Positions 1-64,000 of a stretch of 64,000 nucleotides of DNA are shown here, piece after piece. The position numbers and the translations under genes are program-made. The notes under the pieces are model-generated. The model was not told where the DNA came from. It searched no databases and was given only the letters and a program-made list of their open reading frames with translations. This DNA comes from Natrinema salaciae (lineage in GTDB: Archaea > Halobacteriota > Halobacteria > Halobacteriales > Natrialbaceae). Where the stretch lies: contig NZ_FOFD01000003.1 of NCBI RefSeq assembly GCF_900110865.1, forward strand, positions 124,001-188,000, written 5' to 3'. Position 1 is the first letter of the stretch. Each line of letters starts with the position of its first letter.

Positions 1-588
1 GAGACGGACGCGCCGGAGACCGGCGCTGCCGCCGAAGCGGCAGCCGGCCACCTCGAGACGCTCAGGACTCGCAGTGTCGACCTGCCGGTCGTGGTCCTCG
101 CGGACGAGCGGACGCCCAGCCTCGCGGACGCGGTCCGGTCGTACGACTGGACCGCCGTCGTCGAACGTGACGAGCCGCCGGCTCAGCTCGCCGACCGCGT
201 CCACGACCTCCTCGAGCGCCACCGGCTGACCGCACTGTCGCGCCGGTCGCTGGCGAGCGTCGAGCTCGCCGGGGACGCCATCGCGATCGTCGGCCCCGAC
301 GGTGCCCTTCAGTTCGCGAGCCGCTCGTTCGCGATGCTGTTCGAGTACGACGAGGACACCGCGGAAGGAACACCGTGGCGGGAACTATTCACCGACGACG
401 CCGTCGACCACCTCGAGTCGGCGGCGATCCCGACGGTCTCGGAGGGGTGGCGGTGGACCGGCCGCTGTACCGGCCGGCGGAAAACCGGCGGGACGTTCGC
501 GGCTCGGCTTCGTCTCGGTGGCCTCACGGACGGGAGTCTGGTGTTCGCGATCAGCGAGGACGAACGCCGCGACGGGCTCGAGGACTGA
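1..588 (+). CDS. Receiver/PAS signalling protein, 5' end outside window (partial)
   Basis: The reading frame is open from the first base, so the N-terminus lies upstream. The visible 195 residues start with what looks like the last part of a response-regulator receiver domain (LPVVVLADER, then a helix ending in a leucine-rich HDLLERHRL). A PAS domain follows (AIAIVGPDGALQFASRSF, then a sensor-type strand near the end, LVFAIS). The protein stops right after the PAS domain, with no histidine kinase or DNA-binding output. Haloarchaea have many such receiver-PAS proteins acting in phosphorelays. An internal GTG at base 91 could start a shorter protein, but the open upstream frame and the domain content favour a partial gene. 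Ligand and partner are unknown. Confidence 0.7.
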   Translation, partial: ETDAPETGAAAEAAAGHLETLRTRSVDLPVVVLADERTPSLADAVRSYDWTAVVERDEPPAQLADRVHDLLERHRLTALSRRSLASVELAGDAIAIVGPDGALQFASRSFAMLFEYDEDTAEGTPWRELFTDDAVDHLESAAIPTVSEGWRWTGRCTGRRKTGGTFAARLRLGGLTDGSLVFAISEDERRDGLED

Positions 589-711
589 ACTGGGACGGCG
601 CTCGGCCCATCGACGACGCGTCGGGTTCTATTCGCACCGCTGACGCTCGCGTTTTCCGGCACATCGGCGAGGAAGGGGTCGACGGGAATCCGTTCTCCGG
701 TCGGCGCGGAG

Positions 712-2046
712 TTACGTTCCGTGGTCCCAGCTATCCATGTACTCGTGCTGGGTCTCGGTCAGCGAATCGAAGTCCACGCCTTCGGCCTCGAGTTTGATCT
801 CGGCGATCTCTTTGTCGAGTTCGTCGGGGACGTCGTGGACGCCGGCATCGTAGACGTCGCTTGCTCGCGGCTCATCGCCGCTCGCATCCGCGGCGCGTGG
901 CTCCACGCTCTCGACCAGTTCGCGCACGCAGACGGCCTGGACGCCGAAACTCTGGTCCATGACCTCGACGGGGTGGCCCAGCGAGACGGGCGCGGCGAGG
1001 TTGACGAGTCGACCTTCGGCGACGACGTTCAGCCGGCGGCCGTCGTCCATCTCGTAGGCCTCCACGCCGTCGCGGGCCTCGTAGCGGTCGACCGCGAGGT
1101 CGTCGAGCGCGTCGAGGTCGATCTCGATGTCGAAGTGGCCGGCGTTCGCGAGCAGGACGCCGTCTTGCATCTTCTCGAAGTGCTCTTCGACGACGACGTC
1201 CCGGTTGCCGGTCGTCGTCAGGAAGACGTCGCCCACCGCGGCGGCCTCGGCCATCGGCATGACCTCGTAGCCCTCCATGTGGGCCTCGAGCGCGCGGCGG
1301 GGCTCGACTTCGGTGACGATGACGTTGGCGTTCTGGCCGGCGGCCTTCTTGGCGACGCCCTTGCCGCAGTAGCCGTAGCCGGCGACGACGACGTTCTTGC
1401 CGGCCCACGAGAGGTTCGTGGTCATGGCGATCGAGGCGAGCGAGGACTCGCCGGTACCGTGGACGTTGTCGAACAGGCGCTTCATCGGGGTGTCGTTGAC
1501 CGCGAAGACGGGGTACTCGAGCGCACCGTCCGCGTCCATCGCGCGCAGGCGGTGGACCCCGGTGGTCGTCTCCTCGGCTCCGCCGATGATCCCGTCGATC
1601 AGTTCGGGGTGGTCCTCGTGGATCGCGGCGACGAGGTCCATGCCGTCGTCGACGGTGATCGTCGGCTCGTGGGCGATGACGGCCTCGATCGCGGCGTAGT
1701 ACTCCTCGTCGTCGACGCCGCGTTTCGCGTAGCTGGTGATGTTCTCGTGGGCCTCGAGCGCCGCGCTCACGTCGTCGTGGGTCGAAAGGGGGTTGCAGCC
1801 GGTGACGGCGACCTCCGCGCCGCCCTCCGCGAGCGTCTCGACGAGGATCGCCGTCTTCGCCTCGACGTGCATCGCCATCCCGATCCGCTCGCCCTCGAAC
1901 GGCTGTTCCGCGACGAACTCCTCGCGGACGTGCTCGCAGATCGGCATGTGTTGGGCGGCCCAGTCCATCTTCCGGCGTCCCTCCTCGCGAGCGGACGCGA
2001 CGTCGTCCAACTGCTCGCTGATCGAGGGATACTCGGTGTCGGTCAT
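712..2046 (-). CDS. ahcY: S-adenosylhomocysteine hydrolase (adenosylhomocysteinase)
   Basis: A 444-residue NAD-dependent enzyme that splits S-adenosylhomocysteine into adenosine and homocysteine, removing the product inhibitor of SAM-dependent methyltransferases. Hallmarks are the substrate-domain segment around GGAEETTTGVHRL, the Rossmann motif in VVVAGYGYCGKGVAKK, and the late EVMDQSF segment. I chose the ATG at base 2046 (MTDTEYPSISEQ) over an upstream ATG that would add nine poorly conserved residues. Length is typical of archaeal members. Next but one on the same strand is an MTA/SAH-type deaminase, so this end of the window holds methyl-cycle salvage functions. Free homocysteine would feed the methionine genes that appear much later in the window. 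Confidence 0.95.
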   Translation of the reverse strand: MTDTEYPSISEQLDDVASAREEGRRKMDWAAQHMPICEHVREEFVAEQPFEGERIGMAMHVEAKTAILVETLAEGGAEVAVTGCNPLSTHDDVSAALEAHENITSYAKRGVDDEEYYAAIEAVIAHEPTITVDDGMDLVAAIHEDHPELIDGIIGGAEETTTGVHRLRAMDADGALEYPVFAVNDTPMKRLFDNVHGTGESSLASIAMTTNLSWAGKNVVVAGYGYCGKGVAKKAAGQNANVIVTEVEPRRALEAHMEGYEVMPMAEAAAVGDVFLTTTGNRDVVVEEHFEKMQDGVLLANAGHFDIEIDLDALDDLAVDRYEARDGVEAYEMDDGRRLNVVAEGRLVNLAAPVSLGHPVEVMDQSFGVQAVCVRELVESVEPRAADASGDEPRASDVYDAGVHDVPDELDKEIAEIKLEAEGVDFDSLTETQHEYMDSWDHGT

Positions 2047-2319
2047 GGGTCGACTGAGTGGGACCGGAGCCAAAACGCTACCGAACCGCTCCGGCGGTCG
2101 GTTTCGAACGGGACACCGTTTCGGCGGTGAACGCGCGACCGTCGCCGGCCAAAAAGACGTCTCGAGTGTGGTGGGTGAGCCGCGGTCACTCCGTGCCTGC
2201 TCGATCGGGACGGTCGCCGTCGGACGCGAACCGCTCCGATCTGGCCCGACACCGGCGACGGGTCACTGCGCGGCAGCGCCGTCGACCGGCATCAGTCGTT
2301 CGAGTGGGGTCGAACCGGA

Positions 2320-3000
2320 CTATTCGTCGGCGTCGTCTTCGTCATCGGCGTCGTCGCCGCCGTCGGTACCCGATCCACCGGCGTGAGTCGGCGGGCCGCC
2401 GCCTTTCTCGTCGTCATCGTCACCGTCGTCGTCACTCGGACCGCCCGCGTGGCTCGGCGGTCCTTGTTTGTCGTCGTCGCTCTCGTTGCCGTCATCCTCG
2501 TCGTCATCGACGTCGTCGGACGGCGGGCCGGCGTGGCTCGGCGGGCCGGCGTGGCTCGGCGGGCCGGCGTGGGCCGGCGAGTTACCCGGGTTGTTCGCGA
2601 CGACGAAGCTCGCGACCGAGAGGCCGATCGATCCGTTGGATTCGTTCTGCTGGCTCTCGACGTAGTCGGAAACGAGCGCACCGAAGTTCGTCGCGGACTC
2701 GTCGTCCGTCTCGTTGTCGGTTTCGTTGTCGTCAGTCTCGTTGCCGTCCAAGTCGTCGTCCGACTCGTTGTCGTCGATATCGGACTCGTTGTCGGTTTCG
2801 TTGTCGTCGGTCTCGTTGCCGTCCAGGTCGTCGTCCGTCACGTTGTCGTCGGTCTCGTTGTCGACCTGCACCACCGAGAGGGTGGCGTCGGAACTGTCGA
2901 CAGCAGTACTTCCCGTATTCGCGGCCGCGGTCAACGGTGCGAACACGGACGCGAGCATCGCGACCGTCAGCACGAGTGCGAAGAATCGTTTGTGTCTCAT
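2320..3000 (-). CDS. Secreted Asp/Asn-rich low-complexity repeat protein
   Basis: A 226-residue protein with a Sec-type signal peptide (positive MRHKRF, then a hydrophobic stretch ending LTAAA near residue 27). The mature part is mostly low complexity: repeats of GNETDDNETDN and DNESDDD (residues about 50-95), a short ordered-looking stretch (about 100-135: ATNFGALVSDYVESQQ), then tandem HAGPPS units and an acidic DDDEDD tail. The Asn-X-Ser/Thr sites in the repeats could be N-glycosylated. There is no lipobox or C-terminal sorting signal. I do not recognise a family; a surface or extracellular acidic protein is an inference. The repeats are encoded by short GC-rich tandem units, so length may vary between strains. 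Confidence 0.6.
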   Translation of the reverse strand: MRHKRFFALVLTVAMLASVFAPLTAAANTGSTAVDSSDATLSVVQVDNETDDNVTDDDLDGNETDDNETDNESDIDDNESDDDLDGNETDDNETDNETDDESATNFGALVSDYVESQQNESNGSIGLSVASFVVANNPGNSPAHAGPPSHAGPPSHAGPPSDDVDDDEDDGNESDDDKQGPPSHAGGPSDDDGDDDDEKGGGPPTHAGGSGTDGGDDADDEDDADE

Positions 3001-3128
3001 CCGGATCGAACATTCACGGATTCCTGAATAAACCCCGCCGGCAGTTCGCTCAGTTCGACGCGTTCGTTCGAGCGATCAGAGAGTCCGATACCGTTTACGA
3101 GGTTATCTGAGCGTTCAATAGCGTTTCG

Positions 3129-4424
3129 TCACTCGACACGAGCCGACAGCGACGCGGCCGTCTCGACGGCTCGCTCCCGAACGCCTGCTTCGTCGAGCGT
3201 CAGTACCTCGCGATCGCGCATGAGGACTTGGCCATCGCAAACGGTGTGTCGCACGTCGGCCGCCGCGGCCGCGTACGCGAGGTGACTCACGAGGTCGTGG
3301 CGCGGCGTCAGGTGGGGCTGCTCGAGATCGATCACGGCGAGATCGGCCGGCGCACCCGCCTCGAGACGCCCGGATTCGAGGCCGATCGCGTCCGCGCTGC
3401 CTCGGGTCAGCATGTCGACGACCGCCTCGGCGGGCACCGCACTGGCGTCGTCGGCCGCGAGTTTTCCGAGCATAGCCGCATCGCGGGCCTCGTCGAGCAT
3501 CGAGAGGTCGTTGTTCGAGGCCGCGCCGTCCGTCCCGAGACCGACGGTGACGCCCGCCTCGAGCATGCGTTCGACCGGGGCCATCCCGCTGGCGAGTTTC
3601 ATGTTCGAGGCCGGACAGTGGATCACGCCGGTGCCGGCCGCCGCGAGCAGGTCGATCTCCGACTCGTCGACGTGAACGCCGTGGGCGACGAAATCCTCGG
3701 GCTCGAGGAGGCCGTGCTCGGCGGCGTACTCGAGCGGCCGCTGGCCGTGTTCGTCGACGATCGGCGCGACCTCGTCGACGGTCTCGTTGGCGTGGTAGTG
3801 GACTGGAACCCCCGCTTCGCGCGCCTCGGGAACGAACTCCGCGAGGTACTCGCTCCCGACGGTCGTCAGCGAGTGGGGCATGAAGGCCGTCGAGATCCGT
3901 CCGTCGGCCGCGCCGTCGTACTCGCGGGCGATCTCGAGGCTCGTGGTCGCGTCCTCGCGGGCCGCCTCGCCGTCCTTCCCGACGGTGACGATGCCGTGAC
4001 CGAGCCGGGCGCGGAGCCCCGCTTCCTCGACCGCGACGGCGACATCGGGCACGTGGAAGTACATGTCCGCGAACGCGGTCGTCCCCGACTTGATCAGTTC
4101 GACCAGCCCCAGTTCCGCGCCCGCGCGGACGTCCGCCGCCGTCAGTTCGCCTTCGGCGGGCCAGATGTCCTCCTGGAGCCAGGCCTCGAGGGGCTTGTCG
4201 TCGGCGTACCCCCGGAGGAGCGTCATCGCGACGTGGCAGTGGCCGTTGACGAACCCCGGCGTCACGAGCGACTCCGCGGCCTCGAGCGTCTCGTCGGCCG
4301 CGCCCGCGAGATCGGTCCCGATCTCGCGGATCTCGCCGGCGTCCTGATCGATCAGTACGTCCGCGCTCGTCACCGTCAGGTCGGGTCGGAGGACCCGCCC
4401 GCCGGTGATTGCAAGCATCGTCAT
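3129..4424 (-). CDS. mtaD: 5-methylthioadenosine / S-adenosylhomocysteine deaminase family amidohydrolase
   Basis: A 431-residue metal-dependent amidohydrolase. It shows the N-terminal metal motif HCHVAMTLLRG, a substrate/metal His in HYHANET, HGVHV, and the late GTDGAASNNDLSML motif characteristic of the MtaD/SsnA-like group. The family deaminates 5'-methylthioadenosine, S-adenosylhomocysteine or, in methanogens, 5'-deoxyadenosine to the inosine form. Which of these is the substrate here cannot be read from sequence. It lies on the same strand as, and slightly upstream of, the SAH hydrolase, with one unrelated secreted protein between them. A role in recycling SAM by-products is therefore likely. 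The start ATG (MTMLAITGG) has a second ATG two codons later that would serve equally well. Confidence 0.88.
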   Translation of the reverse strand: MTMLAITGGRVLRPDLTVTSADVLIDQDAGEIREIGTDLAGAADETLEAAESLVTPGFVNGHCHVAMTLLRGYADDKPLEAWLQEDIWPAEGELTAADVRAGAELGLVELIKSGTTAFADMYFHVPDVAVAVEEAGLRARLGHGIVTVGKDGEAAREDATTSLEIAREYDGAADGRISTAFMPHSLTTVGSEYLAEFVPEAREAGVPVHYHANETVDEVAPIVDEHGQRPLEYAAEHGLLEPEDFVAHGVHVDESEIDLLAAAGTGVIHCPASNMKLASGMAPVERMLEAGVTVGLGTDGAASNNDLSMLDEARDAAMLGKLAADDASAVPAEAVVDMLTRGSADAIGLESGRLEAGAPADLAVIDLEQPHLTPRHDLVSHLAYAAAAADVRHTVCDGQVLMRDREVLTLDEAGVRERAVETAASLSARVE

Positions 4425-4690
4425 TGGATGGGAGTTCTCGCCGGGACGCCTTAGCCTGTCGATAGATCGCCGTGAAACGAGTCGGGACCGTCACGAGTTC
4501 CGCAACCGGAATGTGCGCCCCGACCGTGGAGCGACGACCGCGAACTCGAGCGGAACGTCCTCCACGTCGTCGGCGGTGACCTCGCGTATCACCTGTGTAG
4601 AAGCGAGTGGGCGCACCTGACCGACGAAAAGACGAATACGGATGGGGACTGCTCGCACGTGAGACGGAGTCTACGACACGGTCAATCGAC

Positions 4691-5551
4691 CTACCCGGCA
4701 ACGATCCCACCGTCCCGGTCGGAATCGCGGGATCGAATCACCAGTTCGAGGAGCGCAAGGACGGACACGGCGACGGAGAGGTACAGGAAGGACAGTTCTG
4801 GATGAGAGCCTTCCGGGGATGGATACGACGGGAACACCGCATCAGCGACGATAGCCGGAGCGACGAATGCGTAGAGGGCCAGCGGTGCGACGAGCCCTCT
4901 CGAGAGCAGCGCTGCGAGCGTAGCCGCCGTCGCGACACCGGTCGGTACGAGAACCACGAGAACGGTCGAGATATCCGTTTGAACGTACGACGGGAGATCC
5001 AGTAGCCCGACGCCGAGGCCGACGACGAACCCGGCGCTACAGACGATCAGCCAGAATCGCGATCGTGACAGCGGGAAGTCGGGGAGATGTCGAAGTCGGT
5101 CGTCACCGACGCCGTACTCGTATCGGAGTACGAACTCGGCGACGCCAGCCACCAGCAGCACGGCGAGCCACGCGTACCACGACTTCGCGTAACTCGAGGC
5201 GTAGACCGGTCCGTCGATAACGAGTCCCGTCGGGCCAGTCATCCCTTCGGGAACGGGAGACGCCAGTACGGTGGAAGCGACACCGCCGAGAAGCGAAACG
5301 AACCCCACGGAGGGTGCGACTAACCTAGTGGCGGCCGTAACGAATACCGGAACGAAGCCGAGCGTGAACACGCCGACCCAGATGTGGGGCGTGTCGAATA
5401 TGGACCCCACGAAGACGGAGTTGAGGGACGTCTGTTCCCCGGGCCTGAAAAGCGGCGAGTTCACGCGCGTCAGTAACGCGAGCGTCAGGACGACGTTCAC
5501 CACCCCGCCGAGACAACCCAGTACGGCCGAACCGACGAGAGATCGATTCAT
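4691..5551 (-). CDS. Multi-pass membrane protein of unknown function
   Basis: A 286-residue, strongly hydrophobic protein with about seven or eight predicted membrane segments. The first is at residues 5-28 (GSAVLGCLGGVVNVVLTLAL) and the last near 250-272 (LYLSVAVSVLALLELVI). No catalytic motif, binding site or known transporter signature is visible. Composition and base use match the neighbours. It stands alone, facing away from the SpoIIM-like gene and separated from the deaminase by about 270 bp without recognisable content. The ATG at base 5551 gives a start with a short positive N-terminus (MNRS), consistent with direct membrane insertion. Confidence 0.6.
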   Translation of the reverse strand: MNRSLVGSAVLGCLGGVVNVVLTLALLTRVNSPLFRPGEQTSLNSVFVGSIFDTPHIWVGVFTLGFVPVFVTAATRLVAPSVGFVSLLGGVASTVLASPVPEGMTGPTGLVIDGPVYASSYAKSWYAWLAVLLVAGVAEFVLRYEYGVGDDRLRHLPDFPLSRSRFWLIVCSAGFVVGLGVGLLDLPSYVQTDISTVLVVLVPTGVATAATLAALLSRGLVAPLALYAFVAPAIVADAVFPSYPSPEGSHPELSFLYLSVAVSVLALLELVIRSRDSDRDGGIVAG

Positions 5552-5965
5552 ACCAACGCACCACTGGTACGGACTGGCTGGGCAGAGCGGTTTGCCGACT
5601 GGCTGCTAGCGGAGAGCGACCCGAATGGGCCCGAACTGTAACCGTTGGCGACGGGTGGGGAGTTCCGGAACATCAGCTGTGAAATAACCATTGTGGTAGT
5701 GTTTCCGGCACGTTCGTGCGTTCTTATGCTGTTTGGTAAAAACTTCTCATTTAGCCAGACCAACGATAACGCTACAAATTCAGAGTGTGATAAAACGTAT
5801 CCAGCACAGATGTGTCATCGTATACAAGCGTCATCGACTCACGGTTCTCGCCGCACGGCCTTCTGGCGTCGATTTCGCCGGTCGCGACGGGCGACACGAG
5901 TCGAGCGCGACCGAACCCGACGGACCAGTCGGCGGATTTAACATTTCGGTGGCGCTACAGCCGGT
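5552..5965. other. Intergenic region between divergent membrane-protein genes
   Basis: About 410 bp with no credible gene. The centre (about 5690-5830) is clearly richer in A/T than the surroundings, as expected for promoters of the two divergent flanking genes. I could not identify a clean TATA box at the usual distance for either. Reading frames crossing the region have no recognisable protein content. Confidence 0.4.
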
Positions 5966-6646
5966 ATGGACCATTCATCGCGGCGCGCGCGGCTTCGCGC
6001 CTTCGTCGGCGACTACCCGCCGCGGGCAGCGCTGGTCGACGCCTGGGACGAACACAGCCGCTACGTCGGCTTCGCGGCCGGCCTGTTCGCGGTCGGCGTC
6101 GTCATCGGCGTGCTCCTGCTGGCGGCAGGCTACAACCTGCTCGAGATCATCGCCGAGTTGCTCGGCGAGGGCCTATTTCCGGAAGGGGTCGGGGAGATGG
6201 GCGGATTCGAACTGGCGCAGTTTCTGCTGGTGAACAACACGCGGGCGTTCCTGCTGTCGATCGGCGGCGCGCTCACGCTGGGCCTCCTGACGGCCTGGGC
6301 GATGCTGTTCAACGGGATCATCGTCGGGAACGTCGGCGCTGTCGTCGCCGAACGCGTCGGGGTCGACTACATCCTCGTCGGACTGCTCCCACACGGCATC
6401 TTCGAGCTTCCGGCCCTCTTCATCGCCGCCGGCGTCGGCTTCCGCCTGCTGTACCGGTTCGGCCAGCGGATCCTCGGGTCGCGCAATGCCGTCTTCACGA
6501 AACCCTACCTCTACCGAACGGGAGTCCTGATCCTCGCCGGCTGGCTCCTGCTGGTCGTCGCCGCGTTCGTCGAAGCCTTCGTCACGCCCGCACTGCTCGA
6601 GACGCTGTTCGCCGAGCGCCTCGAGGGGATGAACGGAGCTCCCTGA
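5966..6646 (+). CDS. Stage II sporulation protein M (SpoIIM/DUF95)-like membrane protein
   Basis: A 226-residue integral membrane protein of the SpoIIM-like family. Features seen are an N-terminal cytosolic segment, a first membrane helix around 35-55 (FAAGLFAVGVVIGVLLLAA), the family's NNTRAFLLSIGGALTLG region, then GIIVGNVGAVV, LPHGIFELPALFIAAG (a highly typical motif), and a final helix about 185-210. In Bacillus SpoIIM acts with SpoIID/SpoIIP in peptidoglycan remodelling. Archaea lack peptidoglycan, so the function here is unknown, and the family is often treated as a generic membrane component. It stands alone; the ATG start follows a short untranslated stretch. Confidence 0.8.
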   Translation: MDHSSRRARLRAFVGDYPPRAALVDAWDEHSRYVGFAAGLFAVGVVIGVLLLAAGYNLLEIIAELLGEGLFPEGVGEMGGFELAQFLLVNNTRAFLLSIGGALTLGLLTAWAMLFNGIIVGNVGAVVAERVGVDYILVGLLPHGIFELPALFIAAGVGFRLLYRFGQRILGSRNAVFTKPYLYRTGVLILAGWLLLVVAAFVEAFVTPALLETLFAERLEGMNGAP

Positions 6647-6760
6647 TCGCTGCTGCGTCGGGAATCGAACGATTCGTTCGGACAGTTTACCGGTTTGAAC
6701 GGTCGTGAACGGACCCAATGGTCGTGCCCCTTTTTCTCCACCGGACGACCGTCACCGGAT

Positions 6761-7645
6761 ATGAACGGACACGCGATCCGACTGATACTCATCGCAGCTC
6801 TCGTCGCTGTCGCCGGCTGTGCCGGCGGTATGGGCGGCGATCCGGGTACCGATTCGACGACCGACGACGACGCTGTGACGGACTCGAGCGACGGCGTGGG
6901 GACGGCCGCGTTCTACGTCAGCGACGAGCCCAACGTGATCGACGACTTCGAACACCTCAACGTGACGATCACGAAGGTCGGCTTCAAGAAAGCCGGCGAT
7001 GGCGGGGGTGGCGACTCGGACGGGGCTGACGAAGACGACACGAACGAAACCGACGACGAATCGACCAACGAGACGGCCGACGACGGTGAATCAACCAACG
7101 AACCCGTCGAAGAGCCAGACGGCAACGAATCGGAAGCGGAAGACGAGGAAGCGGGTGGAGACGATGACGGCGACGCGAGCGACGGAGGATGGGTCGAACA
7201 CGACGTTGACAACCGGACGGTCGACCTCACCGAGCTAAAAGGCGCGAACGCGTCCATGATCGACGAGTTCGACCTTCCGGCCGGCGACTACGAGAAAGTC
7301 TTTATTTACGTCAGCGACACCGAAGGGATCTTGGCCGACGGGACCGAGACGACGGTGAAACTGCCGAGTAACAAACTCCAGATCAATTCGAAATTTACCG
7401 TCGGAAACGGCGAGCGGGTCGACTTCGTCTACGACATCGCACCCCACAAGGCCGGCAAGAGCGGGAAGTACATCCTCAAGCCGGTGATCAGCCAGAGCGG
7501 AACGGGCGACGACGTGGAGATCCGCGATATCGACGAGAAGACCGACGACGAAAGCGACGGAGACGGTGAAGGCGACGGCAGCGACGAGGCGAAGAACGGA
7601 AGCGAGGCGCAGCGGGACGGCGACAAATCGGGACAGCAAAACTGA
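6761..7645 (+). CDS. Haloarchaeal lipoprotein with DUF4382 domain
   Basis: A 294-residue exported lipoprotein. The signal ends in a lipobox (AVAGC, Cys about residue 19), followed by an acidic linker. A DUF4382 domain begins TAAFYVSDEPNVIDDFEHLNVTITKVG and resumes after an insertion at VEHDVDNRTVDLTELKGANA, with the typical DLPAGDYEKVFIYVS and later LQINSKFTV and KYILKPVI. Between the two halves is an acidic low-complexity insert of roughly 75 residues (ETDDESTNETADD-type), unusual for the family. The C-terminus is also acidic. I chose the ATG at base 6761 because it puts a short positive N-terminus directly before the hydrophobic core. Function of DUF4382 is not established; a cell-surface binding role is inferred. 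Confidence 0.8.
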   Translation: MNGHAIRLILIAALVAVAGCAGGMGGDPGTDSTTDDDAVTDSSDGVGTAAFYVSDEPNVIDDFEHLNVTITKVGFKKAGDGGGGDSDGADEDDTNETDDESTNETADDGESTNEPVEEPDGNESEAEDEEAGGDDDGDASDGGWVEHDVDNRTVDLTELKGANASMIDEFDLPAGDYEKVFIYVSDTEGILADGTETTVKLPSNKLQINSKFTVGNGERVDFVYDIAPHKAGKSGKYILKPVISQSGTGDDVEIRDIDEKTDDESDGDGEGDGSDEAKNGSEAQRDGDKSGQQN

Positions 7646-7849
7646 CCAACCCGCACCGTTTTCGCGGCCGCTGTGACGGGAACGTTCGACGACTCCCACC
7701 CCGGACGAACATCGTTCTACGTGGACAGGCGTTCGGTTTTCGGTACAACGGAAGCGACACGCTCGACTGTGGAATCTAACGTCGCGGCCTCGATCGATCT
7801 CGCATCGAAAGCAGTAATCCACAAAGGCGACCGGTCCGTACGGTTTCGT

Positions 7850-8047
7850 ATGAGTCGAACGATTACCGTCGAAGGCATGTCGTGTGAGCACTGCGAGCAG
7901 ACCGTCGAGGACGCGCTCGAGGACGTCTCGGGCGTGCAGTCTGTCGACGCCGATCACGACGCGAACCGTGTGTCCGTCGAAGGCGATGCGGAGACCGCGG
8001 CTCTCGTCGACGCGGTCGACGAGGCCGGCTACGACGCGAGCGCCTGA
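7850..8047 (+). CDS. Heavy-metal-associated (HMA) domain protein, copper-chaperone-like
   Basis: A 65-residue single-domain protein with the metal-binding MSCEHC motif (Cys12 and Cys15) and the ferredoxin-like beta-alpha-beta-beta-alpha-beta pattern (TITVEG... VEDALEDVSGV... VSVEGD... VDEAGYDA). This is the CopZ/Atx1 fold, which carries Cu(I) to a P-type ATPase or regulator. No copper ATPase gene is visible nearby, so the partner must lie elsewhere. The ATG at base 7850 gives the canonical short N-terminus; longer upstream frames carry no homologous sequence. Zn or other soft metals cannot be excluded from sequence alone. Confidence 0.9.
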   Translation: MSRTITVEGMSCEHCEQTVEDALEDVSGVQSVDADHDANRVSVEGDAETAALVDAVDEAGYDASA

Positions 8048-8284
8048 TCGGGCACGAACCGGGAGCGAGGGACCGTTCACCGGCGGAAGCCACCACAGAT
8101 AGATACCGCGTTCCGAACGGTGCGTGCAGTCGGAACGTTCCAGTTTTTCACACGACGGTATTCAGCGACAGTCACGTGAGAGCGGTCGTGCAGGGACGGT
8201 CGACCCACAGGATAACCGCCACACCTCGACGTCCGTTCGCCGGGATGGAAAGACAGTTGCCCCGCCGCCCCGAAGAGCCGGCAA

Positions 8285-9145
8285 ATGCGAATCGCCGTTC
8301 CTAACAAGGGCCGCCTGCACGAGCCGACGATCGACCTCCTCGAGCGGGCGGGGCTCCACCTCGAGAACGGTGCCGATCGAAAGCTCTACGCCGATACCGT
8401 CGACCCGGAAGTGACGGTCCTGTTCGCCCGCGCGGCCGACATCCCGGAGTACGTCTCCGACGGAGCGGCCGACCTCGGTATTACGGGCTTCGATCAGGTC
8501 CGGGAGGCCCGGGTGGACGACGTCGCCGAGCTCCTCGACCTCGAGTTCGGGCGCTGTCGGCTCGTCCTCGCGGCGCCCGAAGACGGCGACATCGACGCCG
8601 TCGAGGACTTGACCGGGGCGACGATCGCCACCGAGTTTCCGAACGTCACCACGGATTTCTTCGCGGACACTAGTGTCGATCCCGACATCGTCGAGGTGTC
8701 GGGGGCGACGGAGCTCACCCCACACGTCGAGATGGCCGACGCGATCGTCGACATCACGAGCACCGGAACCACGCTGAAGATGAACCGGCTGGCCGTCGTC
8801 GAAGAGGTGCTCGCGAGTTCCGTCCGACTGTTCGGTCGCGAGGACGTCCTCGACGACCCCAAGGTCGACGAGGTCCGGACCGCGCTCTCCTCGGTCAAAC
8901 GCGCCGAGGGCAAACGCTACCTGATGATGAACGTTCCGCGGGACCGACTCGACGACGTCCGCGAGGTCATTCCGGGGCTCGGCGGGCCGACGATCATGGA
9001 CATCGCCGACGGCAGCGACGGCGAGGCGATGGTCGCCGTCCACGCCGTCGTCAACGAGCGGGACGTCTTCGAGACGATTACGGACGTGAAAAACGCCGGG
9101 GCGAGCGATATTTTAGTGACCGAGATCGAGCGGCTCGTCGAGTAG
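8285..9145 (+). CDS. hisG: ATP phosphoribosyltransferase (first step of histidine synthesis)
   Basis: A 286-residue long-form HisG that condenses ATP with PRPP to make phosphoribosyl-ATP. The start [11 protein letters not shown] is the family signature. [10 protein letters not shown] and the PRPP-loop region [10 protein letters not shown] (about 155-165) follow. A C-terminal ACT-like regulatory domain runs from about residue 210 ([13 protein letters not shown]... [22 protein letters not shown]), so histidine feedback inhibition is expected and a separate HisZ is not needed. It stands alone here, which is usual in haloarchaea where his genes are dispersed. Flanking genes are unrelated. Confidence 0.96.
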
Positions 9146-9156
9146 TCGCGAGCGGG

Positions 9157-9576
9157 CTACCCGAGTCGGGCGGCGATCGGCCGCTCGAGCGATTCGAACT
9201 CGAGGAGGGATTCGAACGCGGCGCAGTTGACAGCCGGGCCGACGAGGCTCAGCGCGCGGTCGAAGCGGACGATATCGTGTTCCGCGAGCAGCGGGAGGTG
9301 TGTCTGGCACAGCGAGGTGTGGATCCGCTGGCGCAGCTGATGGATCGTCGTCCCGACCGTCGGATCGTGTTCGGCGTCGGCGAGTCGCCCGACCAGCGTG
9401 CGAACCGAAACCGGATCGTCGGCCGCGAGGACGCAGCGGAGCACTTCGCGTCGGCGGTCGTTGTCCAGCATGTCGCGGACGGTCTCGCGCGGGAGCGGCC
9501 GGCGCCCGATCGCACCGTCGTTACCGAGGTGAAACCGATCCGAGGTGGGCGCCGATCGTTCTGGATGGATCGTCAT
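9157..9576 (-). CDS. DUF7344-type winged-helix protein
   Basis: A 139-residue haloarchaeal protein. Its core (MLDNDRRREVLRCVLAADDPVSVRTLVGRLAD, about residues 36-67) is a winged-helix pattern typical of the DUF7344 family of presumed transcriptional regulators. The next part, IHQLRQRIHTSLCQTHLPLLAEHDIVRFD, reads as the recognition helix and wing. The ATG at base 9576 (MTIHPERS) is preferred to a GTG nine codons upstream. Its stop lies 11 bp from the stop of hisG, so the two genes are convergent. Target genes are unknown. Confidence 0.75.
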   Translation of the reverse strand: MTIHPERSAPTSDRFHLGNDGAIGRRPLPRETVRDMLDNDRRREVLRCVLAADDPVSVRTLVGRLADAEHDPTVGTTIHQLRQRIHTSLCQTHLPLLAEHDIVRFDRALSLVGPAVNCAAFESLLEFESLERPIAARLG

Positions 9577-9884
9577 GGGCACGTGACAGTCAGCGACGGA
9601 CACCCGGATAAACGCGAGCGGTCGTTTCGACGAATCGGGATCGATTCAGGCGAATCACGCCCGCTCGGCCGCGTTTGAACGATCGATAATCCGGTGAAAG
9701 CGGCGACGATTCGTGTCTCTATCGACGAATCGAACTGCGGCTCGAAGACGAAGCACAGTATTGAGTCGAGTAAGCCGATACTACCGGCGGCTGCCCGCGC
9801 CGATAGCCGAGGTCGATCACTGACCACACGCCTGTCGGCGGGCGAGGCAGTGGCGGCGAGTCGGTGAAACGAAAACGGACGGCG

Positions 9885-10445
9885 TTACTCGAGCAGGCCG
9901 AGGTCCTCGAGCCTGGAGACGATCTTGTCGACGGCGTGCTCGGCGTCTTCGGGCTTCTTCCCGCCGGTAATAACGAGTTTCCCGGAGCCGAAGAGCAGGG
10001 CGACGACCTCCGGTTCGTCGAGCCGATAGACGAGGCCGGGGAACTGCTCGGGCTCGTACTCGATGTTCTCGAGGCCGAGGCCGATGGCGATCGCGTTCAG
10101 GTTGAGGTTGCGGCCCAGATCGGCCGAGGTGACGATATTCTGGACGACGATCTCGGGGTCCTCGTTGACCTGGATCTGGAGTTCGCGGAGCTTGTCGAAG
10201 ACGATGCGCAGGCTCTCGTGAACGTCGTCGGTGCTCTTCGCGCCGGTACAGACGATCTTCCCCGATCGGAAGATCAGGGCGGCGGATTTTGGATTCTGGG
10301 TGCGGTAGACGAGACCGGGGAACTGTTCGGGGTCGTAGTCGGCCCCCTCGAGGTCCATCGCGACACTCTGGAGGTCGAGTTCCTGTCCGATACCGGTCGA
10401 CGCCACCACGTTTTCGATGTTGATGGTGTCCTTCGGGTCCGTCAT
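9885..10445 (-). CDS. tbp: TATA-box-binding protein
   Basis: A 186-residue TBP made of the two direct ~90-residue repeats of the saddle fold (INIENVVASTGIG... and VVQNIVTSADLG...). Each repeat carries the FPGLVYR motif and a GKIVCTGAKS / GKLVITGGKK strand-turn that contacts DNA. It recruits TFB and RNA polymerase at promoters. The C-terminus is short and acidic. Haloarchaea often have several TBPs; nothing here shows whether this is the main one. A strong TATA element sits about 28-35 bp before the ATG, implying a nearly leaderless transcript. Confidence 0.97.
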   Translation of the reverse strand: MTDPKDTINIENVVASTGIGQELDLQSVAMDLEGADYDPEQFPGLVYRTQNPKSAALIFRSGKIVCTGAKSTDDVHESLRIVFDKLRELQIQVNEDPEIVVQNIVTSADLGRNLNLNAIAIGLGLENIEYEPEQFPGLVYRLDEPEVVALLFGSGKLVITGGKKPEDAEHAVDKIVSRLEDLGLLE

Positions 10446-10472
10446 TAGTCGCTTAAAAAGACGTATTTAAGG

Positions 10473-10480
10473 TTTATAAA
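10473..10480 (-). promoter_or_regulatory. TATA box of tbp
   Basis: The palindromic octamer TTTATAAA lies 28-35 bp upstream of the tbp start codon, the expected distance for a leaderless haloarchaeal transcript. A second A/T run (TTAAATA on the coding strand) lies closer to the start. Basis: position and consensus only. Confidence 0.6.
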
Positions 10481-10621
10481 GGTTAGTACCGCCACCTGAT
10501 ATATCCGGTTTATACGATCCGCGCCGACCCCGGCGACGGCCGGTTTCCGGCGCGTGACGGGCCGCAGGTGTGATATTTGGTATCGGATCTGACCGCCCGG
10601 TTCGCGGAAAGCGGTAGGCTC

Positions 10622-11767
10622 ATGGCCGCCCCGAAGCGATCATCGACCGTGTATCTGCTCGAGTTGGGCGGCGAAGACGACGCGTTCGCGGCCCGGGAGG
10701 CGGCCAGTGCGGCGACCGGGATCCGCCGAATCGCCCCCGGGATCGCCGTCGCGAGGGGAATCGTCCCCGAACGCGTCCGCGGTCTCGCCTACACCCACCG
10801 CGCGAGCGAACTCCTCGGTCGGGGTGCGGCCGACCTCGAGAGCGCCCGCGCGGTGCTCGAAGCGGCGTCGATCGACCGCGAGGGATCGGTCGCGGTGCGG
10901 GCGACGGACGTCCACGGCTCGAGCGGTGTGAGTACCGAGCGGGCCGAGCGCGAACTCGGACAAATCCTGGTCGATCGTGGATTTCCCGTCGATCTCGAGG
11001 AGCCGGACCACCTCCTGCGGGTCGTCTTTTCGGCGGGCGTACTCGATGGCGACGCGAGCGGTGACGCGCTCGAGCCCGTCACAGACGACGGAGATGGCGG
11101 AGACGGCGGAGACGGCGGAGACGGGCCGGCGGGTGAGCAGGGCTCCGTCTGCGCGCTCGGCTGGCTCGCGGCCGAGAGCGTCCGCGATTTCGGCGCACGC
11201 GCACCGACGGACAAGCCGTTCTTCCAGCCGGGCAGCATGGATCCCCTGCTCGCGCGCGCCGTCGCGAACGTCGCGGGCGCTCGAACGGGAGCGACGATTC
11301 TGGACCCGATGTGTGGCACCGGCGGCGTGCTCGTCGAGGCCGGGCTCGTCGGGGCGGACGTGATCGGGACCGACGCGCAGGCGAAAATGGCGGCGGGTGC
11401 GCGGGAGAACCTGGCGCACTTCCTCGACGCCGAGAATCCCTCGCCGACCGGCGCGAATCGGGGCTCGTGGCACGTCGGCCGTGGCGACGCGACGCGGCTC
11501 CCGTTGACGGGCGATGCCGTCGACGGCGTGGTCTTCGACGCGCCCTACGGCCGGCAGTCGAAGATCGACACCCATCGGCTCGAGGACCTCGTTTCGGGTG
11601 CGCTCGCCGAAGCCCACCGGGTCGCGCCGCGTGCGGTCGTACTCGCGGATCGGTCCTGGGCGAGCGAGGCACGCGCGGCGGGGTGGGAACTCGAGTCGTC
11701 GTTCGAACGCCGAGTGCACCGGTCCCTGACGCGGTACGTGATGGTGCTCGAGCGGCGAACAGCGTAG
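10622..11767 (+). CDS. tRNA (guanine10-N2)-dimethyltransferase, Trm-G10 type
   Basis: A 381-residue SAM-dependent methyltransferase with an N-terminal THUMP-like RNA-binding region (about 1-155). The C-terminal Rossmann methyltransferase shows ILDPMCGTGGVLVEAGL (SAM motif I), GTDAQAKM, and the catalytic DAPYG (a variant of the N-methylase D/N-PP-Y motif). This family dimethylates G10 in tRNA. Between the domains is a Gly/Asp-rich low-complexity insert encoded by repeated GGAGACGGC units. The ATG at base 10622 (MAAPKRSSTVYLLEL) fits the family start better than an in-frame upstream start 15 codons earlier. It is transcribed away from tbp and shares that promoter region. Confidence 0.9.
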   Translation: MAAPKRSSTVYLLELGGEDDAFAAREAASAATGIRRIAPGIAVARGIVPERVRGLAYTHRASELLGRGAADLESARAVLEAASIDREGSVAVRATDVHGSSGVSTERAERELGQILVDRGFPVDLEEPDHLLRVVFSAGVLDGDASGDALEPVTDDGDGGDGGDGGDGPAGEQGSVCALGWLAAESVRDFGARAPTDKPFFQPGSMDPLLARAVANVAGARTGATILDPMCGTGGVLVEAGLVGADVIGTDAQAKMAAGARENLAHFLDAENPSPTGANRGSWHVGRGDATRLPLTGDAVDGVVFDAPYGRQSKIDTHRLEDLVSGALAEAHRVAPRAVVLADRSWASEARAAGWELESSFERRVHRSLTRYVMVLERRTA

Positions 11768-11985
11768 GGAGAACCCACGGCCGTACGCAGCTCAACCGCC
11801 CGTCCAGTTTGGCATCACCCCACGTCGATCCGTTCATATCGAGAGACAATAACGGTAATTTTCCGAGTTATATTCACAGAACAGTATAATTTGGGCGGGA
11901 AAGCGGTACTGAAATCGACACTTCGGCAGTCAGTTTTTTCAAGGCAGGGTTACCTCATTCGGTAGCTATCGATTTTTCGAGTTTC
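11768..11985. promoter_or_regulatory. A/T-rich promoter region of the histidine kinase
   Basis: The interval contains an A/T-rich stretch (about 11845-11895, with TTATATTCAC and AGTATAATTT) unlike the GC-rich flanks. It very probably contains the promoter for the downstream kinase, with a leader of some 80-100 bases. No operator repeat was recognised. Confidence 0.4.
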
Positions 11986-13821
11986 ATGTGGCAATACACA
12001 CCGTATTCCGTTCCGCTCGCCGCTGCAGCGATGGTCAGTGCGATCGCGACGGTGCTCGTCTGGCGACAGCGGGACAGCCGCGCGGACGTGTGGGGAGCAG
12101 TCGCACAGTGTATGGCCATCCTCTGGGCGCTGGTTCACCTCCTGTCGGTTTCGGGTGACACGCTCGCGTGGCAACGTTACTGGCTGTTGGCCTTTTTTCC
12201 CGTCCTCGCGATGACCATCACCAGCATGTTCTGTTTTACCCTCTACTTCACCGGTCGAGACGAGTGGTTTTCCTCCTGGCGAACGCGGTTGCTGTTCTCG
12301 TATCCGATCGCAACGGCCGTACTGAGCCTAACCAACGGGATTCACGAACTCGTGATCGTCGATCCGGCTCTCGAGTCACACGGCTCGTACGAAATCCTTC
12401 AGTACGGCTGGGGACCGGGATTCTACGCGTTCGCGGCGGTCTCGTACTCGATCGGCGTCGTCTATCTCAGCCTGCTGTTCCTCAAGGGCCTGCGTTCTCG
12501 GAACGTATACCGAAATCTCACCTTCCTTATTTTCGCATCGATCGCGTTCTTGACCGTCCTGACGGTGTTCTCGGCCACAAAGAAAAGCCCGTTCCCGCAT
12601 TTCATCCTGCATACGATCGGCTACCTCTTTATCGGCGTCGTGATGATCGCGGCGACGCTGAGCATGCGATTCATCCAGCAGCTCCCGGTCGATCGGTTCC
12701 TCTCGCCGTTCGGCAGTCGATTCGGGAGTCTCGTTCCGCTCGCACGCGATTTCGTTCTCGAAGAAATCGACAACGGCGTCGTCGTTCTCGATACGAACGG
12801 CCGGATCGTCGACATCAACACCACGGGAAAGCGCATGATCGGAACCGACCGCGCCGTCGGAAACCACGTGAGCGAGGTCGTCCACCACGATCGGATCGTC
12901 GACACCGGCGGCTTGGGAGGAATGCTGGACGGGACCCAACAGCTACACGCAGTGCAAGACGAACTCTGGATCGCGTCGCCGTCGGGAAAACGGTGTTACG
13001 AGGTCACGGTCTCGGAGCTTCCCGGCAACGACGGCGTGGCCGCAGGATACGTCGTTCTGCTCCACGACATCACCGACCAGAAACGACGGCAACAGGACCT
13101 CGAGCGGCAGAAAGCCGACCTCGAGACGCAGAAGACGAAACTGGAGCACCAGAACGAACAACTCGATCGGTTCGCAGGGATCGTCTCGCACGACCTTCGA
13201 AACCCGCTCAACGTCGCAAACGGCTACCTTGCAGACGTTTCGGACCGGACCGGCGACGACGGCGAAACCGTCACCATGGAAGCCACCACGGTCGAACACG
13301 TGACGGTATCGCTCGAGCGGATGGGTGACATCATCGACGATGCGCTCGCGCTGGCCAGACAGGGACGAGCGATCACCGAGTTCCAGGACGTGCGGCTGTC
13401 GACCGTCGCCCGTGAGGCCTGGACCAACGTCGACACGGGAGACGCGACGCTCGAACTCGATTGCGAGCGATCGATCCAGGCGGACCCGGATCGGCTACTC
13501 AACGTGTTCGAGAACCTCTTTCGAAACGCCGTCGAACACGGTTCCGTTGCATCCGAGAGCGAAGACCTCACCATCAGCGTCGGGTTCAGCGCGGACGGCG
13601 GCTTCTACGTCGAAGACGACGGAACCGGGATCCCGGCCGACCGGCGAAGCGATATTTTCGACCGCGGCTACACGACGAGCGAGGTCGGGACCGGCTTCGG
13701 GCTGACGATCGTGCGCGATATCGCCAGAGCCCACGGCTGGGAGGTCGCCGTGACCGACGGAGAAACGGGCGGAACGCGGTTCGAGTTCACCGGCCTCGAG
13801 GCGGCTCGCTCGGATGCGTAG
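11986..13821 (+). CDS. Sensor histidine kinase with N-terminal 7TM region and PAS domain
   Basis: A 611-residue membrane sensor kinase. The N-terminus (about 5-225) has seven predicted helices of the histidine-kinase 7TM type. A PAS domain follows at about 255-360 (GVVVLDTNGRIVDINTTGKRMIG), then a coiled coil (RRQQDLERQKADLETQKTKLEHQNEQL is the pattern, about 365-395). The HisKA helix carries the phospho-acceptor His402 in SHDLRNPLN. The HATPase domain (about 495-605) has an N box (NLFRNAVEHG), a G1-type EDDGTGIP and GTGFGLTIV. It should autophosphorylate in response to a membrane or small-molecule signal. No response regulator is adjacent, so its partner is encoded elsewhere. Only ATG and domain integrity set the start. 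Confidence 0.92.
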   Translation: MWQYTPYSVPLAAAAMVSAIATVLVWRQRDSRADVWGAVAQCMAILWALVHLLSVSGDTLAWQRYWLLAFFPVLAMTITSMFCFTLYFTGRDEWFSSWRTRLLFSYPIATAVLSLTNGIHELVIVDPALESHGSYEILQYGWGPGFYAFAAVSYSIGVVYLSLLFLKGLRSRNVYRNLTFLIFASIAFLTVLTVFSATKKSPFPHFILHTIGYLFIGVVMIAATLSMRFIQQLPVDRFLSPFGSRFGSLVPLARDFVLEEIDNGVVVLDTNGRIVDINTTGKRMIGTDRAVGNHVSEVVHHDRIVDTGGLGGMLDGTQQLHAVQDELWIASPSGKRCYEVTVSELPGNDGVAAGYVVLLHDITDQKRRQQDLERQKADLETQKTKLEHQNEQLDRFAGIVSHDLRNPLNVANGYLADVSDRTGDDGETVTMEATTVEHVTVSLERMGDIIDDALALARQGRAITEFQDVRLSTVAREAWTNVDTGDATLELDCERSIQADPDRLLNVFENLFRNAVEHGSVASESEDLTISVGFSADGGFYVEDDGTGIPADRRSDIFDRGYTTSEVGTGFGLTIVRDIARAHGWEVAVTDGETGGTRFEFTGLEAARSDA

Positions 13822-13892
13822 TCCGAAATTTCCGCTGCGACCAGCAGCGTCGCCCCGATCTTCGGCGAGATCGCTCCACGTGTTACGGACTG

Positions 13893-14292
13893 GTGGCCGC
13901 CATCGTCGTCGGCGTGGCGTACCGACCGCTCAGAGACGCAGCCGGGGTCGGGGAACGTGTGCGGACGATCAGTGAGGTTGGCGTCCTGTGTCTCTGGCTC
14001 GGCTACCGCGTTTATACTCTCCGGAACGAGAGCTCGAACCAACGGGACGTGGTTCGACCGCAAGCTGCTGGTCTCGGTCGTCGCTGGAGCCCTGTTCGGA
14101 GTCGCGCTGCTCGGTTCACCGTCTGTCTCACCGCCGCCCCGTGTGTTCGGCGCTGTTCTCGTGGCCGTCGGGATCGTCATCGACGGACTCGGCGTAACCG
14201 GGTTCGGAACGGACGATCGGCTTGGGGCTATCGACACCGGCGTGAGGTGTCTCGTCGTCGGTTCCCTCTGGGCGTCAGTCCGGACGAGCTAG
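13893..14292 (+). pseudogene. Small multi-pass membrane protein, apparently frameshifted
   Basis: Two overlapping reading frames each encode one half of what looks like a single 130-residue membrane protein. The upstream frame gives VAAIVVGVAYRPLRDAAG and VGVLCLWLGYRVYTLRNE. The downstream frame, offset by one base, gives TWFDRKLLVSVVAGALFGVALLG, RVFGAVLVAVGIVIDGLG and RCLVVGSLWASVRTS. Hydrophobicity and codon quality pass from the first to the second frame between about 14,030 and 14,055, so one indel would restore a continuous three- or four-helix protein. This could be a true pseudogene or a base-calling error. Alternatively only the second frame (from a GTG at 13,957) is translated. Confidence 0.42.
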
Positions 14293-14368
14293 CCGCGCTC
14301 GAGTGCGTTCTCCCGGCCTCCATCCGCGTGAGAAATCAGTGCGGTCCGCCACCCGTTGCGACGACGAT

Positions 14369-15373
14369 TCAGGCGTCCCGGCCCAGTTCAGCCAGTAGAT
14401 GCGAGAGGTGAATTCGGTCGCTCGTGCCCTCGTGCAGCTCGAAGTCGATGTCCGCGGCGAGCCGGTGAAGACGAGCGAGCCGCCGGCCCTGATAGCGCTT
14501 GCGAGCGATGCGGAGGATCTCGTCGAGCACCTCCCCGCCATCCAACCCCTCGTCGACGAGGAGGTCGTCCAGCGTCGATCGGGCGTCGGTAAACTCGCCG
14601 GCTTCGGCGTCGTCTAACATCGACTCGATCTCGTCGTCGAGGCCGACCTCGCCGAGGGTGTCGTAGGCCGCGCTCATCGTGAGTTCGCCCTCGTCCTCGA
14701 CGGTCGTCTGGGCCGCCAGGATCGCCTGCCGGAGGTTGCCGTTCGCGTAGCCCGCGACGAACTCGAGGCCGTCGGCGTCGTAGTCGACGCCCTCGGCCTC
14801 GACGATCCGCTCGAGGACGGTCACGATCTCCTCGCTGGTCGGCGAGGGGAAGGAGACGGGGAAACACCGCGAGCGGATCGGCGGGATGAGTTTGGTCGGT
14901 TGCCGCGTGGCGACGAGAAACTGGGTCGTCCGGTGGTGTTGTTCCATGATCCGCCGCAGCGCCTGCTGGAAGTCCTCGCGAACGTCCTCGGCGTTGTCGA
15001 GCAGTATCGTCGTGTACCCGCCCGAAACGGGCGCGTAGCTCGCGGACTCCTTGAGGACGTGGTTGATCATGTCACGCTTGGACATCGACGAGCGGCCGAC
15101 GAGGAAGTGCTCGAACCGGGGGTCGTTCTTGATCTCCGTCTTGGTCCGACTGAAGAAGTCGGCGACGTTGATCTCGACGAAGTCGTTGTCCGGATCCGCG
15201 TGCGCCTCGCGAGCCAACGCGCGCGCCGCCGCCGTCTTCCCGCTTCCCGGCGGCCCCTGCAGGAGGAGGTTGATCGGCTCCTCGACGGCCCGCTGTAAGT
15301 ACTCGCGAGCGTCGTCCTGTGGCAACTCGGCCAGCTCCGGGGCGTGGGTTTCGGTCCACAGCGGCGCGTCCAT
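14369..15373 (-). CDS. rfcC: Replication factor C small-subunit-type AAA+ ATPase (RfcC-like)
   Basis: A 334-residue clamp-loader subunit. It shows Walker A GPPGSGKT at residues 40-47, the arginine-finger/sensor motif IRSRC (about 166-170) typical of RFC small subunits, and the C-terminal collar helices. It loads the PCNA sliding clamp with other RFC subunits. Walker B is ILLDNAED, where small subunits normally have LDEAD; Asn replaces the catalytic Glu position. A haloarchaeal third RFC subunit (RfcC) of this divergent kind is known, and the change suggests reduced or absent ATP hydrolysis in this subunit. It stands alone; the start MDAPLWTETHAPEL matches the family. Confidence 0.85.
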   Translation of the reverse strand: MDAPLWTETHAPELAELPQDDAREYLQRAVEEPINLLLQGPPGSGKTAAARALAREAHADPDNDFVEINVADFFSRTKTEIKNDPRFEHFLVGRSSMSKRDMINHVLKESASYAPVSGGYTTILLDNAEDVREDFQQALRRIMEQHHRTTQFLVATRQPTKLIPPIRSRCFPVSFPSPTSEEIVTVLERIVEAEGVDYDADGLEFVAGYANGNLRQAILAAQTTVEDEGELTMSAAYDTLGEVGLDDEIESMLDDAEAGEFTDARSTLDDLLVDEGLDGGEVLDEILRIARKRYQGRRLARLHRLAADIDFELHEGTSDRIHLSHLLAELGRDA

Positions 15374-15412
15374 CGCCAGCGAGTAGGTGCGGGCCGGGTA
15401 AGAATCGGTCGG

Positions 15413-16522
15413 TTACTCGCCGCCGGACTCGTTTCCGCCGCCGCCGTCGCCCGCGTCCGCGAGCGTGAACGTCGTTTCCACCGGCTCGCCGTCGCGTTCG
15501 ATCGGCGACGCCGTCTCGGCGTCCGCCGGATCGCCGGCGTAGAGGGCCGCCGTCAGCTCGGCGTCCGCACCGACGTCGGCGTCGGCCGCGAGATCGACGG
15601 TGACGTTCTCGTGTTCGCCGGGCTCGAGTTCGCCGCTGGTTCCGATCACCGATCCGTTCTGCTCGACGGCGACGAATCCCCGCTCGGGAATCGCGGCGGC
15701 GACCGTCACGCGCTCCGCGCCGGCCTCGGTCACCGAAACGCTCGGATCGGTGTGGAACTCGAGGTCGATCGCCGCGACCGCACCGTCGCCGTCGGTGTAG
15801 ACGCCGATCGTCCGATTACCGGGCGGCGCGCCGCTCGTGTCCGTCTCGAAGGACACGGTCCGGGACTCGCCGCCCTCGAGTTCCAGCACCTGCCGCTCGA
15901 AGACGGCCCCGTCGATGCGGACCGTCACCGACTGCTGGGTCTGGAACTCCGTCGGATTGCGGATCGTCGCGTTCACCCGTATCGTCTCGTTGGTCGTCGC
16001 CGTCTCCGGTGCGTCGATCGATTCGACGGCGAACGAATCGCTCAGAGCGTCCTCCTCGGTCGTCGTCACCGTCGCGGTGTCGCTCACCGGGAACCCGTCC
16101 TCGAGGTACGGACGGTCCTCCTCGCCGTCGGTCTCGCCGTAGGCGAAGCCGTCCTCGTCCGCGGTGTCCTGGTGGACGGTCGCGGTCAGCTGCCCGACGA
16201 GTTCGCGAGTCGAGTCGTCCTCGCGCTCGACGGTCACGTTCTCGTGGGTCCCCGCCTCGAGACGCTCGGAGACGGCCAGCGGTTCGTCACCGCCGTCGGT
16301 GATGACGACGTAGCCGCCGTCGGAGAGGGAGACGTCTCGAATCGTGACGTTGGTCCCGTCGCCCTGCTGGTCTTCGAACGTGATCGAGGCTTCGGGGTCC
16401 TCGTCGACCCCGAAGATCGCCGGGGCCTGGCCGACGACGATGCCGGCGGCGAGCACGATCACGATCGCGATCAGGATCGCGACGATCCGCTTGAGCGTGC
16501 CGAACGTCAATCTCGAACTCAT
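15413..16522 (-). CDS. Membrane-anchored surface protein with two DUF7282 domains
   Basis: A 369-residue protein with one N-terminal membrane helix (about 11-33, IVAILIAIVIVLAAGIVVG) that acts as an uncleaved anchor. The rest is extracellular. Two related beta domains of the haloarchaeal DUF7282 type lie at about 45-135 and 255-350; each has the pattern VTI..VSLSDGGYVVI and an ...LEAGTHENVTV / LEPGEHENVTV loop. Between them is a CARDB/adhesion-like segment (about 155-250, NETIRVNATIRNPTEF, ESRTVSFETD). The C-terminus is Gly/acidic. Surface binding or cell-envelope structure is inferred. It follows the RFC-like gene on the same strand with a 39-bp gap between them. Confidence 0.75.
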   Translation of the reverse strand: MSSRLTFGTLKRIVAILIAIVIVLAAGIVVGQAPAIFGVDEDPEASITFEDQQGDGTNVTIRDVSLSDGGYVVITDGGDEPLAVSERLEAGTHENVTVEREDDSTRELVGQLTATVHQDTADEDGFAYGETDGEEDRPYLEDGFPVSDTATVTTTEEDALSDSFAVESIDAPETATTNETIRVNATIRNPTEFQTQQSVTVRIDGAVFERQVLELEGGESRTVSFETDTSGAPPGNRTIGVYTDGDGAVAAIDLEFHTDPSVSVTEAGAERVTVAAAIPERGFVAVEQNGSVIGTSGELEPGEHENVTVDLAADADVGADAELTAALYAGDPADAETASPIERDGEPVETTFTLADAGDGGGGNESGGE

Positions 16523-16880
16523 TGGGGGGGTGCGTCGTCACCGGATTCGTGCTCGATAGACGTAAAACGCGCAGTCCGTTCGCAGATTGCGGACCGTTCC
16601 GGGACGCTTTACGCGAATAGTCGGCGGTTACGACAGGTCACGCGCCCCGTTTATCGTCCGAGACGGACGGTGGGTCGAACTGAACGACGCCTGCGACGGG
16701 GATCGGTGGTGTTCCCGCCCTCGATTTCGCTGTGGGGAACGGGCCGCTCGAGACGCCGCGGCGACCGGCACTGGACGGCAGTCGCGACGATTCCCACGCG
16801 CTGGGTCCGGGACCGAGCCCGTCACACCGACCTCGAGCGATTCGAAGCCGGTTTAGTCGCGGCCCGCGGAGGCTTCATCG
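16523..16880. other. Intergenic region upstream of ribonuclease Z
   Basis: About 360 bp between divergent genes. GC content is like the flanks, no conserved reading frame is visible, and I found no tRNA, repeat or clear TATA box. Confidence 0.35.
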
Positions 16881-17807
16881 ATGCCACTGCGCGTGACGTT
16901 TCTGGGGACGGCCGGGGCGATTCCGACGACGGAGCGGAATCCGAGCAGCATCTTCGTCGCACGCGACGGCGAGGGACTGCTGTTCGACGCCGGCGAGGGA
17001 ACCCAGCGGCAGATGATGCGGTTCGGGACGGGCTTTTCCGTCTCGCAGCTGTTCGTCACGCACCTCCACGGCGACCACGTCTTCGGAATTCCGGGCCTAC
17101 TCCAGACGATGGCCTTCAACGACCGCGCGGAGCCGCTGACGATCCACGCCCCCCACGATACGCGCCGCCAGCTGAAGGGACTGGTGAACGCCCTCGGAAA
17201 CCGACCGTCGTTTCCCGTGCGAATCAACGAGGTCGGCGACGGAACCGTCGCCTACCGCGCCGACGACTACGAAGTCCGCGCGTTCGCGACCGACCACGAC
17301 ACCCGTTCGGTCGGCTACGCACTCGTCGAGGACGACCGCAAGGGACGGTTCGACCGCGAGCGGGCGGAGGAACTCGGCGTCCCCGTCGGGCCGAAGTTCT
17401 CGCGGCTCCACGAGGGCGAGTCCGTCGAACTCGAGGACGGCACCGTCGTCGATCCTGAGCAGGTCGTCGGCGAACCCCGACCAGGCCGGACGATCGTCTA
17501 CACCGGTGACACGCGCCCCGCGGAGGCGACGATCGAGGCCGCCGAGGACCCCGACCTGCTGATTCACGACGCGACGTTCGCCGACGACCGCGCCGAGCGC
17601 GCCGCCGACACCGCCCATTCGACGGCCCGCCAGGCCGCCGAGATCGCGAACCGGGCCGGCGCGGACCGACTCGCGCTGATGCATCTCTCCTCGCGCTACG
17701 CCGGACACACCGCGGCACACGAGGAAGAGGCCGCGGACGTGTTCGACGGCGAGACGTTCGTTCCCGACGACGGCCAAGAACTCGAGATTCCGTACCCGGA
17801 CGGCTGA
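16881..17807 (+). CDS. rnz: Ribonuclease Z (tRNA 3' endonuclease)
   Basis: A 308-residue metallo-beta-lactamase-fold endonuclease that removes the 3' trailer from tRNA precursors. It has the RNase Z start LRVTFLGTAGAIPT, the zinc motif THLHGDH (His61, His63, Asp65, His66), the later metal ligands in VYTGDTRP and HSTARQAAEIA, and the C-terminal LMHLSSRY. Length matches the short prokaryotic form. It is the last housekeeping gene before the carbohydrate-enzyme island, and faces toward it, so its 3' end converges with the pectin lyase gene. Confidence 0.96.
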   Translation: MPLRVTFLGTAGAIPTTERNPSSIFVARDGEGLLFDAGEGTQRQMMRFGTGFSVSQLFVTHLHGDHVFGIPGLLQTMAFNDRAEPLTIHAPHDTRRQLKGLVNALGNRPSFPVRINEVGDGTVAYRADDYEVRAFATDHDTRSVGYALVEDDRKGRFDRERAEELGVPVGPKFSRLHEGESVELEDGTVVDPEQVVGEPRPGRTIVYTGDTRPAEATIEAAEDPDLLIHDATFADDRAERAADTAHSTARQAAEIANRAGADRLALMHLSSRYAGHTAAHEEEAADVFDGETFVPDDGQELEIPYPDG

Positions 17808-17904
17808 TCGGCGTTCGCGACTCGGTCTCGGCCCCGGTTCGACTGCAACCGTCGCCCCGAAACGCGGCCGTCGCGTTGCGTGCTCGGCAGTACTACCGAT
17901 CGAT

Positions 17905-20900
17905 TCAGATCTGCCGGAGCAGCTCGAGGACGTCCGTGAACCCGATCCGACCATTTTCGTCGAAATCGAACGCATCGGGGTTGTCCTGCACGCCGTCGGT
18001 CTCGAGGTGGTCGTAGAAGGCGTCGACGTCGGCGTGGGTCGTCTGGCCGTCGCCGTCGACGTCGTCGTAGAGCCCGTCACCGTCGGGATCTGTCGGCCGC
18101 TCGCCGTCGATCGCTGGTGGCCGCTTGCCGTCCGCGCCCGACGCGGTTCCCGGGACATCGACGGCTCCAACGTCGTCGCTACGGGACGGGTCGATACCGA
18201 CCAGCTCGTCGAAGGTGGCCACACAGCGGGTTCCGCTCGCGTGGCTGGTGACGGCCAGTCCGACCCGAACGCTGCTCGAGAACGACAGCGGGAACTCGGC
18301 CAGAAGCTGCCAGCGCTCGCCGTCGGCGGACGTGTATGCCCGAACCGTGTTGCCCGAGCGGACGAGCCGTTGCCAGGCGTGGTCGGTCGTCCCGCCGGCG
18401 ACCTCGCTTTCGCCCGCGGCACCCGAGGTCAGGCTCACCGTTTCGCCGCCGGCTGTCGGTCGCCACTGTACCGACGTCGCCGACGGCGTCCGCCGAATCA
18501 TCGCGTTTTTCGCGCCGGCGTCCATCGAGCCGCGGATCATGAGGCCGGCTTTCGCGTATTCGTCCGTGTTCTCGACGTCGTCGACCCTGACGGAGAGATC
18601 GAAATCACCGGTCACGCTCGTCGAATAGTAGTGGAACGCGTCGGCGGACCCCCAGATGTCCGCGCCGGCACCCTCGACCGTGTACGGGCCGGAACCCCCG
18701 GTCCGCGGGGCGACCGGTTCGAGTCGCCAGCGCTGATCGTCGCTCTCGTTCCATTCCCACTGCACGGCGTTTGCTCCGTCGGCGACGCTGCCGCCGGCCA
18801 CGCCGAGGACGAGGCCGGAGTGGCTGGCGACGAGGCGATACGCGCCGTCGTCGAGCGGATCGAGGACCCACCGTTGGTTGTCGTTCCCGTTCACCGTCCA
18901 CTGCCGGACGTTCGCGCCGTTGTCGGTCGACGCCTCCGCGACTTCCAGTGCCTTCCCCGAACTGGCGGCGACGATCTCGTACGCGCCCTCGCCGACGTAG
19001 CGAAGGTCCCATCGCTGGTGCGTCGCGTCCTCGTCCGCGCCCTGTTGGACGGTGGTTCCATCCGATTCGTCGCCGCCGGCGACTTCGAGGACGTGGCCGG
19101 AGTTGGCGTTGACGAGCCGGTACGTGTCGGCCGGCACGTTCGCGGCGTCCGGCAGGCCGATGATATCGGTCGGGTCGTCGACCGGTCCGTCGGGACCGAC
19201 CGGTTCGATGTCCGGTGTCGGCGGTTCGTCCATGCTCGAGCCGATGTAGAAACTCGGGTGGGGTGGCTGGTTGTATCCGACGTTCTGCCAGGCGATCGCC
19301 GTCCGGTACTGCGAGTCGTGCATCAGCGTGTACAGCCGATGGTCGGTCTCGTACGGCGTCACGAACAGCCGGAGAGCCTCGTCGTCGTCGCGCCGCCAGA
19401 TCACCTCCTCGCGCCAGTCGCCGAGGATGTCGGCGGTCAGACACGGGTTCCCCTTCGTCCCGTTGTTCGAGCGCGTTCCCGGAAACGCCTCGAGTTCGGT
19501 GGTCGACCGGCTGTCGGGGTCCCACTTGTGGAGCGTGGGGCCGTCCCAGTCGTCCACCAGTTCGCGCTGTAAGTCGCCCGTCCACCACGCGAGGTGGTTG
19601 ATCGACCAGGGGGCATCGCCGATCCGCTCGCCGCCGGTGGTGCGGAGGCCGACGCCGTTGGACGCCCAGGCCTCGACGCCCCGATGGTTCGGATCGATGT
19701 TGGCGGCGACGCCGCGGCCGACGTCGCCCGCAGCGTCGACGGTCCAGAGCGGCTCGCCGGTCTCGCCGTCCCGCATCGTCGCGCCGTGGGGCCCCGACTC
19801 GTGGGGCTGGAATATCTCGAGGCCGTCGCGGTCGGGCAGGAAGTCCCCGCAGTGGAGGGCGTCGCCGTGGTGCCACCCGGTCGTGTGCAGGCCCGTGCCG
19901 TCGTGATCCAGGGCCATCGCGCCGTAGACGATCTCGTCGCGGCCGTCGCCGTCGAGATCGGCGATGCCGAGCTGGTGGTTGCCCTGTCCGGCGTAGTCGC
20001 CGTTGCCCGGCTCGTCGCTGTCGAAGGTCCACCGCTCGGTGAGGTCGCCGTCGCGGTAGTCGTAGGCGGTGACCATCGTTTTCTCGTAGTAGCCGCGGCC
20101 TACGACGATGCTCGGTCGCTCGCCGTCGAGGTACGCCACGCCCGCGAGGAAGCGATCCACGCGGTTTCCGTAGCAGTCACCCCACTGGCAGGGGTCACCC
20201 CGGGCAGGCCGGAAGTCGGTCGTCACCAGTTCCTCGCCGGTCGTTCCGTCGAAGACCGTGAGATACTCCGGTCCGTCCAGAACGTATCCGTCGTCGTTCC
20301 GCCAGTCGGCGTCCGGGTCGCCGATGACGTTCCCGGCGGCGTCGACGGTGCCGTCGGCCGTTCGGACGACGAACTCCGCGATGCCGTCCCCGTCGAAGTC
20401 GTAGACGAGAAACGGTGCGTAGTGTGCGCCCGCCCGGACGTTGATCCCCAGATCGATGCGCCAGAGCGGCTCGCCCTCGAGCGTGTACGCGTCGAAGATG
20501 TGTGGGTCCGTCCGTCCGCTCTGCGAGTTGTCCTTCGCGTTGTCCGGCGACCACTTCACGACGATATCGTAGCTGCCGTCGCCCGTCAGGTCGCCGACGC
20601 TCGCGTCGTTCGGGTGATAGTTGTCACCGGGCCTGTCCAGCGGGATGTCCAGGTAATTGTCCTCCCAGACGCCGACCGACTTCGATTCCTCCCGTTCGGT
20701 GCCGTCGACCACCGGGCGGATCGTGTACGTCGAATCGGTCGTCCCGTCCGGATCGACGTAGTTCGTCCCGTCCGTGATCGGAGAGTCGTTCGCCCGCGTT
20801 CCATCTCGATAGAGGTTGAAAGCGACGTCGTCGGGATCGGTCCCGAACAGCCGCCAGCGGACGAGAACACCGTCATCGACGGCGACGGCGACCAATCCCC

Positions 20901-21078
20901 GGTCGAGCGCTTCCATCTGGCGAGTCAACCCGTCACCGGGTGCCGCCTTGGCCTGCGGACCTGCCGCGGCGACGACGGCGCTCGATGCCAATCCGCCAAG
21001 GAACATCCGTCGGTGCATGCCTCGCCCCCGCGATGGGGTTCCGATCGCCTCGTCGCGTTCGTCTCTCTCCTCGGTCAT
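17905..21078 (-). CDS. Dockerin-bearing rhamnogalacturonan lyase (PL11)
   Basis: A 1057-residue Tat-exported enzyme (HRRMFLGG motif, signal to about residue 45). The catalytic part (about 50-620) matches the PL11 beta-propeller family that cleaves rhamnogalacturonan I in pectin: EALDRGLVAV start, DLTGDGSYDIVVKW, VRAGAHYAPFLVYDFDGDG, GNHQLGIADLDGDGRDEIVYGAM. After a linker come a ricin-type/CBM13 beta-trefoil lectin (about 655-795, three QRW repeats), a jelly-roll domain resembling DUF1349/laminin-G (about 800-970), and a C-terminal dockerin (997-1057) with calcium loops DVDGDGQTTHAD and DFDENGRIGFTD. It is the most downstream gene of the island and has its own A/T-rich promoter. The dockerin implies delivery to the cohesin proteins encoded 22-25 kb away. 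Confidence 0.93.
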   Translation of the reverse strand: MTEERDERDEAIGTPSRGRGMHRRMFLGGLASSAVVAAAGPQAKAAPGDGLTRQMEALDRGLVAVAVDDGVLVRWRLFGTDPDDVAFNLYRDGTRANDSPITDGTNYVDPDGTTDSTYTIRPVVDGTEREESKSVGVWEDNYLDIPLDRPGDNYHPNDASVGDLTGDGSYDIVVKWSPDNAKDNSQSGRTDPHIFDAYTLEGEPLWRIDLGINVRAGAHYAPFLVYDFDGDGIAEFVVRTADGTVDAAGNVIGDPDADWRNDDGYVLDGPEYLTVFDGTTGEELVTTDFRPARGDPCQWGDCYGNRVDRFLAGVAYLDGERPSIVVGRGYYEKTMVTAYDYRDGDLTERWTFDSDEPGNGDYAGQGNHQLGIADLDGDGRDEIVYGAMALDHDGTGLHTTGWHHGDALHCGDFLPDRDGLEIFQPHESGPHGATMRDGETGEPLWTVDAAGDVGRGVAANIDPNHRGVEAWASNGVGLRTTGGERIGDAPWSINHLAWWTGDLQRELVDDWDGPTLHKWDPDSRSTTELEAFPGTRSNNGTKGNPCLTADILGDWREEVIWRRDDDEALRLFVTPYETDHRLYTLMHDSQYRTAIAWQNVGYNQPPHPSFYIGSSMDEPPTPDIEPVGPDGPVDDPTDIIGLPDAANVPADTYRLVNANSGHVLEVAGGDESDGTTVQQGADEDATHQRWDLRYVGEGAYEIVAASSGKALEVAEASTDNGANVRQWTVNGNDNQRWVLDPLDDGAYRLVASHSGLVLGVAGGSVADGANAVQWEWNESDDQRWRLEPVAPRTGGSGPYTVEGAGADIWGSADAFHYYSTSVTGDFDLSVRVDDVENTDEYAKAGLMIRGSMDAGAKNAMIRRTPSATSVQWRPTAGGETVSLTSGAAGESEVAGGTTDHAWQRLVRSGNTVRAYTSADGERWQLLAEFPLSFSSSVRVGLAVTSHASGTRCVATFDELVGIDPSRSDDVGAVDVPGTASGADGKRPPAIDGERPTDPDGDGLYDDVDGDGQTTHADVDAFYDHLETDGVQDNPDAFDFDENGRIGFTDVLELLRQI

Positions 21079-21165
21079 CGGTAGACTCTCCGTTCCATGC
21101 CATTATTTAACAGCTTGAATATTATAAATTTAACTATTTAATTTAATGGTGAAATATCGAATGGA
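21079..21165 (-). promoter_or_regulatory. A/T-rich promoter of the pectin lyase gene
   Basis: A run of A/T in otherwise GC-rich DNA. TTAAATAAT on the coding strand lies about 25-33 bp before the ATG and would give a near-leaderless transcript; a second TATA-like TTTATAAT lies about 45 bp upstream. Basis: composition and spacing. Confidence 0.5.
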
Positions 21166-21252
21166 GGCGCGAGCGACGCCGTGGAAGTCGTCGGCGGTGC
21201 CGGTGCCGGTGCCGGCGGTGGCCGACTGGCCGAATCAGCCTCGCCCGTCCGG

Positions 21253-23517
21253 TCAGATCCGTCGGAGCAGATCGAGCACGTCGGCGAAGCCGATGCGGCC
21301 GTTGCCGTCGAAGTCGAACACGTCGGGGTTGTCCTGCACGCCATCGGCCTCGAGGTGGTCGTAGAAGGCGTCGACGTCGGCGTGGGTGAGCTGGCCGTCG
21401 CCGTCGACGTCGTCGTACAGCCCATCGCCGTCTGAATCCGTGGGACGGCCGTCGTTGTCGCCGATCGGCGGCGGCCCGTCGTTCGGTGGGCCCCCGGAAC
21501 CGGCCACTGTCGTCGTGCCGGCGGCCGTACGATTCGTGACGCCGACCTTCTCGTCGACGAACGTGACCGCTACGGAGTGGTCGCCGTCGGTCGCCGGGCC
21601 GACCTGGGCGGTGAGTTCGTACGTCGACTGGGTCACCTCGGTTACGGAGACGTCGCCATCGTCGAGGAGCGATCCGTCGAACTCGACCTCGAACTGTCCG
21701 GTCGTGGGCGCTCCGAAGTCACCGTACGCGTACGCGTCACCGTCGCCGAACGAGAGCGAAACGGTGAGGGTTAGTTCGCCGTCGTCGAGGCTCGCGCCGT
21801 CGACCGCGGCCGACGTGGCCAGCTCGTAGGTCGGGTAGTTCGTCGCCCGGAAGTACTCGACCGTGTCGCTCCCCGACGTCTCCTCGACGAGCTTCCAACC
21901 GCCGTCGAACGTGGCCTGTCCGGTGAGGGCGTCCGAGCGTACGACGGCGAAACTCGTCGCGAAGTCGTCCGAAACGGCGTGTTCAGCGCCCGCGGGATCG
22001 AACAGTCGCAGCGTGACGTCGTCCCCGTCGTCCGCCCAGGAGACGCGTGCATCGAGCACGTCGTCCGTGTAGATGACGTCGCCGTGGTTCTGGCTCTCGC
22101 GGTGGGAGAGGTCCGGCATCCAGTCGGGGTGAGTCGTGTCTACGTCGACCGCGTAGACTGAGGTGCTGCCGGCCGAAGCCGATCGATGTGGCGGGTCGTT
22201 GAACTGCAACGTCCCGTAGTCCGTCGAGACGGTGTCCAGCACGATGTCGGTGTCGATCAGCGACGCGTCGAGCGCCGAGTTGGTCGCCTGGAACGTACTC
22301 CCGTTGGCCGGCGGGGTGTCGAACTGGAGGTTCTCCGCGCCCCACTCGACACCCATGGACTGATAGTGGTGCCAGACGACCAGTCCCCGCTGTGACCGGT
22401 CGAGCGGCGCGTCGACGCCGGTTCCGTCGGCGTACGCGAGGTAGTAGTGTTTGTGAAAGTCCGGGTCGTCTCCGGCCGGGTTCGACTCGCCGACGACGGT
22501 GTAGAACTGGTTCTCGATTGACTGGGGCGGAAGGATCCCCGCCTGGTCCGTCGGGTGGATTGCCGTCGTCTCGTCCCAGCCCGTCGGGCCCGGCGTCTGA
22601 TCGAGGTCGACGTTGACCTTCGACCACGGGATCATGTTCACGAGCGGCCCCGCGCCCATGATCCCCATGTTGCCGGTTCCGGGTGCCTGATAGAAGTCCG
22701 TGAGTCCGTGCAGATGGAGGTACTCGTGACAGGTGTAGTTGATGTCCTGTTCGGCCGCCGAGGCTCTCGCCGGTGCCTGACAGAACCCCCTGATCAGTAC
22801 GCCCTGTCGTTCTATCGTGTTTCCCACCCAGGCGACGCCGCCACCGCCGCCGCCCATGAACGTGAGCGCGACGATTTGCGTCGGATTCTCCTGATCGTAG
22901 GCCGTGATATCGAAGCCATCTGCGATCGCGGCGTCGAGCGCCTCCCTGACCGCGTCGCCCAGGTTGAAATCGTCCGAGGGCTGTGACGTCTGATACCAGC
23001 CGACGAGCCCCGCCGGTCCCGGACCGATCGAGAAGCGCCCGTCGCTGACGATATCGAAGTACTCCTGCACCGTGTAATCGTCGTACCCGAGGTCGGCGTC
23101 CGGGTCGAACATCGCCGTTTCGTACGCTTCGATCGGTCCGGGAGGTGCGTTGTCCTCGAAGTAGATACCCAGGAAGATGACGTCCTGATGGCCCCGGTGC
23201 ATGTGCTGACCGATCGGGAGTTCGTCGGGCGCTGCCCGGCCACGTTCGAGTCCGCTCGCCGCCAGCCCCGTTCCCAGAGCGGCCGTCGTCACCGTCTTCA
23301 CGAAGTCGCGTCGGCCGACCCAGCCGGAAGACGCTCCATCCGATCCACCGGTAGTCCGTCCGTCAGTCGATCCCCCCGCGATGGCGTCTTCTGGAGCAGC
23401 AGGCTCCCCGTGCGAGAGCGCGCCGGACTCCGCGAGATCCTCGAGCGGGCTCCGGCTCGAACGGGCTCCAGTCAACAGCGATTCGTCCGCCTCGGGTGTT
23501 CGTGTGTCCTGTCGCAT
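21253..23517 (-). CDS. Dockerin-bearing M6-type metallopeptidase
   Basis: A 754-residue protein with a long acidic N-terminus, then a Tat signal (GRRDFVKTVTTAALG, about 68-90). The peptidase region contains HEYLHLHGLTDFY, i.e. His264-Glu265-x-x-His268-x-x-Gly271-x-x-Asp274, the zinc motif of M6 (immune-inhibitor-A-like) peptidases. Two beta-sandwich segments follow (about 500-560 and 590-665). The C-terminus is a dockerin (694-754) with loops DVDGDGQLTHAD and DFDGNGRIGFAD. A peptidase with a dockerin could process complex components or degrade plant glycoproteins; the role is inferred. It has a separate A/T-rich promoter and lies between the pectin lyase and the GH74-like gene. Confidence 0.87.
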   Translation of the reverse strand: MRQDTRTPEADESLLTGARSSRSPLEDLAESGALSHGEPAAPEDAIAGGSTDGRTTGGSDGASSGWVGRRDFVKTVTTAALGTGLAASGLERGRAAPDELPIGQHMHRGHQDVIFLGIYFEDNAPPGPIEAYETAMFDPDADLGYDDYTVQEYFDIVSDGRFSIGPGPAGLVGWYQTSQPSDDFNLGDAVREALDAAIADGFDITAYDQENPTQIVALTFMGGGGGGVAWVGNTIERQGVLIRGFCQAPARASAAEQDINYTCHEYLHLHGLTDFYQAPGTGNMGIMGAGPLVNMIPWSKVNVDLDQTPGPTGWDETTAIHPTDQAGILPPQSIENQFYTVVGESNPAGDDPDFHKHYYLAYADGTGVDAPLDRSQRGLVVWHHYQSMGVEWGAENLQFDTPPANGSTFQATNSALDASLIDTDIVLDTVSTDYGTLQFNDPPHRSASAGSTSVYAVDVDTTHPDWMPDLSHRESQNHGDVIYTDDVLDARVSWADDGDDVTLRLFDPAGAEHAVSDDFATSFAVVRSDALTGQATFDGGWKLVEETSGSDTVEYFRATNYPTYELATSAAVDGASLDDGELTLTVSLSFGDGDAYAYGDFGAPTTGQFEVEFDGSLLDDGDVSVTEVTQSTYELTAQVGPATDGDHSVAVTFVDEKVGVTNRTAAGTTTVAGSGGPPNDGPPPIGDNDGRPTDSDGDGLYDDVDGDGQLTHADVDAFYDHLEADGVQDNPDVFDFDGNGRIGFADVLDLLRRI

Positions 23518-23549
23518 CGTCGTTCACGCTCGCATCGTCCTGTTCGTAA

Positions 23550-23606
23550 CAGTACTCTACAGATATTAAATTTTATTATAATCAGTATGAAAATATTGGT
23601 TGCGCG
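23550..23606 (-). promoter_or_regulatory. A/T-rich promoter of the dockerin peptidase gene
   Basis: ATTAAATTTTATTATAAT stands out against the GC-rich flanks, about 45-65 bp before the start codon. It is the probable TATA region, giving a short leader. The motif GTAACAGTACTC lies on its downstream side. Confidence 0.45.
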
Positions 23607-23803
23607 CCGGAGATCGGAGGCGAAAGGGAGCGACCGACGGCACCGGCGGATGGCGCCGTTCGCCAGAGTCACTGCGTCGATAGCGGTTGCGCGTCTACGC
23701 TCCGACAACTGAGCGTCCCTCGGTTCGGTTCCCGACTCTCGAAAGCGACGGATCCTCCGCCGGAGCGACGATCGACCGGAGGAATCAGCCCGTGACCGTC
23801 CGG

Positions 23804-26314
23804 TCAGATCCGCCGAAGTAGATCGAGCACGTCGGAAAAGCCGACGCGGCCGTTGTCGTCGAAGTCGAACCTCTCGGCGTTTTGCTGCACGCCGTCGGAC
23901 TCGAGGTGCTCGTAGAAGGCGTCGACGTCGGCGTGGGTGGTCTGGCCGTCACCGTCGACGTCGTCGTAGAGCCCGTCACCGTCCGGATCACGAGCCTCGT
24001 ACTCGCCGACCTGTATCGTCTCCTCACCGTCGCCGGTGCCGTCGAGGTCGATCCAGAGGATGCTGATGCCGCCGACGCCGACGACCAGATTCGATCCGGA
24101 GAACGCGAGCGTCTTGTGGTTCCCCTCCTGTCGGGCCGCCGGGAGCGCGGAATCGAGTTTCGTCCAGGTGTCACCGCCGTCGGTGCTGACGATCGGCACC
24201 TCCCTGGCCGGGAACGCGGCGACCCGGTCGGGATCGTTCGGATCGAACGTCGCGGCCGCGCAGGGACGGTCGTAGATCTTCGACCAGCTTTTGCCGCCGT
24301 CCGTGCTCTCCCAGAGGGCGCCGCTCCAGTCCTCAGTGCTCGAGAACGGCAGTGCGACGGTGAGGAGGAATCGACCCTCTGTGTTTGGATCGGCGGTGAC
24401 GTGCCAGGCCACGCCCGCGGTGTCGGCCAGTTCGTCGATCTCGTTCCACGTCTCGGTCTCCGGATCGAAGTAATGGGGTGATTCGCCCTCGACATAGTTC
24501 GTCGCTGTCACCATCGATCCGTCGCCGGAGAGCGCGAGCTGGTTCCGGCCGACCCAGAAGTTCCGCGCGAAGTGACTCGGTCCGATCGCGGGATCGGGGC
24601 CGCCAATCTTCGACCACGACTCGCCGCCGTCTCTCGACCGGTAGGCGACGTCGTCGCCGATCGCCACGACGACGTGCTCCGAATCGGTCGGATCGATGCT
24701 GACGCCGGCGGGCGCCTGTAGCTGCGTCGGCGCCCAGGAGGGCGCGTCGTCGGGAACGACGTGCTCGAGGCCGTTCAGTTCGCTCTGTCGCCAGGTCTCG
24801 CCGGCGTCCTCGCTGATGAAGATGGTCCCCGACCGCGAGCCGCCCGAGTACAGCGCCGTCGTACAGACGAGGTAGTCCGGGTTCGTGTCCGCGTAGTCGT
24901 GGTGGGTGACCGCGTGGAAGCTCACTTCGTTGTGGACATCCCACTGTTTCCCGTGGTCGCGCAGGCGGACGAACCCAGAGTCGGCGAACCCGGCATAGAG
25001 ACGGTCGTTTCGCGGATCCGATTTCACATCGAACGGGACCATCTCCTCGAGGCCGTGCGAGGAGTATCTCGCCGTCTGGCCGCCGTCCTCGGTCTTGTAG
25101 AGTGCGTAGGTGCCGGCGATGTACCACTCGTCCGGGTCCTCTCGGTTGAACGCGATACCCTGTGCGTTGTAGGGTCCGAAGTCTTCCCAGAACCAGCCCG
25201 ACGTGTCCAGGTCGTCGCCCGTGATCTTCGAGTGACGGGACCAGGAACTGCCGCCTGCGGGAAGCGTGAAGATGTCGTACGCCACGTCCGACGCCTTGCC
25301 GGTCAGCGCGTAGATCTCACCGTCGTTGACGCCCGAGACCTTGAACTGGGCATCCGGGAGGCCGTCGTCGAAGGCGGACCACGACTCGCCGCCGTCCGTC
25401 GACCGTTTGACGTAGGGTCCGTGTTCGTAGAACCCGTAGAGGGCGTCGGTCTCGGGGTCGGGGTGGAACTCGATCGGGCCCTCGGGGCCGTAGTGAAGAC
25501 GCGTCCAGGACTCGCCGCCGTCGGTGCTCTTCCAGAATCCGCCCGTCGTGTCGTCGCCGTCGGGACGGGCACACAGGTAGGCGGTGTCCGGGTTCGTCGG
25601 GTCCCACTTGACGTCCGTCCCGTGGACGTTCGACGGCGTGTCGGTGGCAGACCACGTCCGGCCGCCGTCGGTGGACCGGTAAACGGTGTCGTTGTGCGGT
25701 GCCGTCATCAAGACGTCGTCGTCGTCCGGTTTGCGGGCGATCGTTTCGCCCGCCCACCGGTAGGTCCCGTTGGGCTTGAAACTCGTCTCGAGGACGTGCG
25801 ACCACGAGTCGCCGCCGTCTTCCGTCCGCCAGACGCCGTCGGATTTCGCGTGGACGACGATATCCTCGTCCGCGGGATGAACGCTCAGCCCGCGGGTGCC
25901 GTCGCCGCGGTGGAAGATGTACCAGGTTTCGCCGCGGTCGTCGGAGCGCCAGGTGCCGCCGACGTCGGTCGTCGCGTACACCGTACACGGGTTTGCCGGC
26001 GTAGTGAAGGCGTTCTCTACCTGTCCGCCGGCGCCGATCTTGCTGTGCGTCCAGTCGCCGTAGCGGGGCATGCCAGTGTCGGGGTCGGTCTCCGGTCCCA
26101 GGTACTCACAGCTCGCCTGGGTGGCGGCCGCCGCCGCGCCGTTCGTCCGGGCGCCAGTCGGTGTTGTGCCGAGCGAGAGGCCGAGGACGCCCGCGCCGAC
26201 GGCGACGCCCTCGAGCACGTCGCGTCGCCTCGGGGAACGCTTCGTCCCCGTCGGAGTGTCGTTCGATCGCAATTCGTCGATGTTCTCGCCGTCGAATGTC
26301 GTGTCGGTTGTCAT
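23804..26314 (-). CDS. Dockerin-bearing GH74-like xyloglucanase
   Basis: An 836-residue Tat-exported protein (PRRRDVLEGVAVG, signal to about 60). Residues about 80-755 form tandem beta-propellers with many Asp-box motifs (STDGGRTW, STDGGESW, SRDGGESW, STDGGKSW). The opening WTHSKIGAGGQV...YATTDVGGTWRSDD is the GH74 signature, with the candidate catalytic-base Asp in TTDVGG. I could not find a clear copy of the usual second Asp motif (GDIGGF-like), so GH74 activity on xyloglucan is likely but not certain; sortilin/BNR-type glycosidase is the alternative. The C-terminal dockerin covers 776-836. It starts 37 bp after the GH5 gene upstream, so it is the last gene of a four-gene transcription unit. 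Confidence 0.83.
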   Translation of the reverse strand: MTTDTTFDGENIDELRSNDTPTGTKRSPRRRDVLEGVAVGAGVLGLSLGTTPTGARTNGAAAAATQASCEYLGPETDPDTGMPRYGDWTHSKIGAGGQVENAFTTPANPCTVYATTDVGGTWRSDDRGETWYIFHRGDGTRGLSVHPADEDIVVHAKSDGVWRTEDGGDSWSHVLETSFKPNGTYRWAGETIARKPDDDDVLMTAPHNDTVYRSTDGGRTWSATDTPSNVHGTDVKWDPTNPDTAYLCARPDGDDTTGGFWKSTDGGESWTRLHYGPEGPIEFHPDPETDALYGFYEHGPYVKRSTDGGESWSAFDDGLPDAQFKVSGVNDGEIYALTGKASDVAYDIFTLPAGGSSWSRHSKITGDDLDTSGWFWEDFGPYNAQGIAFNREDPDEWYIAGTYALYKTEDGGQTARYSSHGLEEMVPFDVKSDPRNDRLYAGFADSGFVRLRDHGKQWDVHNEVSFHAVTHHDYADTNPDYLVCTTALYSGGSRSGTIFISEDAGETWRQSELNGLEHVVPDDAPSWAPTQLQAPAGVSIDPTDSEHVVVAIGDDVAYRSRDGGESWSKIGGPDPAIGPSHFARNFWVGRNQLALSGDGSMVTATNYVEGESPHYFDPETETWNEIDELADTAGVAWHVTADPNTEGRFLLTVALPFSSTEDWSGALWESTDGGKSWSKIYDRPCAAATFDPNDPDRVAAFPAREVPIVSTDGGDTWTKLDSALPAARQEGNHKTLAFSGSNLVVGVGGISILWIDLDGTGDGEETIQVGEYEARDPDGDGLYDDVDGDGQTTHADVDAFYEHLESDGVQQNAERFDFDDNGRVGFSDVLDLLRRI

Positions 26315-26351
26315 CGTTGTCGTCCGCGATTTGTAACGTCAATGGTCGTCG

Positions 26352-27905
26352 TCAGATCCGCCGGAGCAGGTCGAGCACGTCGGAAAAGCCGACGCGGCCG
26401 TTGCCGTCGAAGTCGAACGCATCGGGGTTGTCCCGGACGCCGTCAGCCTCGAGGTGCTCGTAGAAGGCATCGACGTCGGCGTGGGTCGTCTGGCCGTCCC
26501 CGTCGACGTCGTCGTAGAGCCCGTCACCGTCGGGATCTCGCGCCTCGTACTCGCCGATCGAAATCGTCTCACCGGTGCCCTCGCCCGCGGGAACGCCGTC
26601 GTCTTTGTGTTCGGCGAGGAGGTCTTTGACGTAGTTGCCCATCGAATCCTCGTGGGGGACGACCTCCCACTCGCAGGGCGGGTCGGTACACTCGCCGTCG
26701 AACGCCGGCCTGACCGAGATCTCGCTCGCCCAGCCGGCGTCGAAGTTCCAGGCCTGCCAGTGGATCGCGTCGCTCGATTCCAGCCACTCGGCCATCGGAT
26801 CGGCGTAGGACGAGATGATATCGGTGCCGAGATCGCTCGCACTCCAGCCCCACTCGGTGACGAACAGGGGATACTCCTCGTAGATCTTCTTCGTGCCGTC
26901 GCCGTTCGGCCCGGGCCCGTCCCACGCCTGCTGCTTGCTGGCCTCGTGTTTCGGGTAGATGTGGTACGTGTACGCGAGGTTCTCGCCCTCGAACGGCTCG
27001 ACGAGCGCCCCCTCGGGGCTCTGGGTCCAGCTCGGCGACCCGATGAGGACCAGATTTCGCGGCGCGTGCTCGCGGATGATGTCCACCCAGGGCTGGGCCA
27101 TGTCCTTCCACCACTGCCAGCGATCCGCGACCCAGTCTTTCTCCGTCGGATCGCCCCACATGCCCGGCTCCGTCGGCTCGTTGTACACCTCGTAGAGGAC
27201 GTGCGACGCCTCGGCGTACCGAGGGGCGACAGTCTCCCAGAACAGCCGGACCTCGTCGTCGAGCCCCTGGTTTGGCTCGCCCGTGTCGGGGTCCGCCCAC
27301 TCGAGTTCGCCGCCGCCCCAGTGGCGGTGGAAATCGACGATACAGTACACCCCGTTCCGGCGACACGATTCGACGACCGGATCGAGGTGTTCCTCGAGGT
27401 ACGTCTCGAGTTGGGCCTGGGTCATCGTCGGCGGTTCGTAGTAGCCGACGCCGTCCTCGCGGTCGACGTACCCCTCGGGGTCGACATCGTCGTAGTGGTG
27501 GGCCGACCACGGGGACGGCAGGCCGGCGATGTCCCAGGGTTGACAGGGGATGCGGATGAGACGGGAGTACCACCCCTTCGCCTCGTTCGTCAGGTAGTCG
27601 ACGGCCTGGGCCGCCGACTTACCGCGGCCGCTGACGTCCTCGTTCATCCGTCGCGGGTCGGCGATGTTGACGCCCCGCAGGGTGACGGTGTTCCCCTGCG
27701 GATCTTTCACGAGGTTGCCGTCTACCTCCAGCCACGGCGTCGGAATTCCCTCGCTGGCTTCCTGGGCGCCGACGGACCCGGCGATGGTGCCCGCGCCGAG
27801 GGAAAGCGCGCCGGTCCCGGCGGCGGCGCTGATGACGGTGCGCCGCGAGAGGGTGTCGGTCGGCGTCGATTCGTCTGCGTCGGGGGATCGATCGGTTTCG
27901 TTCAT
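26352..27905 (-). CDS. Dockerin-bearing GH5 endoglucanase-type enzyme
   Basis: A 517-residue Tat substrate (LSRRTVISAAAG, signal to about 47). The TIM-barrel GH5 domain (about 55-435) has the substrate-site motif DFHRHWG, the acid/base Glu243 in YEVYNEPT and the nucleophile Glu351 in FVTEWGW. These motifs are the clan A pattern of retaining beta-1,4-glucanases. The dockerin is at 457-517 with loops DVDGDGQTTHAD and DFDGNGRVGFSD. It is 23 bp downstream of the mannanase-like gene and 37 bp upstream of the GH74-like gene, so it is co-transcribed. Cellulose or beta-glucan is the probable substrate; GH5 is polyspecific, so the exact linkage is inferred. Confidence 0.92.
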   Translation of the reverse strand: MNETDRSPDADESTPTDTLSRRTVISAAAGTGALSLGAGTIAGSVGAQEASEGIPTPWLEVDGNLVKDPQGNTVTLRGVNIADPRRMNEDVSGRGKSAAQAVDYLTNEAKGWYSRLIRIPCQPWDIAGLPSPWSAHHYDDVDPEGYVDREDGVGYYEPPTMTQAQLETYLEEHLDPVVESCRRNGVYCIVDFHRHWGGGELEWADPDTGEPNQGLDDEVRLFWETVAPRYAEASHVLYEVYNEPTEPGMWGDPTEKDWVADRWQWWKDMAQPWVDIIREHAPRNLVLIGSPSWTQSPEGALVEPFEGENLAYTYHIYPKHEASKQQAWDGPGPNGDGTKKIYEEYPLFVTEWGWSASDLGTDIISSYADPMAEWLESSDAIHWQAWNFDAGWASEISVRPAFDGECTDPPCEWEVVPHEDSMGNYVKDLLAEHKDDGVPAGEGTGETISIGEYEARDPDGDGLYDDVDGDGQTTHADVDAFYEHLEADGVRDNPDAFDFDGNGRVGFSDVLDLLRRI

Positions 27906-27928
27906 TGTATTTCCACTCAGTTGGGCAG

Positions 27929-29410
27929 TCAGATTCGGCGGAGCAGATCGAGGACGTCCGCGAAGCCGATGCGGCCGTTGCCGTCGAAGTCGAAGGCGTC
28001 GGCGTTGTCCTGGACGCCGTCGGCCTCGAGGTGCTCGTAGAAGGCGTTCACGTCGGCGTGGGTGGTCTGCCCGTCGCCGTCGACGTCGTCGTACAGCCCG
28101 TCGCCGTCCGGATCGGCGGCCTCGTAGTCGCCCACCTGAATCGTCTCGGGATCGGCGTCATTCCCGCTCTTCTCGGCGACAACGTCGGCGTAGGCCTCGA
28201 TGAGGTGGCCGGATTCGCTCGCGTAGAGCTGGAACCCGTCGTGGTCCTGGGTCTCTTCGAGGACGACCTGCCACGGGAGGACGGCGTTGCAGTCGTACTC
28301 GTCGGCGACGTCGTACCACTCCGACAGGTACTCGTTGCGGGTCTCGAGATCGTGAGCGGAGTCGCTGACGTTGAACTCGCCGAGGTAGGCGGGTTTGCCG
28401 AGTTCCTCGTGGGCGTCGACGACGCGACGGCGGATGTAGTCGGTCCCATCCGCAAGCGGGAGGTTCCAGTGGTCGGGATAGAAGTGGAACGAACAGGCGT
28501 CGATCGTGTCGATCGCGTGGTGGTCGAGGTAGGACTGGCCGTCCCAGTTGCCGTCCGGATACTCGTCGTTCGCAGACCCGTAGTAGTGGCCCTCCGACCC
28601 CGTCGAGACGAGGTGGTTGTCGTCGAGTTCCGTGACGTACGCGGACATGTCGGCGAACCAGTCGCCGAGAACCGACTTGTGCTCCGGCGGCTGGAGGGCG
28701 TCCATCTCTCCGGGGACGTCGTCCTGCTCGAGGCGGGGCTCGTTGGCCAGCTCCCACACCATGATCGTCGGGTCCTCGCGCCACTCGATGCCGCTGAACG
28801 TGTTTTCTCGCGTGAGGATCGTCTCGACGTGGTTCCGGTACATCTCGCGGGTCTCGTCCATCGTGTAGAACTCGTAGCGGGACTCCGCGCCGGCCCACTC
28901 GGCGTACTGGAGCATCCCGCCCTCGTGTTCCCAGTTGTCCACGAGCGTCGCGATGAGCCTGATGCCGCGCTCTCTGGCCGCCTCGATCAGGTAATCGAGG
29001 TTCTCGAGGGCGGCCTCGTTGTACTCGCCCGGTTCGGGCTGGAGGGCCAGCGGCCCCTCCTTGCCCTCGCCGTGGGCCCAGAACCGCACGAGGTCGATCC
29101 CCAGGTCCGCGTAGAGGTCGAGGACGTCGTCGATTCGGGCTTTCGTTCCGTCGTACTCGTGGGTGAGCCAGAAGTTGTTGGCCCCGTTGAAGTAGACCGG
29201 CTCGCCGTCGACGACGAACTCGGTGCCGTCGGTCTCGACGAACGCGAGGTCGTCGGGGTCGGTTGTCGGGTCCGGCGCTGCGGCGGCGGCGCCGACGCCC
29301 GTCGAGGCGATCGCCGCACCGGCACCGATCGCTTTCACGAAGCGGCGCCGCGTCGGTCGGTTCGTTCGCTCGATTCTGTGCGTGTCCGTGGCGTGTTCGT
29401 TCGAAGTCAT
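27929..29410 (-). CDS. Dockerin-bearing GH5 mannanase-like enzyme
   Basis: A 493-residue Tat substrate (PTRRRFVKAIGAG, signal to about 45). The GH5-type barrel (about 55-415) has the acid/base Glu224 in WELANEPR and the nucleophile Glu345 in YLGEFNVS. The opening GTEFVVDGEPVYFNGANNFW and WELANEPR resemble endo-1,4-beta-mannanases (GH5_7-like), so glucomannan or galactomannan is the best guess. The dockerin occupies 433-493 (loops DVDGDGQTTHAD, DFDGNGRIGFAD). I set the start at the ATG giving MTSNEHATD; the frame stays open 163 codons further upstream, but that stretch is Arg-rich nonsense antisense to the next gene's codons. It is second in the unit that starts with the 575-residue secreted protein. 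Confidence 0.9.
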   Translation of the reverse strand: MTSNEHATDTHRIERTNRPTRRRFVKAIGAGAAIASTGVGAAAAAPDPTTDPDDLAFVETDGTEFVVDGEPVYFNGANNFWLTHEYDGTKARIDDVLDLYADLGIDLVRFWAHGEGKEGPLALQPEPGEYNEAALENLDYLIEAARERGIRLIATLVDNWEHEGGMLQYAEWAGAESRYEFYTMDETREMYRNHVETILTRENTFSGIEWREDPTIMVWELANEPRLEQDDVPGEMDALQPPEHKSVLGDWFADMSAYVTELDDNHLVSTGSEGHYYGSANDEYPDGNWDGQSYLDHHAIDTIDACSFHFYPDHWNLPLADGTDYIRRRVVDAHEELGKPAYLGEFNVSDSAHDLETRNEYLSEWYDVADEYDCNAVLPWQVVLEETQDHDGFQLYASESGHLIEAYADVVAEKSGNDADPETIQVGDYEAADPDGDGLYDDVDGDGQTTHADVNAFYEHLEADGVQDNADAFDFDGNGRIGFADVLDLLRRI

Positions 29411-29520
29411 GCGTTCGTGTTCGCTCACTCGTCGCGCGGTTCGTTCGCCAACCGGTGACGCCGCGAGCGGCGACCGGTCGGGATCGATACGGTCCGCGGG
29501 TCGTCCGGCCTGCCGTCCGC

Positions 29521-31248
29521 TCAGTTCGACATCCGGTTGCGGAGGCCGACGGCGTCCATCAGGTCGATGTTGCGGTCCATCTCCGTCTCGACCTCGACGT
29601 GACAGGTTTCGGCCATGATGTCGACGAGCTCCTGGCGCTCCTCGGGCGTCTCGAAGCGGCCCGACGGCGGGGTCATCCCCTGCTCGAGGGCCCAGTACTG
29701 GTCCGGGTACGCCGTGCGCATGTTGTACGGCTCGTCGTGGAACGCGAGGCGGACGGCGTAGGCCGACAGCTTGCGGTCCTCGTCGTGGACGACCTCGATG
29801 ATGTCCCGCTGGGGATGGCCGTAGCCCGGATGCGGTCGCTGTTCGTTGTTGTAGTGGCCGGCCCGGAGGTTGCCGTTCGCGCCCGACGGGCCGATCCACA
29901 TGATGACGGCCGCATTGAGGAAGTACGGGACCGAGCTCGTGTTCCTGAACTGCAACACCTGGTACCAGAACCCGGCGTTCTCCTCGTGGATCTTCGCCTC
30001 GACCTCCATCGGCGCGTTGGCGGTGAAGCCGTCACCGCCGAGCGGGTCGCCCGTCGCCGGGTGGATTCCGTCGGCGAGGTCGTGGATCGGGTTGTCGTCG
30101 TCGTGGTACCGGTCGTCGGGGAGCCGGTCCGCCCGCGTCCACTCGACGTCGGGCCGGTACCACTCGTCGTCGGGATCGGATTCGTGGTCTGGCTGGTCGT
30201 GGGCCCGGTCGCGGAGCCGCACGCCTTCGGGGCGGTAGTCGCGAGCGTCCGGCGGCCACGGGTCCTGAATCAACTGGTCGGGATCGTTCGTCGCCGCGAC
30301 CGGGCCGGCCGTCTCGTCCCAGAACGCCATCGGCTCGTTGTGGTAGGTCAGGTCCTCGGTCTCGTCGGGGAGCAGGGAGAGCCGAGGCAGCAGCTTCGCG
30401 CTGGCCTGCCGCGGGAACCCTTCGGCCTCGTACGTTCGGACGTGCTCGAGCGCCTGTGTCCCCATCTCGTCGAACGTCAGGGTTCCGTCCTCGACCGTCT
30501 CCTGGATCGCCTCGAGGTCGACGTCGAAGGCGTCGGCCTTCTCGCCGTCCGGCCAGTTGACCTGATCGTGGCTCCCGTGGGGGTCCTCGTCGACGCTGTC
30601 GGGGAGGTACGACAGCCAGGACGCGGGAACGTCTTCGGCCACGTAATCCGGATAGAACTCGGCGAGCGTGGTGTCGCCGGTGATCTCCGATCCGCCGTCG
30701 CCGTCGCCGACGAACGCGAGCTCCCCGATCTCCACGGCTCCGCTGGCGCCGTGCCAGAAGTCGAACCGGAGCTGGCGGACCGCCGACCGGTCGACGTTCG
30801 CGTCCGCCAGGTCGACGGTCACGGTCGAGAACGTCGTCTCGATCGAGTCGTCGGTCAGGTTCGAGAGTCGATCGCGGACGTCGCCGATCCGCAGATCGAT
30901 ATCGGCCTCCTCGCCGCCGTCGTCGCCGCGAACGACCATTTCGAAGCGGTCGTACCCCGAGAAGTCCGCGAGGAGGGTACTCGCAAAGAACCCACCGTCG
31001 TCGTACTCCAATCGAAGCGCGCCGTCGGTGAGCGCGTCGTCCTCGAACGCGACGTGATTCGACCATTCCTCGAGTTCGTTCGCGCCGGGGTAGGTCGCGG
31101 TCTCGAAGTCGTTGACGACGAGGCCGTCGCCCGCATCGCCGGTGACCGCTCCCGACCCGGACGACGCCTCCACACTGGCATGCAGTCCGCCCAGGGTCGC
31201 TGTCGCGACGGCGATACCGCTTTCGAGTACCGTTCTCCGTTCGACCAT
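29521..31248 (-). CDS. Tat-exported protein with putative binding module, no dockerin, unknown activity
   Basis: A 575-residue protein with a Tat signal at the very N-terminus (VERRTVLESGIAVATATLGG). Residues about 42-178 form a beta-sandwich-like module (LVVNDFETATYPGANELEEWS... FSGYDRFEMVVRGDDGGEEADIDLRIGDV... IEIGELAF-type ending). It clearly resembles the module of the small dockerin protein encoded 3 kb upstream (LSGYSHLELDVRGDDGGEE). The remaining ~390 residues match nothing I recognise; they are rich in Trp, Tyr, His and Asp and contain YNNEQRPHPGYGHPQRD and FWYQVLQFRNTS. There is no dockerin, cohesin or anchor. As first gene of the unit feeding mannanase, GH5 and GH74 genes, a role on plant polysaccharide is inferred; it could be a new enzyme or binding protein. 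Confidence 0.75.
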   Translation of the reverse strand: MVERRTVLESGIAVATATLGGLHASVEASSGSGAVTGDAGDGLVVNDFETATYPGANELEEWSNHVAFEDDALTDGALRLEYDDGGFFASTLLADFSGYDRFEMVVRGDDGGEEADIDLRIGDVRDRLSNLTDDSIETTFSTVTVDLADANVDRSAVRQLRFDFWHGASGAVEIGELAFVGDGDGGSEITGDTTLAEFYPDYVAEDVPASWLSYLPDSVDEDPHGSHDQVNWPDGEKADAFDVDLEAIQETVEDGTLTFDEMGTQALEHVRTYEAEGFPRQASAKLLPRLSLLPDETEDLTYHNEPMAFWDETAGPVAATNDPDQLIQDPWPPDARDYRPEGVRLRDRAHDQPDHESDPDDEWYRPDVEWTRADRLPDDRYHDDDNPIHDLADGIHPATGDPLGGDGFTANAPMEVEAKIHEENAGFWYQVLQFRNTSSVPYFLNAAVIMWIGPSGANGNLRAGHYNNEQRPHPGYGHPQRDIIEVVHDEDRKLSAYAVRLAFHDEPYNMRTAYPDQYWALEQGMTPPSGRFETPEERQELVDIMAETCHVEVETEMDRNIDLMDAVGLRNRMSN

Positions 31249-31342
31249 ATACCGTTTATTACCCCATAAATATAAGTAATTTTATTAGCATTAAGTAGGT
31301 TTTTACCAGTAACACATAATTCATTAGATATAACGAGCCGGT
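31249..31342 (-). promoter_or_regulatory. Promoter of the four-gene unit (575-aa protein to GH74)
   Basis: Strongly A/T-rich. TTATATTTATG on the coding strand lies about 19-28 bp before the ATG, fitting a near-leaderless transcript. The short inverted repeat TTAC-CA-GTAA lies at about 31,303-31,312, some 55 bp upstream of the start. It may relate to the TTACT/AGTAA repeats at two other island promoters, but it is short enough to be chance. Confidence 0.5.
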
Positions 31343-33499
31343 TCAGATTCGCCGGAGCAGGTCGAGGACGTCCGCGAAGCCGATGCGGTCGTTGCCGTCG
31401 AAGTCGAACGCGTCGGGGTTGTCCTGGACGCCCTCGGAATCGAGGTGCTCGTAGAAGGCATCGACGTCGGCGTGGGTCGTTTCGCCGTCGCCGTCGACGT
31501 CGTCGTACAGGGCGTCGCCGTCCGGATCACGCGCCTCGTACTCGCCGACCTGGATCGTATCGCTGGCCGGGTCGCCGATTTCGACCGTCAGGTCGACGGC
31601 GTCGTCGGGATCTGTGAGGGAGACCGTCTCGGTCGTTTCCGATTCGCCGACCGTCACCGTCACCTCGTGGTCGCCGAGATACGGCTCGGTCGCGTACGTC
31701 CCGTCGGCGTCGGTCGTTCCCGATTCCTCGGTCCACCACTCCTCGAAGACGAGTTCCCGATACGCCTCACCGTGCGCGCGGAGCACCCAGTCTTCGTCGT
31801 ACAGCGCGGCCGCCGGTCGCCAGTGCCGGTTCGCCCAGAATCCCCAGTGGAGGACGCTCTCGAGGGCCTCGTGACTGTACGCTGCGATGAGGAGGTCGCG
31901 CATGTAGTCGCGCCGCACCGCGATCTGGTCCTCGTCGTTCGGGTCCTTGAGGGTGATGTCGAGTTCGGTGATCTTCAGGGGGACGTCGAACGCAGCGAAC
32001 TCGTCGAAGATCTCGAGGAGTTCCGCGGGCGGACGCAGATAGTCCACGTCGAAGTGGCCCATGAACCCGATGCCGTCGACGTCGACCGCGGTGCCGTCGA
32101 GCCACTCGATGTACTCGCGGTACGGATCGCGATTGCCGTTGCGCGCCGAGATGACCCGTCCTTCGTTGACCCACATGGGCGCGGTGGGGTCCTCGTCGGT
32201 CGCCGCTGACCACCAGTCGACGACGGACTCCCGCCCGAGATCGTCGGTGATCTCGGAGAACATCACCGGATGATTGTGCATGTCCCACTCCAACAGTCGA
32301 CCCTCCATCGCCGCCGCGCGCTCGCGAATCGTCTCCTCGATCGCCGCGACGATCTCCGACTCGGGCCGGGTGTCGTCGACGCCCATCGCGTCGTACGTCC
32401 CCCACAGGAGCGTATGCCCTCGAGTCGGGACGTCGTGCCGATTGAGCCAGTCGATCGCGGCCTCGGTGTTCTCGGGGCCGAGACTCGAGCCGAACTCGCC
32501 CTCCCACGCGCCCCGCTTGAGGCCGTTCTCCGTGACCGCCTCGTTGAAGTTCTCGAGGAAAACGTCCTGGTACCGTTCGTTCGCGGTCAGTTCGTCGACG
32601 GCGATGGCGCTTCCGAAGCCGAACTCGTGGTCCCGCATCTCTACCGCCACGTCGGCGTCGGGAATCGGATCGCCGTCCTCGTCGGTGACTGTGACCGTCA
32701 GCGGCGCCCGGCGAATCTCGTCGATTCGTTCGCGGGCAGCCTCCCGCCAGGCGGCGCCCTCGGTACGCCCCTCGTAGCCGAATTCGACGCCGGAGCCGGG
32801 AAGGGCGTCGGTCTCGACCGATTGCCCGAAGTGAATCAGGGCCAGCCCGCCGACGTCGACCGTCTGTGACCCGTACCCCAGGAAGAGTTCCGTCCACCAG
32901 TCGCCGGGATCGCTCGCGTAGTCGAACTCGATCTGGAAGTAGAATCGTCGCCACTCGCGGGGGAGCGAGGGGGTCGCGGCGTTGACCACTTCGTTGGTCT
33001 CGAGGTTGTCCCCGTCCTTGGCGGTGTACTGAACGAGTCCGTCGGTGTCGCTCGCCGGGCCCTCCCGGAGGTACACCACGCCCAGCAGGACGTCGCCCGC
33101 GGCCACGCCGCGGTCCTCGACCGTCCCGTTCAGTATCGCGTCCCACGGGTTGGAGACATCCGCCCCGACCTCGAGGCGCATCGCCTCGTTGAACGGGAGA
33201 TCTGCCGGTGCCTGAATCTCCGCCGCCTCGACGTCCCCGATGACGTCGTAGGCGGCCATCGCTTCGGCTTCGCCGCTGCCGTAGCAAAACTCCCCCTGCG
33301 GGAGGCCGTGTGCTGCCAGCTCGTCGGCGAGGGTCGCGTAGTACGGATCGTCGACGCCAGACCACGATTGGGCCGTCGCCGACGCGACGGCGTGTCCCGC
33401 TCCGAGCGCCGCGAGCGATCCCAAAACTGGTCGACGGCCGATGGTTCGTCCTGGTGCGTCCACGCTCTCGCTGTCGTTTTCCGTTGGTTCGTCGATCAT
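31343..33499 (-). CDS. Dockerin-bearing GH10-like protein lacking the canonical acid/base
   Basis: A 718-residue Tat substrate (IGRRPVLGSLAALG). An N-terminal binding-type domain (about 45-235) precedes a GH10-like barrel (about 270-610) with RGHTLLWG, IGFMGHF and the nucleophile Glu512 in ITELDI. Where GH10 xylanases have WDVVNE, this protein has WDMHNHP, so the acid/base Glu is replaced by His410. A beta-sandwich (about 610-645: GTYATEPYLGDHEVTVTVG) and a dockerin (658-718, loops DVDGDGETTHAD and DFDGNDRIGFAD) follow. Either another residue donates the proton, or this is a binding or pseudo-enzyme. The start at MIDEPTEN is chosen because the best TATA box would place transcription start just upstream of it, excluding the ATG 11 codons earlier. 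Confidence 0.87.
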   Translation of the reverse strand: MIDEPTENDSESVDAPGRTIGRRPVLGSLAALGAGHAVASATAQSWSGVDDPYYATLADELAAHGLPQGEFCYGSGEAEAMAAYDVIGDVEAAEIQAPADLPFNEAMRLEVGADVSNPWDAILNGTVEDRGVAAGDVLLGVVYLREGPASDTDGLVQYTAKDGDNLETNEVVNAATPSLPREWRRFYFQIEFDYASDPGDWWTELFLGYGSQTVDVGGLALIHFGQSVETDALPGSGVEFGYEGRTEGAAWREAARERIDEIRRAPLTVTVTDEDGDPIPDADVAVEMRDHEFGFGSAIAVDELTANERYQDVFLENFNEAVTENGLKRGAWEGEFGSSLGPENTEAAIDWLNRHDVPTRGHTLLWGTYDAMGVDDTRPESEIVAAIEETIRERAAAMEGRLLEWDMHNHPVMFSEITDDLGRESVVDWWSAATDEDPTAPMWVNEGRVISARNGNRDPYREYIEWLDGTAVDVDGIGFMGHFDVDYLRPPAELLEIFDEFAAFDVPLKITELDITLKDPNDEDQIAVRRDYMRDLLIAAYSHEALESVLHWGFWANRHWRPAAALYDEDWVLRAHGEAYRELVFEEWWTEESGTTDADGTYATEPYLGDHEVTVTVGESETTETVSLTDPDDAVDLTVEIGDPASDTIQVGEYEARDPDGDALYDDVDGDGETTHADVDAFYEHLDSEGVQDNPDAFDFDGNDRIGFADVLDLLRRI

Positions 33500-33575
33500 A
33501 CGATTAAATTTTGGCTTGGTACCATACAACAAGTCCGAGGGATAAATAATTTACTAACAGATGAATTATTTTTTT
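33500..33575 (-). promoter_or_regulatory. A/T-rich promoter of the GH10-like gene
   Basis: TTATTTATC on the coding strand (about 33,540-33,549) is the best TATA candidate, about 42-50 bp before the chosen ATG, giving a leader of about 20 bases. A second A/T run (AAAATTTAATC) lies immediately before that ATG and would be too close to act as its TATA box. Confidence 0.42.
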
Positions 33576-33682
33576 AGTGCTGGACGGCGTTCAATTGCGG
33601 CGATACTCACGGTGTCGGTCCGGCTGTACCGGACGCGAGGTCACAGCGGTGCGAACGCACTCTGACCCCGTCGAATGCGGCC

Positions 33683-34414
33683 TCAGATCTCCCGGAGAAG
33701 CCTGAGGACGTCGGCGAAGCCGATGCGGTCGTTGCCGTCGAAGTCGAACGCGTCGGGGTCGTCCTGCACGCCGTCGGCCTCGAGGTGCTCGTAGAAGGCG
33801 TCGACGTCGGCGTGGGTCGTTTCGCCGTCGCCGTCGACGTCGTTGTACAGCCCGTCGCCGTCCGGATCACGCGCCTCGTACTCGCCGACCGGGATCACGT
33901 CTCGCTGAACGAACCTGATCTCCTCGATCTCGATCGCACCGCTGCCGGCGTCCCAGAAGGTCAGCCACACGTCCTGGATCGACGACGGATCGACGCCGAC
34001 GGCCGAGAGATCGATTCGGACCGTCGCGAACGCCGTGTCGATTGTCTCGTCCGTGAGCGCCCCCAGCGGAGCTTCGACATCGTCGATCTCGACGTAGACC
34101 TCGCTCTCCTCGCCGCCGTCGTCGCCGCGAACGTCGAGTTCGAGGTGGCTGTACCCCGAGAGGTCGGTCCGGACGTTGCTGAGGAACCACCCGTCGTCGT
34201 CGAACGCGAGTCGCAGCGCGTCGCCGACGCGCTCGCCGGTCCCGTCCCCGTTCTCGAGGGCCCCCGCGCTCGAGTACTCGCCGAGGCGGTTCTCGCCCGG
34301 CCAGTCGGAGAAGTCCTCGAGGACAAGGGTGTCGGCGTCATCTGCAGCGGCGGTCGCGGTCGAATCGACCCGCCCCGCGGATCGGTTCGTGGCGCTCTCG
34401 ATTCTGGATGCCAT
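33683..34414 (-). CDS. Small binding-module plus dockerin protein
   Basis: A 243-residue protein consisting of one beta-sandwich-like module (about 30-160: LVLEDFSDWPGENRLGEYS, LSGYSHLELDVRGDDGGEE, IDDVEAPLG, WDAGSGAIEIEEIRFV) and a dockerin (183-243; loops DVDGDGETTHAD and DFDGNDRIGFAD). No catalytic domain is present. The module is shared with the 575-residue secreted protein, so a carbohydrate-binding role is inferred. No Tat or Sec signal is visible: the N-terminus is MASRIESATNRSAGRVD, although ATAAADDAD just before the module looks like the end of a signal-peptide cleavage region. It may be N-terminally truncated or use another route. The ATG at 34,414 is favoured over one six codons upstream by the TATA-like GATAAAAAT about 26-35 bp away. 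Confidence 0.8.
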   Translation of the reverse strand: MASRIESATNRSAGRVDSTATAAADDADTLVLEDFSDWPGENRLGEYSSAGALENGDGTGERVGDALRLAFDDDGWFLSNVRTDLSGYSHLELDVRGDDGGEESEVYVEIDDVEAPLGALTDETIDTAFATVRIDLSAVGVDPSSIQDVWLTFWDAGSGAIEIEEIRFVQRDVIPVGEYEARDPDGDGLYNDVDGDGETTHADVDAFYEHLEADGVQDDPDAFDFDGNDRIGFADVLRLLREI

Positions 34415-34480
34415 ATTGGTAACAATAAACATAGTGAGTGATAAAAATAGTGGTTACTTATAGCAAATCAATATGACTGT
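34415..34480 (-). promoter_or_regulatory. A/T-rich promoter of the small dockerin protein
   Basis: CTATTTTTAT on the coding strand lies about 26-36 bp before the ATG, the right distance for leaderless transcription. The region between the two flanking genes is otherwise unremarkable. Confidence 0.45.
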
Positions 34481-34489
34481 CGGCTGCAG

Positions 34490-36007
34490 TCAGATTCGCC
34501 GGAGTAGGTCGAGGACGTCCGCGAAGCCGACGCGGCCGTTCTCGTCGAAGTCGAACGCGTCGGGGTTGTTCTGCACGCCGTCGGACTCGAGGTGCTCGTA
34601 GAAGGCATCGACGTCGGCGTGGGTGGTCTGGCCGTCGCCGTCGACGTCGTTGTACAGCCCGTCGCCGGTCGTATCCCGTGCTTCGTAGTCGCCGATCCCG
34701 ATCCAGTCGGACCCGTTTTCGTCGCCGTCTTCGCCGACGATCATGTCGTCTTTCGTCTCCTCGAGCCACTGCCGGACGAACCACCCCATCTGTTCGGGGT
34801 CGTCTTTCAGCTCCCACGGCTCCCCCGCGCCGTCGCCCGGCGAGTCGAAGAACGTCGGCGCCCAGGTATCGTCGAAACACCACGCGATCCAGCCCATGTT
34901 CTCGTAGGATTCCATCCACTCGCGGACGGGTTCGCCCCACTCGCTCGTCGTTCCGAATTCGACGCTCTCCCGGAACTCCTCGGCGGGGTCCCAGCCGAAC
35001 TCGGTGCAGACGACGGGAACGTCCTCGGCCGGCGCGCCGTACTCCGGATCGAACGGGCCGACCTCGTACGCGTCGTCTCCCTCCCCGCGCTCGAGCGTGT
35101 CGTACGGGAGCCCGTTGTCCGGGTAGATGTGGCCGGCGTAGATCAGGTTCTCCCCGTCGAAGGGGTACTCGGCGGCGAACTTGGTCCGCGAGGTCCAGTC
35201 GGGAGAGCCGATGACGATCGGCGTTTCGGGGGCCTCCTCGCGAATCAGGTCGACCCAGGACTGGGCGGTGTCGCGCCACAGCATCCACTCGTCTTCCTTG
35301 GTTCCGACCTCCGGGCCGTACTCCCCGTATTCCGACCACGCAACCGGGAGCGTCGGTTCGTTGTACAGTTCGAAGAGGACGTTCTCGTCGTCGGCGAACG
35401 CGGGTGCGACCGCGCCCCAGAACTCCCGCAGCAGCTCGTCGGTGCCGACCCAGGGATCGAACCCGAGACCGTCGAGGCTGTCCGCCCACCCGTCCTCGAC
35501 CATCTCCTCGGCCTGATTCAACACGTCTACGTACGGTCGAATGAGGTGGAAGTCGATCATCGCGTAGACGCCCCGATCGGCGAGCAGGTCGACAGCCGGC
35601 CGCAGGAGTTCGTCGACGACGTACGCCGGTCCCTGCTCGTGGACCGCGTTCTCGACGATCGGCAGCCTGACGGTGTTCGGATACCACTGTTCCCCGTCCG
35701 TCGCGTGCTCGAGGACCTCCCGCTGAGTCCTCGGGTAGTACCCCTCCTGCATGTAATCCAGCGACGCCGGTGAGAGCCCGCGGAGTTTCACCCGCTCGCC
35801 GTCCTCCGTGACGATCCACTTCCCGTCGGTGTGGAGCCGCGGCGTCGGGTTGTCGACCGCTGCTGCCGACCCGGCCAGTCCGCCGAGTGCGAGGCCGGCC
35901 GTCCCGACGCCGGCCGCTTTCACGAACGTCCGTCGCGTCGGCCGGAGCGATCCCGCGTTCGTCCGTGCCGTTCGTCGCTTCTCACTGAAATTATCCTTTC
36001 TAACCAT
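34490..36007 (-). CDS. Dockerin-bearing GH5 cellulase-type enzyme
   Basis: A 505-residue Tat substrate (PTRRTFVKAAGVG, signal to about 50). The GH5 barrel (about 55-425) has DFHLIRP, the acid/base Glu217 in FELYNEPT, HIYPDN and the nucleophile Glu336 in CTEFGWD. The dockerin is at 445-505; its lead segment is DTTGDGLYNDVDGDG instead of the DPDGDGLYDDVDGDG found in most island dockerins, a variant it shares with the GH10 xylanase. Calcium loops are DVDGDGQTTHAD and DFDENGRVGFAD. It has its own promoter with a TATA box 24-31 bp upstream, so it is a single-gene unit. Beta-1,4-glucanase activity is the likely function. Confidence 0.9.
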   Translation of the reverse strand: MVRKDNFSEKRRTARTNAGSLRPTRRTFVKAAGVGTAGLALGGLAGSAAAVDNPTPRLHTDGKWIVTEDGERVKLRGLSPASLDYMQEGYYPRTQREVLEHATDGEQWYPNTVRLPIVENAVHEQGPAYVVDELLRPAVDLLADRGVYAMIDFHLIRPYVDVLNQAEEMVEDGWADSLDGLGFDPWVGTDELLREFWGAVAPAFADDENVLFELYNEPTLPVAWSEYGEYGPEVGTKEDEWMLWRDTAQSWVDLIREEAPETPIVIGSPDWTSRTKFAAEYPFDGENLIYAGHIYPDNGLPYDTLERGEGDDAYEVGPFDPEYGAPAEDVPVVCTEFGWDPAEEFRESVEFGTTSEWGEPVREWMESYENMGWIAWCFDDTWAPTFFDSPGDGAGEPWELKDDPEQMGWFVRQWLEETKDDMIVGEDGDENGSDWIGIGDYEARDTTGDGLYNDVDGDGQTTHADVDAFYEHLESDGVQNNPDAFDFDENGRVGFADVLDLLRRI

Positions 36008-36060
36008 GTTTAGTATAACTAATTTCCAAGTAAATATATTTTACTTACTCCTGTAGTAAA
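36008..36060 (-). promoter_or_regulatory. Promoter and inverted repeat of the GH5 gene
   Basis: TATATTTA on the coding strand (36,031-36,038) lies 24-31 bp before the ATG. About 38-52 bp upstream is TTACT-CCTGT-AGTAA (36,045-36,059), a perfect 5-bp inverted repeat just outside the TATA box. That is a position where an archaeal activator or repressor could bind. Confidence 0.5.
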
Positions 36061-36123
36061 GCCGGCCGATACCGATCCGACCGACCGTCGTCGAGACGGC
36101 GCTCGTCGTCCGCCACCGTCGGC

Positions 36124-37506
36124 TTACACCCGCCGGAGGAGGTCGAGGACGTCCGCGAAGCCGACGCGGCCGTTCCCGTCGAAGTCGAACGCGTCGGGGT
36201 TTTCCTGCACGCCGTCGGCCTCGAGATGCTCGTAGAAGGCGTTCACGTCGGCGTGGGTCGTCTGGCCGTCGCCATCGACGTCGTCGTACAGCCCGTCACC
36301 GTCGGGGTCTCGCGCCTCGTGCTCGCCGATCTGAATCGTTTCCGTCGCGTCGTCGGTCGTCACCGTCGTCTCGACGACCGGCGACCAGCCGCCGTCGTTC
36401 CCGGCCGCGACGCCGACCTCGTAGGTCGTTCCGGGCGTCAGGTTCGCGATCGTGGCCGTCGGTTCGGACGTGGTCGTCCTCCGGTCGCCGTCGAGGGTGA
36501 CGTCGTACGTCGTGGCCGCGTCGACGCTCGTCCAGCCGAGTTCGATCGTCGTCGCCGTGACCTCGTTCGTCCACACGTCGTCGGGCGACGCGGGCGGGGT
36601 CGGTCCGGCGTCGCTCTCGAGGCCGCTTTCGTAGGTCGTGCCGTCGACCGTGAGGTCGAGGGAGGTGTACGTCACCTCACCGCTGGCCCCCGCCCAGTAC
36701 TCGTTGCCGACCTCGACGCCGGTGAGCGTCAGGTCCTCGCTGACGCCGTGCTCGTCGGTCAGGTAGTCGCCAATCGCCGCGAGATCGACCTGCCCCGTCG
36801 ACGCGCCGCCGGCGATCCGAAAGATGTGGAACGTCCACTCCCGGTCGTAGTCCGCCCAGTGGTCGATCTGATTGCCAAACTGGTCGGTCAGGACGTCTTC
36901 TTCCTCCATGTAGTGGTCGTGGCCGCCGCCCCAGTCGAGCACCAGCATGATCTCGTGGGTGATCGGCGGATTCTCCGAGTCCCGCTCCCCGTCCAGGAGC
37001 CACCACTCCTCGGCGAGATCCCACTCGCCGCCGCCGATGTCGACGTCGACGTCGAACTCGAGGACGAGTTCGTCGATATCGCCGCGCCGGGTCGGCAGCT
37101 CCGGGATTCCGGTGTCGGCACCCCACGGTCGCCCGCCGCAGAACGCCTCGGGGTAGTTGATCCCGTCGCCGACCGCGCTGAACTGGTAGCCGTACCGTCC
37201 GTCGTCGTAGACCCGGATACACTGCTCGGAGTTGGGCATTCCCCACTTGTTGTTCATGAGGTGCCAGTGGCCGTCGCCGAGTTCGAAGGTGTCCCAGTCG
37301 CCACACGTCTCCCGTTCGATCGACTGGGCGGCGGCCGTCGAGACGCCGCCGAGCGCGAGCGCACTCGCCCCGATGGCGCCGGCCCGGAGCACGGACCGGC
37401 GGGAGCGCGCCTCGGCCGCCCCGCTGCTCGCGGTCTCGGAATTCGTCCGTTCGGTTCGTCGGTCTTCTCGTGTGTCGCGTCGGGTCATTGTCATAGTCGC
37501 CTGCAA
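36124..37506 (-). CDS. Dockerin-bearing GH12-type endoglucanase
   Basis: A 460-residue Tat substrate (RSRRSVLRAGAIG, signal to about 60). The catalytic jelly-roll (about 65-290) shows GH12 hallmarks: WHLMNNKWGM (GH12 NN-WG), the nucleophile Glu185 in THEIMLVLDWGG, and Glu269 in VGNEYWAG as acid/base candidate. GH12 enzymes hydrolyse beta-1,4-glucan or xyloglucan with retention. A fibronectin type III spacer follows (about 305-390, TTIELGWTSVDAATTYDV), resembling the FN3 units of the scaffoldin. The dockerin covers 400-460, loops DVDGDGQTTHAD and DFDGNGRVGFAD, ending in RRV where most others end RRI. No A/T-rich promoter precedes it. It may be read from the GH5 gene upstream, across the decayed dockerin remnant. 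Confidence 0.85.
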   Translation of the reverse strand: MQATMTMTRRDTREDRRTERTNSETASSGAAEARSRRSVLRAGAIGASALALGGVSTAAAQSIERETCGDWDTFELGDGHWHLMNNKWGMPNSEQCIRVYDDGRYGYQFSAVGDGINYPEAFCGGRPWGADTGIPELPTRRGDIDELVLEFDVDVDIGGGEWDLAEEWWLLDGERDSENPPITHEIMLVLDWGGGHDHYMEEEDVLTDQFGNQIDHWADYDREWTFHIFRIAGGASTGQVDLAAIGDYLTDEHGVSEDLTLTGVEVGNEYWAGASGEVTYTSLDLTVDGTTYESGLESDAGPTPPASPDDVWTNEVTATTIELGWTSVDAATTYDVTLDGDRRTTTSEPTATIANLTPGTTYEVGVAAGNDGGWSPVVETTVTTDDATETIQIGEHEARDPDGDGLYDDVDGDGQTTHADVNAFYEHLEADGVQENPDAFDFDGNGRVGFADVLDLLRRV

Positions 37507-37579
37507 TCGTTCGAATGTCTGTTCACGCTCGCGGCTCCGAAACGGCCGCTCGCTTTCCGGGGGCCGCTAGCCTCTATCG

Positions 37580-37930
37580 TCAGATCCGCCGGCACAGATC
37601 GAGCACGTCGGCGAAGCCGATGCGGTCGTTGCCGTCGAAGTCGAACGCGTCGGGGGTTGGTCTGGACGCCCTCGCCCTCGAGGTGGGCGGAAAGGGCATC
37701 GCCGTCGGTGTTGGTGGTCCGGCCGTTGCCGTCGGCGTCGTCGTAGAGCCCGTCGCCGTCCGGGTCCTGGGGCTCGTACTCGCCGACCTGGATCGTCTCG
37801 TCGCCCCATTGTCCAGGTCAACGAACTCCGAGACCGCGAGGACCACCGGCGCAGGGTAGTTGATCGCCAACTCGTTAGTCGAGCACGACCCGGTGACGTC
37901 GACGGACGACAGCGCCGTGCCGGCACGCCG
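37580..37930 (-). pseudogene. Decayed C-terminus of another dockerin protein
   Basis: Three successive reading frames together spell the end of a dockerin protein. One frame carries TGSCSTNELAINYPAPVV and EFVDLDNG. A second carries DETIQVGEYEPQDPDGDG, then DADGNGRTTNTDGDAL. The first frame returns with PDAFDFDGNDRIGFADVL ending DLCRRI. At about 37,648-37,662 the sequence has an extra G compared with the matching position of intact neighbours, explaining one shift; the other lies near 37,800. The first calcium loop is also degraded (DADGNGRTTNTD). No signal peptide or catalytic domain survives. It is probably the leftover of a duplication or deletion between the neighbouring dockerin genes. 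Confidence 0.7.
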
Positions 37931-37953
37931 GCGTCGAGCGGGGAGCGCCGCCG

Positions 37954-39993
37954 TCAGATGCGGCGGAGCAGATCGAGGACGTCCGCAAAGCCGATGCGAC
38001 CGTTGCCGTCGAAGTCGAACGCGTCGGGGTTGTCCTGCACGCCGTCGGCGTCGATGTTCTCGTAGAAGGCGTTGACGTCGGCGTGGGTGGTCTGGCCGTC
38101 GCCGTTGACGTCGTCGTAGAGCCCGTCGCCGTCCGGGTCCTGGGGCTCGTACTCGCCGACCTGGAGCGTGTCGTCGACGCTTCCCGTCTCGAACGGCACC
38201 AGGTCGTCCTTGTGCATCTCGAGCCGGTCCTTCAGGTACTGGCCGCTGTCCTCCCCGCCGAGCAGCTCCCACTCGCAGGGAAGCTCCTCACAGCCGACCG
38301 GGATGTCCGCCATCGGCGTGTCGTAGAAGTTGTCGTTGACGAGCTCGAGGTCGCCCTCCTCGGGGGCGCCCGGGTACTCGAACATCTTCGGCAGCCAGCG
38401 GACGTCGGCACACCAGCCGATCCAGCTGATCCGGTCGTCCTGCTCGACCGCGTTGAGGAACGGCTCGCCGTACTCGAAGGTCGTGCCCAGTCCGGTCGTC
38501 GAGCCGCGAAGCCAGTGGGAGACCTCCGGGTCGTTGATCCAGCCGAACTCGGAGATGGCGATGGGGTGGTGGTCCATCGCGTTCTGGAGCCCCGCCGCCT
38601 CGTAGGCCTCCCACCCCCAGCAATCGGGCTGGTCGACGCTATCGGGCGGCGCGATGTAGGGGTCCTCGAGTTCTTTCCCGGTCTCGGCCTCGACGGCCTC
38701 GGGGCTCTTGTAATCCGTGTCGTTGAACCAGTTGTTCACCTGGCTGACGTCGTGGCCCGCGTAGTTGTGCCAGGTGACGGCGATGTTGTCGTACCCTGCC
38801 TCGTTGAAGTTCCGCCAGTGGAGCGCCTGGATCGACTGACACCAGCCGGGGACGCCGACCAGCAGGACGCGATCGGACTGATACTCCCTGATCTTCTCGA
38901 TGATCGGACCCATGAAGTCGTCGACGAACGTGTCCCAGAGCGGCTTCTGCTTGATCGCTCCACAGCCCTGGACCGGCCCCCAGATCCCCGGTGCCGTCGG
39001 CTCGTTGTACGGCTCGAAGATCACGTGGGGTTCGTCGGCGTACCGCTCTGCCACGGTATCCCAGAACATGAGGACTTCCTCGAGCAGTTCCTCGTTGACC
39101 GTCCAGTTCTCGTACGCGTACGGCGTTCCGGGGATGTCGCTCTCGTCGACGATACCGGCCCAGCCGTCGTACCCCGGCGTGAGCTCGTTGATGGTGACCT
39201 GGTCGACGTGACCCCACGAGCCCGGCGCCTCCTCGCCGAACGCCTCGTGGGTGTTGTACGCCCAGTAGTTCGTATAGTCGCTGTTGTACGGAAGGTGGTT
39301 CTCCGCGGCGGCGGGTCGCTCCTTGCCCGGCGGCTGCTCGTGCCAGTGACGGTGGTAGTCGACGATGCAGTAGACGCCGCGCTCCTTACAGCGCTCGACG
39401 ATCGGGTCGTAGTGGGTCTCGAGGTAGTCGTCGAGTTCCGCCTGCGTGAACGCGACCGGCTGTGGCGGTCGCATCTTCCGCCGGTCGTCGTCGACTACGT
39501 CGGGTGATTCGAGCTCGCCCGGTTCGTACTCGGGCCCGGTGTGCCCCATCGGGTGCTCGCCGATGTCCTGCGGCTGGGCGGGGACGCGGATGGCCCGCGG
39601 GTACCAACCCTGCTCGGGGTCCGTGACCATATCGAGGAGCTGCGTCGGCGTCTTCCCGCGGAGGAACCGCGTCCGGTGGAGCCGCTTCGGGTCCGGGATG
39701 CTGAGCCCCCGCATTTTGAAGGTCTCGCCGTCCTCGTTGACGATTCGATTGTCGCTGCTGACCGTCAGGTTCTGAAACTCCTGGATACCGGTGGCTGCGG
39801 CGCTGCCGGTGAGGCCTGCCCCCAGCGCGAGTCCCGCGGCTCCCACGCCCGCCGTCGTCCGCATTACGCCGCGTCGGGTCAACTCGATCGACGACTCCGA
39901 GTCGTTCGACGCCTGATTCAGCACGCGACGCCGCGTGTTTCCGTTCGTCGATGTCGATTCGTCCGTCCGCTGTGTTGTGTCGTTGTCTTGCAT
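37954..39993 (-). CDS. Dockerin-bearing GH5 enzyme, large form
   Basis: A 679-residue Tat substrate (LTRRGVMRTTAGVG, signal to about 67). The GH5 domain is unusually long (about 75-600), with inserts between barrel elements. Motifs are DYHRHWH, the acid/base Glu331 in FEPYNEPT, WHNYAGHD and the nucleophile Glu482 in ISEFGWI. The dockerin (619-679) is of the subtype with DVNGDGQTTHADVNAFYENID, shared only with the GH5 gene next to the scaffoldin. The two also share the EPQDPDGDG linker, and the encoding DNA is identical over at least 136 bp. Its own promoter region contains an 18-bp palindrome. Cellulase-type activity is likely. Confidence 0.9.
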   Translation of the reverse strand: MQDNDTTQRTDESTSTNGNTRRRVLNQASNDSESSIELTRRGVMRTTAGVGAAGLALGAGLTGSAAATGIQEFQNLTVSSDNRIVNEDGETFKMRGLSIPDPKRLHRTRFLRGKTPTQLLDMVTDPEQGWYPRAIRVPAQPQDIGEHPMGHTGPEYEPGELESPDVVDDDRRKMRPPQPVAFTQAELDDYLETHYDPIVERCKERGVYCIVDYHRHWHEQPPGKERPAAAENHLPYNSDYTNYWAYNTHEAFGEEAPGSWGHVDQVTINELTPGYDGWAGIVDESDIPGTPYAYENWTVNEELLEEVLMFWDTVAERYADEPHVIFEPYNEPTAPGIWGPVQGCGAIKQKPLWDTFVDDFMGPIIEKIREYQSDRVLLVGVPGWCQSIQALHWRNFNEAGYDNIAVTWHNYAGHDVSQVNNWFNDTDYKSPEAVEAETGKELEDPYIAPPDSVDQPDCWGWEAYEAAGLQNAMDHHPIAISEFGWINDPEVSHWLRGSTTGLGTTFEYGEPFLNAVEQDDRISWIGWCADVRWLPKMFEYPGAPEEGDLELVNDNFYDTPMADIPVGCEELPCEWELLGGEDSGQYLKDRLEMHKDDLVPFETGSVDDTLQVGEYEPQDPDGDGLYDDVNGDGQTTHADVNAFYENIDADGVQDNPDAFDFDGNGRIGFADVLDLLRRI
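38041..38176 (-). repeat. Dockerin-coding direct repeat, copy A
   Basis: This 136-bp segment, covering the linker and first half of the dockerin, is identical base for base to 45,341-45,476 in another GH5 gene, 7.3 kb away in the same orientation. Such identity at synonymous sites indicates very recent duplication or gene conversion. Confidence 0.85.
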
Positions 39994-40064
39994 TGTAGTC
40001 CGGTGGTTGAATTCGGTACGTACCGCCTCGATCCGTGGTTCCGCTGCGCCGGTGCCGGCGCGAT

Positions 40065-40140
40065 TATCCTTACTCGGTGCCGAGTAATAAAACTAACTAA
40101 TTATTCATAATAATTTAATTTAGTTATGTTGTAATTATAT
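40065..40140 (-). promoter_or_regulatory. Promoter with 18-bp palindrome, upstream of the large GH5 gene
   Basis: TTACTCGG-TG-CCGAGTAA (40,070-40,087) is a perfect 8-bp inverted repeat overlapping the TATA-like TTTTATTAC on the coding strand. A further A/T-rich tract lies behind it. The leader before the ATG would be about 65 bases. The TTACT...AGTAA ends recall the repeat at the other GH5 promoter (36,045-36,059). A regulator site is plausible. Confidence 0.45.
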
Positions 40141-40169
40141 GGCACGGGAACGACCAACCCAGCGACGAT

Positions 40170-41915
40170 TCAGATCCGCCGGAGGAGGTCGAGGACGTCC
40201 GCGAAGCCGATACGGTCGTTGCCGTCGAAGTCGAACGCGTCGGGGTTGTCCTGCACGCCGTCGGCCTCGAGGTGCTCGTAGAACGCGTTGACGTCGGCGT
40301 GGGTCGTCTGGCCGTCGCCGTCGACGTCGTTGTACAGCCCGTCACCGGTCGTGTCCCGGGCCTCGTAGTCACCCACCTGAACCGGCTCGTCGGACCGGGA
40401 GTCGTCGACGGTCACGACGACGTCGTGCACACCGTCGGGCTCGGTGACGGCGACCGTCCGTGTCGTCGACTCGCCGCCGACGGTGACGGTGAGGTCGTGG
40501 CGTCCGAGGAACGCCGTCGTCTCGAAAGTGCCGTCCGCATCGGTCGTTCCCGATTCCTCGGTCCACCACTCGTCGAACACGAGATCCGTGTAGACGTCGT
40601 AGGCGGGTTTCGGCGTCCAGTCCTCCTCGAACAGCGGCGCGTCGGGCTCGGAGCCGTCGTAGTCCGGCGCCCAGTGATCGCCGTCCCAGAACCCCCACAC
40701 GAGGAAGTCGCTCGTCGCGGGGTGACTGAAGAACGTCTTCAGGAACTGGCGGAAGAACGCGGCCTGCTGATCCTGACTCTCCCAGTCGCCCTGGAACATG
40801 TCGAACTCGGAAGCAGTGAGGGTGGCTCCGTAGTCGGCGTACAGATCCAGCCCCGCGACGATTTCGTCGGGCGTGAGTCGCTGGTCGACGGCGAAGTGAC
40901 ACTGGAACCCGATGCCGTCGAGCTCGATTCCCTCGCCGCGGAGGAACTCGATCTGCTCCGTGTACCAGTCTCGAGCGTACTCCTCGGGTCCGGAGAGGGT
41001 GTTGAAGTCGTTGACCGCGATGTCGACGCCCGCCTCGTCGGCGACCGTCTGCGCTCGCTCGTACCAGTCGGCGAGCAACTCCGATCGCCAGGGGACGACG
41101 TCTCCCTCCCACGGCCGGTCCTCGTCGACGGCGTCGTCGTAGACGCCGACCATGAGGTCGTGGGCGTGCAGGGCCTCGTTGACGACGTCCCACTCCTCGA
41201 TGTCGTCGCCGTAGTGGCGGATGATCGTCTCGATATGCTCGAGGCTCCGCTCGCGGATCGTCTCCGCGTCGCGTTCGTCGATGGCTGTCTCGACGTCCGC
41301 CGGGACGGCGTACGTGTCCCGGTTGCCCCAGACGCAGGTGTGGCCGCGAACGTCGAGTTCGCGGTCGAGGAGCCACTCGGTCGCGGCGTCGGCGGTTTCC
41401 CGATTCTCCTCCCAGAACCGCCACTTGTGGTGGTTCCCGAGCACGGCCGTGTTGAACAGTTCCGGCACGCGCTCGCGGTACGCCTCGAGGTCGGCCTCGT
41501 CGACCGGGTCGCCCTCGATGGACCCCTCGACGAGCAGTTCCGCGTTCACCTGGGTCCCAAACCCGTACGCGTGTTCCCGCATCTCGACGTCGACGGTCGC
41601 GTCCGGGATCGGCGTTCCGTCGGCGTTCTGAACGACGATCTCGAGGTCGCTCGTCCGGTGTTGCTCGATGCGCTCGTCGGCCGCCAGTTCCCAGTCGTCG
41701 GCCTGTACGGCGGCGGTTCCGGTCGTCGCGCCGAGCACACCGACCGCGCTCGCGGTTCCGATCGCACCCACCGAGCGGAGGTACTCCCGCCGCTCGAGCG
41801 GGGCGGCGCGGTCGTCGGTCGGCCGCCGGTCGCGTCGATCCTCGTCGGGACCGCCGCTCGCTTCGGAGCGATTCGATTCGTGTCGGTCGTGTCGTGTCCC
41901 GTCCGTGTCAGTCAT
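40170..41915 (-). CDS. Dockerin-bearing GH10 xylanase
   Basis: A 581-residue Tat substrate (LERREYLRSVGAIG). The GH10 domain (about 90-450) has RGHTCVWG, the acid/base Glu247 in EWDVVNEALH, FQCHFAVD and the nucleophile Glu370 in TASEFDM, all as in active xylanases. This contrasts with the GH10-like protein 7 kb downstream. A short beta-sandwich (about 465-505, GTFETTAFLGRHDLTVTVGGE) and the dockerin (521-581) follow. The dockerin has the DTTGDGLYNDVDGDG lead and a second loop DFDGNDRIGFAD. The start at MTDTDGTRH lies 48 bp after the stop of the anchor-cohesin gene, making it the last gene of the GH5-scaffoldin-anchor-GH10 unit; an ATG 17 codons upstream would overlap that gene. Confidence 0.93.
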   Translation of the reverse strand: MTDTDGTRHDRHESNRSEASGGPDEDRRDRRPTDDRAAPLERREYLRSVGAIGTASAVGVLGATTGTAAVQADDWELAADERIEQHRTSDLEIVVQNADGTPIPDATVDVEMREHAYGFGTQVNAELLVEGSIEGDPVDEADLEAYRERVPELFNTAVLGNHHKWRFWEENRETADAATEWLLDRELDVRGHTCVWGNRDTYAVPADVETAIDERDAETIRERSLEHIETIIRHYGDDIEEWDVVNEALHAHDLMVGVYDDAVDEDRPWEGDVVPWRSELLADWYERAQTVADEAGVDIAVNDFNTLSGPEEYARDWYTEQIEFLRGEGIELDGIGFQCHFAVDQRLTPDEIVAGLDLYADYGATLTASEFDMFQGDWESQDQQAAFFRQFLKTFFSHPATSDFLVWGFWDGDHWAPDYDGSEPDAPLFEEDWTPKPAYDVYTDLVFDEWWTEESGTTDADGTFETTAFLGRHDLTVTVGGESTTRTVAVTEPDGVHDVVVTVDDSRSDEPVQVGDYEARDTTGDGLYNDVDGDGQTTHADVNAFYEHLEADGVQDNPDAFDFDGNDRIGFADVLDLLRRI

Positions 41916-41962
41916 TGTTCGTGCTGGGGTACGAGGTCGTGTTGCCGGTGCGAGGCTGTCGG

Positions 41963-42676
41963 TCACTCGTGGTTCTCGATCGTCGGCGATCCACCGGAGC
42001 GGTCGGAATGTCGCCTGAGCGCGTACGCGACACCGCCCGTCGCCCCCGCCACCGCGGTCAGGGGCCCGAACCCGGGATTCTCGTCGTCGGACGCCGTCCC
42101 GCCGTCCGTCGATTCGTCGCCGTCGCCGACGGTCAGCGTCGCCGTCTCGATCTCGGGCTCGACGGGTTCGCCGTTGCCGTCCTCGATCGGGAGCGAATCG
42201 CCCTCCGCGACCTCGACGGTGGTCTCGCCGTCGGCCGCGCCCTCGAGTTCGACGGTACCGAACGCGACGTCGGTCGCGCCCGCCTCGACCTCCTGTGCCG
42301 CTTCGAGGGTCGCCGTCTCGTCGGTCACCTCGACGGTGTTGAACATGGCGTCGGCGAAGGGCCCACCGAGCTCGGCGTCGACGACGGTCGCGACGTCGGT
42401 GTCGACGCTGACCGCGAGGTTGAACCCGGAGAGGCCGTCGGGAGCCGCGGTCAGGCCGAGATCGACGGTCGTCGTCTCGCCCGGATCGATCTCGGCTGCC
42501 ACCGCCGTTACCGTTACCGTCGGCGTGACCGTCTCCCCGACGACGGGTCCGGCCGCCGAGCCGACGCCGACGAGACCGACGGCCGCCAGGAACGGCCGTC
42601 GCCCCATCGGGCCGTCGGTCGCCGTGGTCCGCTTATCTGCCCGTTCTACCCGTTCTATTTCCGTGTTTTCGTGCAT
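41963..42676 (-). CDS. Single-cohesin surface anchor protein
   Basis: A 237-residue Tat substrate (MGRRPFLAAVGLVG, about 24-47). Residues 51-183 form one cohesin-like domain (TVTVTAVAAEIDPGETTTVDLGL, GLSGFNLAV, AFGTVELEG), nearly identical in its core to the third cohesin of the scaffoldin. An acidic linker leads to NPGFGPLTAVAGATGGVAYAL followed by RR (200-222). This is a PGF-CTERM-like tripartite sorting signal that haloarchaeal archaeosortase would process, leaving the protein lipid-anchored at the surface. A short hydrophilic tail after the RR is slightly longer than usual. It is 120 bp after the scaffoldin and 48 bp before the xylanase. It should hold one dockerin enzyme at the cell surface. 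Confidence 0.87.
   Translation of the reverse strand: MHENTEIERVERADKRTTATDGPMGRRPFLAAVGLVGVGSAAGPVVGETVTPTVTVTAVAAEIDPGETTTVDLGLTAAPDGLSGFNLAVSVDTDVATVVDAELGGPFADAMFNTVEVTDETATLEAAQEVEAGATDVAFGTVELEGAADGETTVEVAEGDSLPIEDGNGEPVEPEIETATLTVGDGDESTDGGTASDDENPGFGPLTAVAGATGGVAYALRRHSDRSGGSPTIENHE
42241..42410 (-). repeat. Cohesin-coding repeat, copy in anchor gene
   Basis: By eye this 170-bp segment differs at only two positions from 43,635-43,804 in the scaffoldin gene. It covers the core of the cohesin (LEGAADG back to the VDTDVAT region). The identity exceeds what protein constraint requires and indicates recent gene conversion or duplication. Confidence 0.85.
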
Positions 42677-42795
42677 TGGAATACAAACTCGTCAGACCCA
42701 CCGATCGCGTATCGAAAGCCGCGAGACGACGGCCGGCAGGGTTCGGATTCGACGGATCGCCGCGATGGCGACCCCGGACGATACCGGGAATCGAA

Positions 42796-45204
42796 TCAGG
42801 CGACGGTGATCTCGACGGTGTGCGTCGTCTGGCGTCCGCGCTGGTCCGTCGCGGTCAGCGACACCGTGTAGGTGCCACTCGAGTCGTAGGCGTGGCCGGC
42901 GTACCAGCCGCTGGCGGACGTGCCGTCACCGAGGTCCCACGCCAGCTGTTCGACCCAGTTCTGATCGGTCGTGTTGTCCGTGACGTGGAAATCGATGCGC
43001 TCGCCGACCTCGACCGACGTGGCGCTCGGATCGATCTTCGCGAGATACTCGACATCGATCGGAATCTCGCCGTCGACCGGCTCCCAGGCGTAGAACTCCT
43101 CGTATTTGGGCTCCGTGCCCTGGTTCGTCCACTGCGCTTCCCAGTCCTCGCCGTTCCAGTGGACCCGGTCGCCCTCCTCGTAGAGCGTGTCGGGGTCCCA
43201 CTCGGGGTACTCGCTGTCGCCGTTGTCGCCATCGCCGTCGTCGGCTTCGTCGGTCGTGGCCGAGACCGTCGCGGTGTCGGTCTCCGTCTCCGACTCACCG
43301 ACGGCGCTGACGCCGATCTCGTAGGTGGTGCCGGCCTCGAGTCCGGAGACAGTGGCGCTGCTCGTGGTCGTGGTCGTCTCCTGCGCTCCATCGACGTAGA
43401 CGACGTACTCGACGGCGTTCGGATCGGGACTCCACGAGATCTCGATCGACGTCTCGTCGACGGTTACGACCTGGAGGTTCTGGGGGACGCTCGGCGGTTC
43501 GTCGTCGGGTTCGCCGTCGCCGACGGTCAGCGTCGCCTCCTCGATCTCGGGGCCGACGGGTTCGCCCTCGATGTTCTCGATCGGGAGCGTCTCGCTCTCC
43601 GTGACATCGAGGACGGTCTCGCCGTCGGCCGCACCCTCGAGTTCGACGGTACCGAACGCGACGTCGGTCGCGCCCGCCTCGACCTCCTGTGCCGCTTCGA
43701 GGGTCGCCGTCTCGTCGGTCACCTCGACGGTGTTGAACATGGAGTCGGCGAAGGGCCCACCGAGCTCGGCGTCGACGATGGTCGCGACGTCGGTGTCGAC
43801 GCTGGTCTGGACGTTGAACCCGGAGAGACCGTTCGGTGCGACGGTCAGGCCGAGATCGACGGTCGTCGTCTCGCCCGGGTCGATCTGTGCGTCCGCGAGG
43901 TCGACGGTGACCGTCGGCGTTCCGGGACCCTCGCCCGCGGCGGTCGTGGCCTCGACCGTCGCTTCGTCGGACGCGGCGCCGTTTTCACCGACGGCGCTGA
44001 CGCCGATCTCGTAGGTGGTGTCAGCCTCGAGTTCGGTGATGGTGGCGGTGGTCGAGGTCGTGGTCGTCTCCTGCTCGCCGTCGACGGAAATGGCGTACTC
44101 GACGGCGTCAGAGACCGGACTCCACGCGATTTCGACCGAGGTCTCGTTCTCGGCGACGACCTCGAGGTCCTGGGGGACGCTCGGCGGTTCGTCGTCGGGT
44201 TCGCCGTCGCCGACGGTCAGCGTCGCCTCCTCGATCTCGGGGCCGACGGGTTCGCCGTCGATGTTCTCGATGGGGAGCGTCTCGCTCTCCGCGACGTCGA
44301 CGGCGGTCTCGCCGTCGGCCGCGCCCTCGAGTTCGACGGTGCCGAACGTGACGCCGGTCGCACCCGCCTCGATTTCCTGTACCGCTTCGAGGGTCGCCGT
44401 GCCGTCGGTCACGTCGACGGTGTTGAACATGGAGTCGGCGAAGGGCCCACCGAGCGCGGCGTCGGTGATCGTCGCGACCGCGGTGTCGACGCTGACCTCG
44501 AGGTTGAATCCGGAGAGTCCGTTGGGCGCGCTGTTCAGCCCGAGACCGACGGTCGTCGTCTCACCCGGGTCGACCTGCTCGGCGGCGAGGTCGACGGTGA
44601 CCGTCGGCGTCACGGGCTCGCCGGGCCCCTCGCCGACGGTCAGGGTCGGCGCGTCGTAGACGGCCTCCTCGACGAGCCCGCCGTCGGGCGGCGTCAGCGA
44701 GAAGTCCGCGAGTTCGGGCTCGGTAGCGCCGTCGCCCCGCCCCTTGAGGTGGAGCGTCGCGATCTCGTAGGCGGTCTCGTCGATGCCGTTACCGTCGAAC
44801 GACTGGGCGTCGATCGACGAGACGGCACCGCCCGCGTCCTCGATGTCCTGGTTTATCGTGTCCTCGAGTTGGGACGGCGCGTGCTCGCCCAGTTCGATTT
44901 CGGTGATCTGGGCGACGGCGGGGTCGACCGCGACCTCGATGGAAGCGCCGAGCGATCCCGCGGGGGAGTTCTCGACCCGGACCGTCGCGGTCGTGCTCGC
45001 GCCGACCGCGAGCTGTGCATCGGCGAGGTCGACCGTCACCGTCGGCAGGTCCTCTTGAGCCGCGACCGCGGACGTTCCGGTCGCGAGAACGGCAGCACTG
45101 GCGCCGGCGGCCCGTATGAAGTTACGTCGCGAGGTGGACGCGCTCGTCTGGCGGTCGGTTTCGGCGAACTGTTCCTCGTCGTGTGTCTCGATATTGTCAG
45201 TCAT
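42796..45204 (-). CDS. Cellulosomal scaffoldin: three cohesins, two FN3, CBM5/12-like, PKD
   Basis: An 802-residue Tat substrate (TSRRNFIRAAGASAA, signal to about 50). Domains in order: a divergent cohesin-like domain (about 54-190), cohesin 2 (200-332), FN3 (341-421), cohesin 3 (429-562), FN3 (571-651), an acidic linker, a CBM5/12 (chitin/cellulose-binding, WDPDTLYEEGDRVHWNGEDWEA, about 665-711) and a C-terminal PKD domain (about 721-802, LAWDLGDGT). Each cohesin has the pattern PTVTVDLA..Q..PGETTTV, GLSGFN, ELGGPFADSMFN and FGTVELEG. There is no catalytic domain, dockerin or C-terminal sorting signal, so it is an exported, substrate-binding, multi-enzyme platform. It follows a GH5 dockerin gene by 49 bp and precedes the anchor cohesin by 120 bp. 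The ATG giving MTDNIETHDEE is chosen over one nine codons upstream. Confidence 0.88.
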   Translation of the reverse strand: MTDNIETHDEEQFAETDRQTSASTSRRNFIRAAGASAAVLATGTSAVAAQEDLPTVTVDLADAQLAVGASTTATVRVENSPAGSLGASIEVAVDPAVAQITEIELGEHAPSQLEDTINQDIEDAGGAVSSIDAQSFDGNGIDETAYEIATLHLKGRGDGATEPELADFSLTPPDGGLVEEAVYDAPTLTVGEGPGEPVTPTVTVDLAAEQVDPGETTTVGLGLNSAPNGLSGFNLEVSVDTAVATITDAALGGPFADSMFNTVDVTDGTATLEAVQEIEAGATGVTFGTVELEGAADGETAVDVAESETLPIENIDGEPVGPEIEEATLTVGDGEPDDEPPSVPQDLEVVAENETSVEIAWSPVSDAVEYAISVDGEQETTTTSTTATITELEADTTYEIGVSAVGENGAASDEATVEATTAAGEGPGTPTVTVDLADAQIDPGETTTVDLGLTVAPNGLSGFNVQTSVDTDVATIVDAELGGPFADSMFNTVEVTDETATLEAAQEVEAGATDVAFGTVELEGAADGETVLDVTESETLPIENIEGEPVGPEIEEATLTVGDGEPDDEPPSVPQNLQVVTVDETSIEISWSPDPNAVEYVVYVDGAQETTTTTSSATVSGLEAGTTYEIGVSAVGESETETDTATVSATTDEADDGDGDNGDSEYPEWDPDTLYEEGDRVHWNGEDWEAQWTNQGTEPKYEEFYAWEPVDGEIPIDVEYLAKIDPSATSVEVGERIDFHVTDNTTDQNWVEQLAWDLGDGTSASGWYAGHAYDSSGTYTVSLTATDQRGRQTTHTVEITVA
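43635..43804 (-). repeat. Cohesin-coding repeat, copy in scaffoldin gene
   Basis: Partner of 42,241-42,410, with about 168 of 170 bases identical and the same orientation, 1,394 bp apart. The corresponding part of scaffoldin cohesin 2 (about 44,325-44,495) is similar but clearly more diverged. Confidence 0.85.
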
Positions 45205-45253
45205 TGGTATGTCAGCGTATGGTGTTGTCACAGGCTACTCGCTCGCGATCCGA

Positions 45254-47128
45254 TTAGATCCGTCTGAGCAGGTCGAGGACGTCCGAGAAGCCGATGCGGC
45301 CGTTGCCGTCGAAGTCGAACGCATCGGGGTTGTTCTGGACGCCGTCGGCGTCGATGTTCTCGTAGAAGGCGTTGACGTCGGCGTGGGTGGTCTGGCCGTC
45401 GCCGTTGACGTCGTCGTAGAGCCCGTCGCCGTCCGGGTCCTGGGGCTCGTACTCGCCGACCTGGAGCGTGTCGTCGCCGGAGTAGGGATCGCCGTCGACC
45501 GGCCCGTCACCGATGTGCTTGTCGTTCTTGCCGTTGTCGGCGTCCGGGTAGGGCTCGTCGCCGGCAGCGGGTTCGTGGCGCTCGTCGACCAGTTCCTGGT
45601 TGAGCTGGTGCCACCAGACGCCGGGCGTCTCGTCGTTGAGGTAGTTCATCCAGTCGTCGGCGCCCTTCGCGCCGTCGTTCTGCCCCGGCGTGCCGTGTTC
45701 GAACATATTCGGCTCGTAGGTGTGATCGAACGACCACGCGAGGGGGTGGATGTCGTGGTTCCTGATGAACGACTCGTAGCCCTCGATGTACGGCTCGCAG
45801 TTGCCGTCGTGTTCGCCGCTGCAGTCCATCCAGGGCGTGTCGACGTGCATGCCGCCGCCCTCGATCCAGCCGAACTCGCTGAAGAAGATCGGCACGTGCT
45901 CCGACGGCTGCCCGAAGTAGGTCTCGAGCGGCCGCAGATCGTCCTGCGTGTAGACGTGGGCGGTGTAACACATGTTTTCCGCCTCGAACTCGTTGAACGG
46001 TGTCCAGTAGGTGTACTGGCTCCACCGCGGACTCCCGATCGTGATCACGTGGCCGGGTGCGTTCTCCTCGACCGTATCGACCCACGGCTGGGCGCGATCG
46101 ACCCACAGGTCGTACCAGGCCTTCATGTCCTCGTGGGCGACGTCGTAGTTGGACGCGTCACCGTCGCCGGGCGCCACGTCGGGATCGGAGAGTTCGCCCG
46201 CCTGCCGCTGTGGACCGCCCCAGTCGCCGCCGTACGGACCGGTCGGCTCGTTGTAGACGTCGAAGATCACGTGATCGTCGCCCGCGTATCGGTCGGCGAC
46301 GACCTCCCAGAACGTGTGCAGTTCCTCGTCGAGCGCGTTCGAGACCTCCGGTGGCTCGAGGAAGATGTCGTCCTCGTCGAGGTCGAACGCCTCGAGAATG
46401 TTCTGCTCGTCGATCAGGTTCCAGATCTCGTCGACCTGATCCTCGCCGTGCCAGAGGACGCCGCGTTCGCCACAGACTTCCGGATGCCGCCAGTCTTCGC
46501 CGCCGTCGGAGTTGCACTTCCAGACGTTGTCGGGAACGCCGTGGTTCTTGTGATCTTCCTGATGGAAGACCGGGTAGTGACGGTGGTAATCGATCATCAC
46601 GTAGGCGCCGCGCTGAGCGCCGAGTTCGACGAGGTCGTCGAGAAAGGTCTGACAGTACCACTCGACGTCGCTCGCGTCGAACTGCCCCGGCAGGGCCGGA
46701 CCCCAGTCGTCTCCGTGGGGCATCTCGTGCGGTGCCGGAGCACGCGTTCCGGCCGCGAGGAACGAGGGCATGACCGGTACCCGGACGACGTTCGTATACC
46801 AGCCCTGACTCTCGTCGGTCGCCAGCTGGAACGTCTCGGGTGCAGTCTGGCCCCGCCACGGGCGGCTCTGTTCGCCCGGATCGGCGATGTTCACTCCCTG
46901 GAGGATAACCTCGTTTCCGCTCGGGTCGACGAGCTTGTTCCCGTCTCGGGCCAGCGGCGGGAGGTCGGCCTCCTGTGCCATCGCGGAGTTGGCGATGCTA
47001 CCGAGGCCGCCGAATGCGATCACGCTCGTGCCGGTGGCCTTCATTATCGTTCGACGCGACGTCGAAACGTTCCGACCGGCGCGATTCGACTGCGCTTCTG
47101 AGTCGTGTGGGGTCGTCTGTTCTGACAT
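45254..47128 (-). CDS. Dockerin-bearing GH5 enzyme, first gene of the scaffoldin unit
   Basis: A 624-residue Tat substrate (TSRRTIMKATGTSV, signal to about 51). The long GH5 domain (about 55-530) has DYHRHYP, the acid/base Glu294 in FDVYNEPT, HVYTQDD and the nucleophile Glu418 in FSEFGWI. The dockerin (564-624) is the DVNGDGQTTHADVNAFYENID subtype shared with the large GH5 gene. It is the first gene after the A/T-rich spacer and starts the run GH5, scaffoldin, anchor cohesin, GH10 with short gaps. Enzyme and platform are therefore probably made together. Cellulase-type activity is the likely function; the exact GH5 subfamily is not resolved by eye. Confidence 0.9.
   Translation of the reverse strand: MSEQTTPHDSEAQSNRAGRNVSTSRRTIMKATGTSVIAFGGLGSIANSAMAQEADLPPLARDGNKLVDPSGNEVILQGVNIADPGEQSRPWRGQTAPETFQLATDESQGWYTNVVRVPVMPSFLAAGTRAPAPHEMPHGDDWGPALPGQFDASDVEWYCQTFLDDLVELGAQRGAYVMIDYHRHYPVFHQEDHKNHGVPDNVWKCNSDGGEDWRHPEVCGERGVLWHGEDQVDEIWNLIDEQNILEAFDLDEDDIFLEPPEVSNALDEELHTFWEVVADRYAGDDHVIFDVYNEPTGPYGGDWGGPQRQAGELSDPDVAPGDGDASNYDVAHEDMKAWYDLWVDRAQPWVDTVEENAPGHVITIGSPRWSQYTYWTPFNEFEAENMCYTAHVYTQDDLRPLETYFGQPSEHVPIFFSEFGWIEGGGMHVDTPWMDCSGEHDGNCEPYIEGYESFIRNHDIHPLAWSFDHTYEPNMFEHGTPGQNDGAKGADDWMNYLNDETPGVWWHQLNQELVDERHEPAAGDEPYPDADNGKNDKHIGDGPVDGDPYSGDDTLQVGEYEPQDPDGDGLYDDVNGDGQTTHADVNAFYENIDADGVQNNPDAFDFDGNGRIGFSDVLDLLRRI
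45341..45476 (-). repeat. Dockerin-coding direct repeat, copy B
   Basis: Identical over 136 bp to 38,041-38,176, in the same orientation. The shared DNA includes the EPQDPDGDG linker and the DVNGDG loop that define this dockerin subtype. Confidence 0.85.
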
Positions 47129-47720
47129 GGTGTGTTATTCGCCCCATCGAACGGAATTTGCGATCCGTTCACTGGGAACATCGAGGAGTTCGATCTCCTC
47201 TCACCCTACAATCCGGCCGAAAGGTTATGTAATTTTGGACTTTTGTGGTGAATATTACGTTTAGGGGCTACAAAAATAAATATCCACATAACAAACGATA
47301 TCTGATATTTATCGACAATATCGGTACGTATCTCGATCCGCCCCAAATAGATAAGAGCGGATATTAGGCGCTTAAATACCCAAATACGGCAATTTAGATG
47401 ACAGAAAGAAACCCCACTACCACACGGATAACTAATCTAAGTAGTCTAACAGCTAGACAAACATTACAGTCAGCTATGAGGAACAGTCATTTTTTGATAG
47501 AAATGTTATATTTTCTGTCGTGCGGTCTTCGAGGAGGAGACGGGTCGCCCCGGCTCACCGAACGGACGACGTCGACCGGTCGTCTCACGGACGGCTGCAC
47601 CCTCCCATCGGTGTCGCTCGAAAGCCGCTGCTCGAGACGAGCCGAAGCGACGGTCACGACGCGACTCACCCGCTGCAGGGCCGCGTCGGATTTATAGCCG
47701 TCTCGTTCCTATGACCTCCT
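47129..47720. promoter_or_regulatory. A/T-rich spacer between the island and the DUF460 gene, with divergent promoters
   Basis: Nearly 600 bp without a credible gene. Bases about 47,225-47,515 are far richer in A/T than anything nearby. This segment probably carries the promoter of the GH5-scaffoldin unit (AAATTACATAACC on its coding strand, about 95-110 bp before the ATG, is a candidate), giving a longer leader than usual. On the other side, TTTATA at 47,691-47,696 lies 25-30 bp before the GTG of the DUF460 gene, an ideal TATA box. The sharp composition change makes this the likely right boundary of the island; no att-like repeat or transposase remnant was seen. Confidence 0.5.
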
Positions 47721-49694
47721 GTGAGTACGCGAACGAGTGCGCTCGATGCAGTCGTTTTCGGTGTCGACATCCAGAGCGGTGACGTGCGCGGCGATGCGCC
47801 ATCGTACGCACTGGCCGTCTACGACGGGGAGGACGTCACCCGGGACGTCGTCAGCCACCGAAAACTGAGGCGATTGATCGACGACGAGGAGCCGGCGATC
47901 GTCGCGACCGACAACATGTACGAGCTCGCCGCCGACAAGGACCAGCTCATCCACTTCCTCGGCTCGCTGCCGTCCGGAACCATGCTCGTTCAGGTAACGG
48001 GTGCCGAACAGCCCGAACCGCTCTCCCGCGTCGCGAAGCGACACAACATCCCCTACGGGAAAGACCCGATGCAGGAGGCCGAAGCCGCGGCCCGACTGGC
48101 CGCCCACAACGTCGGCCACGAGGTATCGGCCTTCACCGACACGACCGAAGTCAAGGTCGCACGCGGGCGTTCGACCGGCAGCGGCGGCTGGAGCGAGGAC
48201 CGCTACACCCGCCGTATCCACGGCTCGGTTCGGAAACGAGCCCGCGAGGTCGAGTCCGAACTCGAGGAGGCAAATCTCGAATACGAGCAAGACGTTCGAG
48301 AGGCCTACGGCGGCTTCGCGAACGCCGTCTTCACCGTCGAGGCGCGACCCAGCGACATCCCCGTCTCGCGCAATCGGTCCGGCGACGTGCGCGTCGAGAT
48401 CGAGCGCCAGCGCCGGGATGGGATCGAGTTCAGGCCGCTCGTCAAGCGCCGCGATCACGTCATCGTCGGGATCGACCCCGGGACGACGACCGCCGTCGCG
48501 ATCGTCGGCCTCGAGGGCGAGGTCCTCGACGTCTGGAGTTCGCGAACCAGCGACACCGCCGACGTGATCGAGTGGATCGTCGAGCGCGGCCGGCCGATCG
48601 TCGTCGCGGCCGACGTGACGCCGATACCCGAAACGGTCGAGAAGTTCCGCCGGAGCTTCGACGCCGCGGGCTGGACGCCCGAGAGCGATCTCCCGGTCGA
48701 CGAGAAACAACACCGCACGCGCGACTACCAGTACGACAACGACCACCAGCGTGACGCGATGGCCGCCGCGCTGTACGCCCTCGACGCCCACGAGGACCAG
48801 TTCGAGCGGATCGGCGACAAACTCCCGCCGGGAATCGATCGCGGCGAGGTCACCGCCCGCGTCGTCGCCGGCGAGGAGAGCGTCGAGGCCGTCCTGACGG
48901 ACCTGAACGACGACGACGAGCCCGACGAGGAGTCCACCGAGCACGAACCCCGTGAGCTCACTGCCGAGGAAAAGCGGATCAAAAACCTCGAGCGGCAGGT
49001 CGAGCGTCTCCAATCGCACGTCGAGCGACTCGAGGGCCGCGTCGAGGACCGCGACGACCGGATCGACGACCTCGAGACCGAACTCAGCGTCGCCCGCCGC
49101 GAGGAGCGCAAGGAGGTCCGCCGGGACCGCGAAGTGAACCGCCTCGAGCGGAAGGCGAACCGCCTCGAGCGCGAGCGCGACGAGGCCCGCGAGGAGGTCG
49201 AGACGCTCGAACGGAAAGTCGAGCGGATGAAGGCCCTCTGGAAGCTCGACCACTCCAATTTCAGCGACGTCTCCGCGGAGAAGGAGGGGCTGGTTCCGGT
49301 CAAGGTCGTCGAAAAGTTCACGAAGGGCGCGATCCGCGAGGCCGACGAACAGTACGGGATCGCGAGCGGCGACGTCGTCTACATCCGGGACGCCAGCGGC
49401 GCGGGCCGGTCCACGGCCGAACTGCTCGCGGAGTTCGACCCCCGCGTCATCCTCAAGGACGGCGGCCTCTCGGAGATCGCCGACGAGATCCTCTTCGACG
49501 CCGAGATTCCGGTCGGCCCCGCCGACGACGTCGCCATGCAAGAGGTGGACGAACTCGCCGTCGCCCGCGAGGACGACGTCGAAGCCGCGATCGACGACTG
49601 GCACGAGCGCGCTCGAGACCGAAAGCGGGATCGCAAAGCGGCGATGGTCGACCAGCTCATCAGCGAGCACCGGGCCGGCGACAACGAAGTCTGA
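47721..49694 (+). CDS. DUF460 family protein: RNase H-like domain plus coiled coil
   Basis: A 657-residue conserved archaeal protein. The N-terminal half (about 1-400) contains an actin/RNase H-like fold with VIVGIDPGTTTAVAIVGLEG, the motif that identifies DUF460 and recalls RuvC/YqgF-type nucleases. The middle (about 430-515) is a long charged coiled coil (LERQVERLQSHVERLEGRVE). A C-terminal globular domain follows (LVPVKVVEKFTK, YIRDASGAGRSTAELL, ILKDGGL). The function is not established; a nucleic-acid-processing role is inferred from the fold. A GTG start is supported by a TATA box 25-30 bp upstream (leaderless transcript). The stop lies 12 bp from that of the converging small membrane protein. 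Confidence 0.87.
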   Translation: MSTRTSALDAVVFGVDIQSGDVRGDAPSYALAVYDGEDVTRDVVSHRKLRRLIDDEEPAIVATDNMYELAADKDQLIHFLGSLPSGTMLVQVTGAEQPEPLSRVAKRHNIPYGKDPMQEAEAAARLAAHNVGHEVSAFTDTTEVKVARGRSTGSGGWSEDRYTRRIHGSVRKRAREVESELEEANLEYEQDVREAYGGFANAVFTVEARPSDIPVSRNRSGDVRVEIERQRRDGIEFRPLVKRRDHVIVGIDPGTTTAVAIVGLEGEVLDVWSSRTSDTADVIEWIVERGRPIVVAADVTPIPETVEKFRRSFDAAGWTPESDLPVDEKQHRTRDYQYDNDHQRDAMAAALYALDAHEDQFERIGDKLPPGIDRGEVTARVVAGEESVEAVLTDLNDDDEPDEESTEHEPRELTAEEKRIKNLERQVERLQSHVERLEGRVEDRDDRIDDLETELSVARREERKEVRRDREVNRLERKANRLERERDEAREEVETLERKVERMKALWKLDHSNFSDVSAEKEGLVPVKVVEKFTKGAIREADEQYGIASGDVVYIRDASGAGRSTAELLAEFDPRVILKDGGLSEIADEILFDAEIPVGPADDVAMQEVDELAVAREDDVEAAIDDWHERARDRKRDRKAAMVDQLISEHRAGDNEV

Positions 49695-49706
49695 CGCCGA
49701 TCGGCG

Positions 49707-49967
49707 TTACGTCTCCGGGCCCGACTCCATCGGCGATAGCACGTTCGGCACCTCCTCGAGTTCGATCTCTTCGCTCAGATCCTCGGTCCGATCGACCGGG
49801 CCGTTGACGAACAGCGCGTGGCCCATGAACGCGATCGCGACGAGTCCGAGGCCGAGGATCGCGATCGGATACGGAACGGGCGTCGCGTAGCCGACGCCGG
49901 CACCGATCCCGAGGCTCACTGCGATAGCGACCAGTACGAGGTCGTAGTACTGCAGCGTGTGTCCCAT
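49707..49967 (-). CDS. Small haloarchaeal membrane protein
   Basis: An 86-residue protein with two membrane helices (about 8-28, LVLVAIAVSLGIGAGVGYA, and 33-55, IAILGLGLVAIAFMGHALFV) and an acidic cytosolic tail (RTEDLSEEIELEEVPN). I do not recognise a characterised family. The ATG at 49,967 (MGHTLQYYD) is preferred to one 15 codons upstream, whose extra residues look non-coding. Its stop faces that of the DUF460 gene 12 bp away. Confidence 0.65.
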   Translation of the reverse strand: MGHTLQYYDLVLVAIAVSLGIGAGVGYATPVPYPIAILGLGLVAIAFMGHALFVNGPVDRTEDLSEEIELEEVPNVLSPMESGPET

Positions 49968-50034
49968 ACGAATACGACGAGACGCAGGCGCAAAACACTT
50001 GAGCCTCATCACCTCGGTGAGCAGACGAGAGCGG

Positions 50035-50214
50035 TCAGAACATGCCGAAGTTCTGGAGCATACCCGAAATCAGCGATTTGACGACCAGTCCGAGGCCGGC
50101 GACGATGAGCGCCATCCCGGCAGCGATCCAGATATTCTGAGACGCGATGAGACCGATACCGGCGAGCAGAATCACGAGACCGGCAATACCGAGTGCGCCG
50201 AGGTTTTGCAACAT
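50035..50214 (-). CDS. 59-residue membrane protein
   Basis: A very small hydrophobic protein (MLQNLGALGIAGLVILLAGIG start, then a second helix IAAGMALIVAGLGLVVKSLI). The ends are symmetric-looking: MLQNLG at the N-terminus and MLQNFG near the C-terminus. Similar small two-helix proteins are common and conserved in haloarchaea; function unknown. A long in-frame extension upstream exists but reads as antisense to aIF1A and is rejected. Confidence 0.65.
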   Translation of the reverse strand: MLQNLGALGIAGLVILLAGIGLIASQNIWIAAGMALIVAGLGLVVKSLISGMLQNFGMF

Positions 50215-50347
50215 ACGCAGGGGTGTAGAGCCGAGCGAAATAAACGGCGTGGTTTTCGGGCTTGCGCGTCCGTGACGCGCCGGTGTCCGGCGGGTCGCCC
50301 AACGGGAACGATAAAGGGTTAAAACGCTCGAACGCGAATCCGCGGCC

Positions 50348-50638
50348 ATGAGCGACGACGGAGACGGCGGTCGGAAGAACCTCCGGATGCCCGAGGACGA
50401 CGAGGTCTTCGCGACCGTCACGAACATGCTCGGGGCGAATCGGGTCAAAGTACGCTGTGCCGACGGGACGGAGCGAACCGCGCGCATTCCCGGCAAGATG
50501 CAGAAGCGCATCTGGATCCGCGAAGACGACGTCGTGCTCGTCGAACCCTGGGACTGGCAGGACGAGAAGGCCGACATCACCTGGCGATACGAGAAGAGCG
50601 AGGCCGACCAGCTCCGCGAGGAAGGCCACATCCAATAA
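50348..50638 (+). CDS. eif1a: Translation initiation factor aIF1A
   Basis: A 96-residue S1/OB-fold initiation factor that binds the small ribosomal subunit near the A site and helps start-codon selection. Family hallmarks are [47 protein letters not shown] and the [15 protein letters not shown] tail. Length is normal for archaea. An ATAAAGG element about 30-37 bp before the ATG is a likely TATA box. The gene stands alone between small membrane proteins and the aminotransferase. Confidence 0.97.
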
Positions 50639-50797
50639 CGAAGTTTTGCGCTGCGAGCCAGCGAAGAGTCGATCACGTGGGCAGTGCCGTTACCGGGCTC
50701 GTGTCGACCCGCTCGGGGCGTGCTCACGGCCAACGAAGCTGCGTCGATCCAGTCTCGAGGGGAAGAACACGATCAGAGACCGTCCTCGAGCGACCGG

Positions 50798-51952
50798 TTA
50801 CAGGCCGGCGACGTCTTCGATGGCGTCGGTCAGTTCCTCGATGGACTCGCGGTCGTGCTCGCCCATGTGGCCGATACGGAACGTCTGCTCGCCGAGTTGC
50901 GAGCCGTAGCCGTTCGAGAAGACGAAGTCGTACTCCTCGGAGACGGCGTCGATGGTCTCGGCGACGTCGATCCCCTGCGTGTTCTCGATGCAGCTCACCG
51001 TCTGCGATTCGTACCCCTCCTCGGGGAACATGTCGAAGTGGTCGCGAGCCCACTCGCGCGTGTACTCGGCCATCTCGCGGTGGCGCTCGTTGCGGGCGTC
51101 GTGGCCCTCCTCGAGCATGTGTTTCATCTGTTTGCGGTAAGCCAGCATGATCGGAATCGCCGGCGTGGAGTGGGTCTGGCCCTTTCGCTCGTAGTAGTCG
51201 ATCGTCCGCTGGAACCCGCCGTACCACGACGCGGAGTCCTTCTCGAGTTCGCGCTCGTAGGCATCGTCGCTGACGACGCAGATCGCCAGCCCCGGCGGCA
51301 TCGCGAACGCCTTTTGGCTCGACGCGAAGATGACGTCGATGTTGTGCTGGTCGATGTCGACGTAGTCCCCGCCCAGCGAGGAGACGGCATCGACGACGAA
51401 GTACGTGTCGGGGTAGTCGGCGACGACGTCGCCGATCTCCTCGATGGGGTTTCGCACGCCCGTCGAGGACTCGTTCATGACGGTCGCGACAACGTCGTAG
51501 TGGTTGTCGCTCTCCTCGAGCGTCTCGCGGATATCCGCGGGTTTGATGGCCTGCCCCCACTCGTACTCGAGCCTGTCGACGTCCTTGCCCAGTCGCTCGG
51601 CAACGTTGGCGTGGCGCTCGCTGAAGCTGCCGCAGGTCGGGACGAGGATGTTCTCGTCGACGAGGTTGAGCGTCGAGGCTTCCCAGAACTCCGTCCCCGA
51701 GCCGGTCAGGACGATGACCTCGTTGTCGGTGCCGAGAAACTCCTTCGTGTCCTCGACGATGGTCGTGTACAGGTCCGTCATTCGGTCCATGCGATGGCCG
51801 AACATCGGCTCGCACATCGCCTCGATGACGTCATCGCGAACCTCCGTCGGACCCGGGATGTACAGCGTCTTGTCGGGATAGTCGTCTGTATACTCGCGTT
51901 TGTTGGTCACGGGATCCACCTGAGTACGGTTTATTGGGTAGCGAGACGGCAT
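50798..51952 (-). CDS. Class V aminotransferase (alanine-glyoxylate / serine-pyruvate type)
   Basis: A 384-residue PLP enzyme of the small class V group. It has the opening YIPGPTEVRDDVIEAM with MFGHR, a VLTGSGTEFWEA phosphate-binding loop, the cofactor Asp in VVDAVSSLGG, and the Schiff-base Lys in FASSQKAFAMPPG. The family transfers amino groups between alanine, serine or glycine and glyoxylate/pyruvate, or works in related pathways; the exact pair cannot be fixed by eye. Haloarchaeal serine synthesis may use such an enzyme for the transamination step, which would fit serA and serB at the end of this window (inference). The ATG at 51,952 (MPSRYPINRTQ) starts the conserved part; frame beyond it is nonsense. 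Confidence 0.88.
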   Translation of the reverse strand: MPSRYPINRTQVDPVTNKREYTDDYPDKTLYIPGPTEVRDDVIEAMCEPMFGHRMDRMTDLYTTIVEDTKEFLGTDNEVIVLTGSGTEFWEASTLNLVDENILVPTCGSFSERHANVAERLGKDVDRLEYEWGQAIKPADIRETLEESDNHYDVVATVMNESSTGVRNPIEEIGDVVADYPDTYFVVDAVSSLGGDYVDIDQHNIDVIFASSQKAFAMPPGLAICVVSDDAYERELEKDSASWYGGFQRTIDYYERKGQTHSTPAIPIMLAYRKQMKHMLEEGHDARNERHREMAEYTREWARDHFDMFPEEGYESQTVSCIENTQGIDVAETIDAVSEEYDFVFSNGYGSQLGEQTFRIGHMGEHDRESIEELTDAIEDVAGL

Positions 51953-51998
51953 GGTACTTTTGATACCGGCGCGCTTCCGCGGGTAGCAACGGCGCTGC

Positions 51999-52661
51999 TC
52001 AGTCGCGCCCGTCGCTCCGAATTTCGATACTGCCCGCCATGCCGGCGTCGTAGTGGGGCTCGCAGACGTATTCGGCCATTTCCGTCGCGGCGTCGAACGC
52101 GAGCGTCTGCTCGTCGCCCGGATCGGCGGTGGGGTCCGTGCCGAGGCCGTTGACGACGCGCGCTTCGGCGTCGTAGATGGCGATGTTGTGAGCCATGTCA
52201 TCGGATCCGGTCCAGCGAATCGTATAGCGTGCGCCCTCGGTGAGGGCGATCGTCGGGTTGACCACGTCCGCGATGGATGACGGCCGCACGCCCACCCACG
52301 TCACGCCATCGGATCGGAACAGAATCTCCGCGCCGGGCTCGATCTCGAACGTGCGATCGGTCTCGATCGGTTCGGAGTCGGATTCGCCGGTGTCATCCGC
52401 CGGTTCGGACTCGTCGTCATCGCCAGCGTCCGTGTCCGCGCTTTCGTTGCTCCCGTCGCTCCCGTCGCTGCCATCGCTGCCATCGTTTCCATCGCTGCCA
52501 TCGCTTTCGTCGTTCTCATCTGTGCCTCCATCGTCGGTCGACGTGCCGGGGTCGGCGTCAGTCGACCCGTCGTCGATACAGCCGGCGAGGAGCGCACTCG
52601 AGGCCGCGAGACCGCCCCCTCGTAGCACCGTCCGTCGGCACGGGTGGCCGTCAGCGTCCAT
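51999..52661 (-). CDS. Cupredoxin-domain lipoprotein (halocyanin-like)
   Basis: A 220-residue exported protein with a Tat-type signal and lipobox (CRRTVLRGGGLAAS, then LLAGC, Cys about 28). A low-complexity Ser/Asp/Asn linker (NDGSDGSDGSDGS type) follows, then a plastocyanin-like domain (about 110-215). Type 1 copper ligands are visible: His in AHNIAIYD, then Cys, His and Met in VCEPHYDAGM. It should carry single electrons at the outer face of the membrane. The next gene on the same strand encodes a paralogue with the same ligands, so this is a cupredoxin pair. The linker is encoded by short tandem repeats and may vary in length. Confidence 0.85.
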   Translation of the reverse strand: MDADGHPCRRTVLRGGGLAASSALLAGCIDDGSTDADPGTSTDDGGTDENDESDGSDGNDGSDGSDGSDGSNESADTDAGDDDESEPADDTGESDSEPIETDRTFEIEPGAEILFRSDGVTWVGVRPSSIADVVNPTIALTEGARYTIRWTGSDDMAHNIAIYDAEARVVNGLGTDPTADPGDEQTLAFDAATEMAEYVCEPHYDAGMAGSIEIRSDGRD

Positions 52662-52867
52662 AGCGGAAGTGACTCGGCCCCGACATAAGTAAATTCGTAT
52701 CTAGACAGTAATAAAACAGTTCGTGGCCCGCTACAAGACGATCGATGACGGCGTCGGAATCGACCCCGACGCCGGCACCCGGTTGTTCGACTACGATCAC
52801 AGCGTTTGCCATCGTCGAAAAATGGCACGCGGCGTCCGAAGACGCGGAAAAGCGGCGAGAGACGGTA

Positions 52868-53353
52868 TTACTGCATTTCGATGTCGCCTGCCATCCCCGA
52901 CTGATAGTGGGGTACGCAGACGTATTCGACCGTATCACTCGAGGCCTCGAACTCCAGCATCTCACCGTCACCCGGATCGGGGGTCTGTTCTGTTTTCTTC
53001 CCGTTGTGAACCTCCCCGTCGCCGTTGTAGATGGCGATGTTGTGTCCTACGCTACCGCCGTTTTCGTCCCAGCCGATCTCGTAGGTCTCGCCCTCTTTGA
53101 GTGCCAGCGTCGGGTTCTCCTGCCCCTCGATGCCGGACGGGGACTTCCCCTCCCACGTGTTACTGCTCGTGGCCTTGAGCATGATCGTTTCGTCGGGGCT
53201 GATTTCGACGGGGCCGCTATCTTCACTGTCACCGTTGCCGTTGCCGTTCCCCTCGTCGCCACCACTGCAGCCGGCGACGAGCGCAGTCGAGGCAGCCGCA
53301 CCCGTGAGCTTCAGCGCTGTGCGCCGCGAAACCGGATTATCTCGTGTCATCAT
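52868..53353 (-). CDS. Cupredoxin-domain lipoprotein (halocyanin-like), second copy
   Basis: A 161-residue Tat lipoprotein (SRRTALKLTGAAAS, then LVAGC). After a short Gly/Asn/Asp linker comes a blue-copper domain with His in GHNIAIYN and the VCVPHYQSGMAGDIEM motif giving Cys, His and Met ligands. It is clearly related to the neighbouring cupredoxin but has a shorter linker, so the two probably arose by duplication and differ in reach from the membrane. Two adjacent ATG codons make the start ambiguous by one residue. A long in-frame extension upstream is antisense to the MFS gene and is not real. Confidence 0.87.
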   Translation of the reverse strand: MMTRDNPVSRRTALKLTGAAASTALVAGCSGGDEGNGNGNGDSEDSGPVEISPDETIMLKATSSNTWEGKSPSGIEGQENPTLALKEGETYEIGWDENGGSVGHNIAIYNGDGEVHNGKKTEQTPDPGDGEMLEFEASSDTVEYVCVPHYQSGMAGDIEMQ

Positions 53354-53472
53354 CGGAGGTTTGGCCTGAGGACATAAAAGTTGATACCTTCTCCTAGTAC
53401 AATGATATGAGACCACATGGCACAAAATATGTATTGTCGGTTCCGCGATCCGTTCGCGCTTCGAGTATCGAC

Positions 53473-54705
53473 TCAGGCGTCGCCCCGATCGCTCGCTCGG
53501 AACTGATCCGTCCGCTCGAGCGGGAGGCGCAGGAACACCGGCACCGTGACGACGGCGATCGCGATCTCGAGGCCGCCGACGACGAGGAAGGCCACGTCGT
53601 AGCCGTAGCTGCCGGCGACGGTCCCGCCGACGAGGAAGCCGCCGAGGAAGCCGAGGCTGCCGGCGAGGTTGAACCCGGCCATCGCGAGCCCGCGCTCGCT
53701 CTCGTCCGCGAGGTCGGTGACCAGCGCCATCGTCGCGGGGGCGACGAGGGCACCGAGCACGCCGACGCCGATCATCGCGATCGCGGCGGTCGCGACCGAC
53801 GGCGAGGCCCCGACGAGGAGGATCCCGCCGCCGTAACACGCCGAGCCGACGACGATCGGGACCGTCCGGCCGATCCGGTCCGAGAGGGCACCCATCGGAT
53901 ACTGCAAGAGGGCGAAGGGGGCGAAAAAGCACGCCAGCATGAGGCCGGTCGTTCCCGCGTCGAGGTCGAACGTCTCCTGAAAGTAGAGCGTCCCGACGAG
54001 CGCGAAAAACCCCGCGGTGAGCCGATCGACGAACCCGAATGCGTACGGAATCGAGAGGGTCGGCCGCCGCCGGATTCCGTCGACCAGCGCTCGAGCGCTC
54101 CGGCTCTCGTCGGGTGTTCGGTCCCCGACCAGCGAGACGAGCGCGCCGACGCAGACGAGCAATCCGGCGGCGACGAGCAGCGGCGCGAGCGGATCGACCT
54201 CCGTCAACTGGCCGCCGATCGGCGCTCCCAGCGCCGCGCCGAGCCCGATGGCGATCCCCGCCGCACCCATGTTCCGGCCGTGGCCACCCTCGAGGTCCAT
54301 CAGCATGGTCATCGTCAGGGAGAACGCGCCGATGGTCATCGCCCCCTGGAAGACGCGCAGGAGGAGCACCCCTTCGAAGGGGATCGACCCGATCGACGGG
54401 ACGGCAGCGAGGGCGGCGTAGCCGACCGCGCCGGCGATCGCACCGACGGCGATGAACGGCGTGCGCCGACCGGTCGCGTCGCTCGCGACGCCCCAGAGGC
54501 CGACGAAGGTGACGTACGCGACGAACTCGGCGACGAGGAACCACATGCTCGCGTCGAGCGCGGTCGCCGCGAACGCCGACGTCGTCGCGTCGGCACCTAA
54601 CGTCTCCACGAGCGTCGCGACGCCCGGATAGAGCAGCACCTGCGAGAACAGCACCGCGAAGACGAGGGCGGCGAGCACGACCCGGTCACGGTCACTCGAG
54701 TGCAC
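53473..54705 (-). CDS. Major facilitator superfamily transporter
   Basis: A 410-residue, 12-helix MFS protein. It shows the A-like loop between helices 2 and 3 (GVASDATGRR), the repeat-related loop GALSDRIGRTVPI in the second half, and a GFNLAGSLGFLGGFLVGG motif typical of drug/proton antiporter-like members. Substrate cannot be told from sequence. I place the start at a GTG (VHSSDRDRVVLAAL), because the longer frame upstream has no start codon in a sensible place and would overlap the divergent lipoprotein gene. If so, the intergenic promoter region is about 140 bp. Confidence 0.82.
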   Translation of the reverse strand: MHSSDRDRVVLAALVFAVLFSQVLLYPGVATLVETLGADATTSAFAATALDASMWFLVAEFVAYVTFVGLWGVASDATGRRTPFIAVGAIAGAVGYAALAAVPSIGSIPFEGVLLLRVFQGAMTIGAFSLTMTMLMDLEGGHGRNMGAAGIAIGLGAALGAPIGGQLTEVDPLAPLLVAAGLLVCVGALVSLVGDRTPDESRSARALVDGIRRRPTLSIPYAFGFVDRLTAGFFALVGTLYFQETFDLDAGTTGLMLACFFAPFALLQYPMGALSDRIGRTVPIVVGSACYGGGILLVGASPSVATAAIAMIGVGVLGALVAPATMALVTDLADESERGLAMAGFNLAGSLGFLGGFLVGGTVAGSYGYDVAFLVVGGLEIAIAVVTVPVFLRLPLERTDQFRASDRGDA

Positions 54706-54844
54706 GAGCGGCCGTTGGCACTCCGGAACTATCAAGTCGTCCGTCTCGAGTCGACCGGCGGACGCGTCGCGAGTCCTGTCACGCACGGCACCAGTTTTCC
54801 CCGGAACCGATGCGTTTTCGGTCGCCGGCGGCGTGTCTCTGCCG

Positions 54845-55501
54845 ATGAGAGTCACGCGTCGGCAATTGCTCGCTGCGGGAGCGACCGCCGGGACCGGGAT
54901 CGTCGCCGGCTGCACCGGCTTCGTCGAGGATTCGCTCTCGTCGACGCCGGGGACCGTCTCGGCGGCCGCACTCGAGGAAACCGGCTACGACGAACGCACC
55001 GTCGAGGAGGTCGTCGTGGAGCGAACGATCAGCCGGTTCGGGATCGAACGCTCGATCGAGGCCCGGAACTGGTACGCCGAGTACGACCGGGCGATCGCGC
55101 TCGATTCGCTCGGACTGACGCGCGTGCAAGCGGCGGTCGTCGCCGTCCTGACCACGCCGCAGGTGTCCGTCCTCGGAAAGACGTTCAACCCCGTCGGCGA
55201 GTACTCGACGGACGAACTCGTCGCACTGATTCAGAACCGGTACGACCGGCTCGAGGACGTCCGGGCCGTCGACGAGGCGTCGATTTCGGTGCTGGGATCC
55301 GAGACGACCCTCGCGCGATACGAAGCACGCGCGCGGTTGGTCTCCGCCAGCACCGCGATCGACGTGTACCTGCAGGTCAGCGAGCCCGTCGAACACGGCG
55401 ACGATTTCGTGATCGGGGTCGCGACCCACCCGCAGGCGATGGGCCTCGAGACCGAGTCCGACGCCGTCCGGACGATGCTCGAGTCGATCGAACACGGGTG
55501 A
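54845..55501 (+). CDS. Haloarchaeal lipoprotein, DUF6517-like
   Basis: A 218-residue Tat lipoprotein (VTRRQLLAAGATAG, then IVAGC). The mature part (about 40-215) is a mixed alpha/beta domain with YAEYDRAIALDSLG, VLTTPQVSVLGKTFNPVGEYS and ARLVSASTAIDVYLQVSEPVEHGDDFVI. This pattern matches the haloarchaeal DUF6517 lipoprotein family; the family name is recalled, not searched. Function unknown. The ATG at 54,845 is preferred over a GTG four codons upstream. It is divergent from the MFS gene. Confidence 0.72.
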   Translation: MRVTRRQLLAAGATAGTGIVAGCTGFVEDSLSSTPGTVSAAALEETGYDERTVEEVVVERTISRFGIERSIEARNWYAEYDRAIALDSLGLTRVQAAVVAVLTTPQVSVLGKTFNPVGEYSTDELVALIQNRYDRLEDVRAVDEASISVLGSETTLARYEARARLVSASTAIDVYLQVSEPVEHGDDFVIGVATHPQAMGLETESDAVRTMLESIEHG

Positions 55502-55732
55502 GCGGACGCGCATCGAGGGGTAGAGAGCCAGGAATCGGTGGTTCGGTCGATGGGGGGCGACGCGGTGGTCGACGGCCGTTCCCTCGGGATCGGTGAAATT
55601 CGAATCGTCGTGGAATGATACGTGACGAACGTGTAGCCCGCGATAACTGAATCGCCGAGGCGACGCACCGACGGTCGATTTTCGTAAATCGGCCTATACT
55701 AAAATTGACCTCTCGTGTACGAACGCGCTCAG

Positions 55733-56458
55733 ATGAAACGAAGACACGTCGTGCAACTAGTGTCACTTGGAGGAGTCACACTCCCACTCGCTGGCTGTAC
55801 GAACGATGCAGCCGAGGACGGGACCGAGGGCGACGATGGCGAAGAGGGCAGTGACGGCGGTGGCGGCGAAGAGGGCAGTGATGGCACCGGAAACGAAACG
55901 GACGACGAGGAAACCCCCACGGCTGGACCGAGCCAGCAGGAGTTCTCCGGGAACGGTGAGACGCTCACCGACGACTTCGATATCGGAGGAGGTCTCACGA
56001 TCGTCGATGCCACGCACGACGGCGACGGTGACTTCGAAGTCCGGCTGATGCCTCAGGACGACGGAAATGGCACGCTATTTGCCGACTGGACGGGCTCATA
56101 CGACGGGCGGACCGCCTGGCACATGACCGGCGGGACGTACCGCCTCAGCGTCGTTGCCGGAGGCGACTGGGAGGTGTTCGTTCGACAGCCGCGCGACGAG
56201 AGCGGAGAAAGTCCGCCATTCTCGTTCAGCGGCAGTGGAAACGATGTTCACGGCCCGTTCGAATTCGACGGGACGTACCGGCCGTCCGGCGACTACGACG
56301 GGGATCGATTCATCGTCCACTTCCTCTCGTCGACGGGCGATACCCGCGAATTCCTGTTCCACGACGGCAGTATCGGCAATCCATCGTCGTTCGAGTTTCA
56401 CGACGCCGGTTACATAGAGGTCAAATCTGACGGTGAGTGGTCGGTCGAAATCGGCTAA
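55733..56458 (+). CDS. Acidic lipoprotein of unknown function
   Basis: A 241-residue exported lipoprotein (MKRRHVVQLVSLGG, then PLAGC). A Gly/Glu/Asp-rich linker (EEGSDGGGGEEGSDG type) precedes a beta-rich domain (about 75-240) with GLTIVDATHDGDGDFEVRL, GGTYRLSVVAGGDWEVFVRQP, GPFEFDGTYRPSGDYDGDRF and a last YIEVKSDGEWSVEIG. The repeated GDWEV/GEWSV strands suggest a duplicated beta-sandwich, as in proteins that sense or bind small ligands. No named family recognised. The region just upstream is A/T-richer (about 55,690-55,705) and probably holds the promoter. Confidence 0.68.
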   Translation: MKRRHVVQLVSLGGVTLPLAGCTNDAAEDGTEGDDGEEGSDGGGGEEGSDGTGNETDDEETPTAGPSQQEFSGNGETLTDDFDIGGGLTIVDATHDGDGDFEVRLMPQDDGNGTLFADWTGSYDGRTAWHMTGGTYRLSVVAGGDWEVFVRQPRDESGESPPFSFSGSGNDVHGPFEFDGTYRPSGDYDGDRFIVHFLSSTGDTREFLFHDGSIGNPSSFEFHDAGYIEVKSDGEWSVEIG

Positions 56459-56744
56459 CCGCCGTTTGGGGGATATTTTATCGAGCGCGTTGCCTCGGGT
56501 TCGGTTCGACTACGCGATCTGTACGTCCCATCGAACCCTCGGACGTGACCGGTATCATTCACGTACCACGGGTAACGATGCTCAAAGAGACCGAGCGAAG
56601 CGTTCGACGAGGCCGCGTTCGCGTACCTGGGAGCCGAGCCCCAGCCGTCGGACCGCCGGCCCCACCCTTGTTTGATATTCTCTAGTCTGCGGTTTTTGCC
56701 GTTACTGTGGTGCATATGAACGTGGAGTAGTATGCATACTAAAC

Positions 56745-58088
56745 ATGAGCGACGACGCGAGCGACGGGCACGACAGCGCCGAGCGCGGCGAGCGCGGACT
56801 CGATACGCGCAGCGTCCACGCCGGGCAGTCTCCCGATCCGGAAACCGGTGCGATGGCACCGCCGATCTATCAGACGACCTCCTACGTCTTCGAAGACGCC
56901 GACACCGCCGCCGACCGCTACGCGCTCGAGGACGACGGTTACATCTACTCTCGGATCGCCAACCCGACCGTCACCGCGCTCGAGGACCGCCTCGCCGATC
57001 TCGAGGGCGGCGCGGGCGCGGTCGCGACGGCGAGCGGGATGGCCGCGCTGGACTCCGCGGTGTTGATCCTCGCGGAGGGCGGAGACAACGTGGTCTGCTC
57101 GACGGACACCTACGGCGGGACGACCGCGTACCTCTCGAAGACGGCGACTCGCCGGGAGATCGAACCGCGGTTCGTCCCCACCCTCGAGTACGACGCGTAC
57201 GAGGACGCCATCGACGAGGACACCGCCTTCGTCCACGTCGAGACGATCGGCAACCCGTCGCTGGTCACGCCGGACTTCGAGCGGGTGGCCGAGCTCGCCC
57301 ACGACAACGGCGTCCCCCTCGTGGTGGACAACACCTTCGCGACGCCGGCGCTCTGTCGCCCGCTCGAGCACGGGGCCGACGTCGTCTGGGAGTCGACGAC
57401 CAAGTGGCTCCACGGCTCCGGGACGACCGTCGGCGGCGTCCTCGTCGACGGCGGCTCGTTCCCCTGGGGCGAGCACGGCTACGACGAGATCGCGGGACCG
57501 AGCCACGCCTACCACGACGTCGACTTCTCGCGGGATTTCCCCGACGCGCCGTTCGCCGCGACGGCCAGGTTCCGGTCGCTGCGCAGTCTCGGCAACCAGC
57601 AGTCGCCGTTCGACGCCTGGCAGACCCTGCAGGGCCTCGAGTCCATGCCCCTGCGCGTCGCGAAACACTGCGAGAACGCCGCCATCGTCGCGGAGTATCT
57701 CGACGATCACGCGGACGTCGCGTGGGTCACGCATCCAGGGCTCGCGGACCACCCCACCCACGAGAACGCGACGCGGTATCTCGAGGACTACGGCGGCATG
57801 GTCGCGTTCGGGCTCGAGGACGGGTTCGAAGCGGGCAAGGCCTTCTGCGAGAACGTCGAACTCGCGCAGTTCCTCGCGAACATCGGCGACGCGAAGACGC
57901 TCGTCATTCATCCGGCGAGCACCACCCACGGCCAGCTCTCGCCCGAGGAACGCGAGGAGGCGGGCGTCACGGCCGACCTCGTCCGGATGTCCGTCGGGAT
58001 CGAGGACCCAGCAGACATCCTGGCCGACCTCGAGCAAGCGATCGACGCGGCGACGCGCGCCTGTCGAGGCGAGGGTGAGCAGCCGTGA
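56745..58088 (+). CDS. metY: O-acetylhomoserine sulfhydrylase (PLP Cys/Met metabolism enzyme)
   Basis: A 447-residue gamma-family PLP enzyme that makes homocysteine from O-acetylhomoserine and sulfide. It has the opening [27 protein letters not shown], the PLP-phosphate motif [18 protein letters not shown], the PLP Asp in VVDNTFATP, and the cofactor Lys220 in [10 protein letters not shown]. Length about 430-450 and the adjacent acetyltransferase favour MetY over cystathionine gamma-synthase (usually about 380-400). Its stop overlaps the GTG start of metX by 4 bp, so the two are translationally coupled. The homocysteine made here meets the pool released by the SAH hydrolase. Confidence 0.92.
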
Positions 58089-59296
58089 CGACGAAGAACA
58101 CGGCCAATCTCGGTGCGTTCCAGTTCGAGAGTGGGGAGTCGATCCCGGCCCTCGAGGTGGCCTACGAGACCTACGGCGAGTTCACCGGCGACAACGCGGT
58201 GCTGGTCTGTCACGCGCTGACCGGCAGCGCCCACGTCGCCCGTCGGCCGGACGCCGGCGGCGAAACCGCGGGACAGGCCCGCGCCTGGTGGGGCGACGTC
58301 GTCGGCCCCGGAAAGGCGATCGACACGAGCGAGTATTACGTCGTCTGCGCGAACGCCCCCGGTTCGTGTTACGGGACGACGGGCCCCGCGAGCGAGAACC
58401 CCGAGACGGGCGAGCCCTACGGGACCGACTTCCCGGCGGTCACGGTCGGTGACTGGACGCGCGCTCAGCGGCGGCTCCTGGACGAACTCGGCGTCGGACG
58501 GCTCCACGCCGTCGTCGGCGGCAGCGTCGGCGGGATGAACGTCTTAGACTGGCTGCGTCGCTTCCCCGACGACGTCGAACGCGCCGGCGCGGTCGCGACC
58601 GCCGCTCGACTCGACCCGCAGTGTCTCGCGCTCGACACTGTCGCCCGCCGGGCGATCACCAGCGACCCCAACTGGAACGGGGGCCACTACTACGGCGGAC
58701 CCGAGCCGGAAGACGGTCTCGCTCGAGCGCGCCAGATCGGCCACATCATGTACCTCTCGAAGGCCTCGATGGGGCGCAAGTTCGGCCGTCGGTCGGCCGG
58801 ACGGGAAGCGGTCCGCGAGGAACCGCCGGATCCGGCGGCGGCCTTCTTCCCCTACCGGGAAGTCGAGTCCTATCTGGACTATCAGGCCGACAAGTTCGTC
58901 GACCGGTTCGACGCCAACAGCTATCTCTACATGACCCGCGCGATGGACGACTTCGATCTGTCGGCGGGCTACGAGTCCGACGCCGACGCGCTCGCGGCCT
59001 TCGAGGGCGAACTCCTGTTGCTGTCCTTTACCGGGGACTGGCACTTCACCGTCGAACAGGCCGAAGCGCTGGCCGAAGCCTGCCGCGAGGCCGGGACCGA
59101 CGTCGCCCACCACGTCGTCGAGTCCGACCACGGTCACGACGCGTTCCTCGTCGAACCCGAAAAGGTCGGACCGCCGCTCTCGGAACTGCTCGACGACGGA
59201 CTCGCCGGCCGCGCGATCACCGATACGGCACCCGACGCCGACGACTCCGGGTCCGGGGAGTTCGCGCCGGTGCACACGAGTCTCTTTTCCCAGTGA
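58085..59296 (+). CDS. metX: Homoserine O-acetyltransferase
   Basis: A 403-residue alpha/beta hydrolase that acetylates homoserine with acetyl-CoA. The nucleophile Ser147 is in [14 protein letters not shown], the oxyanion/substrate region in [10 protein letters not shown], and the catalytic His in [10 protein letters not shown]. All are typical of MetX. It begins with GTG overlapping the metY stop, so both enzymes of the acetyl-homoserine route are made together. The C-terminal 25 residues are acidic and extend past the fold, which is usual in haloarchaea. Succinyl instead of acetyl donor use cannot be excluded by eye. Confidence 0.94.
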
Positions 59297-59381
59297 TCGC
59301 TCGGCTCCGCTATCGGCGGGTATTCGAGGGGTCGAGGAGCGCAAAACGTGAAACGTCGATCCGAACCGTATCGAGGGGCAG

Positions 59382-59765
59382 CTAGCGAGCGTCGCCGTGG
59401 GTCGAGACGCGATCGAAGGAGACGTACTGTTCGGCGGGCGGGCCGTCGGAGCGCCGGCGAGCGAGCCAGTACTGCACGTCGGCGACGAACAGCGCGAGGT
59501 TTTCGCGGCCGAGCAACTGCATCGAGATGCCCTGGGGCGATCGAAAGAGGGCGATCAGCGTCCACATCGAGCCGGCGGCGAGCGCACCCAGCGCGGAGAA
59601 GGTCATCCCGAGCGTGAAGAACGTCGTGCTGTAGACGAAGCCGATCCCCATCGACGGCAGGCTCGTGCCCAGCGGTACCCGCGCGTTCGAGTCGCGCAGC
59701 GTCGGCGCGAGAAAGACGATCGAGAGGCCGCTTCCGAGCATGAATACGAGGTCTTGCCACATCAT
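59382..59765 (-). CDS. Small membrane protein, haloarchaeal, unknown function
   Basis: A 127-residue protein with a first helix near the N-terminus (DLVFMLGSGLSIVFLAP), two more helices around 45-85 (GFVYSTTFFTLGMTF, LGALAAGSMWTLIALF), then a basic cytosolic region (QYWLARRRSDGP) and a short tail. No motif indicates function. An earlier GTG in frame would add three residues. It converges with the metX gene. Confidence 0.65.
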   Translation of the reverse strand: MMWQDLVFMLGSGLSIVFLAPTLRDSNARVPLGTSLPSMGIGFVYSTTFFTLGMTFSALGALAAGSMWTLIALFRSPQGISMQLLGRENLALFVADVQYWLARRRSDGPPAEQYVSFDRVSTHGDAR

Positions 59766-59964
59766 CGCGATCACTTACTCGATTACGAGTTAAAACTCTC
59801 TCGGTCGGGAAAGAGGCAGTTAGAAGGGACAATCACGGAAATCGACCGATCAACGGCGAACGGGACGCAGCGGCGGGAGCGGACGGGTCCATCCCCCACC
59901 GGGCCGTCGTCTCGAACCCGTAACAGTCGATTAGGGAAGGTCAAATCCCCGTTACTCGAGGCGT

Positions 59965-60609
59965 TCAGTGCTCGGTGAGGACGGCCTCCTCGAGCAGGGT
60001 CTCGCGGGCCTCGGTCATCGACGTGACGACGACGTCACAGTGGGGTTCGACCGCCGGCTTGGGTTCGAAACCGATCGCCAGCCCGGCGACCTCGAGCATC
60101 GGCAGGTCGTTTGCACCGTCGCCGACCGCCACCGTGTCCGCGAGGTCGACGCCGACGTCGTCGGCGAGGTCCGCGAGCGCGTCGTCCTTCGTGCCCTCGA
60201 CCAGCGGTCCGTCGACGGCACCGGTGAGTTCGCCCGCCGTCGTCGGGAGCCGGTTCGAGACGATGTGATCCACCGAGACGTCCTCGCGCTCGAGGGCAGC
60301 CGCGACGCCGCGTTCGAACCCGCCCGTCAGGATGGCGGTCGTGATGCCCGCGTCGTTCAGGTCCGCGATGAGGTCGGCCGCCCCCTCGCGGAGGACGACT
60401 TCGTCGAACGCGGCCTCGGCCTCGGCCTCCGGCAGTCCCTCGAGCAGGGCCGCGCGCCTGCGCAGGCTCTCGGCGTAGCCGATCTCGTCGTTCATCGCGC
60501 GTTCGGTAATGTCGGCCATGTCCGCGGCGACGCTGCGGCGGTCGCCGAGCAGGACGGTCATCTCGGAGTCGGAAAGCGTCCCGTCGAAGTCGAAAGCGAC
60601 GACTGTCAT
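59965..60609 (-). CDS. serB: Phosphoserine phosphatase
   Basis: A 214-residue HAD-superfamily phosphatase for the last step of serine synthesis. HAD motif I is FDFDGTLSDSE (nucleophile and acid Asp), motif II is the Thr in TAILTGG, and motif III/IV is in VAVGDGANDLPMLEVAGLAIGF. The C1 cap is short, as in SerB. The ATG at 60,609 (MTVVAFDFDGT) sets the start exactly before motif I; open frame beyond it is not coding. serA lies 1.6 kb away on the other strand, so two of three serine-pathway genes cluster here. Confidence 0.94.
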   Translation of the reverse strand: MTVVAFDFDGTLSDSEMTVLLGDRRSVAADMADITERAMNDEIGYAESLRRRAALLEGLPEAEAEAAFDEVVLREGAADLIADLNDAGITTAILTGGFERGVAAALEREDVSVDHIVSNRLPTTAGELTGAVDGPLVEGTKDDALADLADDVGVDLADTVAVGDGANDLPMLEVAGLAIGFEPKPAVEPHCDVVVTSMTEARETLLEEAVLTEH

Positions 60610-60726
60610 CGCTTCTCGATTGTCGGTCACCGGATAAACCAGTTCAGGTTTCGCGCCGGGCCGACCAGTAGTTGCGTCGCCCGATCGATCGAAACATATT
60701 ATCGACCCGCCTCCGTTGCCGGACAC

Positions 60727-61425
60727 ATGTCGTCAGATCGACGGTTCGAGTACGACAAGGGACCCGATCTCGCGGACGAGGAGCCGGTCGCCGAGGGCGA
60801 CGACGGTGACGATGACGAGAACGACCCGGCGGGAGGCGCGACGCAACGCGGTCGAACGCGGTTCGCCGTTCCGCCCTGGAAAGCCGGTGCGGTCTCCGGC
60901 GTGAGCGCCTTCGCAGTCGTCCTCGCGGCGACCTACCAGCTCGTCGGCGCGATGTTCGGCGGCGGAATGTTCGGCGGCGTCGAAGCGCAACCGAGTCGAT
61001 GGGTCGTGACGGGACTGGTGACATTGGGGAGCCACGGGGCGACGATCAAACAGGGCGAGGAGACGATCCGCGGTGGGTTCGGATTCGTTCGCGGCCTGAC
61101 CAGCCACGTCTCGGCGCTCGTTCCGATCGTCGTGCTCGTGGTCGCCGGCTACCTCCTCGTGCGCTACGTCCGCCTCGAGACGCGCCGGGACGGCGGCCTT
61201 GCGCTTGGATCGCTGGTTCTGTGTTACGTCGTCCCGACCGCCGCGCTCGCGGGCATCGCTCGCTGGACCCTCGAAACGGACACCAACGGCGCACAGGAAG
61301 CCGAAACGATCGCCGTCGCGATGGACTCTTCCCTCTTCGTGGCGATCGGCGGGACCGCGCTCACCTTCGTCGTCGTCGGCGCCGGCATCGCTGCCGTGCC
61401 GCGGTTGCTGGCCGTGACCGAGTGA
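60727..61425 (+). CDS. Four-helix membrane protein, haloarchaeal, unknown function
   Basis: A 232-residue protein with a charged N-terminal tail (EYDKGPDLADEEPVAEGDDGDDD), then membrane helices around 52-75, 130-150, 163-185 and 205-228. A Gly-rich loop with GAMFGGGMFGG follows the first helix. Many haloarchaea carry similar proteins, but I know no function. The gene is transcribed away from serB with about 117 bp between starts, a shared promoter region. Confidence 0.65.
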   Translation: MSSDRRFEYDKGPDLADEEPVAEGDDGDDDENDPAGGATQRGRTRFAVPPWKAGAVSGVSAFAVVLAATYQLVGAMFGGGMFGGVEAQPSRWVVTGLVTLGSHGATIKQGEETIRGGFGFVRGLTSHVSALVPIVVLVVAGYLLVRYVRLETRRDGGLALGSLVLCYVVPTAALAGIARWTLETDTNGAQEAETIAVAMDSSLFVAIGGTALTFVVVGAGIAAVPRLLAVTE

Positions 61426-61523
61426 CCATCGCCAAACGACGGACGACGGATTCCGCTCGGCAGCAACACTCAGCAGAAACCACTCGACCGAACCGCTCGA
61501 GAAACACGGGCTGCGGGCCGCGA

Positions 61524-61979
61524 TTACTCGCGTTCCTCGACCGGCGTCTTGACGATCGTCACGGGCCGCGAGGCCAGTCTCGCGACGCGGTCGGTGACGC
61601 TGCCCAGCAACTGCCGGTAGTCGCCCGGTCGCTCCTTCGACCCCATGACGAGCAGGTCGACGTCCGCCTCGTCGGCGTAGTCGAGTATCTGCTCGTGGGG
61701 CGCGCCGTGCCTGACGACCGTGGTCGGCTCGAGACCCGACTCTCGGGCCGCGTCGGCGGCCGATGCGAGGGCGTCCTCACCGGCCTGTTCGAGGGCGGCC
61801 TCGAGCCCTTCGAACTCGTGGACGTACTCGTCGCCGCTGTAGGAGCTGTAGACGTCGCTGTCGACGACGTACAGCAGGTGGAGCTCCGCGTCGGTCTGGT
61901 CGGCGACCGCGATCGCGTGTTCGGTCGCCAGTTCCGTTCCGTCCGCCGCGTCGGTCGGCAAGAGGATTCGGTCGTACAT
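61524..61979 (-). CDS. Universal stress protein UspA family
   Basis: A 151-residue single Usp domain. It has the start MYDRILLPTDAADGTELA with the conserved Asp, a HAIAVADQ helix, and the C-terminal nucleotide-site pattern VDLLVMGSKERPGDYRQLLGSVTDRV followed by VTIVK. The usual G-x-x-G between the strand and the GSVT is partly present (MGS...LGS), so ATP binding is likely. Such proteins are abundant in haloarchaea with varied stress roles. It is divergent from serA (about 200 bp apart). Confidence 0.9.
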   Translation of the reverse strand: MYDRILLPTDAADGTELATEHAIAVADQTDAELHLLYVVDSDVYSSYSGDEYVHEFEGLEAALEQAGEDALASAADAARESGLEPTTVVRHGAPHEQILDYADEADVDLLVMGSKERPGDYRQLLGSVTDRVARLASRPVTIVKTPVEERE

Positions 61980-62181
61980 GGAGTCGAGTACGGGCCGGCG
62001 GCGTATAATCCCGGGTGGAAATTCCAGATTTTCGGGATCGCTCGATCGGAATCGCCGACAGTGTCGTTGTCGAACTGATACCGGTCGCCGTTCCGTCCCG
62101 CGGTTTCGGTAGACAACGGTATTTTTTGCCGGGCCCGACGACAACGGAAGGGTTTACCTGCTCCGCACGATTGTCTCGCGC

Positions 62182-63768
62182 ATGAAGGTTCTCGTCACGG
62201 ACCCGATCGCAGATGCGGGTCTGGACGTACTCAGAGACGCCGGCCACGAGGTCGAGACGGGCTACGAACTCGAGGACGACGACCTCCTCGAGGCGGTATC
62301 GGACGCACACGGCATGATCGTTCGCTCGGGAACGGAAGTCACCGAGGACGTCCTCGAGGCCGCCGAGGACCTGGTCATCGTCGGCCGAGCCGGGATCGGC
62401 GTCGACAACATCGACATCGACGCCGCGAAAGACCACGGCGTCATCGTCGCCAACGCACCGGAAGGAAACGTTCGCGCGGCGGCCGAACACACCGTCGCGA
62501 TGACGTTCGCGGCCGCTCGCTCCATCCCACAGGCACACATCCGCCTCAAAAACGGCGAGTGGGCGAAAAGCGACTACCTCGGAACCGAGCTCAACGGCAA
62601 GACCCTGGGCGTCGTCGGCCTCGGCCGCGTCGGCCAGGAAGTCGCCAAGAAGCTCGACTCGCTGGGCATGGACATCGTCGCGTACGACCCGTACATCAGC
62701 GAGGAGCGGGCCGACCGCATCGGTGCCGAACTCGTCGATCTCGAGGAGAGCCTCGAACGGGCGGACTTCCTCACGGTTCACACGCCGCTTACGCCGGAGA
62801 CTGAAGGCCTGATCAGCGAGGACGAACTCGATCTGCTGGGCGACGGCTACCTGATCAACTGCGCCCGCGGCGGCGTCGTCGACGAGGACGCGCTGGCCGC
62901 CAAGGTCGAGGACGGCACTCTCGCCGGTGCGGCGCTGGACGTCTTCGCCGAGGAACCGCTCTCGGCCGAGTCGCCGCTACTCGAGCACGACGAGATCATC
63001 GTCACGCCCCACCTCGGGGCCTCGACGGAAGCCGCACAGGAGAACGTCGCGACCTCGACGGCCTCGCAGGTCAACGCCGCGCTGATCGGCGAACCGGTCG
63101 CGAACGCGCTGAACGCGCCGTCGATCGACGAGAGCGCGTTCCCCCGCGTCCAGCCTTACATCGAGCTCGCGGAGACCGCCGGCAAGGTCGCCGCTCAGCT
63201 GCTCGAGGGCCGCATCGAAGACATCGAGGTCGTCTACGAGGGCGACATCGCCGACGAGGACGTCGAGTTCGTCACCGCGAGCGCGCTGAAGGGCGTCTTC
63301 CAGCCGCTCGAGTGGCAGGTCAACGCGGTCAACGCGCCCCAGATCGCGGAGGATCGCGGCGTCGACGTCACCGAATCCAAGACCCGCCAGGCCGAGGACT
63401 TCCAGAGTCTCGTCTCCGTGACCGTCAGCAACGACGACAGCGAGGTCTCGGTCGACGGAACGCTGTTCGCCGGCGACGACCCGCGCATCGTCCGTATCGA
63501 CGGCTACCGCGTCGACGCCATCCCCCACGGCCGGATGGTCGTCGCGCGCAACACGGACGAACCCGGCGTCATCGGTCTCATCGGCTCCGTGATGGGCGAC
63601 CACGGCGTCAACATCGCCGGCATGTTCAACGCCCGCGAAACCATCGGCGGCGAGGCGCTGACCGTCTACAACGTCGACAGCGAGGTCCCCGCGGACGCGA
63701 AGGAGGAACTCGAGTCCGACGAGCGGATCATCGCCATCAACGACATCACGCTGAACGGCCAGGCCTGA
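62182..63768 (+). CDS. serA: D-3-phosphoglycerate dehydrogenase, long form
   Basis: A 528-residue NAD-dependent dehydrogenase for the first step of serine synthesis. Catalytic domain motifs are VGRAGIGVDNID, the NAD Rossmann GVVGLGRVGQEVA, NCARGGVVDEDAL and the acid/base His in VTPHLGAST. An intervening (ASB-type) domain spans about 310-445, and a C-terminal ACT domain (about 455-528: RMVVARNTDEPGVIGLIGSVMG, VNIAGMFNARE) should mediate serine feedback. This is the same form as in Mycobacterium and many archaea. It pairs functionally with serB in the same neighbourhood. Confidence 0.96.
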   Translation: MKVLVTDPIADAGLDVLRDAGHEVETGYELEDDDLLEAVSDAHGMIVRSGTEVTEDVLEAAEDLVIVGRAGIGVDNIDIDAAKDHGVIVANAPEGNVRAAAEHTVAMTFAAARSIPQAHIRLKNGEWAKSDYLGTELNGKTLGVVGLGRVGQEVAKKLDSLGMDIVAYDPYISEERADRIGAELVDLEESLERADFLTVHTPLTPETEGLISEDELDLLGDGYLINCARGGVVDEDALAAKVEDGTLAGAALDVFAEEPLSAESPLLEHDEIIVTPHLGASTEAAQENVATSTASQVNAALIGEPVANALNAPSIDESAFPRVQPYIELAETAGKVAAQLLEGRIEDIEVVYEGDIADEDVEFVTASALKGVFQPLEWQVNAVNAPQIAEDRGVDVTESKTRQAEDFQSLVSVTVSNDDSEVSVDGTLFAGDDPRIVRIDGYRVDAIPHGRMVVARNTDEPGVIGLIGSVMGDHGVNIAGMFNARETIGGEALTVYNVDSEVPADAKEELESDERIIAINDITLNGQA

Positions 63769-63881
63769 TCGGTGGCGGACGGGGTCCGAATACCCGCGGT
63801 CGCCGCAACGACTGCCCCAAACCGAACCCACCGCCGATCGGACAGTCCGTCCGTTCGTGAGCGCTCTTTATTGCCCGCGAG

Positions 63882-63903
63882 CGCCTCCTTCCCGTAGGAG
63901 GCG
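63882..63903 (+). promoter_or_regulatory. Hairpin containing the Shine-Dalgarno of the last gene
   Basis: CGCCTCCT-TCCCGT-AGGAGGCG is a perfect 8-bp stem with a 6-base loop. Its right arm holds AGGAGG, an ideal Shine-Dalgarno about 8 bases before an ATG, so the hairpin could mask the ribosome site. A TATA-like TCTTTATT at 63,865-63,872 would start transcription close to the right arm. In that case the stem would not form in RNA and the repeat would act in DNA, if at all. Confidence 0.35.
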
Positions 63904-63909
63904 AGAGAC

Positions 63910-64000
63910 ATGGCAATTCCGTACCGCGGTCCAGGACAGTACCCGACCGAGAGCGACCGAGAGGACGCCGCAACCACGAAGTGGGGGCTCAGAGAGGGGA
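63910..64000 (+). CDS. Start of a further gene, cut by the window edge (partial)
   Basis: An ATG with a strong Shine-Dalgarno (AGGAGG, spacing about 8) opens a frame that is free of stops to the end of the window. It begins MAIPYRGPGQYPTESDRED and continues to TKWGLREG, 30 residues in all. Acidic-polar composition is plausible for a haloarchaeal protein, but the visible part matches no family I recognise. The clear SD motif is notable because most starts in this window lack one. Confidence 0.45.
   Translation, partial: MAIPYRGPGQYPTESDREDAATTKWGLREG

Follow-up and report, generated by a model that had tools for sequence, protein, structure and literature searches.

A predicted three-cohesin scaffoldin in the haloarchaeon Natrinema salaciae, likely one of many haloarchaeal cellulosome-type loci

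A review from 2025 mentions cellulosomes in anaerobic bacteria and in some anaerobic fungi, and in no other organisms (PMC12484212). Archaea that possess cohesin and dockerin domains are said to lack multi-cohesin scaffoldins, except for transporter-linked proteins of ANME archaea (PMC9012536). These archaeal scaffoldin-like proteins contain up to five cohesins and a dockerin of their own; as dockerin partners they commonly have ABC-transporter binding proteins rather than enzymes that degrade polysaccharides (PMC9012536). Haloarchaea that grow on cellulose attach firmly to it, and the insoluble form is attacked only by those of their cellulases that are bound to the cell (PMC4569967). Papers published in 2023 and 2024 describe the same haloarchaeal enzymes as those reported here without cohesins (PMC10267330, PMC10963439). 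A search confined to the open-access literature returned no description of a polysaccharide-degrading archaeal cellulosome or of haloarchaeal cohesins. In this study, a stretch of 64,000 nucleotides from N. salaciae (contig NZ_FOFD01000003.1, positions 124,001 to 188,000; hereafter the window) was analysed. One of its genes very probably encodes the primary scaffoldin of a haloarchaeal cellulosome-type system.

The longest open reading frame of this gene spans 42796-45231 on the minus strand, starts with GTG and encodes 811 aa. The initial annotation had placed the start at 45204; this ATG is likely the true start and is preferred here, because the orthologues begin at residue 10. Residue numbers are nevertheless counted from the GTG at 45231. 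The gene and its modules, in order from the N-terminus, are as follows:

42796..45204, minus strand: scaffoldin gene, 811 aa if counted from the GTG at 45231
45058..45135, minus strand: Tat signal peptide (SRRNFIRAAGASAAV...), residues about 33-58
44626..45048, minus strand: cohesin 1, divergent type, residues 62-202, PF00963 match
44203..44610, minus strand: cohesin 2, residues 208-343, AlphaFold2 model and PDB cohesin matches
43942..44181, minus strand: FN3 module 1, residues about 351-430, Pfam fn3 in two stretches
43513..43920, minus strand: cohesin 3, residues 438-573, 84% identity to cohesin 2
43252..43491, minus strand: FN3 module 2, residues about 581-660, Pfam fn3
43084..43203, minus strand: CBM5/12-like module, residues 677-716, PF02839
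42802..43038, minus strand: PKD module, residues 732-810, PF18911 at 49.9 bits

The order of Tat signal, cohesin 1, cohesin 2, FN3, cohesin 3, FN3, CBM5/12-like module and PKD agrees with the three cohesins, FN3 spacers and PKD module first read from the sequence, and is now supported by domain matches and homology. The FN3 and PKD modules score above their Pfam cut-offs. The Tat signal is kept in orthologues, with a Pfam TAT_signal score below the cut-off (18.6 bits). The initial annotation had also proposed a CBM5/12-like module. Its match to CBM_5_12 (PF02839) spans the whole profile and recurs in orthologues, but reaches only 24.0 bits against a cut-off of 26.2; a PDB sequence search with this stretch gave no match. 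As had been claimed, no catalytic family was found in the protein by Pfam and NCBIfam; these searches and a dockerin search likewise found no dockerin and no anchor of its own. The modular order recurs in orthologues that differ in cohesin and FN3 copy number, and thus the architecture is not due to chance.

The cohesins fall into two kinds. Cohesin 2 is 84% identical to cohesin 3 and only 34% identical to cohesin 1, in line with the earlier reading of a pattern clear in two cohesins and divergent in the N-terminal one. The Pfam cohesin model (PF00963) matches cohesin 1 only (24.4 bits with neighbours, cut-off 24.1). Neither Pfam nor NCBIfam matches cohesins 2 and 3 or the cohesin of a neighbouring one-cohesin protein, and the system has probably been overlooked because these databases alone miss them. 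Cohesins 2 and 3 were assigned by homology to cohesin 1 (E 1e-8) and by predicted structure. Cohesin 2 was folded with AlphaFold2 from an alignment of nine cohesins taken from the window and two genomes, and the model (pLDDT 92.2, pTM 0.84) has nine strands. The absence of a nine-stranded cohesin fold had been named beforehand as the result that would speak against the assignment; the fold is present in this model. In a Foldseek search of the PDB, the first 26 matches of the cohesin 2 model were all cohesins (best E 2e-8), the archaeal 2xdh among them. After re-alignment, the leading PDB matches covered 124-130 residues at about 2.4 A, with Z of about 15 (15.3 for 2jh2 and 15.2 for the Clostridium cellulolyticum cohesin). 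The fold is assigned to cohesin 2 from the model and the PDB, to cohesin 1 from PF00963, and to cohesin 3 from its identity to cohesin 2. A model of the full-length scaffoldin (pLDDT 64, pTM 0.27) yielded one sensible structural match, the cohesin-FN3 pair 2w1n; its quality was too low for the relative placement of the modules, and it was rejected for that use.

The scaffoldin gene lies in a cluster of 15 minus-strand genes that runs from 47128 down to 17905, covers 29 kb and encodes four cohesins in all. Neighbouring genes overlap by as much as 4 bases or are separated by up to 447 bases; the exception is ORF 27929-29899, whose start is overcalled. The other genes of the cluster are:

45254..47128, minus strand: GH5, C-terminal dockerin (residues 563-624)
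41963..42676, minus strand: one-cohesin surface protein (putative), 237 aa, with Tat-like signal, cohesin at residues 51-186 and PGF-CTERM-like tail
40170..41966, minus strand: GH10, C-terminal dockerin
37954..39993, minus strand: GH5, C-terminal dockerin
36124..37506, minus strand: FN3 protein without assigned catalytic type, C-terminal dockerin
34490..36007, minus strand: GH5, C-terminal dockerin
33683..34432, minus strand: short unassigned protein of 249 aa, C-terminal dockerin
31343..33532, minus strand: GH10, C-terminal dockerin
29521..31248, minus strand: Tat-type protein of 575 aa, no Pfam family, no dockerin
27929..29899, minus strand: GH5, C-terminal dockerin (longest ORF; the start is probably overcalled and the first part not translated)
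26352..27905, minus strand: GH5, C-terminal dockerin
23804..26314, minus strand: BNR/sortilin-type propeller protein (F510_1955-like glycosylhydrolase), C-terminal dockerin
21253..23517, minus strand: M6-metalloprotease-like protein (sub-threshold), C-terminal dockerin
17905..21078, minus strand: PL11 rhamnogalacturonan lyase with ricin-B lectin module, C-terminal dockerin

The products of twelve of the 15 genes end in a near-identical dockerin, about 62 residues long. Pfam and NCBIfam assign five of them to GH5, two to GH10 and one to PL11; the others are the propeller hydrolase, the M6-protease-like protein and two unassigned proteins. The scaffoldin, the one-cohesin protein and the 575-aa protein have no dockerin. 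The 447-base gap between two dockerin genes contains, at 37580-37780 on the minus strand, the second half of a further dockerin, out of frame with traces of the first half. To judge from its sequence, this fragment is the remnant of a lost or broken gene, and 37580-38272 was rejected as a thirteenth dockerin of the cluster. Elsewhere in the genome, four further proteins with cluster-type dockerins are encoded far from the scaffoldin (L032:5978-13464 and L034:5101-9036, on contigs C3 and C5): two GH10-like by eye, one Sde182/malectin protein and one of 1,311 aa. They could join the same complex.

The cluster dockerins have two F-hand repeats in which both loops keep the acidic/amide ligand pattern and a D at position 12, from which we infer that they bind calcium. 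Their match to the CelS dockerin is near end-to-end (E 9e-4). Ahead of their first calcium loop, haloarchaeal dockerins also carry an extra DxDGDGLYxD segment, which may be a third calcium site and is absent from the dockerins of the more distant genomes G030 and G032.

Several observations link these dockerins to the cohesins. Proteins with at least two cohesins occur in 16 of the 125 genomes of the family; the median dockerin count is 7 in these 16, against 0 in the remaining 109, none of which exceeds 3 (p 3e-12, a value that ignores kinship among genomes that are related and not independent samples). The Pfam dockerin counts are lower bounds, since many haloarchaeal dockerins score under the Pfam cut-off. 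The mere presence of a cohesin-family match was rejected as evidence, as 112 of the 125 genomes have one, mostly in a single protein of 250-340 aa. Within the cluster, the dockerins are on average 84% alike across enzyme families, and they are 43-71% alike to those of the clusters in other genomes. In a cohesin tree, cohesins 2 and 3 and the cohesin of the one-cohesin protein from N. salaciae form one clade, and the same holds in the lineage of genomes G007 and G008. Distances between cohesins and between dockerins correlate beyond the divergence of the scaffoldin C-terminus (partial r 0.58-0.62, permutation p 0.003-0.009), again among related genomes, and this correlation does not separate cohesin 1 from cohesins 2 and 3 as the dockerin partner. 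Taken together, the indirect evidence of co-occurrence, likeness within the cluster, the clades and the distance correlation argues that the dockerins and cohesins of the cluster are matched partners. One might instead regard these modules as generic beta-sandwich spacers and calcium-binding stalks that do not bind each other, on conventional free secreted enzymes. Type I dockerins do resemble EF-hand pairs, calmodulins also appear among the sequence matches of the cluster dockerin, the haloarchaeal dockerin was earlier read as substrate-binding (PMC10963439), and mutual binding is in our case something we infer. However, dockerins tend to be found in the same genomes as multi-cohesin proteins and diverge in step with them, some natural proteins bear both a cohesin and a dockerin, and specific binding of archaeal cohesin-dockerin pairs is reported in earlier work as cited in PMC9012536. 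We therefore consider this explanation very improbable.

Cohesin 1 does not fit a picture of a single specificity. In the tree it belongs to a separate conserved clade common to ten genomes. It is probably a conserved second type that takes a different partner.

The neighbouring one-cohesin protein would be anchored at the cell surface via archaeosortase A. Its tail is NPGFGPLTAVAGATGGVAYALRR, which scores 16.8 bits with the PGF-CTERM model (TIGR04126; cut-off 24.5); orthologues keep the tail, some in clearer forms such as IPGFGPSAAVIGAAGWIAYALGKR. Archaeosortase A is encoded in the N. salaciae genome (319 bits). The stop of the anchor gene overlaps the start of the GH10 gene at 40170..41966 by 4 bases, which suggests co-translation. 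The cohesin of this protein is 76% identical to cohesin 2. Because this cohesin and cohesins 2 and 3 are 76-84% identical, we propose docking at two places, the secreted scaffoldin or the surface cohesin. In the proposed mechanism, Tat would export all three kinds of protein, namely enzymes, scaffoldin and the small one-cohesin protein, in folded form. The secreted scaffoldin would receive the calcium-loaded C-terminal dockerins of the enzymes on its cohesins 2 and 3, placing GH5, GH10 and PL11 enzymes side by side, and its CBM5/12-like module, with the FN3 spacers and PKD, would hold the complex on the polysaccharide. The neighbouring protein may also bind these dockerins with its single cohesin; attached to the cell surface by archaeosortase A through its PGF-CTERM-like tail, it would display enzymes much as OlpA does in Clostridium thermocellum. 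A complex on a three-cohesin scaffoldin would be small.

It could also be that enzymes are only displayed at the surface: the one-cohesin PGF-CTERM protein would hold them singly, the three-cohesin protein would be mainly a substrate-binding accessory, and no multi-enzyme complex would form. Single-cohesin proteins are common in haloarchaea, one of them pairs with a dockerin-bearing PhoX in the N. salaciae genome, and activity on insoluble cellulose is cell-bound in the literature (PMC4569967). However, several related genomes (loci L035, L073, L077 and L078) have a multi-cohesin scaffoldin and dockerin enzymes with no adjacent one-cohesin gene in the stretch examined, and relatives have scaffoldins with 8 to 14 cohesins. 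This makes display alone improbable. Most likely, the locus encodes a genuine cellulosome-type system, in an archaeal group whose members are mostly aerobic.

Cohesins also occur in other contexts in this genome. At C7:165197-168510 (L030:5198-8511), the gene for a PhoX-type alkaline phosphatase with both a cohesin and a dockerin precedes one for a cohesin protein whose tail is of the PGF type. Neighbours like these (880 aa and 250-480 aa) recur in many haloarchaea, which suggests that a phosphatase is served there by a conserved docking pair of non-cellulosomal kind. A membrane-type protein with a single cohesin, of a sort shared by most genomes of the family, is encoded at C7:154792-155598 (L029:4793-5599), adjoining the gene for a HerA-like-looking ATPase. 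At L031:5683-8279 (contig C2), a one-cohesin gene adjoins the gene for a Tat-type protein that has an internal dockerin near its N-terminus and no Pfam family.

Other species of Natrinema have related clusters, as do haloarchaea at a greater distance. The N. salaciae gene appears as one member of a widespread set of cellulosome-type loci in haloarchaea, and in some of these loci the scaffoldin is catalytic or self-anchored. It is likely that cellulosomes are widespread in the mostly aerobic haloarchaea, with at least three architectures. The first would be the secreted, CBM-bearing scaffoldins of Natrinema and its relatives, in which two or three cohesins are combined with modules of the FN3, CBM5/12-like and PKD types. 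The second would be catalytic GH5 scaffoldins of the Natronoglomus type with 8-10 cohesins: a frame of 1,768 aa in G007 has an N-terminal GH5 followed by 8 cohesins, and one of 2,096 aa in G008 has an N-terminal GH5 followed by 10. The third would be long, self-anchored scaffoldins: they have 8-14 cohesins and a terminal PGF-CTERM-like anchor, with a PGF-type tail on the 8-cohesin protein of G030 and on the 14-cohesin protein of G032 (2,087 aa). The dockerins of these two genomes look more bacterial, and they are of another type, since a refined dockerin model misses them while Pfam detects them. Under the same reading, Halococcoides would add adaptors with both modules, and each of the two deepest cohesin groups may have been acquired on its own. 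Halococcoides cellulosivorans has 64 dockerin and 14 cohesin matches, and one of its proteins combines three cohesins with a dockerin. For haloarchaea, GH5 proteins that reach 2,101 aa and contain 'yet undetectable domains' have been published (PMC10267330); this corresponds to the length of the catalytic GH5 scaffoldins found here.

The substrate of the complex may differ from cellulose. CBM5/12 modules often bind chitin. PL11, GH10 and the propeller hydrolase stand beside the GH5 enzymes, and no GH9 was found in the N. salaciae genome (4.86 Mb). This species is the only predicted cellulotroph without GH9 (PMC10267330). On the other hand, the cluster has five GH5 genes, and multiple GH5 with GH10 are a published mark of cellulose-growing haloarchaea (PMC10267330). 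A complex aimed mainly at hemicellulose, pectin or chitin is compatible with the scaffold mechanism, and we hold it to be a serious possibility, somewhat short of an even chance; this estimate concerns the substrate alone.

If the proposed scaffoldin function is true, archaea of an aerobic group that live at near-saturating salt also use the cellulosome architecture. This would help to explain why the haloarchaeal cellulases that attack insoluble cellulose are only the cell-bound ones (PMC4569967), and what the long GH5 proteins may contain as 'yet undetectable domains' (PMC10267330). Published annotations would be corrected, and salt-stable cohesin-dockerin pairs would become available for protein engineering.

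Among described loci, the cluster of Natronoglomus mannanivorans (genes 2716-2735) is of the same kind as that of N. salaciae. Its published lengths of 610, 1755, 258, 759, 589, 815, 835 and 490 aa (PMC10963439) match eight G007 genes in order, with 1755 counted from an internal Met of the 1768-aa frame. This indicates that the N. mannanivorans cluster encodes the 8-cohesin scaffoldin and a one-cohesin anchor. They were published as a 'GH5/CBM6 endoglucanase' and an 'S-layer glycoprotein', and cohesin, scaffoldin and cellulosome are not mentioned (PMC10963439). This scaffoldin differs from that of N. salaciae by its N-terminal GH5. The non-cellulosomal cohesin of Archaeoglobus fulgidus (2xdh; Foldseek rank 7, Z 14.5) is likewise archaeal and has the same fold as cohesin 2, but lies outside any multi-cohesin scaffoldin according to literature cited in PMC9012536. 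With three cohesins within a 29-kb enzyme cluster, the N. salaciae protein is not of this archaeal single-cohesin kind. It also differs from the ANME scaffoldin-like proteins in having no dockerin in its 811 aa, although some distant haloarchaeal relatives combine both modules.

In sum, at the level of sequence and model, the locus has several features of a cellulosome: at least two cohesins on a scaffoldin, the cohesin fold, several dockerin-bearing carbohydrate-active enzymes, and dockerins with F-hand repeats. Like the bacterial cellulosomes of C. thermocellum (CipA/OlpA) and C. cellulolyticum (CipC), it combines a scaffoldin that is non-catalytic, probably carbohydrate-binding and equipped with repeated cohesins, clustered glycosidase genes whose products bear type I dockerins, and a separate one-cohesin protein, predicted to be at the surface as OlpA is. 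It differs from them in its archaeal, halophilic host from a mostly aerobic class, in its predicted Tat-type export and in its FN3 and PKD modules. It has a CBM5/12-like module instead of CBM3, a predicted PGF-CTERM/archaeosortase anchor instead of SLH, the extra dockerin segment, and cohesins that are almost invisible to PF00963.
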